This document shows positions 1 through 64,000 of a stretch of DNA of 64,000 nt, piece after piece. Below the pieces are notes generated by a model. It was not told the DNA's origin. It made no database searches and saw only the letters and a program-made list of their open reading frames with translations. This DNA comes from Rhododendron vialii (lineage: Eukaryota; Streptophyta; Magnoliopsida; Ericales; Ericaceae), in contig NC_080564.1 in assembly GCF_030253575.1 (NCBI RefSeq), positions 8,290,501-8,354,500 on the forward strand, in the 5' to 3' direction. The position numbers and the translations under genes were made by a program. The stretch's first letter is position 1; each line of letters starts with the position of its first letter.

Positions 1-1260
1 CCAAGGTGTCGCTACTCTCGCGATGACCGCGAGCATGACGGTATGCGTATTCTCTTATTTGCGGAGATCCTCTTCTTCTTTTACAGCCACCAAGCCACTA
101 GATCCCCTTCATTCCCGTAGGGCAAGGTCGTGACCTACTCAGTCGCGCCAATACCGCTACCAAGCCTCAAGGGGCTCCTCGGATCCTGGCTAAAGGCCGG
201 AGCAGACATAAAAGTCTGGGCAAGTTCTTTGTGCATCTTGCTTACCGCGTTATCGTCTCCATTAGATCGGGACCGCAATAAGCATCCACTTGAATAGATG
301 TAACTCTCTCCTTAAAGGAGGAATCTGGACTCGCGACCCTTGCATGGACGCTGCAAAGCTATGGGTAGCGCGTGGCTCCCACGCGCGGGGCCACGTGTCG
401 AGCGACTGAGGCGCCACGTGGCAAGATAGGGTTCGTTAGTCAAATTGTCAACCCCGCGAGGATGAGTACAGGTGTCGCATGCCCACTGGCTAGTCAAACG
501 GTCAACGGTCGCGCCTATTGACCTTTCCTACAAAATGGAAGCAGTTGAGTGCAAATCCACAATAGCTCGAGACAAAAATATCAAGATTTTAAGCAATTAA
601 ATTAACAAGACGCCGTATCAAATGAGCCCTCAGTATATTTTTCCAGCTATCCCGGACATTGTGCGGTCAATAGCATAATTTTTTGAAGTTTTTGTGGGTA
701 AAATTTGTTATATTTAAAAATTGGAGACCCAAATTTGCAAAACTATCTAATATTCTGTGGCGGACCCAGAAAATCGACACAAAGGAGGCACAATTTTTTT
801 GGAATCTTGAGGAAAAAATTCATAAACAAATATAAGATCCAAGCCCATATATTCAGTAGTGAATAAATGTTTATAATCTATATGTTTGCATGAAGTTTCT
901 TAAATGAATATACGTTTTCTTTTTTCTAGAACAACCCAAAGAAATTTGGCCGAGTGTGTATGAGAAAGTAATTAAATGGCTCGTCCCTCACAAGTTCGCA
1001 AGCTCGAATGCCACGAAAGCGAAATATTTCAAATCTTAGGGTCATTGGAGGTTTGCCCGATCATTTTACTTCAGCATCCCGAAATTAGTCGAGGTGCACC
1101 CGGATATCCGTTTACCAATTTTTCTTGTCTTTTACACAAATTAAATACTCCTACCAAGTTAGATGAAAAGCCTTACTAATGATCAAGTAAACATTTTACA
1201 AACGAGGCTACAAAAATACATTAAAAGCCCTAGTTCGATCTCTCAAAGGATCAAGGATAT
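1..1260. other. Repeat-like non-genic DNA
   Basis: No gene is recognised here. The first 530 bases are relatively GC-rich and contain CACGTG-like motifs (around 390 and 413). The rest is AT-rich. Short open frames (for example 976-1179) show no family signature and have no plausible splice partners. The stretch beginning near 754 (GTGGCGGACCCAG) has an inverted counterpart near 2319-2332 (TGGGTCCGCCAC), so the segment may belong to one end of a hAT-like element, but I found no convincing target duplication. Confidence 0.4.
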
Positions 1261-1610
1261 GGTTTTTTTTTTTTTTTTGAAAGGCTAAATTTTTTTATTA
1301 ATCTTTGAAAAAACAAAGATCAACAGGATAAGGAATAATAGCATCAAATTCCTAACCTACTACCCAAACGAGGGATAACAAAAGCTAAGAATTATCCTAT
1401 ACTCTCCCATGACCCAAAATCTAAGTTTGGCAAGAAACCAACGAAGAACACTCAAAGGGACGAAGCCCACACCTAAAAAGATCTAAAGGAAAACCCAAAT
1501 GATATAATCAACACACTCATTTGACCGAAGTGTACCTAAATAGGTCTAAAAAACTCAGATCTATACAATTCAGAACGTAAAAAGGCCTAATTTTTAAAGA
1601 TATGGTTATA
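1260..1610 (-). mobile_element. Possible LINE 3'-end fragment
   Basis: A poly-T run (1263-1278) is followed by a GAAAGGCTAAATTTTTTTATTAA-like stretch. Read on the minus strand this is an A-tailed 3' end with a poly-A-proximal AAATTTAGCCTTTC motif, as often seen at 3' ends of plant L1-type LINEs. No coding sequence is attached. The call rests on the tail and motif only. Confidence 0.3.
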
Positions 1611-1668
1611 GTCCTAATTCAGATCAAGGATATGGTTATAGTCCTAATTTTTAAGGATATACTTATAT

Positions 1669-2092
1669 GCTATGATGCACCGACACGGACACCGATACCG
1701 ATACGGACACTGGGATACGGGAATTTTAAAAAAATGGGGACACGGATACGGTTGGGGGACACGCCACGTGTATATATATATATATTTATTTATATATATA
1801 AATAAATAAATAATTATTGTTTAGCACCCAAGAATTTTTAAAAATTATAATTTGGCCCCAAATTTTTTTTAAAAAATTTATAATTTGACCCCAATTTAAA
1901 AAAAAATTACAGTTTAACCTCCAAAATTTTAGAAAAAATTACAGTTTGGCCTCTGCAGTGTCCCCATCGGTATCCCCAGCCGTGTCTCCATGAAAAATTC
2001 AAATTAAATTATGGGACACGCCACGTGGCGTGTCCCGTACGTATCTCCGTGTCCGACACTGCGATACCTAGAGGTGTCAGGTGTTTCATAGC
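1669..2092. mobile_element. Foldback/MITE-like element, 424 bp
   Basis: The left end (GCTATGATGCACCGACAC) and the right end, read in reverse complement (GCTATGAAACACCTGACACC), form imperfect terminal inverted repeats. Internally both arms are rich in ACGGACACCGATACC-like and GACACGCCACGTG motifs facing each other. The same hexamer TTATAT flanks both sides (1663-1668 and 2093-2098), consistent with a target duplication, although six bases fits no common superfamily exactly. No coding capacity. The centre is AT-rich (1770-1960). Confidence 0.5.
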
Positions 2093-2252
2093 TTATATGC
2101 AAGGTACGCACATATTTAGGAGTTGGCCAGGTGGGTGAGTAGCGGTGGATGGTGGTGGTGCTATGGGAGGCCGGTCGCGGCAGTGTGAAGAGCAAACAAT
2201 TCTTCTCCTCTCAAGCCTGCAGTACTGATATAAAGAGCTACTATTACACATA

Positions 2253-2271
2253 CAAAAAAAAAAAAAAAAAG
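2253..2271. repeat. Poly-A run
   Basis: A homopolymeric A tract directly upstream of a GGAGGATTTGGGTGGGGCC stretch. It may be the tail of a short retroelement ending here. Nothing else supports a specific family. Confidence 0.4.
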
Positions 2272-2339
2272 GAGGATTTGGGTGGGGCCGTGGGGGCACG
2301 TGACCCCACGTGCCGCATATTGGGTCCGCCACTACCGTC

Positions 2340-2452
2340 AGGCGTCAGCCCTAATTCACAAATTGATCAGGATCAGAACCACCCCAAAATCTCTAACCTA
2401 AACCGAACCGAACAATCAGCTCAGTTAGCAGCCCCGGCAACGACATCAACAG

Positions 2453-2455
<3 letters not shown>
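2340..2455 (+). promoter_or_regulatory. Possible 5' leader start of zinc-finger gene
   Basis: A sequence of gene-leader character (low-complexity free, CCCTAATTCACAAATTGATCAGG-like, followed by a (CT)n tract) sits 3 kb upstream of the zinc-finger start codon. The base before that coding exon looks like an intron acceptor (TTGCCCCAG near 5399), so a 5'UTR intron carrying the LINE is possible. This is inference only; transcript data would decide. Confidence 0.2.

Positions 2456-2503
<48 letters not shown>
2456..2503. repeat. (CT)n microsatellite
   Basis: About 24 uninterrupted CT units. Such pyrimidine tracts commonly sit near plant transcription starts. A 183-codon open frame crossing it (2149-2700) is made largely of poly-Lys and Leu-Ser repeats and is not a gene. 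Confidence 0.9.
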
Positions 2504-2508
<5 letters not shown>

Positions 2509-2947
2509 CAGATTATTTTTGGCGCCCTGAAGCAGTGGCTTTCTAGGCTTCTGCCCAGGGCCGGCCCTGGTAAAATTATATGTGTAAGTAAGCTTTTATA
2601 TACTTATCTCCTTTTGATTGATAATCCAGGGAGATATATGGATATGCATATCATTTTTCTGTTTACTGCCGCCCAAGGAGGTTTGGAGCTTTCATTTTAG
2701 TAACTGGCAAACCGTTGGATGTTACTCCACTTACTGAAGCGTAGAATTCCAATTCATGACCTAATTTGGAATTAATGTATATAGACATGTATCGTGATTG
2801 TAATGAGGTTTTGAACGAGGACTAACTTTCTTTGGCTATTCTTTATTCTGTTTCTTTTGTTTAATCGCATGGAAATCCAGTTCTGTATTTCTCTTAATTT
2901 GAAATTTTCTGAAAAATGCCTTCTATAGTTCTATTGGTAGATAATTT

Positions 2948-3101
2948 TTAGCATTCTAGCCAACCCTTTAGTCTCTGAGTTCGATGCGTTGAGGAACACT
3001 TACTATGAAGCAAAAGTTAGTTTTTGAATAATTGCTAGCATTCTAGCCAACCCTTTAGTCTCTGAGTTCGATGCGTTGAGGAACGCTTACTATAGAGTAA
3101 A
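2948..3101. repeat. Direct tandem duplication, 87-bp period
   Basis: A stretch of about 65 bases beginning TAGCATTCTAGCCAACCC occurs at 2949 and again at 3036 with only a few differences. The copies lie immediately upstream of the LINE reverse-transcriptase remnant. This looks like a local duplication, not a terminal repeat of an element. Confidence 0.75.
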
Positions 3102-4215
3102 AGATGACCCTTTGTCTCTTTAATGGTGGCAAAACTGATTGTTTTTACCCCTCTCGTGGCATTAGACAAGGTGTCCCTTTGTCCCCTTACCTTTTCATCT
3201 TGTGCCTTGATTATCTTTGTGTTCACAGTAATGAGGCTCTTCACAATAAATCTTGGAAACCCATTAAAATTGCTAACAGAGGCCCCTAACTCTCCCATTC
3301 TTTCTTTGCGGATGACATTGTGCTCTTTGGCAAGGCTACTAAGGATAACTGCCATGTTATTCAGAAAATTCTCACGGATTTCTGTGACCAATCTGGGCAA
3401 CGACTAACGAGTGAGTGTAGTGATCATGTTTTCTGCCAATGTGGGAGAGAATGAGAAAATATATATGGCTAATATCCTTAGCATGCCTGTCACTACCTCC
3501 TTTGGCGATTACTTGGGCTGCCCTATTCTTGATAGAAGGCCCAGGAAGACTGATTTTAAAAAAGTGATTGACAAAATGCACTCTAAACTGGCGGGGTGGA
3601 AGTCCCAATCCATTGCCATGGCTGGGAGAAACACCCTTATTAATTCAGTCAACGATTCCTGCTCATGTTATGCAAAACACTATGCTGCCTAAGAGTGTTC
3701 ACAAGGCCATTGATAATGCGAATCGGAATTTCCTTTGGGGCTCTACGGAGGAGCATAGGAAAATTCATAATGTTGGTTGGGATGAAGTTACAAAACCTGT
3801 TGTGTTTGGAGGGCTTGGTATTCGTAAAGCTATGGATGCTAATATGATTGCCATGACTAAACTTAACTGGAGATTGAATGTTGAGGACAAATTGTGGACC
3901 CGTGTCCTTTTGTCTAAATATAGGGATCGTTCTGTGGCTTATAATTGCCCTTTCACACTTGGAGAGGGCTGCGTAAAGGGAAAGAGATTTACCTTTCGGG
4001 GGTTAGGATCAATATCAAAAGTGGTAGAAACACTTCCTTTTGGTTTCACAATTGGACTGGTCTTGGCCCCTTACGTTCCCTTATCCAACGCCCGTTTAGG
4101 TTGGGCGAGGAAAATATTAGAGTGAGAGAGGTTTGGAATATGCACGACTGGGTTTGGGATAAGTTCTCGTTTGTGATACTTGAGCATATTTGTAATCATT
4201 TGTGCCTTGTTTAGA
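3100..4215 (+). mobile_element. Degenerate L1-type LINE, reverse transcriptase remnant
   Basis: Three frames read in turn give non-LTR reverse-transcriptase motifs. The first is the F[17 protein letters not shown] motif (about 3146-3210). Next comes a shifted frame with the catalytic FADD box (about 3305-3320). Then follow GDYLGCP, the GW...AGR..L motif (about 3505-3640), and a C-terminal region with FLWG and a GGLGIR motif (about 3730-3835). At least two frameshifts and in-frame stops break it, and no endonuclease domain or intact ORF1 is present. It is a 5'-truncated dead copy inserted upstream of, or in the leader intron of, the zinc-finger gene. Confidence 0.85.
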
Positions 4216-4244
4216 TTCAAATCCGAGTTTTTTTGGGTTTGGTT

Positions 4245-4390
4245 TTTGGGGTAATGAGTAGAGAGAGAAATTAGGGTAATAATTGGAGATAAGGGTAATG
4301 AGTGAGTAGAGATAGAGAGAGAAATGAGAGTAATGATTGAAGATAAGGGTAAAGAGTGAAGAGAGAAATGGGAGTAATGATTAGAAGTAG
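4245..4390. repeat. Degenerate GA-rich tandem repeat
   Basis: Three imperfect copies, about 60-66 bases each, of a unit containing GGGTAATGAGT, GAGAGAGAAAT and GATAAGGGTAA follow the LINE remnant directly. It may be the 3' tail of the LINE or an independent minisatellite. Confidence 0.6.
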
Positions 4391-4395
4391 GGCCG

Positions 4396-5266
4396 TGTTT
4401 TAAAAAGCGCGAGGTGCAGCGCAGCACAAGGAATGCACTTCAAAATGTGGGCAATGGCACGGAACCCTAAGGCGCTGAAGCGACGAGGCGCGACGCTTTT
4501 CGTCTATGAGCCAAAAAACAGATCTGACGGTTCTCACCCATACATAAGTAGATCGCGATGCACTGATTAATTGTTTCTTTTAAGTCGATCTCAGCCCTAA
4601 TCGATCATAGCAGCAGCGTATCAAAAAAAAAAAAGGATCAGCGACAGCTTCAGTCGATGAGATCTCAGCCCTAGTCGATCTCAGCTCCTTCTTCTTTCTT
4701 TCTTCTTCTCGTAGGCAACTCCTTCTTTCTTCCAGGTAACCTCCTCCTCCTCCTTTCTTTCTTCTTCTTCTCTGTCCAGAACAGAGGTATCTTCTGCTGT
4801 TACATGTTGGAACTTCTATCTTCTTCTTTTTTCCCTTCTTCTCGTCCATTTCTTTACACCGATATGTATGAGTTGGATTTGGAACTTCTTGTTTTGTTTT
4901 TTGATCAACGTGTGAGTTGGAACTTCAAAAAAAATGCCTTATAAACCAACCAACCAGTAAAAAGAGTAACATAGTAACAAAGAGTTTATGGTATTTTTTC
5001 TGCCAATCTGCCCAATACTAATTTCTTTTTGTTTATGGTATTTTTTCTACTTGTTAATTATAGATGACATCTGAAAATCATAACAAAAAGGACCCTGGTT
5101 GGAAGTATTTTTTCTTGAAGTGTTTGTTTGTGTTGAAAACTTGTTCTAATAAAATTTGCCTTGTTGCGAAAGAAAAAAAAATTTGCGCTTCACGTCAATA
5201 AAGCGCGCACCTTGCGCTAAAGCCCTAGGGGACCGTTGCGCCTTTCGCCATTTAAACACTGGTCCT
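4396..5266. mobile_element. hAT-like foldback element, about 870 bp
   Basis: The left end (CGTGTTTTAAAAAGCGCGAGG) and the right end in reverse complement (CAGTGTTTAAATGGCGAAAGG) match as imperfect terminal inverted repeats. Both subterminal regions are rich in GCGC-containing motifs (GGCGCTGAAGCGACGAGGCGC on the left, AAGCGCGCACCTTGCGC on the right). The interior is AT-rich and has no transposase. I saw no clean target duplication. Confidence 0.5.
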
Positions 5267-5422
5267 ATCTATTTAAAGTACCTGGTTTACCAAAAAAAAG
5301 ATTTTTTATTTTATTTTTTTGCAGTAGTTATATGTGTGTCATCCAATTGTTCAACCTGTTTTGAATTTTGATGCCCAAGTTTTTGCGATTTTTGCCCCAG
5401 TTGAATAACAGAAGCAGAGAAA

Positions 5423-8400
5423 ATGATTAAGAGGCGATTCTACAGGAATGATCATGGCGATGGGGACAATGCTTCTGATTCTTCTTCCTCTTCGGACTCT
5501 GAACTAGATGCGGAAGCTGCAGAAGAAACAGAAACAGAAGCAGAAGATGATGATGTTGCGGTCGTTAGAGAGTACCATAAAGCTTCCTCTTCTTCCTCTG
5601 GTTTGTTTATCCTTGCTTCTTGCTCCTGCTGCCTATCGTCCTGTTTTTCTTGTTTTGTTGCTGGTGGATGCCACGGTTGAGTCTTTTTAAACCCTATTGT
5701 GATGGCTCTATAACTTAGTTTATATGGCGTCCTATTGAAATTTGTTTCTTTCACTCAGCATTTGAGAATTGACATTGAATAAATGTTTCTCCCCCTGCAC
5801 TCTTTTAACATTAAATCGCACGATATTTGCAAATTGCAGTAGTCGTGTGAATTTTGGTTACAGTCTCATTATTTTCATGACCAGAAATCATTTTGAGATG
5901 ATAGTCGTTACTTCTTTTTGGATGAGATGTAGATTATCTAAGATTTGAAGAATATGATGCTCGTGGATTTCTTCACTACACAACTCAAGCGCGAAAGGAC
6001 TAACATTCGTTCCATATTATGTATTTTTTTTTTCAGGATATGCAAGTGAGGATACCTCAGCAAATGAAGTCAACATTGACTCATCAGGTGCGTTTGACTT
6101 AACCTATTTAAAATTCGTAACTTCTGCAGTAACTTTTGTTGCTCATTGGAACCGTATTGGAGAACTTTATGTGTGTTGTAGAGAACTCTTCAGCAGGGTT
6201 TTGAGTATATGAGATTTAGCTTTAGTTTGCTCATTCAAACTGTAATGGAGAAATCTAAGCTGTTAAAATTGATTTATTTTGCTGACCAGAGGGTCCCTAT
6301 AAGTGTAGGGAACAACTATTCTATTTCTAACGTATTACCAAGGTCACAGCAATGGTTATGCTTTTTGGTTCTTGGGCACCTATGTTGATTTACTGGTCAA
6401 TTGGAACCTATGTGCTATGCCTTTTTTTTTTTTTTTTTAAATGTTAGGGCCTCAAATCACCATATTGGCATATTGTATTGGTAACATATTTGCGTTGGAA
6501 TAACTGATAGCTGACACTTGCAATAGTTGCATTGGTAGTGTAACTAGTGTTAATGGGTATCACAATTTCATGTCTCATGTTGTACTTTCTTTGGACGTGT
6601 TGACTCAATTTCCTGATCCCTTTTATCACTTGAATAACCCTTGGCCCCCTCCTCTTTTCTGATCCAATCATTAATGTGTATTATAAGAAAAGCTCATGAA
6701 GTTGCCAAAGGCTTTGGTGTTTAATCGTATAAGCATTGGCAGGTTTACCAACAAATGATGATGAAATTGAAGCTGGAAATGTTGGACAACCTGCTATTAA
6801 AAGGCATTCATCTCGTAAAAATGATGCTGAAATTGTGGATCCACTGTCAAACACCGTGGCTGAAAAGGACTCATCCCCATCTGATGTCGGTTACATCTTG
6901 AAATGTAAATCTGTTTTTAAGTGTAGGCTGTGTCCTAGAATTGTTTGCTTGACAGAGGAGACATTGATGACTCATCTAAAATCCAAGGTAAGCGACTCTT
7001 TCTTGCTCCCTTCAAAATCAGATTAGCTAATCAAAAGAAAACAAGAAAAGAAAGGACTCAAAATCTTCATCGGTATAAATGTTGTCAACAGAATCCTCCT
7101 TCATGACTTCAGCTTTGAATAATGCTGCAACGCTAGTGCCCTATATCCTCTCCCAATTTTCGTCTTTTTGAATTTTCTATTTGAACCTACTAGTTCTTGC
7201 ATCTTGTCTGATGTATCATATCGCGCTTCTGTTTGTAAGTTTGTATATGTCAGAAATATGTTTACATGTGCATGTGTGAGGGAGAGAACACGATTTAATC
7301 ATCCCCCAGCTCATATGTAACTGACCTCGTTCTGAGTGAGTTGAATTTTTCTTTTATGAAGTATTGAGCATGGACCATTTAATTTAACTGTGATGGAAAA
7401 TATTGTAGTTTTTCTCTTGGATATTTTTCGCACTTTCTGTTCTACTCCAATGAGTGTATATAGGATTGGAATGTTTCTTTCTCAAAACAAATTTTCAGCG
7501 GTATGTTTTAAGCTCCTTTAGTAAACCCCACTGAAGACTAATATTCTGAGTGAAGAGAAAAATGATTGGATTGTAGGGAGCCATTAAATGTGCATATGTT
7601 CTCAACTGCTGATCTGATTACAACTCCTTTTGCACTTTTATGATAGAGACATGCTCGATCGGAAAAATTACTCAGTGAAGGGAGGCTGAAGCTCATGCTC
7701 AACAGTGACGGGGAGGTTGAGGAAGGAGAGGAGGAGGGAGAGACTCATGCTGAAAGGCATGCTCGAATTGTAGCTGCTGCACAGGTTGGTCCATATGCTG
7801 TTGAGATCCCATTGATTTAAGGTTCTGTTATCTTCAAAAGTGAATTTATTTTCTGGCATAATTGTAACAGAACTTAACGAACTCCATGAAGAAAAATAAA
7901 GGCCGGCAGAGACAGAGGAAGAGGTTAAAGAAGGTGATATGAGATTTATTTGGTGATATGATACGTATATCCAGCCTAAGGTTTCTTAAAGCCTAAATCT
8001 TTGTTTCATGCTTAATGCAGAAAACTGGAAACGATTCAAGTTTGAATATAGCCAGGAAATCAACGAAGAGTCCAGCCAAGAAAAGGCATAAAGGTGACCA
8101 TTAAGACACCATATGAGATTTGTGCCTTATGTGCTGTGACCCTGGATATCATAGCAAGAAACCAAAGGGGTTGCCTAATTTACTACTGCGTATCATTTTG
8201 GCTCTCTCTCCTCTACCATGGTTGAATTTATAACTTTAATGTAGTATCATTTCTTAGTTAGAGGCAATAACAGTGTACTATAGAATTTTGGCCTGCTTTA
8301 ATTTAGGAAACACAATTTTGGCTTTACGGCAGTTGATAACATTATGAGTAATGGGATTTTATTCCTTTTGTGTATTTTTGAGAATGAAAAAATGAAGTGG

Positions 8401-8451
8401 CATGGATTAATTCGATTTTATTCAGGAATCAGCGATGAGACTTCCAATTAG
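5423..8451 (+). CDS. C2H2 zinc-finger protein with acidic N-terminus and basic C-terminus
   Basis: Seven exons: 5423-5600, 6037-6087, 6743-6987, 7647-7784, 7871-7933, 8021-8093, 8426-8451, giving 257 codons plus stop. All junctions are GT/AG and the phases agree. The N-terminus (MIKRRFY) leads into a Ser/Asp/Glu-rich acidic stretch (about residues 13-50). One C2H2 finger spans the exon 3/4 border: FKCRLC, then T-H and K-R-H, spacing C-x2-C-x13-H-x5-H, like U1-type fingers of RNA-associated proteins. A Glu-rich patch and a Lys/Arg-rich tail follow, probably nuclear or nucleolar. I recognise the protein type (conserved plant single-finger protein) but no gene name. A role in ribosome or RNA metabolism would be inference from composition only. 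The gene converges on LIG6. Confidence 0.82.
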
Positions 8452-9319
8452 GAACTGTTGCGCCCATGTATGAAAACCCCCAAGGTTTGTGTAGGGGTAG
8501 CCGCATGACAGTTAGGGCTTCAGAAGCCTTTGATATGGCGCTGGATTCTCTCTCATGTGCTATCAATTCATGTTTTGGCCCTCCGAATGAATTGTTCCAT
8601 TGGAACCAGATACAAAGTTATCAAAAAAGGCCCCTCTAGGGAAATGAGCGTCTCACTGGGAACTTATGTGCAACCAGCTTTCAATCTGAATGCAGCTGTG
8701 CCGTGCTGTGTGAGTTGAGTTCTCAACTTGGGACGGAAGCAATGTCAGTGCATTGCCAATTCCCTGTAAGAGTTATGAAGGTTGGCATGTGGCTACAACA
8801 ATTAACTGCTCTGATCGTGAAAACACACCGAATTGCACAACCAGAATGAGCCAGTGACATGCTACTTGCTACTCTTGTTGAACGATGCCTGCAAGTTTCG
8901 GGGTGTGTTCAAACTTGGTTAATTTACAGAACAAGCTAAAATGGTGAACATTACAAGTCAAACTCACGTAGGACACAAATCCGAGGGGAAACTTCGTATT
9001 TATGATTAGAAACCCAAAACATCTTACACAGCGAAAGGCCTGTGATTAGAAACCCCAAAACATGTTGCAAGGTGGACGGCCCATGCTCAGATGCCTCTAT
9101 GGCTCTATCTATACCATTACAAAGGCTGCAAAACAGGGGGACAAAAAGGGGAAACTATCTGCCTTTGAGGCACTGTACACCTTCTTCTTCTTCTTCTTCT
9201 TTTTTTTTTGTGGTGAGCTAGGTTTACATTCTATACATAACTCGGATGCAATCTAAGAAGAAAAGGATCTATTTCGATATACTTAACCACACACACACAT
9301 GTATGATATAAGCCCATCT
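8452..9319. other. Convergent 3' flanks of zinc-finger gene and LIG6
   Basis: This is the space between two converging stop codons. It should hold both 3'UTRs. No further gene was found. A (TTC)n/poly-T tract lies at about 9182-9210 and a short (CA)n at 9290-9300. A short direct repeat (AGAAACCC(C)AAAACAT) occurs near 9008 and 9050. Confidence 0.6.
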
Positions 9320-12300
9320 TTAGCCTTCAGTGCTCACATCCATCTTTCGTGTCTGAGAATGGAACATATCAGCTATATCTGTTGATGTGCTACATTCCTC
9401 CGGCTTTCTATCCGATACAGAACGCACGAATCTAGGAAATCTGATGGAGATGCCACGGGAAGGATGAACTAAGCCGATGGCAGCCTTGTGAACTGGCGAT
9501 ACCGTGAAGTCTGCGCCTCTAATCTCCCACACAAGCTCCGGAGAAAACCACATATCAGGCACTTCCGCAGTTTGATAGTATAGAGGCTTTCTGGATAACA
9601 TTTTGTCCCCAGAGAAAAACTCTTTCATCTGCACAAGAGTCATTTTCAAAAACTTCCTGTCATTCTGCAATTTAAATATCTAGCAACATAGGTATAGATC
9701 AAGAACGGCCACAAAGATCATACAAAAGCTCGTACAAAAGAATCGCACATGCCACAAAAATCTGATTTACCTCTACATAGAAAGAATCTGAGAAGCCAGA
9801 CATGACACGACAAACGCTTTGAAATTCCTGAGTATCAGGCTCATAGCAAGCCACGAGGAAAGGACTATACCTGAAACAAGTAACACCACAAACTGTAAAG
9901 TTAGTCCAGGGAAGATGCTTAAAAATGTCAAAGTGTATCCAAGAAGAGCATCTGCAAACCAAATAATATAGTTTCTTTTTTGCTCTGGCATCATAATAGG
10001 TTCAATGGCCTGATATTCATCTATATGGAACCTTTTCAGTTTGCAGCATGGACAACCAGAGTTACAATCATATCCTCATATGTGATGATTTTATTTCAGC
10101 AAAGAGTCAAATTCCAACTTCCTCTCTTCAAATGTGCTCCCAAAACAAGGATGAAAGAACAAGAATTACTTCATTTTCTGAGAAAAATTTCCAGAAAGAT
10201 GGTAACCGGACAAGCAAAAGATGATAAGAATGATGGAGACTTGTCGTTACCATCCTGCTTTTCTTCCATTCCCATGCCAAGCACCAATTGGTACTAAATC
10301 AAGGGAATCGCCAAGTCCTTCTACATAATCACGCTTGACCTGCAAGTACATGCAAATAGTAATGCAAACCATATTTCGTATATGAATGCTGCAATTTATT
10401 CCACTTGCTATTTCATCCAGATACCTTTAACCAAGAATCAGAACGCTTTGATGGAGAATATCCGGCGTCAACATCCAGAGACTTGACCATTATCCCTTCA
10501 CACGAGGAGCTCAGTGCATCATCCAGAAAAGACTTCATCTTCATTTGTGTGGATTCACTGCTCAAACTGGCATCATCCGCTTCTATCTAAAAGAGTGGCA
10601 AATTTTAGAAACTAACACCACTAAGATCATCATGACAACAATCACCATCAGCACTTACCGTTGTTTCCTTTGCATATTCAAAATAACCCAACTTCTCGCT
10701 ACCAAACAGATCTTTAAAATCTGAGATTTTAAATCACAAAAAGAAATACTTTAGTTTAGAAGATGCATCACATTCTAAGTACAAAGGTTTTGCCGCCGCA
10801 AAATAGGAGAATACGTCAAGTTGAGTGACAGGAAGATACATACATTTTCGTCTTTGGCGAAGAGGGAAACTCAACAACCTGCAACAGAGAACTCTTTCAG
10901 GTTTCCTGACAACAATTCTGAACAAACTGTATAAATCCCAAATCTAGATGAAATAAAAGGGCTCAGTTTTCTGAATTCTATACATTTTCAGCCATTAGAC
11001 TTTGATCCAAGGGTCCCTATTAATGTTACAATGAAATGTACATTAACTTTTAATCCAAGGGTCCATATTATTTTTTAAATGTTTTAATGCCTTAGATTAG
11101 TTTTGCTGCACGCCGAAAAGCGATCAGATGGATTGCGCGGTTTAAACTTCCACCACTCGATTGCTGCACTTTCATAATTAAGGGTTGGATCTGACTTCCC
11201 GCTAACTTTCAACTTTTGTAAAGCTGAAAGTGCTCCTTTGCCCAAAGGAGCCTACTCCCTTCTGTAGAATGTGTCACCAGCTAACTCAGACTCCAAGTCA
11301 GAAGGCACAACTGCAAAACGAGGCTGGACCAAATCCATTCCACCCTCTCCTCAACAATGGTTACCGCCGGTTCTTTGGGATTACCCTACTGGGGATCCTC
11401 CTCCTCCTAAGGATCCTCCATTTCCTCAGAATCTGAGTCTATTACTATGACCGGTACAGGTGTGGTATTAGGTGGGGGAGGCGCTGGTCCCTGAGCTTCC
11501 TGCTAGGGCCCTTGGTTTGTAACCCTATCTGCTTCTACGGTTCTACCCTTCCCAGAATTTTCCCCAACCTTCCTCCGAAGTTCAGCATCACCAAAGTTCA
11601 ACATCACCAGTGCTTCTTCGCCAACGCTTCGAATTGGCATCTAGCCAGTAACGGACCACGGCTCTGGTAACTTGGGGACCGTAATTGTGCTCCCTGGTTG
11701 CCCTCTCAATCATCGTATACACCCTATTTTCTGCAATGTCCAGATCCAACGCCTATCCAACTAGGCAAAGCTCTTATATCAGTGTTCTAAAAGGCGGCCG
11801 CCTAGGCCGATTAGTCCCCGCCTAGGCGCTAGGCGGTGGTCCAACACCTAGATTAGACAGCCGACTAGTCGGGCGCCAAGTCCCTGCCTAGGCACTAGGC
11901 GGCCGACTAGTCAGCGCCTAAGCGCCCCTTTTCTGCCCAACTAGCGCCTAGCGATTTTTAGAACATTGCTTATATAGATGTCCCAATTGGTTGTGCTAAA
12001 CAGCCAAAACGCATATAACGATGAACCAGAAGTACAGCTGAGACTAGAACATGTGCATTATAGGTAAGCAAATACTTGAAATATTATAGGTTCCAGGAAA
12101 AGGTTTAAGATGATTACTGCTCTCCATTAGCAAACATGATATCAAAGACAAGCACACAAATGTCCACCTGCACAGACAATATATATCAGATACAGATATT
12201 CCCAGAGAAATGGAAATTGAAGCATTAAGGCAATGATTCTACTCGAAACGTATAAATATTCATGCAAGTAACCAAGAATACAAGGATATATATTCTGCAA

Positions 12301-15300
12301 TTTATATTATTCTTTTTCCTTCTCTAAGACGTGGCATCTTTCAACAGCTGGACTAGTTCTGTTTTCATAGAGTCACCGGCTGGCTCATGATTATCTATTC
12401 TCTTCATCTTCCATTCCAACATACTTTTCAAAGTGTAAAGCCGTTTGCAGAAGAAATCATCAAAAGGGAAAGCTGATCACCCATACAAAAGGTTACACCA
12501 TCCTTACCTATGCCTCTGAAAGGCTGAAACAGAACAGAAAGAAGGGACCTATATCTCAACAGGACAAAAGAATGTGAAGATTGCGCATACCTTCCCTGAA
12601 ACCTATTATGAAGTTTAGGTTTTGCTCTTTCTGGTATGGCTTGGGTAATAACATGAAGAGGTGGCGAGGATTCGGGCCAGTTGGAGAGGAGAGAGAGAGA
12701 ATGAAAGCAAAGGAGGAAAGGCTTGGGCACTTGTGCCGCTATGTCCGTGTGGATGACTTTGTGGGAGTGCAATAAAAGATCTTTTCAAAGTGTGAAGGAG
12801 AGGATTCAGCAGCTTACGAGTCACTTTTTGGGCATATTGCATAGTTGGGTATTGGGAATCTGGGATCTGTCTCGCCTAAGTCTTGATTCTCTTGTGGATA
12901 TTTAGATTTGCTTCCCTTTGTTTATAGCCACTCTTACTGTATATATATCTGGGTATACGTTTCATTTACTTTGCATTTGCCTCTTGATGCTCTACTTTAA
13001 CATAACTATATCATTTCGCAACTTAAATGGCAGGAGCATTAATTAGAACAATTTATGTAAAGGTTTACAAACTCAAGCATTAACTACTGATGCTTCCTTA
13101 ACTGTGCTTTGGAACACTAGACCACAAGGGAAGAAGAAAACCACATTGCTTATCACACCTTTATGCTGTCCACTGTAATCAAGGAATCTTTACTGCCTCT
13201 CTCACGGGAAGATAGTTCTTGGAAGGATAAAATCTTGTGGCCATTCTTCCTATCAACAGCGACTACCTGAGACAAGAAGATTACTCCTATCTATAAATCA
13301 CTGGTAAGTCAATGCAGGGCTTGAAACTAACAATGGAACTCTGAACATTTCATCCAATCTAAGGAATTGTTAGAGCTTGTCCCACATTGGTTAATTATAA
13401 CCTCCAAAACTAGTATATGAGCCTGGACGGCCTCTCCACTCATTGTCCATTGGTTTTGAGTTCGATGCTTTAACATGGTATCAAAGCTAGGCTTTTGAAG
13501 GCTTCTGGACAAGACTTTGTTGTCTTGTCTGTGCCTAACTGCACCTTGTTTCGTTATGATCCCTATGTTACGGATCCTTTATTTATCTCTCCACGAGCAA
13601 GTCAAGGGTTTGAGAGTGCAGGGGTGTGTTAGAGCTTGTCCCATATTGGTTAATTATAACCTCCAAAACTAGTATATAAGCCTGGGCAGCCTCTCCACTC
13701 ATTGCAAATTAGTTTTGGTTGGATACTTTAATAGGAATCAGAAACCCACCACAAAATCATATTACACTTCCCAAAGAAAAGTGATACCTCTGCATCCACT
13801 ATGAAAGTTGCAGCAGCAGGACCACATGATTCCTGGATTATGTTGACTAAATCGGGAAACCTCGCTGTTGTTTCATCCCCGTTTCGTGAAAAGACACGCA
13901 CAGATCCATCAGCCAATCTGTGAATTTGGGCACGCTGGCCATCATATCTCAAAAAAGAAAACATAAAATCTATATCAGAAGCAAATAATGTATGAAAACA
14001 TGCACCATAGAAAAGAAAGGTGAAATGACCAGAATTAGTATGTATCAAAACTTCATGTACCCAGTTTATATGAAACAATGTAGCTGGCAAGCCACACATT
14101 ACAAAAGGCTTAGCCTGTTACCAACGAATCAAGCAAGGGCCATTTAACTAATCAGGTCCTAAAAGGGTCATGACAAAATGACTAAGTCTTAGGGACAAAG
14201 TTAGCAATGCTGAGTAAGTAAATGCAAAGAGCAACCACTAGTATTTTCAGAAGACGCAACAACCACCACGACCCTCAAGGATATCTTAGAATTCCAACTA
14301 ATATGCATAATTTACAGTGAGACAGAATTGGGTCTAAGTAGGCCTCAATGTCTTATTGACATGGAGGTACAAATGAAATTTTTACCAAGAATGTCATCAA
14401 CAACAAATGATATCTGGTTTGGTTTGGTTTGAATGTCATCAACAAATGTTCTTCAAACGGATATACTTGGAGTAACTCTCCCCTAGAAAAGGAAAGCCAA
14501 ATAATGGCTCTTGAAACCCATTGGGTTGTTTTGGACAAGGCACCCCCATTACCATGTGAATTGTGATGCAATGCTTCCATAATTACCTCCATAAGCAAGC
14601 AACCCAGAGACACAGTTAATGTTAAGCTACAGAGAGCTGCCCCGTGCAAAACAGGTGAAAAAAGATTGATCATACTTTGAGATCATTGGAGACAAAAGTC
14701 ATTTCTGTCTAGGATTCTGGCACCTCTTCCAAGTGCCCAGAGCCTACAATCCTTCTCTCTTCGAACCATAAAGTACGAGCCCCCCTTGACCTCCTTAATG
14801 AGGAACTTAACTATAGGCGGCACTGTTCTTACTTTAAGATAACGGTTGGTATCCAAACTGACTATACAAGGACTTTTATTCACTTATCCACACTTGGTAC
14901 AGGTTTGACTTCCCCAAGAAAGTGGAAGGCTATCACAGCCTCTCTCAAGTGTAGTCCTGTGTGCTTCTCGTGAACCTTGCAATAAAATTAAGCAGTCATG
15001 GAAGCACCAAAATATCGTTTTGACATATGAATGACACTAAATGGCCTCCAACTGTCCAAACAAGTGTATTGGAAGTAGAAGAAAGGGCTATATTGCACAC
15101 GAGGAGGGGGACTAAAAAAGATAAGGGACTTACTTATATTCACATGTAAATGCTTTATTCTGAAAGTTCTTCAACACTTGTGGAATTCCATTGGTAATTC
15201 TACCCAAAGAACAATATTAACAAGTATTCCAAGATGAGAACAATAGAAATGGTAATAAAACAAGTAATCAACAGTACTAATAGCACCCAATGAGAAACAT

Positions 15301-16258
15301 ATATACTTGGCAAGCATGGGCTTGATCGGTATGCCTGGAACCATTCTAAGAGTTACAGAAGAAAATGCAATGCCTTTCTCCAAGAGACAAGGGACAAGTA
15401 GATCCTGATTACAAGAAGTCAGAGTTGTTAGTAATCAGTAAGCATCTGGTATCAGTGCAACGGCTTATCCAAGAGAGGTGGCAAAATAAAAGTTACTAAA
15501 TAAAGCAAAACCACTGGGGCAGTGGACATAATCTGAAGTACTGTAAGTGGTGTGCATGCAAATTAAAAGTAAGAAATCATCCGTTTCTCCATTTATATTC
15601 CATATTGAAAACTAAACTAAAATGGGCATTGAGAACATAGCTGCGGCCCACTGAAATGCATACAATTAAATCTTTTTAAATTAGTTGCAGGTAATTATTT
15701 GACCATAGAGTCATGGAGAGAAGCTTACCAAATTTGGAAGTATGTTATATGATTCAATCATGGCCGCTGAAAGGCACTAACAAACATGAAGACTGAATTA
15801 GCAACAGAATTGGACAATAACTAATAGCCAAAACAAAAAAAAATCACCATCGCATAAATTTTCTTCAAAAATTGGGGAAAACCAATGTTCAACAGGAAAC
15901 TTCAAATAAAGGACACTAAATTCTTACCTGAAGTTGCTCCTTTAAATTTTCAACTGTTCTCTCATGAAGAGAAGCATTCATGACAACAGCTTGGGCTAAC
16001 GCAGGCAAAACAGTTCTCATCATTGCCCCAATCCGTAGATTCCTGACCTATATGCATAACAATTTTTAACACACATCATTGGAAGGAAAGGTTGGTGAGT
16101 TGCATAATCATAAGCAAGAGGAAAACAAAATGGAAAACTAATAAGAAATAAGAAAGTAGCAAGGATCTTACCCTGACTCCTCTTCATGCCATAAGTAAGT
16201 AGATAAGTACACATTCGTGAAATTTACAGCACAAAATAAAATTTGAGTGGAACAAAGT

Positions 16259-16290
<32 letters not shown>

Positions 16291-19200
16291 GGTGTTATGC
16301 ATTCCATTCATCCTATATGATCACCACTCAAAGTGCACGACTTATAGTGTTACAATACACTCAACTAAATCCAACAGGATGATGAATTCACTTCCCCGCC
16401 TGATCACATTTTCTAGCACAAAGAAACTTCTTTGAAAGAGAGGAAAATGGTGCCAACTTCAACCTTGATAAAGCAAGTCACTTGCATAAAGCAGAAGCTA
16501 AGTTACAGGTCAAAAGATTGCACGTTTTGTCCCACTAATAGTGATAAATACCAATAGTTATCTCCAAACCTTCAAACACCAAAACGTGGACCTCAAAATA
16601 TCTGGAAAAGCCATAGGCATGATTTGCATTTTAGCCGCGTAAAACCAAAAAGGACTATAATCTGCAGTTTCAAATTGCAAAAACTATCACACTAGCCATG
16701 CTATATCATTCTCAATTGGTCAGGTTGTCCACGGCCCGAAAAAAGTTTATGGTGAAGGTGAAAGTACCCTGGGAACATGACAACCCAAATTCATCACGGA
16801 ACACGTTGCACCTTAAAGTCATCACGCTTTCCCTATTTAGGCAAATGAAGCCTGGGATCCTCAGATAAAGTAATCTTAGATCATTCGTGAAGTGAAACCC
16901 TAATGCATTCATAAAACTCTACTGAAGTGATACAAAAGAACATTTGAAATATGTGGACCCTAATGCAGGATTTATGGAAATACAAATATTGAAAGACAAA
17001 AAATAAATGATAAACACCCACACAAGAGACCAAGATTTATGAGGTTCACCCAACTATGGCTACGACCAGGTTGCTGTAGCCCTTTCGATATAATGAAAAA
17101 TCATACAAGAGTTTCATCCAGGATGCCTTACACTACGATACATAGCTAGGGCTACAGGTATGTAAAAATACCAAAAGTAACCTTAGGAACAAATGCATGG
17201 CGACTGTACATTACTATCAAGCACCACACTATATAACAAAATAATGTAACAATGTCGTATGTGATTGTTATTGTGAACAATCATCCTCGATATTACAAAG
17301 ACGAGCACAAATTTATCTTTAGGTTGTCTAGCAATCGAATTGCGCCCTAACTAACTTGAGAATAAAACCATAGTTTCTTTACTGAAAATGTTTGTTTGAG
17401 TAGAAAAAGTTCATCATTTCAATGCCGTAAATTACTTACCAAAGTTCTGACAAGAAACTTCATCTCCTTCTCTCTACAAGAACGCATGAGACTTACAATA
17501 AGGCTTTTCTTTCGAGCAGTACTCCGACTACCTGTTTGTTCACTGACAATTTCTTCATAAAAATATGGAGGATAATAATAGCTTGCAGACACTTGAACAA
17601 AATGCTTAAAGTTTTGACCTTATTGAGTGGAGAAATAACTTTCAAGACAAAAGCAAGACCACGCCCTAAGACACTAGATATCTTAAATAGTTTTCAATTA
17701 TAAAATCTTTCTTGGAAAGAACATTGTCACTGGAAAGTCTGCAAGCAAAAAACAAATTCCATTGGAGTCAGTGTCAGAATAACAAATGCCTCTGCCACCA
17801 GAAACAATTTCCTCGAATACCCAAAACTTCAAGGACTCCAAATTACTTTCCCCGTCTTTTAAAACTGAGCAACTCAATACTTTCTTTATTGCCAATCAAG
17901 TGCATCCAAAAGGCTTTCTTCATTAAATTCGAGTGGATCCTAGCAGTCCCCATACCGAAAAATAAATTCTTCGAACCGATGTGATCAAGGAAATTGAGGT
18001 TAATATGTTACTGAACTGAAGATTTGACATCAACTAGGCATGTATTAATTCCCTGCCAATTTGTTGTCCTTCACAAAAAAAATCGGGGTAAAAAAGGGCA
18101 AGTGCCTTCCATCTTGGAGAAGATAGAACATAAAATTGCAGTTTATCCCTAGGTTTTATAGCGACTACTTGATATCGAAGCAACGACTTGTCTGCAATAC
18201 TAACATGCAGGTGTATTTGTTTGAAGTGTAAACCAACAAATAGAGAGGTCAAGAGTTGGATTTAATCAAGAGATGATTTTTTGGTCCCCTGATAAAGGGT
18301 AACAGTAAGAACAAAAAAAAAAAAATCAATTGGTTTAGCACAGATTGCGTGGCCCTATAACACAACTTAAGATCCCCCAATGTATAACTAGTCCATACCA
18401 TGCTATAGATAAGTTTATCTAAGCAATAAAAAAAAAAGAGTAGAAAAGAGCTCCAACTTGCATTATATCAAATAGAACAGCCTAATGGGTACACTAGGAC
18501 ATTGTGAACTTTTTTTATGGGTTGGGTTGCACCATGATTGTCAACTTTAGAATTACGAAACCAACTTTTATTGACCAGAAATACAATACACGTATAGCAG
18601 ATTGAGGGTCCGTTTTCAAGAATTTCAGCTTTTTTTGCTTCCAATGTTTGTGGGTCCTTGTTAATAGGTTTTGTCAACTCATTCACGTTCCAATTCAAAG
18701 AAGTCGGTTTCGAAATCCTCTCATTGCTAACCACTAGGAGTTACCAAATTGGAGAGTTTCTACTTTAAGTTAGCTATACCCATTTCAATGAATACTGAAT
18801 TATAACAGATCCTGTGCAAATTGTTTGCTCTCTTTGATCAAAAAACTGTGATAGAGAGACCCCTTGAAGAAATTGGTGCAATCTAGGGGCTATTTACTCT
18901 TTCTTGCTTGCCTTTTCTTTTTTCATTTTCTAATTCCAGCTGAGTTGTGAATAGCTGAGCAACCAAGACAATTATATGTCCTTACTCTACATCTGAAACC
19001 CTCTCTTCGCAACTGAGATGGGGAAAATAACCACGAACTAGCTTCTAAGAAGTATTACATAATTCAAGGTTTGTTGATATCACAAGCTCTAGAATTTCTG
19101 TAATTTGGACACTAGTGCAAATCGATGTGAAGGACAGACAACTTTGCAGTTTGCACGTTCTAGTCCAGCTCCCAAAGCCCAGTAATAACATGCACCAGTG

Positions 19201-22200
19201 AATAGGGTTCCAGCAGTTTACTGCCAATCATTCCTCCTATGACTTATTGTTCATGATATTAGAAGTTAGAACAACATATTTTCACCAACCCAATATAAAC
19301 GGATTTGAAACATTGTCAGAGACCATAACCATATCTTTCAGTCCATACCTTATCTTCCAGAGCACAGAAAATACACCTTGGATTGAGAGAGGTGGAGGAG
19401 GGGCCAGAAGTGACTGTGTTTGTCGGCAGAGTTGAGCAACATCACCTTTACATAGCATACAGTGGTCGCTAACATAAGGAACCGAAATTTGTGGGGAAAC
19501 CATACACAAAACAACAAGAAAACAATAACTTAATAAGGCATTCCTTCCTACCAAGATCGCCTAAGCTGTCATATAGTTCCTTAATTTTAGATCTCTTGGT
19601 CCCACAGGCCTCTTCCAGTGCTGCTACAACAATACTTCCACCGATATTTAGTTCCTGCAACATTGTTACAACCCTATTCAATCTTATCAGGTGTGCAAAT
19701 CCCACAGTAAAAAGGGGAAAGGTAAGAAAGTCATAAGAAGAACCATGCACACTACACCCAAACCACAGAAGACATCATTGAGAAACGGGGCCAAAACATT
19801 AGTACGTCGACAACCAGAACTCCACTGCCACCAACAAATCATACAAAGTTGACTGATCGTGTTTAGACAAAAAGATATTTAAGAGAGAGAGATAGACAGA
19901 GTAATTGTGAACTCTTTCCCACTAGGTGATCAAAAGAACAGCGGAATGGAAGACATATGTAGCAAACGGAAACACTGTTACAGTGTTACCTTATTTTCAT
20001 GGTCAGGAGCAATCTTATTTGTACACAAGTATACAGCAGGGAGCACATCTTCTGGAGACAAGGCCAATAAGCTGCATGACAAGACAACTGTAAGTGAATG
20101 ACACTTACCAATAACTTTAACTGGTGATGCTAACTCTTCCCTCTACAAATGGGAAGCAAAAGAATATTAAGTACGAGCAACAAACCTTCTGAACATATTG
20201 CATAACATTGATGTAGCCTTTATCTTTCCCTTTTCGCCCTCAACTAGGTCAAAAGTCCGCGCAAGATGTATATAAGGCGCAGGCTTTCCATGCCTCCAGC
20301 ATGCTGCACATATATCCCCCCAAGTAAAAAGATCATTCCAATTGGAGAATACAATAAACCATGGACAAATAATTTCAAGGAGGCAATCATCTTGGTATTC
20401 TACTGGCAAGGTGAGGAATTTCAGAAACTTATTTAGCTTCAAATGAACAAACACCAACCATGCTCTACAGGAGAATATTGTTCTGCTGGTAGCGATACAG
20501 GAGTCGTTGCAGCATTCTCGGGTGACAGAATTGGCACAGACAAATTTTCCATGTTTTCCAATGCCTCTGAATCTGATGGCACTTTTTCCATGTGAGAAGA
20601 GCAATTTGAATGACTGGGTCCATCCCTTACCGATCTTCCAACGTCAACCAACCTATTTTCATTCTCGCAAAGGTAAGGCTCAGGAGGATTACTGTAGTAC
20701 TTGTCCAGTGCCATATTTATGTCCCCCTTTGTCTCCTCGAGTATATCTGCAGCGTAACTTCTTAATGATTCACTCCCATGTATAATCTGAATAAACTGGT
20801 CTAACTCCTCTTTGTAGGACTTAATAGGATCACTTGGCATCATATTTTTGTCATTTGGGCTTTCCTCCAACAAAGTTTCAACCCCAGAACATTGAGAAAC
20901 ACAAGGTCCACGTTTAGTAAAGAAACTGGTAATAGTGGATTGCTTTTGAGTAGTAGATTCCAAACTTGAATTGCTTCTTGCTTTCTTGTTAGGCTTATTA
21001 TCCACATTTCTCCGCTTCTTTCCAGTAGAATTACTGCTCTTTGTTAAATTCCTTGTGCTGGGTGATTTTAATTTTTTATCCAGTGAAGCAACCACATTTC
21101 CAAGAGGGTTGTTAACAAAACATGGTTTAGCAGGTGATACAGATTTATTAAGTGGGCTAGTCTGCAACGTACAATCAGCTGAGGCACAAGGAATGATCTG
21201 GTTGTGAAACTCAAGTTCCCGTTCATAGAAATTAGAAACTGCATCAACAATATTTCCACCAGAGCTACTAAGCAGATCAATCATCTGAAGTTCAGTGACC
21301 CAAGTAGGCAAACAGTCACGAAGTTGTTGAATGAGTTCCTCTTTTTCACTGTCACTTAACAGAGCTATATCCTGTGCAACAGGTTCCCGACCAAAAGGCA
21401 AGGAATCTAAAACAATTCTCTGATCATTTTCATCCTGGGGCTTAAATTGAGGTGATTGGACCTCTTTGAACTGGTCCATTTTGTTCTGGCCAATGGTGCT
21501 ATCCTTCTCAACCATGCCATCTGTCCCCTGAGTACAACGATGAAAACCCATCAAGAATTCTTGTTTGATGGCCATTTCATCAACCAGCCCAGCAAAATGT
21601 TTCCGCATAGAATCAGCATGTTTGCTGTCAAGTTTCTCAACATCCGCGCCTACTGTTGGAATAACACGTTTTGGTTTCAAAAACCTCACATATTCTCTGA
21701 GCTCGTCATAATTTGAATGCTCACTATAAGGTACGAGATGTATCTCAAATTCATCCTTAGTCCTTACTGCAAACTTGTTGCGCTTTACTTCATAGGTCCA
21801 CCCCGTCGGAACAAAACCCACAACTTTAGAGTACCCTCTCTCATTCATAATCTCCTTCACCTTCACAAAATTAGGCCGAAAATAAGGCCAAGTCTCACCC
21901 AACACATTCCACCCCACAACATGTACATCACTTTCTGATTCTTCCTCGGTAAATGCATCATCTTTTCTCAACCCCAAAACACGCAAAATAGCTAGTTTCC
22001 TACTATCCACAAGTATCTTCCGCTTACACCTACGTGCAATTTCAAGCAAAATCCGCTCCTTTCCAATAACATAAGTAGCAACAAGAAACAAAACAGACTT
22101 CACAGAACCCTCATTTTCGACCCCAAATCTCTCTATCATGCTAACTATATACTCAATCGACTCTTCTTGGGATGGAAACAGGAACTTCGGATCACAATAC

Positions 22201-22778
22201 GTGGTATCCAAGAAAACAGCGTCACAACCAACAAATTCAGTCAAACCGAGCTCTAACTTCATCGAATCACAATAACGAAAATCACCCGTATGCACATACG
22301 TCTCACTCTTGCCACCACCACTACCGGGGATTCGGAACAGAAACTGAACCGCGCCGGGACAGTGATTGGCATCGATCAACGACGCCTCACACCCATCAAT
22401 CAAAACAGGCTCAGACAAAGACAATGGAACCACAAACAAAGATGATATTTTGAGTACCTCGATGAGGAGGCGGGCGGTGGTGTGGGAGCAAAAGATGATG
22501 CCTTTGGACCAGTTAGCGTTGAGGCCGGCGTAGTGGTCGGAGTGGAAGTGGGAGAGGAAGTACGAGACGGAGTGGTCGCCGGAGGAGCGGAAGCCGTCGA
22601 CGATGAACCGGGTTCTGGGGATGAGCTTTGATTGGGGGAAGTCGGACGGGAGGGGGGGGAGAGGGGAGTGCGTGGAGAGGAGAGAGAAGGAGAGGGGTGG
22701 GGATTGTAGGGAGAGAGTAGTGTGAGAGGTGAGGAAGAGGGTGGAGGAGTCTAGGGTTACGGTTTGGGAGGTGGACAT
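9320..22778 (-). CDS. LIG6: DNA ligase 6 (beta-CASP nuclease domain fused to ATP-dependent DNA ligase)
   Basis: Nineteen exons in transcript order: 22778-20459, 20303-20186, 20071-19990, 19654-19552, 19445-19349, 17542-17440, 16047-15928, 15776-15729, 15404-15307, 15199-15134, 13947-13788, 13266-13159, 12167-12118, 10878-10844, 10720-10659, 10586-10425, 10339-10251, 9870-9771, 9628-9320. They total 4230 nt, 1409 residues, close to Arabidopsis LIG6 (about 1396). Residues 60-400 form an SNM1/Pso2-like metallo-beta-lactamase/beta-CASP domain: HxHxDH at 77-82, NHCPGA (H139), HTGD (163-166), SEH (H354). A Lys/Arg-rich NLS-like patch lies at about 586-601. The ligase half has the adenylation motif EYKYDG, with Lys1052 split across exons 10/11, EGIMVK at 1220-1225 and SWLKVKRDY at about 1241-1249. 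The family acts in plant DNA repair and seed longevity. Alternative upstream ATGs exist (22824-22826; in-frame to 22955). I chose 22776-22778 because it lies nearest the conserved region. Confidence 0.96.
9771..10339 (-). other. LIG6 C-terminal OB-fold exons
   Basis: Exons 17 and 18 of LIG6 encode the segment after the nucleotidyl-transfer core (VKRDY...GLGDSLDLVPIGAW, then the YSPFLVACY and EFQSVCRVMSGFSD segments), the expected ligase OB-fold region. The junction codon TG|G (Trp) is split between 10251 and 9870. The final exon (9320-9628) carries the FSPELVWEIRGAD and GISIRFPRF motifs of the ligase C-terminus. Confidence 0.85.
10879..12117. other. LIG6 intron 13, with gag-like retroelement debris
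   Basis: The intron holds an inserted stretch (about 11220-11760) whose minus strand reads a Pro-rich then DSDSEEMED acidic segment, like the tail of a retroelement gag/capsid-type protein, broken by stops. A hAT-type MITE sits just beside it (11780-11968). The remainder (10980-11200) shows a short repeated motif, CCAAGGGTCC. No exon is hidden here: flanking exon phases already join. Confidence 0.35.
11780..11968. mobile_element. hAT-type MITE in LIG6 intron, 189 bp
   Basis: Terminal inverted repeats CAGTGTTCTAAAA (left) and CAATGTTCTAAAA (right, reverse complement) differ at one base. The sequence CTTATAT flanks both sides (11773-11779 and 11969-11975), seven bases of the eight expected for hAT insertions. 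The interior is a dense set of GCCTAGGCG-type palindromes. There is no coding capacity. It lies in an intron and should be spliced out. Confidence 0.8.
13368..13733 (+). mobile_element. TRIM retroelement (two 107/108-bp LTRs) in LIG6 intron 11
   Basis: Two direct repeats beginning TGTTAGAGCTTGTCCCA lie at 13368-13475 and 13627-13733. The first ends in CA. Immediately after it comes TGGTATCAAAGCT (13476), a good match to the primer-binding site for initiator tRNA-Met used by many plant LTR elements. A purine-rich run precedes the second LTR. GGAAT flanks the element on both sides (13363-13367 and 13734-13738), a 5-bp target duplication. The interior of about 150 bp has no coding sequence. This is a complete terminal-repeat retrotransposon in miniature, oriented opposite to LIG6. 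Confidence 0.9.
13948..15133. other. LIG6 intron 10
   Basis: A 1.2-kb intron between the exon ending with the first two bases of the catalytic Lys codon and the exon supplying its last base. Short open frames inside (14353-14673, 14683-14883) have no recognisable product. No clear transposon ends were found. Confidence 0.5.
16048..17439. other. LIG6 intron 6
   Basis: An intron of about 1.4 kb holding a pure G30 tract and, near 16985-17100, a segment reading CACACAAGAGACCAAGATTTATGAGGTTCACCC-like, a phrase that recurs in many plant retroelement-derived repeats. No exon-quality coding sequence was seen. Confidence 0.45.
16260..16289. repeat. Poly-G run of 30 bases
   Basis: Thirty consecutive G on the plus strand, inside a LIG6 intron, so C on the LIG6 transcript. 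Plant genomes rarely hold such long uninterrupted G runs. It can form G-quadruplex structures. Its length may be unreliable in the assembly. Confidence 0.9.
17543..19348. other. LIG6 intron 5
   Basis: A 1.8-kb intron, the largest in the gene. Several short open frames (17698-17895, 18468-18734) lack any family signature. No transposon ends or RNA gene recognised. Confidence 0.5.
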
Positions 22779-23038
22779 GGATGGCTGTTGTTGTTGACGG
22801 ATGGCGGAGGAAAGTGATGAGGTCATTTGACCGGAGCGGTCTGAAGGCCGCCCTGTTATCCCCTTCTCCACTGATTTGTAATTATTCTTTTTTATACGTG
22901 AAAAGAGAAATACGAAACGGATCTTCAGCAAACGCACGTGTGGCGAGTCCACCACGCTCCTCTTTCATCTTTGTCTCACCACTCGCTCACTTTATTAGCC
23001 CTAGGGTTTCTCTCTCTCCCCGTCTACAACCCTCGAAC
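22779..23038. promoter_or_regulatory. Bidirectional promoter between LIG6 and AR401-like gene
   Basis: Only 260 bases separate the two start codons (LIG6 leftward from 22778, methyltransferase rightward from 23039). The interval must contain both leaders and the shared promoter. It holds an ACGTG core (22935-22940) and a pyrimidine-rich stretch with CCCTAGGGTTTCTCTCTC (22999-23016). The AAACCCTA/AGGGTTT element is a telo-box-like motif common in promoters of plant housekeeping and replication-linked genes. Confidence 0.6.
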
Positions 23039-26000
23039 ATGGCCGGAATTCGATTAGCTCCGGAAGACTCCGACGTCTCGCACGCTCGAGCTCTGACCAC
23101 CGCCGACCTAATCTCCGACGACGACCGCTCCGTGGCGGCGGATTCATGGTCCATTAAGAGCGACTACGGCAGCACTTTGGACGACGAGCAGCGACACGCT
23201 GACGCCGCCGAAGCTCTCTCCGCTGTCCCCCACCGGGCTGCCTCCGATTACAGGTCCATTGCTGTTTGCACAATGCCATTCTTAGATAACTCTTTCCCTC
23301 TGTTTGCTGTTTTTTTTTTTTCCTCGTGGGATGTAAAAAGGAAAATTTGGCATCCAAATATAACTGGTGATATTAATCTAGTCTAGGTTTCAATTTGAGA
23401 ACAAATGTTTTATGCCCTATGTTTCATATATTTTTTCTTTCCTACTTCCGTTATTGTATTTGAGCTTCCGACTAGGGGTGCAAACGAGCCGAGCTTCATT
23501 GTGTTCGAGCTTGGCTTGTTTAGCTCGTTTACTAAGCTAATTTACTTAACGAGCCTCTTTAAACAAGTGTCGAGCTTGGCTCGTTTACTAAACAAGTAGA
23601 GTAGAGCCGAGCCTTAATGGGCGAGCCACGAGCTACTCGCGAGCAGCTGGGTTCGTTTGCAGCCCTACTTCCAAAGGGCAAGTAGTTGTGTTCTTAATTT
23701 TACACTGTGATTGTAAGAATAAAATTTTGCTCGGGCTTGGGCCCAATTCTCGAGTATTTCTACAGTTGATGGCGATGTGTGTCCAAAACTGTTGTTTGTT
23801 TTCATTTTGTATGACAAAAAGATGTGATGAAGTGGAGGAATAAAAGAGAACATTGGCTTTTTTTCTTTTTTAATTGTATCGAATCCATTTTCTTTTCCTT
23901 TTATCTTCCAAAAATAGAAACTTAGGTAAGTTTTTATATAAATATTCTCATCAGAAGATATCGAAAGATTTTGATATCTCAATTAAGGATCAAGGTGATG
24001 CGTTTTTTTGTTGAGATCTTGAAAAGTTGTAATTGCTAACTTTGATTGGTTTGATTCATTTTCATTCTGGTTGGTGACAAATGCTGATTTCTCTGTTGCT
24101 CGTGGAACTCATGGTAAATAGGAAGAGTTCATAAGTAGATAGTGTATAACTTATCCACACAAAAAAGTAGATGGTGTATGATTACTAGAGCTGCCAACCA
24201 AATCTCTACTCCTGGATTCGGTTTGTAGCGATTCTAAGAGTAGACGGTGTTGTAATGATACCAAACTTTTTGTAAGAGTTCTATTATCAGAATTGAAAAT
24301 AGCCTTATTGAGTTTTAGTTAATTTGAATGAACAGTTCTGACAAGGAGGAGCCAGATGCTGAAGCAGTTACATCAATGTTGGGTTTCCAGAATTATTGGG
24401 ATTCAACATATGCCAATGAATTGGCAAATTATCGTGAGCATGGCCATGCTGGTGAAGTTTGGTAAGGTTTTGTTATGAGCATCATCGAATCTGTCCATGT
24501 TTGACTTTCTTGTTTTGGGGGATTGTAAGTATTACTCTACTGTCCTAACATGAAAATCAAGTTTGTTGTCTTCTATGTAATGGAAAAAAGTATCTTTTTG
24601 GTGTTACTGATTTATTAAGAAACTTTGGCGTTTGTGGGGGAGGAGGTTTTGTTGGATTATGTTCTAATAAGGAGTTGAACGAGCATACACAATTGGGCTT
24701 CATTATGATAGGATCAGTTAATCTCGCCTGCATCCTATTGGATTTAATTATTTTATTTAGTACTTTACCCGCCTGGGTTTGTGAGGTATTGTTGGCAATC
24801 CCAATTTGCTTTTCGCAATCTATAGGCTGTTATATCCCTCCGAAGCCCTGCAATTGGTGCATGTGATATTCCCAAGACAACACCGAGTGACGGTTGATGA
24901 CGCAAGAGAAGACTAGGAAAACATAGAATGCAGCTCTTAATAGTTGGTTTCATGCTGAGTTTACGTCATGCAAGTCATTATGTAGGCTTTTAAGGGGTAA
25001 GGAAAATGCCTAGGGTTTGCATGGGGAATAGTTTGGACTTTGGATTTTTGTTGATTGGTTGCTGCCATGGCAAGGAATACAGCTCTTGAAGTTCTCCACG
25101 GCTAGTAATTGGGGCTGGCCCCTATGGGGTTAAGCTGAAGGTTAAGAAAATTGGGCTCTTGGGACAGAGTAAAGGAACTAACAGATGGTGTGAAGTAATC
25201 AAGGAACTAGATCATAGTGAATTAAGGAGCAATAATAATTTGGGAGACCCGAAGGTAAGGTTGTTTTGTGCAAGTTGAATTGTAATATTTATAAACTTCA
25301 ACTCTTTTATTACTCTTGCAATTCAGAGGCATAATTACGGATTTAATGAATGGATGCAATCAGTGCATAGTTTGTTGTGATCGGCTATCACTGTAAGGTA
25401 GCAATAGAATCCTTGAGAATGCTAGTAATTTTCTTTTGGTAAATGGACTTTTTCATAGAAACCAAGCAAGGCTTACTCACCATACTGGGGCATATGGCAT
25501 TGTTTTTTGTGAAATCATGATTGTTTGGTTTTGTTTTTTTTCCAGCACCGAAAGCATGATTGTGATTACAAGCTTTTGTATTTAGCCTTTTAGTTCTTAC
25601 TATGTCCCATCTGGAGTCTGGACTAACTTGTTTGCTGAGTATTAGTAAGTTTGCTGCTAAACTCCTAAAGCACACTCATATCTACACCCTTATCCTGCCT
25701 TGTTGTCTGTCCTAGAAACCCCCCCGCGTTAAAACGGAAAGTAGTGGAGAAGTGGGTATTGTGGTTTTCACTCAAGACTTTTTCCCTGATAGTAGTAATT
25801 TATTTTACACTTCGTAGGTTTGGGGCTGATGTCATGGAGACTGTTGCTTCTTGGACCAAAAGCTTGTGTACTGACAATTCTCAAGGCCATCTGGTGAATC
25901 ATGTTGGCAATGAAAAATGTGGGCTTGTTGGGGAGAGTGATAAAGATTTTTCCACTTGGAGTGTACTTGACATCGGCACTGGCAATGGTCTTTTTTTACA

Positions 26001-26211
26001 GGAGCTTGCAAAGCAGGGGTAATTTTTAAATTTTGGCCAGCTGGTTGTATCTTCAACACAAGAAGTTGGTTTTCATAGTAGATTTTTGGTTTTTTAAATT
26101 GCAGAATTATATTAAGGTTTCATCTCCTATTCTCGTAAAGTTGATAACTCTGTCCCGATTTGCTGATGTACGTTCTTTGTGATAAGGAAAAGGTTAAGAG
26201 CAATTAGAATT

Positions 26212-26265
<54 letters not shown>

Positions 26266-29200
26266 TTTGAAGAATTATATCTATTAGCTTTGTGAATAAA
26301 GGTACACTATATACTTATCAAAAATGAATAAAAAATAAAGGTGCACAATATGTTTGTTTTCGTAAAGGATGTCATCCTTATAGTTAAAGGCGTTCAGTCT
26401 TACTTGCAGACAGAATTAAATCTAAAGCTAGCTAACAGGGCAGTTGGAATGGATGATCAGATTGGATTTTGTGGCCTGCCTCGGGGAATAATAAATAGGA
26501 CTCCCCGTCCCTTTTTGTTTGCCTATCTTTGCATTTTTGGATGTCCAAATTCATGTCCACTATAAATTTTTGTGTTGTCCAAAACTCTCTCTTAGAAATG
26601 GTTGTGGTACTCTCTAAAAGGAAGCATTTTTGGACATGAGTACCTTTTAGTTTAACTTTGAGTTCGTTGAATGAATATCCCTTATAAAATTCCCAAAAGG
26701 GACCAACATTGTGGGATGGTGGTTGTCGTAATTTTAACAACAATAGAATGTATGAAATAAATGATGCTGCTTTAACTTGGCTCATGTTTTGTACCCCAAA
26801 CAGATATCGAATTAACAAATACAGCTTAGATTACCTCCTTACTTTTTTCTTCTTGTGTAGAAAACATAGCAGAAAAGGATAGTTTTTGCATCTCATGGTA
26901 AGCTGGGATGGCTGACCTAGGATGGGCAAACTATAGGGAGGGAGGGAGACTTGATTGTTTATGGGTTCCTCATCCTATAACTTGCAAACGACAGTTATTT
27001 AGCATTGGCCTGCTTGTTGAAGTCAAATAGTTTTTCTAGAACTCCGTTATTATGGCACTGCAGGAATTAGCTATTTTTGTGGGGGCTGAGGGAGATGGAC
27101 TTTGCTGATAGATTGATTTATGCAAGTCTAGTTTCAGTCATGAAGAGAAATATGGGCCAGTTGAAGTCCAAATATATACGTATATATATAACCAATTTGT
27201 AGAAATCCCGTACTATCTAAGCTCTCGCTCTAGTTTCCTGTTCAACTTGACTTCTTTATTTGACGTTGTATATTCCTCTCCTTAGTCCATGTTCTCATTA
27301 AGAAGTTGCAAGGAAAAAGGTCCTGTAACAGCTGTAATTGAATGATAAGTTCACTCATCTCCTATTAGTTTACCACCATGACAGGTGGTTTTTGTCAATA
27401 GAAATTCGTTTGGGTGGTGGGGTGGCTGGGGGAAGAGTATGTTGATATGCATGGGGATCAAGGATTTTCATGTGAATAATTATGAGAGAATGCTTCTAAG
27501 AGGAACCTTGCTGGCCATCCCTGGATACACTTCCTCTGTTTGGGTAGGTAAAGGTGATGGAAAATTCGGATTAAATGATCTCTTTCAATGCTGGGAACAC
27601 TGACCATAACTAAGCCTATATCTTCGAATCTTTCCTATTGTGTTTTCATCTACATGCTCCTCTAGTTGTCTTGAATTACTCGATCTTTCTGTTCCCACAT
27701 TGGGTTGGGCCATGTTGCACATTCTGTTCCATGTGAAGAGAATGAATTATGAAAATTTTCAAATACAAAGAAAGTGAACATAGGAAATTGAATGCTCTGT
27801 TTAGAAGGCTGTCATATTTTGTTTTTTGTTTGCCTTAATGCAGGAGTTTCTTTCAGAGAATTTCTAGAGTAGAGACTTTTTTTTATTAGGTGTCCGTCTT
27901 ACTTGATTTTTTTGTAAGGTTTCCATTCTTTCATCTTGATATAGTTCTAGATGCTACTTTTAGCTCGTTATCAACTTATCATAACCTATTTATTTTAGTG
28001 CAACTTCTAGACCTCTACAATGGAGTAAGCAGCAAACTATGAATGTGGGTAACACTCGCTGAAAAAACCTCTACTTGGCATTTAAATCAATATCAACTTA
28101 CCCTAGAGCCCGACTATCTTGTCCAGTGGCATCATTATTAGGTTATTTTGATCGGCACCCAGAAGATCAACAAACGAATGCCGGCTATATATATATATGC
28201 CCCATCTATCTATCTATCTATCTATCTATATATATATATATATAGTTCTTTTCAGGTCCGGACGCCTTACAGTCCAGACCGTCCAGACACTGCATTTCCC
28301 GATCGAATTTCGATGATCCGAGCCGCTCAAAGTAATCAGAACGTGATTTTAAGAGTACCCGCGAGAAATCAGCAAAAAAAAATGATCGGGAAGGGCTTGA
28401 TCCGAACAGTTTTTTATTGAACGGTTCAGTAAAAAACTGCTCGGATCAGGCCCTTCCCGATCATTTTTTTTGCTGATTTCTTGCGGTTACCCTTAAAATC
28501 ACGTTTTGAACACATTGAACGGCTCGGATCATCGCAAATTGATCGGGAAAGGGAAAATCCGGACCATAAGAAAATCCGGGCGAGTGGACCTGAAAATTAC
28601 TATATGTGTATATATATATATAGACACACACACACACAGAGTCCGGATCTAGTTAGGGATCCCGGATTTGAGCTTTGGTGCGGACCTTGCTCTCAGGCGT
28701 TGGATTGTGTTTTCAATGGTCAGGATCTGCGGATAATTTGTTCACACGAACAAATTGTCCGTGAATCCCGACCATTCAAAACACAATCCAACGGCTGAGG
28801 AAAGAAGTCTGCACCAAAGCCCAAATCCGGGATCCCTGACTGGATCCGGACCATTGAAAAAAAGTATGCACTTTAGTTGATGCGTGATCGATTCTTTGTG
28901 GTAGCTTTTGGTTTCCATTTTCTATGCTAGCATTGATTATTAATGGAAGAAACTTTTTGCTATATTTTTTGTTACAGGTTCTCTGATCTCACTGGAACTG
29001 ATTACAGTGAAGGAGCAATTGACCTAGCTCGAAGCCTTTCTGATCGTGGCGGATTCACCTACATTAAGTTTTTGGTACACAGCTCTCAATGAAAATCTCT
29101 TCCTCCATTATATAAAGGGAGAGCACCAGTTTGGTGTCTCCCATTTTTGAAGCCCTGTCACAAAATCCATAATTGCCCCTCTAGAAAAGTATTTATGACT

Positions 29201-31309
29201 ACTTTTAACTTGCCATTAAATAATTGTGATGGGCAAAATAATAATCAATTTAAAACTACCTATCATAACCATCACCCCACAAACCTCACCGCTCCTAAAC
29301 TGTGCACACATGTAGTGTGTGCCCACCTTCTAGTAGGAATAATGGCACTGCTATCATTTTTTATCCTAATATTTCTGTCCTTTCAGTTGCAACAATACCA
29401 TTCTCTTGTTTCTCAATTTTTGAGATCTGCCTGAATCAAATTATGGTGGATGTATTGTTGATCTATAGTGCAAGTCATCACTTTATTCAGCAAGTTATCT
29501 TCCTACAAAGATTAAGATGTTTGTATTGTAAATTTGTTTCTTTGTCGACTTAATCCTGATATACCTTGTGATACTACCTTCCTCATCCCATTGTTTCATA
29601 ATTTGAAATGTTTTACCTCTGATTTGGTTCTTCTAGGTTGATGACGTTCTAGAAACAAAGTTAGAAAGGAAGTACCAACTTGTCATGGATAAAGGGACTC
29701 TAGATGCCATTGGTCTGCATCCTGATGGTCCGATCAAAAGGTGACGTACTCTTGCATTTATCATGATTGCTGGATCAAACATTAATACATGACCAACAGG
29801 GGCGGACGGAAGGGGGTGTCGTTGGGTTGCCCGGGACCCTGCACAACTCCAAATATTCTCACTAATTATAGTATTTTTTTTAGGTTATTTGAAAAAGTTC
29901 TTTGGGATCAGCCCCTACAGGTTACTTAGGTGATCCAAAATTCACAAAATTATGATCTATGTCTAGAAAAAAAAAAACCCTAAAATACCAATTTATAACC
30001 ATTTTTTGCTCTCGGTTATAAAACTAAATGGTGGCTATGTATATAAACACTATCTCGCCTCCTTATTAGAACTCAGTCCAGAGCCGGCCCAAAGGTTTTG
30101 TCAGCCTGAAGCAAAACTCTACTTGGGGCCCTCTTATATCTTCGCAAAACTTTTTTTTTAACTCCACTTCAACTATAACCTCTAATCTCTAAATGCCATG
30201 GTACCTAAATTTCTTTTCCTTCTGCTATTATATTTCATTGACTTGTAAGTTCATTATTTTAGTTGGAACATGAAGATTAATTGAAGAATCTGGAAGAACA
30301 TGTAATTAACTTAAGTTTGCAGTCCAATATATTGACACTTTGACAAATATTGGGGCCCTAAATTTTGGCCGAAACTTGGGTCCCGGAAGCAGCGGCTTCC
30401 TTGCTTGCCCCCATGAGCCGGTACTCGAACTAACAAGTAGCAATAGATATTATGGAATGTACTTCTTGTTATTAATGTAAAAATACAGGTGGCTCAGCCC
30501 CCACTGAGTATAAATCTTGCGTCCGCCATTGCTGACCAAATCAAGTAGTTTCTTCACGTATCAACCCAATATAAATCAAGTGTTTCTGTATTCTCAACCT
30601 CGTGATGGTGTTTTTTTTCCTTCATTCGCTGACCTACAAATGCGAAGGATAACACTGGCACTGAATGAATTTTATTGCTCTTATTCAGGATCATGTATTG
30701 GGATTCAGTCTCAAGGTTGGTAGCATCTGGTGGAATATTGGTGAGCATCGCTACGGCGTATAATTTCTCTGTTTTTCAGTTGAGCCTGTTTTTGTTTTCT
30801 AAACTTTTCATTTGACTCGGATATTACCTTATTTTTGGTAAGGAAGGTACTAACCTCCTGCATAATGCGTTCAGTAAACAGAAATCGTTTGCCACCCAAG
30901 TAATCGTTGCTATTTTTCCATGAAACATTTTTTGTTTCGTAATTTTAAGTTGCCGCCTCCTTTCAGAGGAAGAAGGAATTAAACAAAAAACCCAAGTAGT
31001 TCTTAACCAAGTGTCTCTTTCCCCGGATTTTGCTATTGTCGATTATCTTTATCTGTTTTTTTTTTTTAATCACAATGGCAGGTGATTACATCGTGTAATA
31101 GTACGAAAGATGAATTGGTGCAAGAAGTGAATTATTACAACCGCAGAAGAATTGGTGCCTCCCAAGAAGCTGGAACTCGGGAGGACCAAACAACCAATGG
31201 AGATTCTCCTCCGTTCCGCTACCTCGATCACGTCCGTTCGTACCCAACATTCATGTTTGGAGGATCCGTAGGATCACGTGTTGCTACCGTTGCATTTCTG
31301 AGGAACTGA
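23039..31309 (+). CDS. AR401: SAM-dependent protein methyltransferase, AR401 / EEF1A-KMT2 (METTL10, Efm4) family
   Basis: Seven exons: 23039-23253, 24336-24461, 25818-26018, 28978-29074, 29637-29740, 30689-30740, 31082-31309, giving 340 residues; all junctions and phases agree. The N-terminal 70 residues are plant-specific and acidic. The Rossmann methyltransferase core starts at the LGFQNYWDSTY segment. Motif I is VLDIGTGNG (about 163-171), followed by GTDYS and the DKGTLDAIGL motif typical of eEF1A lysine methyltransferase 2. The C-terminus ends GSRVATVAFLRN. Known relatives methylate a lysine of elongation factor 1A in the cytosol. The Arabidopsis homologue I associate with it is At1g66680. 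The gene is divergent from LIG6. Introns 3 and 5 are swollen by transposons (28.2-28.9 and 29.8-30.5 kb). Confidence 0.93.
23473..23667. mobile_element. hAT-type MITE, 195 bp, in intron 1 of AR401-like gene
   Basis: The terminal inverted repeats TAGGGGTGCAAACGAGCC and, from the right end, TAGGGCTGCAAACGAACC match at 16 of 18 positions. The eight flanking bases are CTTCCGAC (left) and CTTCCAAA (right), a decayed 8-bp duplication. The interior has no coding sequence. A related copy lies at about 32300-32500. Confidence 0.75.
24462..25817. other. Intron 2 of AR401-like gene
   Basis: A 1.36-kb intron. No inverted repeats, exon-like frames or RNA genes were identified. A poly-C/CG stretch (CCCCCCCGCG) sits at about 25720. 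Confidence 0.45.
26212..26260. repeat. (CT)n microsatellite
   Basis: About 24 CT units inside intron 3 of the AR401-like gene. Confidence 0.9.
28205..28244. repeat. (TATC)n/(TA)n microsatellite
   Basis: Compound ATCT and TA repeats immediately abut the left end of the foldback element that follows, suggesting insertion into a TA-rich site or expansion at its edge. Confidence 0.85.
28245..28605. mobile_element. Long palindromic foldback element, about 360 bp
   Basis: The two halves are inverted copies over nearly their whole length. The ends are AGTTCTTTTCAGGTCC and, in reverse complement, AGTAATTTTCAGGTCC. The inner arms (AATGATCGGGAAGGGC and GCCCTTCCCGATCATT) flank a central loop near 28420. 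No coding sequence; the TA-rich flanks hide any target duplication. It lies in intron 3 of the AR401-like gene. Confidence 0.75.
28638..28853. mobile_element. Second palindromic foldback element, about 215 bp
   Basis: It lies only some 35 bases from the preceding foldback. The terminal arms AGTCCGGATCTAGTTAGGG and TGGTCCGGATCCAGTCAGGG (the latter reverse-complemented) and the inner arms GTTGGATTGTGTTTTCAATGG and CCATTCAAAACACAATCCAAC pair around a loop near 28750. The sequence is unrelated to its neighbour except for the shared GGTCCGGA-type end. No coding sequence. Confidence 0.75.
29797..30531. mobile_element. hAT-type non-autonomous element, 735 bp, with nested repeat
   Basis: Ends CAGGGGCGGACG and, from the right, CAATGGCGGACG. 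The eight flanking bases are ATGACCAA and CTGACCAA (7 of 8 identical). The interior contains a second element-like segment starting CAGAGCCGGCCC near 30079 and ending near ATGAGCCGGTAC (about 30413), apparently a nested insertion. No transposase. Located in intron 5 of the AR401-like gene. Confidence 0.75.
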
Positions 31310-32640
31310 AATAACTTTCCATTGTGGTAGTTCTTTTAGGTCATTTCAGTGGATGGTTTGAGTTTTTATCTCTGCCCCTAGGTGTGGTCAATCAAGTTGA
31401 AAATACTGACAACAGAAAATGGTTTACCGATGCATGTGGGGAAGGTGCGAATTCTAATTTACTGGTTATAGTTTGCTGCGGCCTGCGAGGGCTAACTGTT
31501 AATGAACGAAAGACTGCTGGATGGCAATTTCTCTCTTTGTAAAGCTGACCTTTATTTAGGACTTGATTTCCTTGCCCCAAATCTGGCACTAATCCGTGAT
31601 TTATATTGGTCTCTTTTCTCTTAACTAGAAAATTAAGACCGAAGGCTAGGGCAGACAAAACAACATTACAGGGATTTGTAAACGTGCGAGTGTGCGTAAA
31701 TCACCTCCAGTATGTGGGGTTCCAAAATGAATGTAAATGTTTTTATATATTGTAGTATTTGTGCGAGTGTTTGTGGTTGTAGAATTTTTGATGGCATGAT
31801 GTAGATGAGAGAAAGCACTACAATGAGCAACACCATTCCAAAGCCCTTACGCCGTGATTTATTTAGGTGTGGTGCAATTCAAGAGGGATCCGCCCCTCTT
31901 CACACTCCATCCCTCTATAACCTTTTGTTACTTCATCGGCCTATATACCCATGAACGTGACCTGAATCGTTTATTTTGCAAAATACAAAGAGAATAGCAT
32001 AATTAATTTGCAAGAATCAGTTTGATTGACTATCGATCGATATGTGAATAAGTTTCATTTTGTTCTGCTAGCTATAACTTATAATGTCTTAAGTCTAAAA
32101 TATATTTGTCATTCATTTTACGTCACAAAATCTACTTATTTGCGTGTGTATTCATTTCTGATTAAACTTATGTTCATCATATGTATTCTAGTTTGTGCGT
32201 TTTACCAGATAAAAGATTCGAATCATATTTGTGAATCTGGGATGGGAGTCCAAAAATAAAAAGCATCATACAACACACAAAGGGATGAAGTATACGGAGT
32301 AGGGGTGCAAACAGGCCCAACTTGACTAATTCACTTAACGAGCCTCTTTAAACAAACCGAGCCTATGCAAACGAGCCGAATTTTTGCGCGTCAAACCAAG
32401 CTTTTGATTATTGAGCTACTAAACGAGCTTAAACAAAAAAGGGGAACCGAGTCGAGCCTTAATCAGTCTAGTCACGAGCTACTCGCAAATGGCCCCGTAT
32501 ATCTATTGGGCCCCGACCCGATGGTCGTCAGCCCATTCACGTATCTCCCCTATGAAGTTTAATATCCACCGTCCAAATTAGGGCGACCACCGCCTATCTT
32601 CCCCCAATACCTTTTTTAACCCTCCTTTCGCCAAGGGAAA
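31310..32640. other. Downstream flank of AR401-like gene and spacer
   Basis: This contains the probable 3'UTR (to about 31780) and the spacer up to the eIF5 leader. A copy of the hAT-type MITE found at 23473-23667 occupies about 32300-32500: it shares the TAGGGGTGCAAAC end, AACGAGCCTCTTTAAACAA and ACGAGCTACTCGC. No gene recognised. Confidence 0.5.
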
Positions 32641-35247
32641 AAAAAATCTCAATCTCTCTCTCTCTCCTGGAGCTGAAGCCAACGCTAGAGATTTCTTCTG
32701 TCCGTGCAAATCGAATCAGCGCTCTCTTCTCTTCTCAAGGTACCGTATCTAAACGAAGCGATCTCTTTACTTTCTCACAGTTCGATCTCTAATCGACCAG
32801 TCGTCTGCTTTTCGATTTTATCACTGATTTCCGATCGCTCAATCTTTGTATCAGATCGGACTCATCGCAGCCTCCACTGCTAGGTAAAACCGCGATTTTT
32901 TGAACAATTTTAGTTGCATCGGATAAGAAGCCATTGTCTGGTAGTGATTTGATTTGTCTAATCGAGCCTTGCGTAGTGAAACGTGTACGTAGCCTCTAGT
33001 ATTTGGATGAAATCAGTGAAGTAATATGTAGACTTTGTTATTTCTATATGTATATGTCTAGTTGAAATATGTAGACTTTATTATTTCTATATGTATATGT
33101 CTAGTTGATCCACGTCTTGCATAGTTCAAAATATCCGTATCGGTCACCATAACGGTATCGGTTGCGATGTCGTGGTTCCAGGGCGTATCAGTCGTAGTGT
33201 AACTGTATTGGTGACCAGAGGGGTTAGAATTTCACAACACTTACTGATACCACCGCTAAGTAGCGGCTCCTATCGGCTGTAATTTTGACCGTATCGGCCG
33301 TAACGGACCAATACCATGGTTACGTGTATTTGCTGATGCCGTTACGTATCTGCCGATACTGTTCCTGTTCCTTATCACCGATCCATATGCGATTTTTCTT
33401 CGCACTGCAATATCGGTTGTATCGGCCGATACCGATTTTGGTGATGTCAAAATGAATCATCACTTGGGTACCGTAAGCTGTTCTTTTGAATGATGTGGAA
33501 ATGAGCATTATATGTCGCTGGTTTTGTGTGTAAGATTAAGATGCTCTGGAGTTGTGTAGTTTTTTTATATGTGCCTGTTTCCTAGGTGTATCTGTTTATT
33601 GAGTACCGGACATGTGTTTTTTCTTCTTTTCATTAGTAAGTTTGATGGGACAACTTGGGTCCCTCGTTGTGTCGAGAATCGCGATAGAATTCTAGAGATG
33701 AAATGAACAATTTTCCAATTCGTTGCAAACTGCTTTGTGACTATGGAGACTTGAATGCCAGCCCGAGATTATTGACGGCTATGTTATGGGAAAATTTGCC
33801 GATTCTGTAATTTTATTTTCATCTTGCATCGTATAGCAATAAGTTTAGTGAAGGAACAGATCTTTTCCAGTCTATTTTATATTCTTTGACTGCAGTTATT
33901 GGACTGACATTTTGATTTTGTGCCGTTGTGTCAACACGTCAGGGAAGAACTTTTTTTTCCCCCTCTAATGATTTTACGTGAAAATTACCCGTGTACAATT
34001 TAAGAAGTTATTATTGAACTAAAAAATGATGTAATAATGGTAGGATAATCACAAGTTTTTACAGAAATAGTTGTGTTGTGCCAGAGTGGACCTTAGATTC
34101 TCTTTTAATTCTTGTAAGGGCAAAAGCTATTAATAATCATCATTTGGCCTGTCACGGGGGCCCCTCACTGAAGTTTTAGTTCAGTAGAAGAAACTCAAAA
34201 TGCTTGACTCCAAATGATATTGTCATACAGTTAATAGGTTCTAGTCTTCTAGCTCGCTGGTGCTTCTTCGAAGAATGAAGGATTGGCTTGATGCATTTGG
34301 AAAACCCTTAACTCATCCTGATGGATGGTTATGATTACAACCGTTGGATACTTGGGGTTGAATAGAATTTAGGGTTAAAAAGAATCATGTAGAAGTGGCA
34401 TACCTGGAAAGATTTATTTTCTGCTTGTGAAAAGAGAATAAGTTTTGTTTTGGGAGCTACATCCACGTTGGTCAAGACTAGTTTGCAGGCTTGTGGTCAT
34501 TTTCTGTAGGTGGTTATTCTGTTGATATCTATTTTACTTGACTGTATGCTTCATTTGGAGTTCTGTTTTCCTCTATTTTTATCCTTCACTTTTGTGCAAG
34601 GAAAGAATCATTGACCTTTCCTTGTTAGTTGTCCATCTTGTAAAGGTACAAGGTATCCTATGTTGCGTCTTTTCATATGCATTTCCAAACAACGCGGCGC
34701 ATTCTTGGTGTTTCTTGCTTTTGCTTGAACTACATTCCTGAGTTTGCTACAATTTAAGGTTGTGAAGGGTATTAATTTGAGTTTTCTTTATTTACTCACT
34801 AAATATGAAACATTAAGATGCTATTAAATGTTGATCATTTTTTAACCCTTTCAGTTTTGCTTCCTAAATCTTTAACCCTGTTGATTCAGGATTACTCCCT
34901 GGTTCATCTGTCTGTGCTCTGCAAATTTTCGAAGTGTGTCAACTTCTAGGTATCTTTTATGTCCGAGCAGGCCGTTTTGTTTCAAGGATCAATTGGGTTA
35001 CTTGGAGAATACTGCCCTAAGTCGAGGAAAAAGAACGAACCCTTATCGGACCGAATTGACTGCATGTATCACACGTCCTGGCAGGAATTTCGTTATTGCG
35101 ATTGGGTGCAACTTTCCTTTAGTAAAGAGGAGGAAATTGATTTGTCTGCCCAAGACTCCTTAAAGGACTTCTACATATTGAAATCCAGCATTTCCTCACT
35201 GTGACATCTATCCTTTTGTTCAAGGAACCTCTCCAACCAAACCAAAC
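32640..35247 (+). promoter_or_regulatory. eIF5 5' leader with a 5'UTR intron
   Basis: A (CT)n-rich start (about 32650-32668) is followed by a probable first non-coding exon ending CTCAAG at 32739, with a GT donor at 32740. A strong acceptor (pyrimidine tract then TTGATTCAG) ends at 34889. A leader intron of about 2.1 kb is therefore likely, as in other plant eIF5 genes, where the CDS itself is intronless. The intron holds a 43-bp tandem duplication (33023-33108) and a foldback-like region rich in TATCGGCCG motifs (33125-33460). Inference from splice motifs only. Confidence 0.5.
34959..35204 (+). CDS. 81-codon upstream ORF in the eIF5 leader
   Basis: An ATG-started frame in the second leader exon ends 43 bases before the eIF5 start codon. 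Its start context (TTTTATGTC: T at -3, T at +4) is poor. The peptide has mixed, protein-like composition with a Cys/Trp/Tyr-rich middle (DCMYHTSWQEFRYCDWVQL). Known biology: eIF5 lowers start-site stringency and its own mRNAs in several eukaryotes carry inhibitory upstream ORFs with poor contexts, giving feedback. From memory, plant eIF5 genes are among those with conserved peptide upstream ORFs; I could not check the alignment. Most likely a regulatory uORF. Confidence 0.6.
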   Translation: MSEQAVLFQGSIGLLGEYCPKSRKKNEPLSDRIDCMYHTSWQEFRYCDWVQLSFSKEEEIDLSAQDSLKDFYILKSSISSL

Positions 35248-36588
35248 ATGGCTTTACAAAACATAGGTGCCAGCAATAGTGATGATGCCTTCTACAGGTA
35301 TAAGATGCCTAAGATGATTACCAAGATTGAGGGCCGAGGAAATGGTATTAAGACAAACATTGTCAACATGGTTGATATTGCAAAGGCTTTGGCACGGCCT
35401 CCTTCTTACACAACAAAGTATTTTGGTAATGAGCTGGGGGCACAATCTAAATTTGATGAGAAAACTGGAGTTGCACTTGTTAATGGTGGACATGACACTG
35501 TTAAACTTGCTGGTCTGCTGGAGAACTTTATTAAGAAGTATGTGCAGTGTTATGGCTGTGGCAATCCCGAAACGGAAGTCCTAATTACAAAAACTCAGAT
35601 GGTACAACTGAAGTGTGCAGCATGTGGTTTTGTTTCCGATGTGGATATGAGGGACAAGCTCACAACCTTCATATTAAAGAATCCACCTGAACCAAAAAAG
35701 GGATCGAAAGAGAAGAAGGCCATGAGGAGGGCTGAGAAAGAGCGACTGAAGGAAGGTGAGGCAGCTGATGAAGAGATGAAGAAGCTGAAGAAAGAGGTGA
35801 AGAAAAAGGGGCCTTCCACTTCTAAGGATGGGCCTGCAAAAGCCAGCTCCAACAAAAAGAAAGCCAGTGGTTCAGATGAGGAACGTACTCCACCCACTGT
35901 AAACCATGTTGATGAGAAAGAAGAGGATGGTGACGATGACGACGACGATGTCCAGTGGCAAACTGACACATCAGCTGAGGCGGCCCGCCAGCGCATCCAA
36001 GAGCAACTGAGTGCTGCTACAGCAGAAATGGTTATGCTTTCCACTAATGAGACCAATGGAGCAAGCCAGAGTCCAAAAACTGCGTCTCCGCCACCTGGGG
36101 TGAATCCCAAAGTTGAGAATGGAAACTCAAGCCATGAAAAGCTAGTGGAAGAGGTGAAAGCAAAACTGCAGAAGGGAGTTACTGCAAACCAACTCCAGTC
36201 TATCTTGGCATCATTTTCCGGATCTCCTCAGGATGTAATGACTGCTTTGTTTGAGGCACTCTTTGATGGGGTTGAGAAAGGGTTTGCAAAGGAGGTGGCC
36301 AAGAAGAAAGGATATTTGGCTGCTGCTGTTGCTGGGGATGAGGGATCACAGTTGCTTCTACTTCGAGCGATTGAGGCTTTTGTTTTGAAGCCTAGCGTAC
36401 CTGCTTTGAAGGAAGTGGCTGTATTTCTTAAGGCACTTTACGATGCTGATGTGGTGGTGGAGGAGTACGTTATGCAGTGGTATCAGGAAGGTCTGGCAGG
36501 TGGCAACAAGGACTCGCAGATGTGGAAGAATGTGAGGCCCTTTATTGAGTGGCTCCAGAGCGCAGAGTCTGAAACAGAGGAGGAATGA
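35248..36588 (+). CDS. EIF5: Translation initiation factor eIF5
   Basis: One uninterrupted 446-residue frame. It is the GTPase-activating protein for eIF2 in the 43S pre-initiation complex and also binds eIF2-beta and eIF3 through its C-terminus. The N-terminal eIF2-beta/eIF5 domain starts FYRYKMPK, with the GAP arginine finger at Arg17 (equivalent to yeast Arg15), GRGNGIKT (29-36) and a C4 zinc ribbon with Cys101, Cys104, Cys123 and Cys126. A charged Lys-rich and acidic linker follows (about 145-240, including a run of Asp). The C-terminal W2/HEAT domain (about 290-446) ends with the aromatic/acidic box QWYQEG...IEWLQ and ESETEEE. Length is typical for plants. Intronless CDS, complete, no defects seen. 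Confidence 0.97.
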   Translation: MALQNIGASNSDDAFYRYKMPKMITKIEGRGNGIKTNIVNMVDIAKALARPPSYTTKYFGNELGAQSKFDEKTGVALVNGGHDTVKLAGLLENFIKKYVQCYGCGNPETEVLITKTQMVQLKCAACGFVSDVDMRDKLTTFILKNPPEPKKGSKEKKAMRRAEKERLKEGEAADEEMKKLKKEVKKKGPSTSKDGPAKASSNKKKASGSDEERTPPTVNHVDEKEEDGDDDDDDVQWQTDTSAEAARQRIQEQLSAATAEMVMLSTNETNGASQSPKTASPPPGVNPKVENGNSSHEKLVEEVKAKLQKGVTANQLQSILASFSGSPQDVMTALFEALFDGVEKGFAKEVAKKKGYLAAAVAGDEGSQLLLLRAIEAFVLKPSVPALKEVAVFLKALYDADVVVEEYVMQWYQEGLAGGNKDSQMWKNVRPFIEWLQSAESETEEE

Positions 36589-37040
36589 TGGTTCTCAGCT
36601 TTTCATCAGTTGTGGTACTGTTCTTGCTATTTTCTAGTGTTTATGTTCGTGTCCGTGTCAGTCCAAACTACGAATAAGAGTTGTCACTTGATGATGGCTG
36701 TTTGGATGTAGGTTTTATTTGGTACTTCTGGTCTGGGAATTGGCTGTGGTTTTGCTTGCCTTTGTTGTGGCTCCCTTTATGTTGCGTCGTACTTGCTTTA
36801 ATCCGATAAGTAATTGCAGTTTGTTTCTGTGAATTGGATGCATTTTCTCTGATGAATGAATTGGCTGGTCTTCTCTATGCGAATGGTTGCTATGTGCATC
36901 TTAAGTTAACCTTCCGAATGGAGGGGAGAATGGGTTACCTTTCCAGAATCCTTTACTCTATTTGCTGCATTTATCCTTTGCTTGTACTGAAGTTGTAGGT
37001 TACTGGGTTCTGGCACACGCAAAAAAATGTAGATCATTTG
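36589..37040 (+). other. eIF5 3' untranslated region and flank
   Basis: T-rich sequence downstream of the eIF5 stop codon, of ordinary 3'UTR character. No gene or repeat recognised in it. Confidence 0.5.
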
Positions 37041-37048
37041 GTCAACTT

Positions 37049-37963
37049 TACCCTTTAAAACCTTTTCTCTGTTTTGTTTTCCATAAAAGAAAAAGCAGCT
37101 ATCATTTATTCATCTTGATTCTTCACACAAGATGACAATAGAAAATATATTTAAGGGTAAACTATAGTTAACCCCCTCTAACTAAGCCTCGCATGCACTT
37201 TGCCCCCTGTAACTTTTTTTTTTGGCACTCAACCCCTTCTAACTAACTTAAAATCAAACGGTCATAACTTCTTCGTCCGAAATCGAAAACATGCAAATTA
37301 TATATCGATTTTGAGGTCTTGAAGTCAGTTTTCCAATGACACCAAAATCACATCACGATTCAAAGCACACAGAAAGTTATGATCAAAACGGTCTTTCTGT
37401 CTACCAGCCTTTACTCTTTTGATCATAACTTTCTGTGTGCTTTGAATCGTGATGTGATTTTGGAGTCATTAGAAAGCTGACTTCAAGACCTCGAAATTGA
37501 TATATAATTTGCATGTTTTCGATTTCGGATGAAGAAGTTATGACCGTTTGAAGTTTTGACCGTTTGATTTTCAGTTAGTTAGAGGGGGTTGAGTGCCAAA
37601 AAAAAAGTTAGAGGGGGCAAAGTGCACGCGAGGCTTAGTTAGAGGGGGTTAACTATAGTCTACCCTATATTTAATGGATTGATATTGCACGCATTAACGC
37701 GTCCAAACTGAGATTTCTCAAAAGGCAGGAAAAATAGTGAAGTAAAGAAACCACCATACATGGAAAAAGGGTCAACCATGCCATTAAAAACTTGTTCTCT
37801 GTTTTGTTTTCCACAAGATTAAAAAAAATTAGCTATCATTATTCATCTTGATTCTTCACAAAGATGTGATATTAGAAAATTAAGGGATGGATATTGCCTG
37901 CACAACCGATCCCAAATGAGATTTTCTAAACAGGCAGGAAAAATACTGAAGTGAAGAAACCAC
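37049..37963. repeat. Tandem duplication, first copy split by a MITE
   Basis: The phrases TTCTCTGTTTTGTTTTCCA, AGCTATCATT(T)ATTCATCTTGATTCTTCACA, GAAAA and AGGCAGGAAAAATA(G/C)TGAAGT(A/G)AAGAAACCACCAT occur in the same order twice. The first copy spans 37049-37146 plus 37675-37762; the second spans 37790-37963. The first copy is interrupted by the 511-bp element at 37155-37665, so the second copy serves as the uninterrupted reference. Confidence 0.85.
37155..37665. mobile_element. Mutator-like MITE, 511 bp, 9-bp target duplication
   Basis: The terminal inverted repeats start GGGTA(A/G)ACTATAGTTAACC and remain nearly identical for 38 bases (one mismatch). The arms stay complementary over most of the element (for example ATCATAACTTTCTGTGTGC on the right pairs with its inverse on the left). 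TATATTTAA flanks both sides exactly (37146-37154 and 37666-37674). A 9-bp duplication with long inverted repeats marks the Mutator superfamily. No transposase. Confidence 0.92.
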
Positions 37964-38282
37964 CATTTTTTATTAGATTTCTTTCGTTTCCATGTTTCCG
38001 TAATCTGCAAATCAAAAGCAAGTCCTGGTAATCTCCTCTTCGGAGCAAACATGGAACAATTCTTGCTATTTATATCCATCTTTCACATCATTTTAGCCAC
38101 ATGTTTCACCGGAAGTGGTGTTGTATTTACACTGGAATTTTGGCACGGTACACATCTCATAGAAGCATTTTGTAAGACATAATAGATCAGCAGACCCATC
38201 GATTCCCCAGAAACATTATTACTCTTGCAACATTTCTCCGCCAAGAATAAATCTTGCACGGCGATGTATTAACCCGTTTCTG

Positions 38283-41111
<2,829 letters not shown>

Positions 41112-42500
41112 CCTTCAAATCACACGACTAATTCGTTTCACAAAGGAAGTAAAGAAAAACTATGAACAATCAAACCCTTTGTCCGGTCCCTTCTCTTTAC
41201 GAAGAATCTGGAAAATCAGGTCCCAATAAAACTACCTGCATCCAGAATAAGAAAACTATTTAGATACAGGTAAGCGGCAAGAAATGCAAAATAGTAAAAG
41301 AGGGATTTACCTTTATATAAAAGCCATACGGTGAGAATTAGACAACAAAAATCGCAAATGAGTAATCCAACGAATTTGAAACGAGTTTAAGAGGTAAGAC
41401 AAATGCCTACCTACATTCAAAGTAAAGAAACCCAATTGCCATGAGGAGAAAAGGAGCAAGATACATTAGAACGTATACAAACAACTGTGAATGGAATACC
41501 AAAAAACCAAGAATGTCAAAAAGAAAATAACATAAAAAGAGCCAATAAAGCAGGTGGAAGCATGGGCAGGAGTCAAAAGCCAACATTTAAGTAGCATAAA
41601 AACAAAAAGCTACAGCGAAACGAAACGAAAACAAATAAGGTGTAAAGCTGAACAATAAATGGAAAACAATCAAAGGTGAGGTAGCTTTACAAGAGAGCCA
41701 AAAAGTGCAGGGAAATAAAACAAGAAAGAGCAGAAGAAGAAAAATGGAACAAACCCCAGATTAATAGAAAAACAGCAAAACAAAATAAACCCAGTATTTG
41801 GGAAATTAGAGAAAGTCTACGTACAAAACTGTCGACTACAACTCCAGAAGACTGCATCCAGAGCCGCTCGATGCATGTGAACCCATGTGCATTGAACGGC
41901 TCCGGACACAATTGTGGTCGGGGCAGAACCGACATACGGATACGACACGCAACATAGAGAGAAAGAGGAGAGAAGAAAAAAGAAAACCCAGATTGTAAAA
42001 GCAGGGATGACCTTGAAAAAACAATGAAACGAACGAACGAGCAACGCGCAAGATTTGAAGATAAGTAGAGGGAGAGGGAGGGAAGCAAAAAGGTTACCAG
42101 AATGGGACTGGGATTTTCTGGGACAGAAGGGAATCCATTTTTTTCTTCTTGTTTATTTCGGGCTTTATATTCTTTCTTTGAATTAAGCAGTGCAGCTTTG
42201 TTCAGTTTGTTGGGATTTCAGCGTTTGGGATTTCTTGACGGTTTTGGGTTTTGGGAAGAAGCAAGAGATGGAGTGTCGGCATCGACATGTATTAGTAGCG
42301 GCAATCCATTCCAAGCCAACCAACGCACACCTATCGTGCAAATAAGATTCTTCTCTCTCTCTCTCTATCTCCAATTTTCTCTCTCCTCGTTGTGGGAGTG
42401 GAGAGTGGGGGGGAGACGGAAAGGTGAGGGTGGAGAGAGATTCTAACGGCCAACGCTTCCATGACTGCCACGATTCCCCCATTCTTCAGTTATGTGATGT
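41112..42500 (-). promoter_or_regulatory. RING-CH gene leader and promoter region
   Basis: This covers the region from the start codon to the presumed transcription start. (GA)n-like tracts on the plus strand (about 41955-41975, 42350-42365) read as pyrimidine-rich initiator-type sequence on the transcript strand. A 133-codon minus-strand frame (41687-42088) is hydrophobic and low-complexity with no family features; I treat it as non-coding leader or intron. No other gene. Confidence 0.4.
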
Positions 42501-43456
42501 TTGATTTTTACAGTTAGGAGGAGAAAACAGAAATGCTATGGGTACAACACACTTGTACATCACCTTGTGTGGGACCATTTTAAAGTCCCGCACAAATAAT
42601 CCGAGCCTTTTAATTGTTTAAAAAAAAAATTTGAAGGGTACTTGTGAAAAATCAGTTCAACTATATATGAGCAAGTGCTTGATCCATACATTCTTTATTT
42701 GGTCTCTAATCGAACGGACCAAAAAAATAATGCATGGATCGATCATGCACTTACCAATATCCAACAAAACTGATTTTTCTCAATAACCCTTAAAAAAATA
42801 TTTTGAACAAATTGAAAAGTTCAAAATATTTGTGTCGGACCTCAAAATGGGCCCCACGCAAGGTGTTGTACCCATAACAATTTTGAGGAGCATAATACTC
42901 CAAATTGTGAAGGTGCATTTTGCAACGATAAAGCGAATATTTTGTTCCCGTATGTGTTCATTTGATTAAAAATCTGGCAGATCGGGAAAAAATATCAAAA
43001 TTGTACGGAAAGTAAAATTTTGAGTATAAATTTTGTGTTTTTTAAGGGAAAATTATAAGAAAAAAATTTAATGAAAAAGTTAAAGCCGGGAGTCCAAAAA
43101 ATTTCTGTTAATTAAACATATGAAAAAGATTTAGAGATTAAATATTTTCCGATACTTTCCTTTTAATTTGAAGTGTCATGAGTTTTTGAAAGCATAGACA
43201 AGGCTCTGTTTGTTTGGGAGTAAAATATTTTTGGAAAATATTTTACCTATTTTTTGGTATTTTGTTGTGTAAAAAATGAGAAAAATATTTTACATGTAAA
43301 ACATTTTTCATTAATTGGATGAAAATGAAAGCCCTTAAATCTTCCGTAAGTTATTTTCTGAAATGAACCCGTTGTTTTCTACTGTACTCACTGCTTAGTT
43401 TTCAGTCCTAATCCACGTTCAGTTCCAATATTCCTTAGATCTTTCCACCGTTCAAG

Positions 43457-43495
<39 letters not shown>

Positions 43496-43536
43496 AGCTC
43501 CATTTGTTTTGATGTAAAATATTTTACATTGAAAAA

Positions 43537-43582
<46 letters not shown>

Positions 43583-44440
43583 GGAGCAGTGGTTTTTAAA
43601 TTCTTCATATTTTGGACCATTAAATTTGTACATATTTTTTCTATTGTTGAGATTTACAGGTAGTAAGACTAGAAATATATTTGGAAAGAATGATAAAATA
43701 AAAATAAAAATTGATATTTCCTAATCTTATTCTGATTCCTTATTTTCAATTTTTCCTTATTTTCCTAACAGTTATCAATCAAAAACGATTACCGTGATCT
43801 AGGTCTCTCTCTCTCTCTCTCTACGTGTGTGTGTGTGTGTGGGCCCTGTCATTTTTTATAATGTATTCAGATTGCTAAATGTTTAGTTGGTTAAGAGATT
43901 GAGGAGAAAAAATGATTAATTATATATTTGGTTATTTGATTCATTACAATATGTTAGTGGTATCAAATATATTGAGTTTGTTGCATCTTGATTCTAAGTC
44001 ATAATTTTATCTTCACTTTCATCGGGTTGAAAGTTGAAAGCCAACAAAAATATAAATGTGTTTGTGTTTTTGCAATAGAGTTAATTTTCATATTTAACTT
44101 AATTTTTTATAGTACATAACACAAGGGTGTTGGATCCATCCATATTTAACAAAAAAATAAGTTATTACAATGGATGATTACTTTGATCCAATGGTCTAGA
44201 TTCATTCTCCTCCTTTCAATAAAGTGCTCAGACTTTTTACACTTATTACACAATTGATGTATGGGTTTATTTACTCTTAACAATTGTACATTAATGCCTT
44301 TGTGATTTTTCAAAAAATAAAGAAAAATACTAAATTTTTTCAAATTCTTTGCTAATTTGAAAAATATATACATAGGAGAACGTTTCGAAGACACAAAAAA
44401 AGACTCTATATCTTAACCATTGAAGCCAATGTATGGCTGA
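42501..44440. other. AT-rich spacer with foldback and microsatellites
   Basis: At 42535-42884 a foldback element has ends TGCTATGGGTACAACAC and, from the right, TGTTATGGGTACAACAC. Its arms carry complementary GGTCCG and TTTTTGAACAAAT-like stretches. Near 43205 and 43500 related phrases (TAAAATATTTTACAT) recur. (CT)n occurs at 43458-43495, (TA)n at 43540-43578, and (CT)n(GT)n at 43803-43840. No gene recognised. Confidence 0.55.
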
Positions 44441-44451
44441 GATTAGAAGTT

Positions 44452-45240
44452 TATAAAAAACTACTTCTAGCCGCAAAATATTACTTCTGGCCGCGATGAA
44501 TAATTTTGCCCGCAAAGAATTATATTTGGCCGCGAAGAATTACTCTTGGCCGCAATGAATTACTCTTGGCCGAGAATTACTTTTAGCCACATTGAATTGC
44601 ACTTGGCCGCATCGAATTTCACTTAGCTGTATTGAATTACTTTTGGTTACATCAAATTGCACTTGGCCACATCGAACTACACTTGGCCGCATCGAATTGC
44701 ACTTGGCCGCATTGAATTGCTTTTGGCCACATCACATCGAATTGCAATTTGATGTGGCCAAAAGCAATTCGATGCGGTCAAGAGTATTTCGTAGCGGCCA
44801 AGTGCAATTCGATATGGCCAAGTGCAATTCGATGAGGCCAAGAGTAATTCGATACGGCCAAGTGCAATTCGATGAGGTCTAGAGCAATTTGATGTGGCCA
44901 AGTGCAATTCGATGCAGCCAATAGTAATTTTGTGCGCCAAGAGTAATTCTCCGCCGCCACGAGTAATTTTTTTTCGGCTAGGAGTAATTCTTTACGGCAA
45001 ATAGTAATCCTTTACGGCAAAGAGTAATTCTTCGCGGCCAGGAGTAAAATTTTGCGGTCAGGAGTAAATCTTTGCGGCCAATAGTAATTCTTCAAGGCCA
45101 GGAGTAATTTTTCACGATCACGGGTAATTCTTCGTGCCAGGAGTAATTTTTTGCGGTCAAGAGTAAAATTTTTACGACCATAAGTAATTCTTTGCGGCCA
45201 GGAGTAATTATTTGTGTCCAATAGTAATTCTTCACACCAA
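44452..45240. repeat. Inverted array of 20-bp units
   Basis: Left of about 44744, units of the form TTGCACTTGGCCGCATCGAA repeat with an exact 20-base period for many copies (clearest from 44597 to 44740). Right of it the same unit repeats in reverse complement (GGCCAAGTGCAATTCGATGC) to about 45235, diverging outward. The junction (about 44730-44760) is a near-perfect palindrome. About 39 units in all. Because 20 is not a multiple of 3, three units make a 60-base coding period, which explains the apparently long open frames here; I do not regard them as genes. Confidence 0.88.
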
Positions 45241-45301
45241 TAATGGGCTTATTGAAATATGCAATATGAATCTTTTTGAAAGATCTCATCTCGATGAGAT
45301 C

Positions 45302-46017
45302 TTGGGGTGAGCATGGATAGGATTGGTCTGGTTTTATAGTAATCCAATAACCAAACCACTACTTACGGATTATGAATATAGAGAACCAAACCAATCCATA
45401 AAATTCATAAAACCAAAACCAATCCAAACCATTCAAAGGCGGTTTGGTTTCGGTTTTAAACCACGGTTCGTTTAAAATTGAGATATCATTACTACAAACT
45501 ATTTTAAGTACTTAAAATTGCATAGATAACTTAAACTAAAAGTTATATTGAAATTAATATATTAAAATCATCAAAACTCACTAACATCAATCAACTAAAT
45601 AAGAATAGAATACATTAGAAAGTAAGTTACTGAGATAAAAGAGTAGGAAATCACTTTACTAAGCCCAAACCATGTATGTTTAGCGTAATGAAATTGTAGG
45701 AATAGAAAGTTTAGGAAATTAATATTGAAAGTGAAAGAAAAGAATAGGGTGGTGAAATAGAGTATTAGATAAGGAAATTAAGTTTATTAAGTATATCTAA
45801 ACAAATTATATACTATATGTGTGTGTGTCTATCATACGGTTCGGATTGGTTTGGAACCAGAACCATTAACGTAAATCCATAAACCAAACCATTTAACACG
45901 GTTTTTATTTTTTTTAAACCAAGACCTAACCACATCATTAAAAAACCAAACCAAATTATTCGGTTTGGATTGGTTTGGACTGGATTCACGGTTTCATGGT
46001 TATTTTGCTCACCCCTA
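45302..46017. mobile_element. hAT-like foldback element, about 716 bp
   Basis: Ends TTGGGGTGAGCA and, from the right, TAGGGGTGAGCA. Both subterminal regions are rich in AACCAAACC / GGTTTGGTT-type motifs in opposite orientations. AGATC occurs next to both ends, but a full 8-bp duplication is not visible. No transposase. The centre is AT-rich. Confidence 0.65.
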
Positions 46018-46105
46018 AGATCTTTTATACGGTGCAAAAAAAAAATCAAAAAATTATTGTTTATTTACATTATTTTTTAGTTTGAAAATACAAAATAAGT
46101 ATTTA

Positions 46106-46339
46106 CTCCCTCCGTTTCAAAATGAGTGATCTTTTTGGGATTTCGTACAATTTTAAAATGTTTATATCTTTCGATTTATGCAGTTTTATGTGATTTTGAA
46201 AACTTTGTTTAATAGAATTAATTAAAATCTATCAAACAAGATCCATATTGCATATTTTTTAACACTCATATTAAAATATATAAGTAATTGAAAATGATAC
46301 GCTTTTCCAAAAAGGTCACTCATTTTGGAACGGATGGAG
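46106..46339. mobile_element. Stowaway-like (Tc1/Mariner) MITE, 234 bp
   Basis: Terminal inverted repeats CTCCCTCCGTTTCAAAATGAGTG and, from the right, CTCCATCCGTTCCAAAATGAGTG, flanked by TA on both sides (46104-46105 and 46340-46341). CTCCCTCCGT ends and TA duplications are diagnostic of Stowaway elements. Confidence 0.92.
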
Positions 46340-46341
46340 TA

Positions 46342-48856
46342 TTTTTTAAAAAAGTGCTCTGGAACGGGGTCTAATTAACCTTTTCAACGTGGTTTATAAG
46401 ATGAATAGCTTCGATCATCAAATTGATAGCTCCCATAATCCTAATGTAGTAAATTGGCTGTAAGTTTAGTTGTAAAAGTGGGAGTATGAGTAGAATTTTC
46501 CATTCAAATAAGCAAATATTCTTTAAATTGTAGCCAACACCATAAAATGAAATTATATATTATTTTTTATATCTAAGTGTTTCAGACCAATTTACGCACA
46601 TTTCGACTAACCTTAGGGACAATAAATCCACCGTTCACTAATTATCTTCTCTACTAATCTTAAGGACCATAAACCCATCGTTCACTAATTATTGTAATAG
46701 GATAGAATTAATAAAATAAAATAAAATAGTAATGGATCACCCAAATTCCAAGGATATACAAAAATTGGAATTTTGTTTTTTTAACAAAAGAACTCTTATT
46801 ACAGAAGTAAAAGAGGAAACCGGTTAAACCCGGTTTGACTACAGGCTGCTCGAACCAAAACGGGATCAGAAGGTACAACTCAAATCAACACAACACCAGC
46901 TCCGGCGAAACGCCCCCGCCCATCCGATTTACAGAACGACGGCGATGACGGAAACTTCATCGCTTCTCCGACCAAAAAAGAAATTCGCAGCAACCGACTG
47001 ACGTCAAATTCGATCGAGCCCTAGACTCCTCACGAGCACCTAGGCAATCCGTTCTCGTCGAATTCTCCTCCACCGCGTGCTCTCGTCATGACTACAATGG
47101 TTCCTGTCCTCAATTCCTCTCGATTTCGCTGAGCTATATATATAACTGCGTAATGTTCGTATGCTTGTTGCATTTGCATGTTTATATGTATATTTTTTAG
47201 TTGTTCTGTGGAAGGTAGTACGCGGAATTGCATCTGATTCAGTTGAACTGAATTTCATAGGTCTGATTTTAAAAAAAAAAGAAAAAGAATTTCTTAGGTA
47301 GTGTTTGGTCGTATGGAATAAAAATTTGGAAGTTTTGCCTGGCCTCCCAACGGAATGACAATTCACCAAAATAATTGGTGAATTATGACCATCTTGTTTA
47401 GATCATGCCATTATTAGGAACCGTTACTATTTCAGAAAAAAATGATCATGGATTCTAGCTTCTTTTAAATGGACCGAACTTGGCCCTATATGTTTCTTTC
47501 TTGTCGATTTTTAGTGGTGTGGTGTGTGATGTTAGCATATGAAGCTTATGTGATTAGCGTGGGCATATTCCTAATTCTGCTGTCAACCTTGTTGATTTGT
47601 GGACGGTACAATCTGGAAAAGAATTAAGTTATTTAGCGAAATCCACGGCATTCACTTGGGAATTTAATGTTTCATTTTTTGGGGTGGTTTTGTAAGCTTT
47701 ACAGACTTAAATGTTTAATCTCTGATGAGAGTAGATGAAATATATTTCTCAGTAGCAAACGACTTTGTGTAATAGAACAGTTCAGACTGCAACTTGCAAC
47801 AGCTCAGTTAATTTGTAGGTAGGGCACATGATAAATAATGTACTTAACCACTGATTTAATAGTCTTATACAACACATTTAAAGCTTCTTCTTTTTAATCA
47901 TTTTGTTGGACATGTCTATTGTAGAAGTAGAATGGTCGATGCGTTAGTAGTAGTAGTGATGTGGTTACCTTAGATAGTAGCACTAACGAGAGGGCTGGAG
48001 CCTAGACCAAAATTAAGTTTAGAGACAATAGATTGAAGGACGTAGATTTCTTGGCTATCACGGAACACGATGCTCGAACTCTTTAAGACAACGGATTCAT
48101 GTAGTTGACCCCAATTGATTGGGACTAAGACTCGGTATGGTTTGGTTTTTTTTATTCTTTTTTTGTTTTGTGTGTGTCGGGGGGGTTTCAGAAGATGCAT
48201 GTTAATATATTATCACGGGTGAGCAGGACCGCTATGCGGGATCTACATGGGTGAGCATGGTGAAGTGCCATCGAGAAAATTTTCCATTAAAAAAAAAAGA
48301 AATTTCCTCTAAGAAAAGCATGCGGTAGTATTCAAAAGATGCATATTATCACCTGAGCTGCTATTGCGTACCTCTTGAGATAGATGCTCGAGAGTTGAGA
48401 TGCTAGCTTCAACTATTCTGAAACACACAAAGACATGAAGTAAAAATGAGAGAAGTACTATGTATTGTTGAGCATGGAATAGTTTCTAAGGATGGAAAGA
48501 GTGTTTACTGGGAATTATGTGAACCCCACCATTCAAGTGGCTTGGTTGGCTCCACATGTCTGTGTAAGTTTCTAGGAGAGGTTCATATTCCATTGATTAT
48601 CTTTATATGTGGTTTACTTTGTTAGTACGTTCATATTCTCTATCTGCACCTGTATTTGTTGTATAGTACCAATGAAACCTGTGTTTCATAAATTCATATC
48701 TATTGTTAAGTCATCATCTTTGGAGCACTGGCCATAATACATCTACCCCAGATGTAGTGACTTTCTACTTCAGACGGTTGTTACTTAAACCATTTCTGTT
48801 TTTAGATCAAGTTGTGCACAGGTATACATAGATGTAATGCAGAAGAAATATCAGAT
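46342..48856. other. Spacer upstream of the solo LTR
   Basis: No gene is convincingly recognised. The GC-richer part (46780-47110) has leader-like sequence and two very short ATG frames (near 46946 and 47089). It could hold the promoter and first exon of the HMG/SINA gene, whose upstream exon I cannot locate. The rest is ordinary AT-rich intron-like or spacer DNA. Confidence 0.35.
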
Positions 48857-49029
48857 TGTAGACACCCCAATTTGGGCTTCCAGATTAGTTTACTTACGGT
48901 TTTTGATTCCCCGATGATGAAATGGATCAAGAACACCCCGGGAATGATAGCGTGTTTGAGCTTTGAGTGTTTGCAAAACCCTTGAACCTAACCTAGCCTA
49001 AGCCACTTCAAAAACCAAAAACCCTACTG

Positions 49030-49153
49030 ATGTGCGCCAGGGCGCAACCATCCCGCACCAGGGCGCACCATCGCGCGCCCGACTCACTCCATCGCTCGAT
49101 TGTGCGCCAGGGCGCACCATCGCGCGACAGACTCACTCTGTCGCGCGACGGTC
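49030..49153. repeat. GC-rich tandem repeats in the solo LTR, cluster 1
   Basis: Two to three degenerate units with GCGCCAGGGCGCACCATCGC and a (T/C)CGCGCGAC end. Related to cluster 2. Confidence 0.8.
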
Positions 49154-49866
49154 AAACCTGCCACCAACTTTTCCTGAGGAGGACAGTTGGCCACCAATGC
49201 AACTCTCAGCAAGCCTCGTGGACTAGCTGAACTCCTCTCCTGGCACCAACCAGATTCACCCCCTCTCCCTATTTATACCCCCATGGGTCTTTCATTCAAA
49301 GGGTTCCAAAAATTGAAAGGCTAAGCACAAGCTCTAGTGCTTTTCTTCCAAACTCACAATCCTCCATTTTCACACTTCAAACCATCCAAGAACAAAGCTT
49401 GTTCTTTGCTTCTACCACTCAAACTCCTCAATCAAGCCTTCAAACATCAAAGTTCAAACACCTTTCAAACTCAAAACCGAAGGTATAGCTTACCTTTGTT
49501 CTGTTTTCTGTTCTGATCCCTGAGGGGGGCTGGCAGGGCCAAGGCTGGTAATCAATACCAGTTCTGGTCCTAAAGCTGGCAAGGTTTCAAAAACCGTCAT
49601 GGTAGGAACCAGCGCGTGATGGTCCCACTCTCTCGCGCGACACTCCGGTGCTGCATGCGATGGACCGCGTGGGGATTGGTGTCCTACTGTTTCATGCTTT
49701 ATTTTGTATATAGATCACTGTTAAGCATGTTAAAAACCAGTTTACTGCTTTCCTTTGTTAGAAATTGCTAGCCGTAGTTCAATTTGCATGTCTTCTGTTT
49801 TGGAGTACCCTTGGGATCATTCTGGACCTGTCCCAGAACCCAGAAATGTGTAAACCAAATACTGGT

Positions 49867-50019
49867 CCGCGCCAGGGCGCACCATCGCGCGCCTGACTGG
49901 CTCCATCGCGCGACAGTGCGCCAGGGCGCACCATCGCGCGCCAGACTGGCTCCCTCGCGCGACAGTGTGCTAGGGCGCATCCTCGCGCGCCAGACTGGCT
50001 CCGTCGCGCGATAGTATGC
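49867..50019. repeat. GC-rich tandem repeats in the solo LTR, cluster 2 (49-bp period)
   Basis: Three units starting at about 49867, 49916 and 49965, each holding GCCAGGGCGCACCATCGCGC, GACTGGCTCC and TCGCGCGACAGT, period 49 bases. CpG-dense and likely a methylation target. Open frames across it are periodic and not genes. Confidence 0.88.
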
Positions 50020-51084
50020 CTCTGACCAGTGAGTGGCCTTGCACGGGTAGCTTAGTTTTAGGTCATTATTTTGTCCCCACACTATTTATGGGGTGTTTTA
50101 TTAATTTGTAGGGCTTTACAACCTTTAAACTGTATATTGTGCTGCTTATAACTGCGTGGTTTGTCCTGGGTGTGCACTGGTCCTTCCAGAGCCCAGAGGG
50201 TTTGAGAATAAGAGCTATGGGTTTGAGCTCACCGGCGCGCGCGTGTCTTGGGGTTGTGCGCGCAGGAGTAAACAGCATGCAGTGACTCGTTCAGTGCATG
50301 CTGGTTTCTTCCTACGCACGTCACTCCAAAACAGGGGCCTCCCAGTTTGTTTAAACTCCCACAACAATCTGTTCTCATCCTATACTAACTGCTCATCCAT
50401 GCTATCATTCACATCCTGCAAACATGTTACAGTTTTAATCCCCGATTAACTGTTCTCCCGCCCTAATTGGCTAAAAAATTGATTAATCAAACAGAATCGC
50501 AAACAAATATTTTCGCAAATGCCTAAGTAGAGACCGATCTCCAGATTGGGCGAGAGGGGTGCCATAAAACCCTTCCCCTCTCGTAACCTGGCTCCCGAAC
50601 CCAGATATGGTTATGACGGACTGGTTCCTTAACTTTTTCAAAATCAATCAGCGCGGCAAGTGCTTCGAAATATGGTTCCTTGGGTGTCGGACCTTTAAAC
50701 CCGAGTGGCGACTCTGTATTTTGCAAGCGCTTGCTTCCCCGCTCGCGCTCCCTCGATCTGGGCCCTTGCATTTTGGAATCCGGAAATTCCAAGGGCACGC
50801 TGCCCACACAGATGCTAACTTGAAATGATATTTAAATATTCTATTCTTTGAAGCAAGTATTGCCCTTCCTCATTTACTCTTCTGGTGTTTGTCATGCTTT
50901 GTTGTGTAGCATGAGATTTTTTTCATGGATGGACTCAGGAGATGTGTCAAGAAGGGTGACCAACATAAACGTGTTGTGATGGCATGATTTTAATCCACAT
51001 ACAGGAATTTTTGATTTTCCCGTCTTTTTATTACAAATGGTGTAACTTATCTGCAACAACTATTTGACCAACTTACATTTTTAG

Positions 51085-54000
51085 GTACCAAGTGACGAAG
51101 ATTCTGTGGCGGAAAAGAGAAAGGGGGAAGAGCTGGTTGTGCCTGAAGGGAATAAGAAAAAGAAGAAGCAAGTTAACACACCTCGACCTGCTTGCTCTTG
51201 GGTGCATTTTAGGTAACTACTGGTGTCTTAAATGCTAAAACGGGCATGTAGACATAATACCTTTTGAGATATTGAGGTACTCAGTCCTCTTCACATTGCA
51301 ATGTTGTAGCCGTGAGTTCATCAAAGAGTATAGCGCTTCCCATCCTGAATCTTCAGGCCTGAAAGCTGTAAGGGCTCTTGAATTTGTTTAAATCATTTTG
51401 TTCTTTTCTTTGGAATGAATAACGGTTAATGTGCCCCTTTATGCATTTCAGGCCACAAAGGCTGCCTCTGATGCATGGAAGTCAATGAGTGTTGAGGAAA
51501 AAGCTAAATATACTAGGCGTGCCCGTGAAGTGTGGGATAACTACTTGAGTACTGCTCCTGCCCGTGTTTCAAAACCAAGAAGACAGGTAAGATATATTTT
51601 CAATGACTTTATGATACAAAAAACAGAACAGTAAATTGCAAGGATGAAAATGATACCACGATACTACCCTAGAGTTATGGTTGTAGCCTTGTAGGCATAC
51701 CCTAATACCATAGTCAAACCCTAAAAAGACCAAAGAAATAAATACTAAAACTCGATGTTCACATTTGATGATAATTGTATACTCTTACAAGTTACAACTC
51801 TTAAAACTTATGTCATGCAGGCCAAACTAATCACAAGGTGCTCTCCTGGTCGTTTATTGAATGTATTGCTACGCTTGACCCCTGACCAAAAAGTTTCTGT
51901 GAGAAGCATGGGATTTGGCAGCCTTCTTGGTCTCAAATGTCGAACCCTGCGGCGCAGCTTGTGTCTTTGGCTGTTAGAGAGGTTCAATACTGCACGAAGT
52001 AGCATGAATATTTGTGGTGTGCGCATTCCTTTATCACCACAGGATGTGGAACTTGTGCTGGGTTTAGCGGCAAATGGGAAGGATGTGGTAAACTCAGGTC
52101 CTGATGACCTAATTGCGGAATTGCGTCAGAGTTACAACGCTACGAATCATGGGATCTCCCTTCGCCTATTAGAGGATAGATTGGCAGCTCCAGAAGCAGG
52201 AGATGATTTTAAGAGGTCATTTGTATTGTATGCGTTGGGCACTCTTTTGTGCCCAACAGCAAGGCTGGATGTTAGCCCTTCATTCCTCCATTTCTTGACA
52301 AATATGGATGTTATCCATCAGTACAACTGGGGAAAATTCTTGCTTGACCGTCTAGTTCGGGAGGTATCACGTTTTCGTCAAGGGAAGCAACGTGCTGTTG
52401 GTGGTTGCCTTTTATTTCTACAAGTAAAGGAGAACATCACTTCTTTTAAATTTACTTGATCGATGGCCTAACTCCTTATTTGGCTTTGTTGTTTTTTGTT
52501 TATTTCTTGTTTATTGTGAACTTCCTTAGGAAGTTAGGTGTGGGTCAAATTTATGTCACAATCCAATTCGTCTCGTCTTGCAAAAATTTCCTCTCGTCTA
52601 GATGAATGGCATTATAATTATTTCTTGACTAGAAGCTAAAAGAATTGAAGTAAATCCAACCAAGACATTGTGAGAAAGTTAGTCCATATGCAGTCTTCTG
52701 AAGTAATATTTGAAGCTTGCATGGGTATTTTTTGCAGCTTTTCTATTATGAGAGAATCTCTGTTGGAGGACCTCGCGAATTGGTCCCTACTGTTGTTCCT
52801 TGCTTGTCCTCATGGGGTGAGGAAGAAATTAGTGAGAGGGAGAAGCGAGAAAAGGAGCTAGGTGGCTATGGGCGTGGTGAGGTATGTTAAAAGTTAAACT
52901 TATAAAATCTGAAAGTTTATTATGTACGTAGATTTGTCAAGTAGGGGCTAACTGCAGGTGATTTACAAGGAGAGGTCCCAAAGTATGGAGTTAGTAGTGG
53001 CAGATGGAGCTCAACAAGACGGAACACCAGTGGGAGAAGTGGGAACCATAGTCGAGCACGATCTTGGCTTTGCTGATGATGTTGCCCCGGTAATTATGTT
53101 TTTTTCCCCCTAATCAGCACCACAGATATGATACACTGTATATAAGAGAAAGTACATTAGAGTACACAAGGGGGCAAGAAGTCTGCCAAGAAAAGAAAAG
53201 AAAAAAGTAGGGTGTGATTTTGAAATTTCATTATGTACTGTCCATTTTGTAGGTGATTTTGGATCAGTAATCTGTATTTTGTCCAACACTGGGCAACTGT
53301 CACTCCATATAGGAGTGTTTGTGTGTGAAAGGAGTTATACTTTCTGTTACCCATCGACCATCGTTGGTTGTTAATGATGATGCAAAGCTCGCAATATTTG
53401 GAGTTTTCCTGTCATAGTTGCTTTTTGCTCATTTGAGTGACGATATTAAACAACATTCAAACTATATGCCATCAAGGAACCTAAGGCTAGTGAGAGTTAC
53501 CATGGGTAAGTGAGCGCCTTCCATTGTTTCGTAGTAGTTTGCACCCATGCACATTTCGATCCTTGTTTTTCCTGTACACGGTAAACATCAATTAGTTGAT
53601 CACCTTGCGTGTTATGTGTTTATTTGGTGTCCTATTTTCCAGTGATTTTGTTCACTCAAAAGTACGAAAACAAGTTCAAGTTTTGAAACAAGTTCCGAGT
53701 GCATTGTTTGTTCACTTTGATATATACATCATGGATAGACCAATGCAGTAGATTGGCGGGAGGTTGAAATTGGTTCGATGATGTCACATTTTTGTGTGGG
53801 ACGCAAGAAACCTATGTGTATGATTGGCTTATAGTCCCGGTCCTATCCAGTCGAAAGTCTTTTTCACGTTTTTAGAAATCTACAGCATGGATAGTTTGTT
53901 TATTGGTTGGATTTAGTTTTTTGTTTCTTCAGAATCTCAATGAATGCGTCATTTAGGGGAGTTATGAATTTGTGATGACACTTTGACAGCGATTAAGCTA

Positions 54001-55276
54001 GTATTCACCTGTACCTCTCCATGTTTGGTAATAAAGAAGTTAATTTTTATTTTTCATACCAAATCTCAAGTATTGACCGACTGCTTTTCTTTGATTTATC
54101 ATGTTACAATTCTCTTCCTTTTATTTTCGTGATTTGGGGGATACGGTTTCACTTACAGTTGATACTGTGTAGGCAAACGAGGATAAAGTAAACGGAGAAA
54201 CTACAACGGAGAAGGTAATCATCAGTCTTTATATTCTCTGAATGATTTTAATGTTGGATTTCCCTTTCATGTTTTGCACTATCCCATTGGCAATTAGAGA
54301 GAAACGAAAGGAAAGTTTTCCTTCGAAGACACCATCAGTTTTTTAGTCTTTGTCAGTTGTCAGACCCCTATCAGACATGATAGTTTTGTGGTTATGCTAT
54401 ATCCTCTTAATATTAACCATCAAATACTATAATACTTTCCACTGAAATGAAATTTTAAGCCTCGTACCTTCTAAACATTAGGAGCTATTGGAGATCAGGT
54501 ATCCTAGTCTGCATTTTCCTCAGAAATTTGTCTGTATTTGTGATTTCTGTAGTTTGCATGCTGAAATACTTCAGTTTTGCACTTCTCTCTCTCTCAGGTA
54601 TGGCTTTGAAGTTACATAGAACATATCTATCAACTAGTTTGATTTCTTTTCATAGGAAAATATTCAAGTTGATCTTGAGAAAGGGAACATAATCTGTGTG
54701 GATATGGGGGTGGTGGTTGAACCAGTCAGGGGACCATGCCGAAACACAGAGTATGGTTGCCCAGAAGAATCTGTCACTCACACAGGCAAAAATGACCACG
54801 AAGAAACATGCATCTATGCTCCATGTTCATGCCCCCTCCAGAACTGCGCCTTCATTGGCTCATCCGAACAGTTAAGCCTACACTTCAGCAGTAAACACCA
54901 GGACTCCGGAAGGCGTTTCCAATACAACTGCCCTCTTCCATTGTCCTTAAACGACGACGACCAGTTCCTTGTTCTTCAAGCAGAGGACGATGGTCTTCTT
55001 TTTCTCCTCAACAAGGGGGTTGAAACAATCGGGCATACCTTAATGGTAAATCGTATCGGGCCAAGTTCTTCGAAGGAGGGTTTCTTTTATGACCTTGTTT
55101 CAGAAAAAGGAACCAGCTCTCTTAGATTGAAATCGTGCGTGCAAAGTTTCCCTGGGCTTGTTATAGGGTTACCGCCCGTAGATTTTCTTCTGATTCCGTT
55201 TGGTTATGCTAGTTCATCAGGACAGCTGAGTTTGGAGGTTTGTATTTGGAATTCGACGGAACTTGGTGCTGATTGA
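51085..55276 (+). CDS. Chimeric protein: HMG box + MULE/Ulp1-type domain + SINA zinc finger (5' end unresolved)
   Basis: Eight exons: 51085-51212, 51310-51367, 51452-51586, 51821-52423, 52738-52881, 52958-53089, 54173-54214, 54656-55276, giving 620 residues counted from 51085; phases match throughout. Residues 24-28 are KKKKK (nuclear signal). An HMG-box-like domain lies at about 32-100 (PRP...W...F, then HPE, W-K-S-M-S-x-E-E-K-A-x-Y). A domain at about 108-330 (RCSPGRLLNVL, GFGSLLGL, CLWLLERF, DVELVLGL, FLQLFYYERI) is of the type N-terminal to Ulp1-like proteins carried by plant MULEs. The last exon is a SIAH-type double finger (GPCRNTEYGC, HEETC, C-P-L-Q-N-C, H-x4-H) plus the SINA beta-sandwich; no RING precedes it. 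The first exon, with the start codon, was not found; it may lie beyond the solo LTR. The last exon could also be a separate gene. Confidence 0.72.
53090..54172. other. Long intron or possible gene boundary in the chimeric gene
   Basis: A 1.1-kb gap between the exon ending DDVAP and the small 14-codon exon. It holds no exon-quality frame. If the HMG and SINA parts are separate transcripts, the boundary is here. Confidence 0.4.
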
Positions 55277-56806
55277 ATTCGAGATTGGTTAGATAGTGTG
55301 TTTTGAATTAAATTAAATTGTCTCTCGATCCTCCTCCCTTTAGGTTATTTTATATGTACAGGTCTATTCTGGGAATAGCAGTTGTCTTGCTCAGTGAAAA
55401 GGACACTATGGTGAGAATCTTGTACATTTGTAATGTTGTGAATTGATATGATATGAATTGTTTTCCTTTATATGCTTATGTTCTTTTTCAGTTGGAATAG
55501 TAAGAATAAACTGAATACCTCAGTGATTATGATCATCTCAAACATTTGTCTCCCAGGCAATTGGTAAAGAATTTGCAAAGTCAGTCTAATAATAAATTTC
55601 CAACCTTCCTCCCAATAAATGTAAGCCCCAGTTGATATGATGATATTTCACGTGGTCTCTCTTGTGATGTAAAACAGGAATCACCATGGTCATGGTTCAT
55701 GATGAAAATTGTTCATGTAGTAGGTCTCGATGTGTTTAACGTTTATGCCAAAAATCGAGTTTTTGGAGATCGGTAAAGGCTTGGTCTAATCATATTTGTG
55801 CGAAAAGAAATAAATGGTCATAGTCATTCTATTCCTTGTTGACAAATATGATTCATTCAAATGGATATTGACGCCTTCTGAACTTGATTTTTGGCATGGA
55901 ATTATGTAGTACATTAAATACATCGAGAACGGTTCGGGTCATCAAATGGATGCGTAATCGGTTCCATTTTGCATCACATGAGGGTTTATCACATGAGAGG
56001 ATCTTGATTCCCAAAATAGAGTGAAAAGATAAATTATAAATTAATAAAAAATTCTGTGAAAAAATAAGCGTTACGTGAAATATTCCCATAAGCTAACACT
56101 CAAATGAATGAATGAACCAAACGGGACTTGACAGAAAATCCATTATAGGAGTATTAATTTTTCGACCTCTTCTAAAGTGGAGAAATTCGAAGAAAATGGA
56201 ATGAAAGTCACTCTTGTCCCTGGTTTTTATCAAGGCGAATTTGGTTTCTGAAAAAAGCTTTAGACACGTATATTTAGACACAAAGATGAGCCCGTAACCA
56301 TCTGAGAGCCATGTTAGTTCTACATATATCATATGTGGTCTCCATACATTGAACAATCAATAAAATAAAAAATGGTAATTGATATTCATACTTATTTTTT
56401 TGTTATTCGCACTCTTTTGTTTTTTTATTAGTGTTGAAAGTAAATGTTTTTTTTTTGTTGCTAAAAGACAAAAAAGAGAGTATAGATAACGAAAAAAAAA
56501 GTTTGAATATCAATTTCCTATAAAATAACGGATCAAACCTAAAAAGGTGTAAAAAGGATAAAAAAAATAATAATAATTCAAAAATTTTAATAGTTCAAAA
56601 TTTTAGTACTATGTATTTTGAATAATTTTTCGTTATTACTAGTAAACCTTTGAAAAGTTGAATTAAAAAAAAATAACGAGAGTTCAATAAAACAACCAAA
56701 ACACTCCCAAAAACAAAAATAAATATACAGAGAGATGATAGTAGTAGTAATACATTGTTGGTAGGGAGGGATATAGTCGTTGAATATAGTGCAAGAAGAA
56801 GAAGGA
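55277..56806. other. Spacer between SINA-type and formyltransferase genes
   Basis: Probable 3'UTR to about 55450, then AT-rich spacer and the formyltransferase promoter. No gene recognised. No inverted-repeat element with clear ends was found. Confidence 0.45.
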
Positions 56807-56839
56807 ATGTACTTATCGTCGTCGCCGTCGCCGTCGCTA

Positions 56840-56941
56840 ATGCTTCGTCGCGTTTTCTGTTTCAACTCCACCCGTTGTTTTTCTTCAGCTTCAATCCCCT
56901 CTCCCAAAAAGAAGCAACTCGTCTTCCTCGGTTCCCCTCAA

Positions 56942-56994
<53 letters not shown>

Positions 56995-59579
56995 GCATAT
57001 TACTCCATTTAGTGAGGTATAATATGATTTGGTATTCAGGTCTCTGCATCTGTTCTTGAGGCTCTTTTCAATGCATCTTCTGCCCCGGACTCTTTATTTG
57101 AGGTACAATAGATTCTTGATATGTTCTTTAAATTTGATATCTTAATTTCAATGTGGGCCATATTGTTGGGTTAATTTTAATTTGATAAATTTGGGTTATA
57201 GATTGTTGATATGTTTCAAAACAATTTCAAAGTAATAGGAGGTAGGCACATGTGATTGGGATTGTTAATGATAAATTTAGGTTGCAGCAATTGTTACGCA
57301 GCCGCCTTCGGGAAGGAACCGGGGAAAGAAGGTGATGGCTTCACCAGTTGCACAGCATGCTCTTGACAGAGGCTTTCCTTCTGATTTGATATTCACCCCG
57401 GAACGAGCCGGCGAGGTAATTAGGGTTTCTGGGTACGTCTTCATTAGTTGAAACCTAAGTTTCTTGCTTTGGACTTTAGTTTCTCTCAAATTATTATATA
57501 AACCCATAACTAGTTTCCTGCTTATTTCGCTTTCTCAAGAAATTGTTCATAGGCCATATTAGGAGATTCTTGTGACAATACATTACAAAATGTTGTCCTT
57601 ACCTTTTTGTTTTACTAAGTGATACTATAATATAATTACAATGGCATCAAGGGACTTCCACCCGTTAAAAAGAGAGAGACCAAATTCAAAAAGGTCCTAT
57701 ACTCCAAACTAAACCCATAACTGTCCTAAGTACCTCTTTACTTGAACATCTTTCCAGGATTAATTTTGGGAGATATAAATGATTTGTAGCTTAATGCTCC
57801 AACCCTGTGAATCTAAAGTGATCACGGCAGGCATAAAACTATCATTTATGCAGTTTGAGTTACACCTTAGAAAGTTGCTATCCCTGGTAGGATTCTGATT
57901 GTGCAGTGCAAATGCGTACAAGTTGTAGGACTTTCTCAGTTAATTTAAATGCTGATGTCAATTTCTGTCACTCTTTATAAAGTGTCTCCGGTTTTGAGGA
58001 ATTTCTCGTGCTCTTGAAAGCTTGTGTTGCATCGCCATCTATTTTATCGGCATTTGTATTTTGCTGTTTGAATCCCTTTGCACTATTGAAATTTATCAGT
58101 GCTTTTTGGGGTCAAGTTGAAGATGTATGGGGGACTAAATTGTTGAATTTCCACGCCAATTCAGATGTGTCTTTTCACCTGTTGTCATTTCAAAAAATCT
58201 CTCTTGAGGAATTTTCCTTGGCTTTCCTTTGTGCTGACTTGTAAGTAATGTACATATTTAACATTGTTCCTTTGGCTATTCAGTTCTCTGTGCCATGGTG
58301 TTTGAGGTAAATGAAATTTCTACGTTGACGTTTACTGTTTGCATTACAAGAATTTGTATTAAATTTATTTTGTGCAGGAAACGTTCTTGTCCAACTTAAG
58401 AGCCCTGCAGCCAGAGCTTTGCATTACAGCGGCATATGGGAATATTTTGCCTAACAAGTTTCTTAAGATTCCACCATTGGGTTAGTAGAAGAGGATCTAC
58501 GGTTTATTAATGCATCTCCTATCAAAATTAAATTTGAGATCCTGTGCAGCTAGATGATCTCTTAGGCTCACCTAGTGAGACAATCGATAGGTTTGTGAAT
58601 GTCATTTTCCGATTAACTGTTCATGGTAAAAGACTGGGTCTGTATACTTCCAAAGTGAATGAACAAGTCTTAAATTGGCCTTAGAGGATCCGCTGTAAAT
58701 TCTTTGGCTGTTATGTCAAATGCATTCTGCCATACCTCCTCGTCCCACGAGGTTTCATCATTGAAAATCGAGTGAAGAACAGTCTCAACTGTACTTAATT
58801 CTAGGGAGGCTTCAAGTATTGATAATTTAGGTAATCCCAATGTGCAAGACTCTGAATAGAAATTAAGAAAAGCTATTAGCAACATATGATAGTTTGAATT
58901 TTGGCATGATTGAATAGATTCAAAAACTTTCGTAATGAAGAAGTTAACCAGCTCACTTATTGTCTGTGTCTTCAAGTACATATTTGTGATGGAATTCAAG
59001 GATAATTTTATTGGTGTGGTGTGAGAATGTGTCAGGTCCGGTATAGTTTCATTCTGCCTTTTGAACTTGAGAATCTTATATAACATCGCTTTGTGTTTCG
59101 TTGATATCTTTATAGGGACAGTCAATTTGCACCCAAGCCTACTGCCTCTTTACCGTGGTGCTGCTCCAGTTCAAAGAGCATTGCAGGTTCCATATCCTGC
59201 TAGAATTTCAAGTTCTATTCTTTTGCATGCTTATTCCTGCAATTGTCTCCTATGTGATTTTTAACATGAACATTACTAAATTTTCCGTGCTAGGATGGGG
59301 TAAAAGAAACGGGAGTATCATTAGCCTTCACTGTTCGGGCACTGGATGCTGGACCTATTATCGCTTCTGAAAGAATGGAAGTGGATGATCAGATTAAGGT
59401 ATGTATGGAATTTTGCGAATCATTATTGTTGTGCAAAGTTTTGAGGGTGAAGAATAAGAGGTGGTCCATTTTCCCGCTAGCCAGGAATGGTAGGTTTCTG
59501 ATTAGTCAAATATGCATATGGAACCGAGGTCTGTTATTGATGGATTCCAAGTCAAACATCTTGTATCTCATTAGTTTAT

Positions 59580-59620
<41 letters not shown>

Positions 59621-62600
59621 ATGGCAGTGCCATTTTTTTTTGGGGTGCTGCAGCAATCTATTTACTGAGCTATGGTAGGTACTAGCTAGCAAATTTTTGA
59701 GATCCATTTACAACTAACACTTGCTGCTTGCTTGGAATTCTCACCAATGTGTTTGAGTGATCTGGATGCAGGCACCAGATTTACTTGCTTTGCTATTTTC
59801 TCAAGGTGTGCCATTGTTTCTATGCTTTCAACATTATATTTTGTGTCTGTAAATGTAGATGTCCATTCATTTTATAAAATTTGAAATTCGAACTTGAGCT
59901 TTTAGTTGCTATGCTGTCCCATTTAAATCTGTTAACGCATAATAAATCTGTGAACACATAATTTCTTATCATAGTTCATGAGGCATGTTCCACTATATGT
60001 TGTTCACGTAGCTGGATCTGCTAAACAGAATTGAAAGGCCAATTGTCCCATCATACATATACCATGCTTCAGTTATCCTTGGTTCTGAATGATCACTGAT
60101 CTGTTCATATTGTATGTAGGATCTAAACTTTTGATCCATGAGCTTTCCTCTATATTAGATGGATCAGCAAGGTTGAAAGCACAACCCCAGGAAGACTCTC
60201 AAGCTACTTTGGCGCCAAAGGTATCCTCTTTTCATCTCCTTATATCATATTGTAAATAGAAGTGGCAAGAGTTTATTAGCCAATACCAAATGTGACGTCA
60301 CATGACATCACAGTGTGATATTAGCTTTTCAATTTACATGGAGAATGGTGAAGGGTTCATAAGCAAGCCCGTTCATCTTCTAGAAGTGCTTATGGGGTTT
60401 CTTGTCACATGGCTGCAATTGCCTAGATAACATATGAGTATATGGCATCTGGCCTCTTTCTAGAACTTCTTAGTATCTCTTCATATTAACATATGAGCCA
60501 CAAGTTCCAACAAGCTGTTACATATTTGTGTCAGTTTTGTCTTCTAGGCCTCTGGGTGGGCATTTATCTTAACCTATTGTGGGCCTCCTGATGAATGAAC
60601 CTAGTATAGATCCACCAAAAACTGACCCTGTGGTGGGGTTGGGGGGACAGAGTGAAGAATGCTTGTTTTGCTTTCTGAATTTTTGTATTTCAGATTTGGG
60701 TCCACTGAAAGAGCTCTAGGTTTATGAGTTCTGGAACCGAAGAACATTAAACTGATCCTGTGGTGGGGTGGTGGGGGTAGGGGGACAGAGTGACAAATGC
60801 TTGATTCTCATTCTGAATTTCTGTATTTTCAGATTTGTGTCCACTCAAAGAGCTCTTAGTTTGAGTCCTGGAACAGAAGAACATACATTATCATGGGTGT
60901 GGCTTCCAATTCCAAACCTTCCCATTTTTCCATTTCTAAAATATAAATCCCACTTGTGGAAAATGGGTTTTGCTACAAAGTATAATGTCATAGCTGTAGT
61001 CTGCTACATATTAAGTTGAACAAGTAGAGAAAAAATTGGAAAGAAACCATTAGCCCATACGTTTCTGAGTCATTTATATTTTTTCCTTGTCCTGCCGTGC
61101 AAAATTGATTTGGCCCAATAGTTTTGTTTTGTTGTATAAGAAATTTATCTTTGTCTACTTCACGCAGATTGACAGTGAGGAGGCATGGCTATCGTTTGAT
61201 CAAGAAGCTAGAGTCCTACATAATAAGGTACACTCTTACTTCTTTGAATGTGATCAAATAGACAATGACATACAACATTTTAGGTTAGGGCATTTGCAGG
61301 ATGGCCAGGGACCCGAGCTAGAGTAGCAATCGTCGACAACAAAAGTGGTCAGCACAAGATCTTGGAGATTAAAATCATCACTACAAGAGTAAGTAGCTGC
61401 GACCATATTCTGGAAAATGAAGGTGGCAATGTGACCATGCATAAAGGCGCATTGGTATTTCCATGTGGTAGCCGCACGGCCCTTGAGGTGGGTAATCATT
61501 TTAAGGTTGTGATATAAAATATTGAAGATTTTCCTGTCACTTTAATCATTGTTTGTGACAAATGTTTATGGTGCTTCTTTCTTTCTATTTTCTTTTTCTT
61601 TTTTTTGGGTGTGGTTTTGTGTTAATGGTGGTGGTCTGTGGCTATGTTACCTCAAACCCTAACAATTTATTTTTGGGTACGCACATTGCGAAATTTGGTA
61701 CCCGTACACCACCGTTCTTAAATGGTTAGTGATCCCCCAAATTTTTTCTGAAAAATGAAGCAACTAAGGTAGAAATATAGAGAGCGTGGAATTTGGGTGA
61801 GAGAAAATGTGAAAAAATTGGGTCATTATGGTCCTTAAAATGTGTTATGTATGGATAATTTGGAAAGAACAAAAAAAAAACTTCGTAAACTGGATGCTAA
61901 CCTCTTGGAAGAGTAAGTTCTAATTGGTTATCAATAGAAGCCTACCTCTAACGTACCACAAATTTGGCATGTGGCGTATCCGATTCCCATTCCTCATACC
62001 GGAACGATCCACGTTCCAGCTAACATAGTCCGTGGTAATGATGATAGTTAATGGTAAATGAGGTTAAACCAGAAAAGTGTTTGAATAGGAGACCAGTTTC
62101 AAAATCGATGAACAGAATTCATTAGACATGTTCAACTCGGATAAACTTCTTTTGCTAGTGAGAGGGTAATTGTATTATAAATGCAACCCTGATAGAGTAA
62201 GAGCAGGCCACGAGACTAACTATGATTTACTTATACTGGTCATGAACTATGAAACTAACTTATACTGGTCATGTTCCCAAGTAGTGATATGGGAACAGAT
62301 TTTTGACATAATGATGTGGCTCGTTGTGGTTCTCTCATTTCCAACTTAAAGTTAGGCTGCATTCTTTTGAACTTAACTTAAATTTAGGAGTTTTGTCCTT
62401 ATTTGAATATTTTTTCGTATTTTTTAGTTTTGCACCAAACTTTTGTGGGTTATAGATTTGTCTGGACGAAAGAAATCGGAAAAGTAATTTTTTTTTTACT
62501 TGTATCCAAGTATTTTGAGAAATAACCACTTTTTAGCAAAAATTTACTAACAAATGCGAAAAAAATTCAAATAAGGACAAAATTTCAAGATTTAAGTTAA

Positions 62601-62811
62601 GTTCAAAAGAACGCAGCCTTAATCACTTGGTTTAACAAAAATGTCACTGTCGCTTAATCCTCAATGGAGTTTATGTATGAAAATGATGTCGACGAGTACT
62701 AACTTTGGCAATGGTGATCAGGTACTGGAGGTTCAGATTCCGGGTAAGAGAGTAGTAGACGCAACTGCATTTTGGAATGGTTTGCAAGGTCAACCGTTGA
62801 AGTTGCAGTAA
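56840..62811 (+). CDS. Methionyl-tRNA formyltransferase, organellar
   Basis: Eleven exons: 56840-56941, 57040-57102, 57281-57415, 58378-58480, 59116-59186, 59294-59398, 59772-59805, 60120-60220, 61168-61227, 61284-61487, 62722-62811, giving 355 residues; phases agree. It formylates initiator Met-tRNA for organellar translation using 10-formyl-tetrahydrofolate. The N-terminus MLRRVFCFNSTRCFSSASI is a typical organelle presequence. The Rossmann core begins LVFLGSPQ. Catalytic signatures: AYGNILP (Asn), LHPSLLPLYRGAAP (His, SLLP loop) and LDAGPI (Asp), as in bacterial Fmt. The C-terminal OB-like domain contains VRAFAGWPG and PGKRVVDATAFWNG. An in-frame ATG at 56807 would add 11 residues. The Arabidopsis homologue, from memory, is At1g66520 (PDE194), needed for pigmentation. 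Downstream introns carry a PIF-type MITE and a tandem duplication. Confidence 0.95.
56945..56992. repeat. (CT)n microsatellite at a donor site
   Basis: About 23 CT units begin four bases after formyltransferase exon 1 and fill much of the 98-base intron 1. Confidence 0.9.
57416..58377. other. Formyltransferase intron 3
   Basis: An intron of about 1 kb. A 78-codon frame (58008-58244) lacks a family signature. Nothing else seen. Confidence 0.45.
58481..59115. other. Formyltransferase intron 4
   Basis: A 635-base intron. A 151-codon minus-strand frame (58670-59125) overlaps the next exon and has no recognisable domain; taken as chance. Confidence 0.45.
59580..59618. repeat. (CT)n microsatellite
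   Basis: About 19 CT units in formyltransferase intron 6. Confidence 0.9.
60619..60886. repeat. Tandem duplication, about 131-bp period
   Basis: ACTGA(C/T)CCTGTGGTGGGG, GGGGACAGAGTGA, ATTTCAGATTTG and TCCACT(G/C)AAAGAGCTCT occur in the same order starting at 60620 and 60751, in formyltransferase intron 8. Confidence 0.8.
62355..62618. mobile_element. PIF/Harbinger (Tourist-like) MITE, 264 bp
   Basis: Terminal inverted repeats GGCTGCATTCTTTTGAACTT and, from the right, GGCTGCGTTCTTTTGAACTT extend for about 55 imperfect bases. TTA flanks both ends (62352-62354 and 62619-62621), the PIF/Harbinger target duplication. It lies in the last intron of the formyltransferase gene, about 100 bases before the final exon. 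Confidence 0.9.
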
Positions 62812-64000
62812 TGGCGGTGTTTTCATTCAGAATTTCAGATGGCTATGCAAGTTTTCTGTACAAGAATCCAATGGCAAAAGCATCTGATGAAGCAAACAAA
62901 GGTTCAGCCTAGTTAGAATTGCACTAGGTGAGAGATTTTTCATTTATTTATTTTTCCTGTTGACCTAGTTAGAACTTCTGAAACGAACTGAGTTTTGATC
63001 AGATGGTATGGTATGAATCTGTGGAATTCAGACAATATTAGACCTATTAAATTCTCAAGTTATTTTCCTTAATATGAATCTTGACTTGATCAAGGGCGGT
63101 TCCAGAATTTCATGTGACAAATTTTTGTAATGCAAAACTCTATGTAAAACAATTTTTTTAAGTGGTCAAAAACTTTATGAATCTAGTTTATTTCATTTTG
63201 TTGAGCTTAATTATCTACTTAGCTACTTATTCGCAAATTTAAGTAAATTTTTATTTACTTTGACTAGACCCACTGCAGATAATAGTGAAGAATTTTTTTT
63301 TAAAAAAAAACGTGAAAGAACACACAAAATTTTAGTACAATTTTTGGTTTGCTTCGACTTGGACCCCCTCAATACCTAGTAAGCCGCCCATGGACTTGAT
63401 CATGTTGTGTGGTTTTCCATGTGTTGGTGAGTGTTAATGGTGACTCCAGGAATTCGATCAGTGGTGTCGTTTAATAATTTTGTTGTAAAGTCATAATATA
63501 TCTACCGTATAGAAATGAATCTGCACTTCTCAATTATTATTTTTTTTCTAATTTATCATTAATAATAGGAATTTTGATTTGTGATGTCATTTAATAATCT
63601 GAACTTCTCAATTACTGGAGTACTATATTAAAGAAGAATTGCTACTAAGAGGAATTTTGTAGTAAATGAAAACATTAATACTATAATTAAAGTCTAATTA
63701 AGTAGTACAGTGCAAGTGAAAAATATACCAAAAAAAAAGTCAAATGGCTTTTATTAGTATCTTTATAGGAGTAAGCTCAAAGGTTAGTCCGGTTGATTGG
63801 TAAGTTTGCTCTCCAAAGCCCGCACAATTAATTAGGATTCGATTCTTGAGGTCAGACCGCAAAAAAGTAATTTCTTGTAAATTTCCTTGTTCCAGCGTGA
63901 ATAATCCACCTTTGACTGGACTTGGAAGAGAATTAGTTAAGATGCGTGTCAACTAACCAAACACCCCTAACCGTAAAAAAGAAAAGATTGTTCAAGAGCC
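62812..64000. other. Downstream flank of the formyltransferase gene
   Basis: The probable 3'UTR runs to about 63000. Beyond the MITE at 63091-63392 the DNA is AT-rich with no recognised gene. A short frame on the minus strand (63740-63952) has no family signature. Confidence 0.5.
63091..63392. mobile_element. hAT-type MITE, 302 bp, perfect 8-bp target duplication
   Basis: Ends CAAGGGCGG and, from the right, CATGGGCGG. GACTTGAT flanks both sides exactly (63083-63090 and 63393-63400). The interior is AT-rich with no coding capacity. It shares the GGGCGG-type end with the 735-bp element at 29797-30531. Confidence 0.88.

Follow-up and report, generated by a model that had tools for sequence, protein, structure and literature searches.

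In the 64,000-nucleotide stretch of Rhododendron vialii DNA analyzed here (the window; NC_080564.1, positions 8,290,501 to 8,354,500), exons encoding an HMG box and a plant mobile domain (PMD) stand directly 5' of an exon encoding a SINA-like end devoid of RING. We tentatively propose, at only just short of an even chance, that a single-copy descendant of an HMG-PMD family, some copies of which also have a Ulp1 protease, has been spliced into a RING-less SINA-like copy. HMG followed by PMD is no local chimera but an established order of mobile genes in this genome, and both halves of the window gene show codon-position constraint.

Gene Model and Domain Content

The features of the model are collected in Table 1. 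All eight exons have an AG acceptor and the first seven a GT donor, all seven introns being GT-AG; the outgoing phases are 2,0,0,0,0,0,0 and the joined product amounts to 620 aa. The eight exons with matching phases put forward by the first-pass annotation are thus borne out, and the 620 joined codons contain none of the stops that it had named as speaking against its model. Introns 1-5 measure 76-314 nt, intron 6 1,083 nt and intron 7 441 nt. With a length of 42 nt, divisible by three, exon 7 can be left out without shifting the frame. The model is not that of a complete gene: as exon 1 lacks an ATG, with an in-frame TAG immediately before it, a 5' exon is absent from the model. A candidate start exon at 50925 is weak, and the top-scoring ATG...GT candidates fall within a GC-rich repeat. 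GC-rich direct repeats are found just 5' of the gene. Farther 5', an eIF5-like gene occupies 35.2-36.6 kb of the window.

Table 1. Features of the window gene (positions in the window) and example copies elsewhere in the genome.
Feature	Position	Strand	Basis or remark
Exon 1, acidic/basic lead and HMG box start	51085..51212	+	phase 0 in, 2 out; no ATG
Exon 2, middle of HMG box	51310..51367	+	spliced frame is its top-scoring frame
Exon 3, C-terminal part of HMG box plus basic tail	51452..51586	+	frame, Pfam
Exon 4, PMD core	51821..52423	+	Pfam; 201 open codons; codon-position constraint
Exon 5, PMD end	52738..52881	+	PMD match at 181-341 of joined protein; codon score
Exon 6, linker	52958..53089	+	frame, codon score; read-through to stop ending 53113 if unspliced
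TATA-like TATATAAG, candidate promoter if the SINA gene is separate	53139..53146	+	pattern only; single match between 53091 and 54704
Exon 7, purine-rich 42-nt candidate exon	54173..54214	+	codon score, low T
Exon 8, RING-less SINA-like end	54656..55276	+	frame, Pfam, relatives; TGA 55274-55276
Earliest in-frame ATG within exon 8, possible standalone RING-less start	54704..54706	+	G at -3 and +4
SIAH-type double zinc finger (Sina_ZnF match)	54713..54901	+	alignment to relatives shows C-C-H-C and C-C-H-H ligands; start is first ligand as aligned
SINA-like C-terminal region, putative substrate-binding/dimer domain	54902..55252	+	identity to relatives
Example HMG-PMD copies	C7:27300398, C1:36455116, C4:32729270		HMG exons, then PMD exon

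A Pfam search of the joined protein returns HMG_box (PF00505, residues 33-98; 5.9e-9, 36.7 bits against a cut-off of 25.4), PMD (PF10536; 4.9e-12, 46.1 bits against 34.9) and Sina_ZnF (4.7e-11, 43.4 bits against 32), with no RING, while an NCBIfam scan gives no match. The HMG-box-like domain noticed earlier is therefore over the curated cut-off, and by sequence it matches HMGB1 structures; the Lys run noticed with it is a KKKKK encoded at 51154-51168 in exon 1. Exon 4 alone scores 34.3 bits against PMD, slightly below the cut-off, and its AlphaFold model (pLDDT 57.4, pTM 0.62) is too poor for a fold search.

The HMG-PMD Family and Its Ulp1 Neighbors

An HMG-like exon can be found just 5' of PMD in 14 of the 21 further copies tested, which include five near-identical pairs, in addition to the two copies in which the order was first seen. 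At E<=1, Pfam HMG models match all of eight hand-picked pieces from HMG-PMD loci, five of them over the curated cut-off. Along the whole PMD exon or almost the whole of it, nine copies share 81-90% identity with the C7 copy, and two of these nine carry a stop; one pair on different chromosomes reaches 99.4% identity across a compared stretch of 10 kb. Around two copies, inspection by eye of 10 kb revealed no obvious transposase among ORFs of at least 95 aa. The window copy has the same HMG exons followed by a PMD exon, and its intron phases 2,0,0,0 can be read in the C1 copy (by eye, in this one copy, with an ambiguous first donor). It differs from the family in having no detected Ulp1 and a SINA-like exon downstream; its closest other PMD is only 40% identical, and a genome search gave no second good match for its HMG exons. 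It is a single-copy divergent member of a multicopy family.

Because HMG and PMD form a standing order in a multicopy family, the HMG box was not newly recruited at the window, and the recruitment into a local chimera supposed by the first-pass annotation is contradicted by the many other copies with the same order. Its proposal that the RING gave way to DNA binding and a transposon-derived domain holds as far as the RING is absent and the middle domain is of mobile type, but the HMG box was there beforehand. The better reading is an HMG-PMD transposon-family gene next to a RING-less SINA-like copy, to which splicing may join it. Among the matches listed in the open-licence literature, no paper was found naming HMG together with PMD.

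That the middle domain is usually borne by mobile elements agrees with its family and with four other places at which a same-strand Ulp1 protease exon follows PMD on its 3' side at a distance of 1.8-1.9 kb, although of the 48 PMD places compared only these four have a clean Ulp1 neighbor. Only L019 and L020, a near-identical pair, were seen to combine HMG and Ulp1 at one locus, and the HMG piece of this pair falls below the Pfam cut-off. None of the 17 matches to PF02902 (Ulp1) in the genome at E<=0.001 falls in the window, where the SINA-like exon sits about where those four copies have Ulp1 (at a distance of 2.2 kb from the PMD exon). If the HMG-PMD gene is spliced into the SINA copy, the SINA module would thus occupy about the place of Ulp1 in some relatives.

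It is very improbable that the whole is a mobile element in which an HMG-PMD transposon captured a SINA fragment by transduplication. Uptake of gene pieces by plant transposons, Ulp1 included, is on record in the available text of two papers (PMC13317346, PMC2528002). The window gene is nevertheless single-copy, with the next PMD at 40%, the next SINA exon at 46% and no other good match for the HMG exons, and its SINA piece lies 29-55 kb from tandem relatives, as expected of a local duplicate. Mobile capture was rejected on the lack of flanking inverted repeats of at least 30 nt around the gene within 44-58 kb. To our knowledge, TIRs are not present in all MULEs. In a MULE search of the genome, the window was absent among the 150 matches scored of 1102 candidates.

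The SINA-Like End and Its Missing RING

On exon 8 alone, Sina_ZnF matches at 3.6e-11, over the cut-off, and the aligned ligands follow what we take to be the SIAH pattern, in agreement with the SIAH-type double zinc finger of the first-pass annotation. The profile of alignment A2 (the window copy and eight other rows) matches SIAH1 structures. Exon 8 is 41-46% identical to six SINA-like copies, and five RING-bearing SINA-like genes lie 29-55 kb from it in the C8 tandem array; the SINA end is to be placed with the RING-bearing SINA-like genes. One tandem copy, L023, has an in-frame stop and a damaged RING. Regarding the SINA beta-sandwich announced earlier, the identity to SINA-like C-termini speaks for it, but Pfam gives no such domain: behind the zinc fingers only a weak DUF4729 match is found (0.067; 0.018), overlapping the second finger, and the AlphaFold model of the exon (pLDDT 41.6) is too poor for a fold search.

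The absence of RING, also claimed earlier, stands. No Pfam RING model matches the joined protein or exon 8 at E<=1, and motif and tblastn searches of the window yield no credible RING exon (best tblastn E 0.056, not close to the gene). The RING is present in the other eight rows of A2 and, in the relatives (C10:9342959 and the C8 tandem array), is split over two exons. A genome search with Sina_RING, which found three places and missed SINA-like copies, was too insensitive to count. Compared by eye with the RING exons of six relatives, the 110 nt upstream of 54695 had suggested a RING remnant; none is claimed, since the alignment score is reached by 11 to 128 out of 300 control stretches and by 15 to 96 out of 300 shuffles.

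One Transcript, Two Genes, or Decay

The fusion of the HMG-PMD exons to the SINA exon is about evenly balanced. By codon score, from a small model partly trained on exons 4 and 8 with a background that includes the gap itself, exon 7 is the top of 79 candidate cassettes in the gap, and it is second lowest in T; no null cassette out of 431 is as poor in T, and its codon score is attained by 16 of these. Having no ATG, exon 7, if coding, requires a preceding coding exon. Left unspliced, it soon meets a stop, and could therefore end the HMG-PMD gene. We give somewhat less than an even chance to such an arrangement of two neighboring genes. The first would be a diverged HMG-PMD gene that stops at about 53113 or shortly past exon 7; the second, starting at ATG 54704, would be a RING-less SINA-like gene standing on its own, with a small substrate-binding or competitor protein as its product. 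The stop at 53113 reached by unspliced exon 6, the TATA-like box at 53139 and the ATG at 54704 fit this arrangement, a fitting phase arises by chance alone in one third of cases, and the greater length of introns 6 and 7 compared with introns 1-5 counts against fusion. RING-less SINA genes are moreover common in plants, the RING being absent in 72 plus 1447 of 4856 SINA genes from 97 plant species in the accessible part of one survey (PMC10734943). Against two genes, exon 7 resembles an internal coding exon, no RING-bearing first exon belonging to the SINA part was found, and the frame of exon 8 opens exactly at the splice acceptor, 16 codons ahead of the ATG. The in-frame codon score of these 16 codons is positive, a level that 18 out of 118 null stretches also attain.

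It is improbable that a decaying transposon fragment lies here next to a decaying SINA duplicate, neither with a functional product. The lack of a convincing start exon, the absence of both Ulp1 and RING, the in-frame stop already present in L023 and the 5' direct repeats would suit decay, but 620 codons are free of stops in spite of an identity of only 38-46% to the nearest relatives, and the zinc ligands are retained. Differences are also in excess at third positions in both halves. Where five SINA relatives agree, the window differs at 31/105, 26/126 and 36/73 of codon positions 1, 2 and 3, respectively (position 2 against 3, Fisher p=3.5e-5); for PMD, against three subfamilies, the values are 33/84, 27/117 and 24/45 (p=3e-4), the constraint being weaker against four subfamilies (p=0.017). 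These tests give no date, as selection may predate the RING loss or the join.

Comparison With Known Systems

The Ulp1 exon 3' of PMD in four copies recalls the Ulp1-carrying plant transposon genes Kaonashi/KIU of non-TIR MULEs and, in grapevine, CACTA-ULP; the window differs in lacking Ulp1, and the available descriptions of those elements include no HMG box. MAIN and MAIL1-3 are likewise host-resident PMD proteins, for which no HMG or SINA partner appears in the accessible descriptions. Arabidopsis PMD proteins regulate transposon silencing, according to the text available, and fusions of PMD to protease, kinase and phosphatase are reported in the accessible part of PMC7156037. With the plant SINA-like genes (C10:9342959, C8 tandem array), the window shares zinc fingers and C-terminal region; theirs have a RING over two exons (damaged in L023). 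A parallel in RING loss is vertebrate SIAH3, a RING-less SINA family member proposed, in the available text, to inhibit via its dimer domain (PMC5547486). SIAH3 has one zinc finger whereas the window aligns with both, and neither HMG nor PMD is mentioned in that text.

Possible Function and Significance

In a fused protein, the HMG box and Lys run would bring the product to chromatin and PMD may mediate contacts with other proteins, as it does in MAIN/MAIL1. The RING-less SINA end would bind SINA substrates or pair with RING-bearing SINA-like ligases, for which the five genes coded 29-55 kb away are candidate partners. Such a protein would be an adaptor or competitor rather than an enzyme. The full proposal, that a domesticated HMG-PMD transposon protein exchanged its Ulp1 (SUMO/ubiquitin-type) protease end for a RING-less SINA substrate-binding module and came to act at chromatin as an adaptor or decoy of SINA-like ubiquitin ligases, is doubtful.

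If true, a transposon protein would have switched from removing to steering ubiquitin-family marks. The HMG box linked to PMD would add a DNA-contact module, and the SINA end would tie a transposon-derived protein to ubiquitin signaling. The more solid by-product is HMG-PMD as a standing mobile-gene order, with Ulp1 also present in some PMD copies, an order which could help to explain how PMD proteins find chromatin.

Gene Model and Domains

The eight exons of the forward-strand gene at 51085..55276, proposed in the first-pass annotation, are present: all introns are GT-AG, with fitting outgoing phases (2,0,0,0,0,0,0), and the joined frame of 620 codons closes with a stop at 55274-55276. The HMG box, plant mobile domain (PMD) and SINA zinc finger read there also hold, since HMG_box, PMD, and Sina_ZnF all exceed their curated Pfam cut-offs in the joined protein, and the claimed lack of a RING is supported by the absence of any Pfam RING match at E<=1; the main points of that sequence observation thus stand. 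The 5' end of the model is incomplete, because exon 1 lacks an ATG and a TAG stands in frame just before it. We infer a beta-sandwich in the SINA end; no model of it matches the window protein, and the predicted structure of this end is too poor to use (pLDDT 41.6).

Features of the window and of the neighboring SINA-like array on contig C8
Feature	Location	Strand	Basis or content
DNA ligase C-terminal exon	window 9323-9679	-	domain match
DNA ligase middle exon	window 13731-14117	-	domain match
DRMBL (DNA repair metallo-beta-lactamase) exon	window 20442-22964	-	domain match
eIF5-like open frame	window 35182-36585	+	uninterrupted; eIF-5_eIF-2B and W2 domains
Dense nested inverted repeats	window 44507-45060		recurring TTGGCCGCAT-type units
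GC-rich direct repeats just 5' of the window gene	window 49053-50015		80-87% alike
Tandem array of five SINA-like copies (L023-L027)	G000:C8:8374637-8401124

The two ligase exons and the DRMBL exon stand in a row at 9-23 kb and presumably belong to a plant DNA ligase 6. The GC-rich direct repeats may lie within an LTR-type element, the type being a guess.

HMG Box and PMD in the Family

Judging from sequence, the pairing of HMG box and PMD is a family trait. In the genome searched (13 contigs, 532.6 Mb, the window being G000:C8:8290501-8354500), the Pfam HMG model matches five exons at E<=0.001; in two cases a same-strand PMD exon follows directly on the 3' side (C7:27301164 and C10:28272562, the PMD next to the latter bearing stops). 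A small HMM of four rows (the window, the C7 and C10 copies, and one ordinary HMG gene) was run on the DNA 5' of 21 further PMD copies, E referring to that small set. An HMG-like exon is found in 14 of the 21 (E<=0.0052), which leaves the earlier suggestion of a locally recruited HMG box unsupported; two more show weak matches (0.057 and 0.15) and five nothing credible. Several of these copies are near-identical pairs, so that the independent cases number fewer than 21. Independently of this HMM, all eight pieces hand-picked from HMG-PMD loci match a Pfam HMG model at E<=1, five over a curated cut-off. In the C1 copy, splice positions cutting the HMG box and separating the PMD are readable as fitting the window gene (phases 2,0,0,0, compared by eye, with an ambiguous first donor).

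The HMG-PMD family of this genome is also mobile. Nine relatives match the C7 copy at 81-90% identity across the complete PMD exon or nearly so; two of the nine contain a stop, and there are many weaker relatives besides. L058 (C1 36.45 Mb) and L059 (C6 34.85 Mb) are 99.4% identical across the full 10 kb compared, which points to recent duplication of a large stretch that includes HMG-PMD; the frame after the PMD codes for a long Glu/Asp run. Just 5' of the HMG-PMD gene at L047 (C7 27.30 Mb), a gypsy-type reverse transcriptase-like frame was seen by eye in antisense, either by chance nesting or as part of one element with HMG-PMD.

Among 17 Ulp1 matches in the genome, compared with 48 of 147 PMD places, four follow a same-strand PMD on its 3' side at 1.8-1.9 kb, two of the four being a near-identical pair. 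A fifth case was set aside, its Ulp1 overlapping the PMD match. HMG-like exon and Ulp1 occur together only at the pair L019/L020, where the HMG piece is below the Pfam cut-off (HMG was looked for at two of the four Ulp1 places). Published accounts already describe MULEs and CACTAs carrying Ulp1 (PMC13317346, PMC2528002) and transposon-borne PMDs (PMC5418596). The 150 MULE matches scored, out of 1102 candidates in this genome, do not include the window.

The window PMD exon shares at most 40% identity with any other scored PMD, no good match to the window HMG exons turned up elsewhere in the genome, and no inverted repeats of 30 nt or more flank the gene within 44-58 kb; the neighborhood bears the eIF5-like gene and the DNA ligase and DRMBL exons. 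Being dissimilar, single, open, and in a gene-bearing region, the window copy looks host-resident, and we infer its domestication.

The SINA End

Six SINA-like copies share 41-46% identity with exon 8 (54656..55276); one lies on C10, and the other five form the tandem array on C8, 29-55 kb off on the opposite strand. The zinc ligands of exon 8 align with those of relatives. Around these six copies the RING comes in two pieces, CP.CF..L.IPVFQ (or close to this) in one exon upstream and C.NGH.ACSSCC (or close to this) where the following exon begins; in one of the six, L023, the RING is damaged and the frame is broken by a TAA. Sina_RING matches eight of nine rows of a SINA-like alignment, the window being the row without a match; this alignment left out five of 14 Sina_ZnF loci (L001, L005, L006, L007, and L023). 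By eye, a RING piece stands in open frame in L001, L005, and L006 and is absent from that of L007, so that the lack of a RING piece is not peculiar to the window. The searches for a RING remnant in the window gave nothing credible.

Counting the sites on which relatives agree with one another, the SINA exon of the window departs from them at 31/105, 26/126, and 36/73 for codon positions 1, 2, and 3 (five relatives, L023 omitted). For the PMD exon, the differences are 33/84, 27/117, and 24/45 against three subfamilies (position 2 vs 3, p=3e-4) and 19/58, 20/103, and 11/25 against four (p=0.017). Both exons therefore evolved for a large part of their past under constraint at the protein level, and the test does not separate the time before RING loss from the time after it.

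One Gene or Two

The odds of a fusion are about even. Joining of the HMG-PMD part and the SINA end in one gene is favored by the fitting junction phases, by the frame of exon 8, which begins exactly at the acceptor, and by the placing of the SINA exon about where some relatives have Ulp1. Of the 79 cassettes possible in the gap, exon 7 has the highest codon score and the second lowest T content, and none of 431 null cassettes is as low in T. However, 16 of these 431 reach its codon score, and the codon model is small, trained partly on exons 4 and 8, with a background that includes the gap.

An HMG-PMD gene followed by a separate RING-less SINA gene is roughly as probable. If unspliced, exon 6 is followed by a stop at 53113; a TATA-like box stands at 53139, and 54704 offers an ATG whose context is fair. 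The 16 codons preceding this ATG do not look significantly coding-like, their score being reached in 18 of 118 null stretches. RING-less SINA genes are also common in plants (1519/4856, summed from Table 4 of PMC10734943). A chimera of HMG, PMD, and SINA parts is possible but unproven.

Possible Action of a Fused Protein

PMD fusions with protease, kinase, and phosphatase have been published (PMC7156037). The open-licence literature yielded no paper on both HMG and PMD, and none combining HMG, PMD, and SINA; the single paper in which both of the first two terms appear has "hmg" just once, inside a DOI. Vertebrate SIAH3, like the window SINA end a RING-less member of the SINA family, has been proposed as an inhibitor of ligases of this family (PMC5547486). 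If the window gene is fused, its HMG box would tether the PMD protein, the SINA end would have no ligase activity by itself, and the protein may serve SINA-like ligases as an adaptor or decoy.
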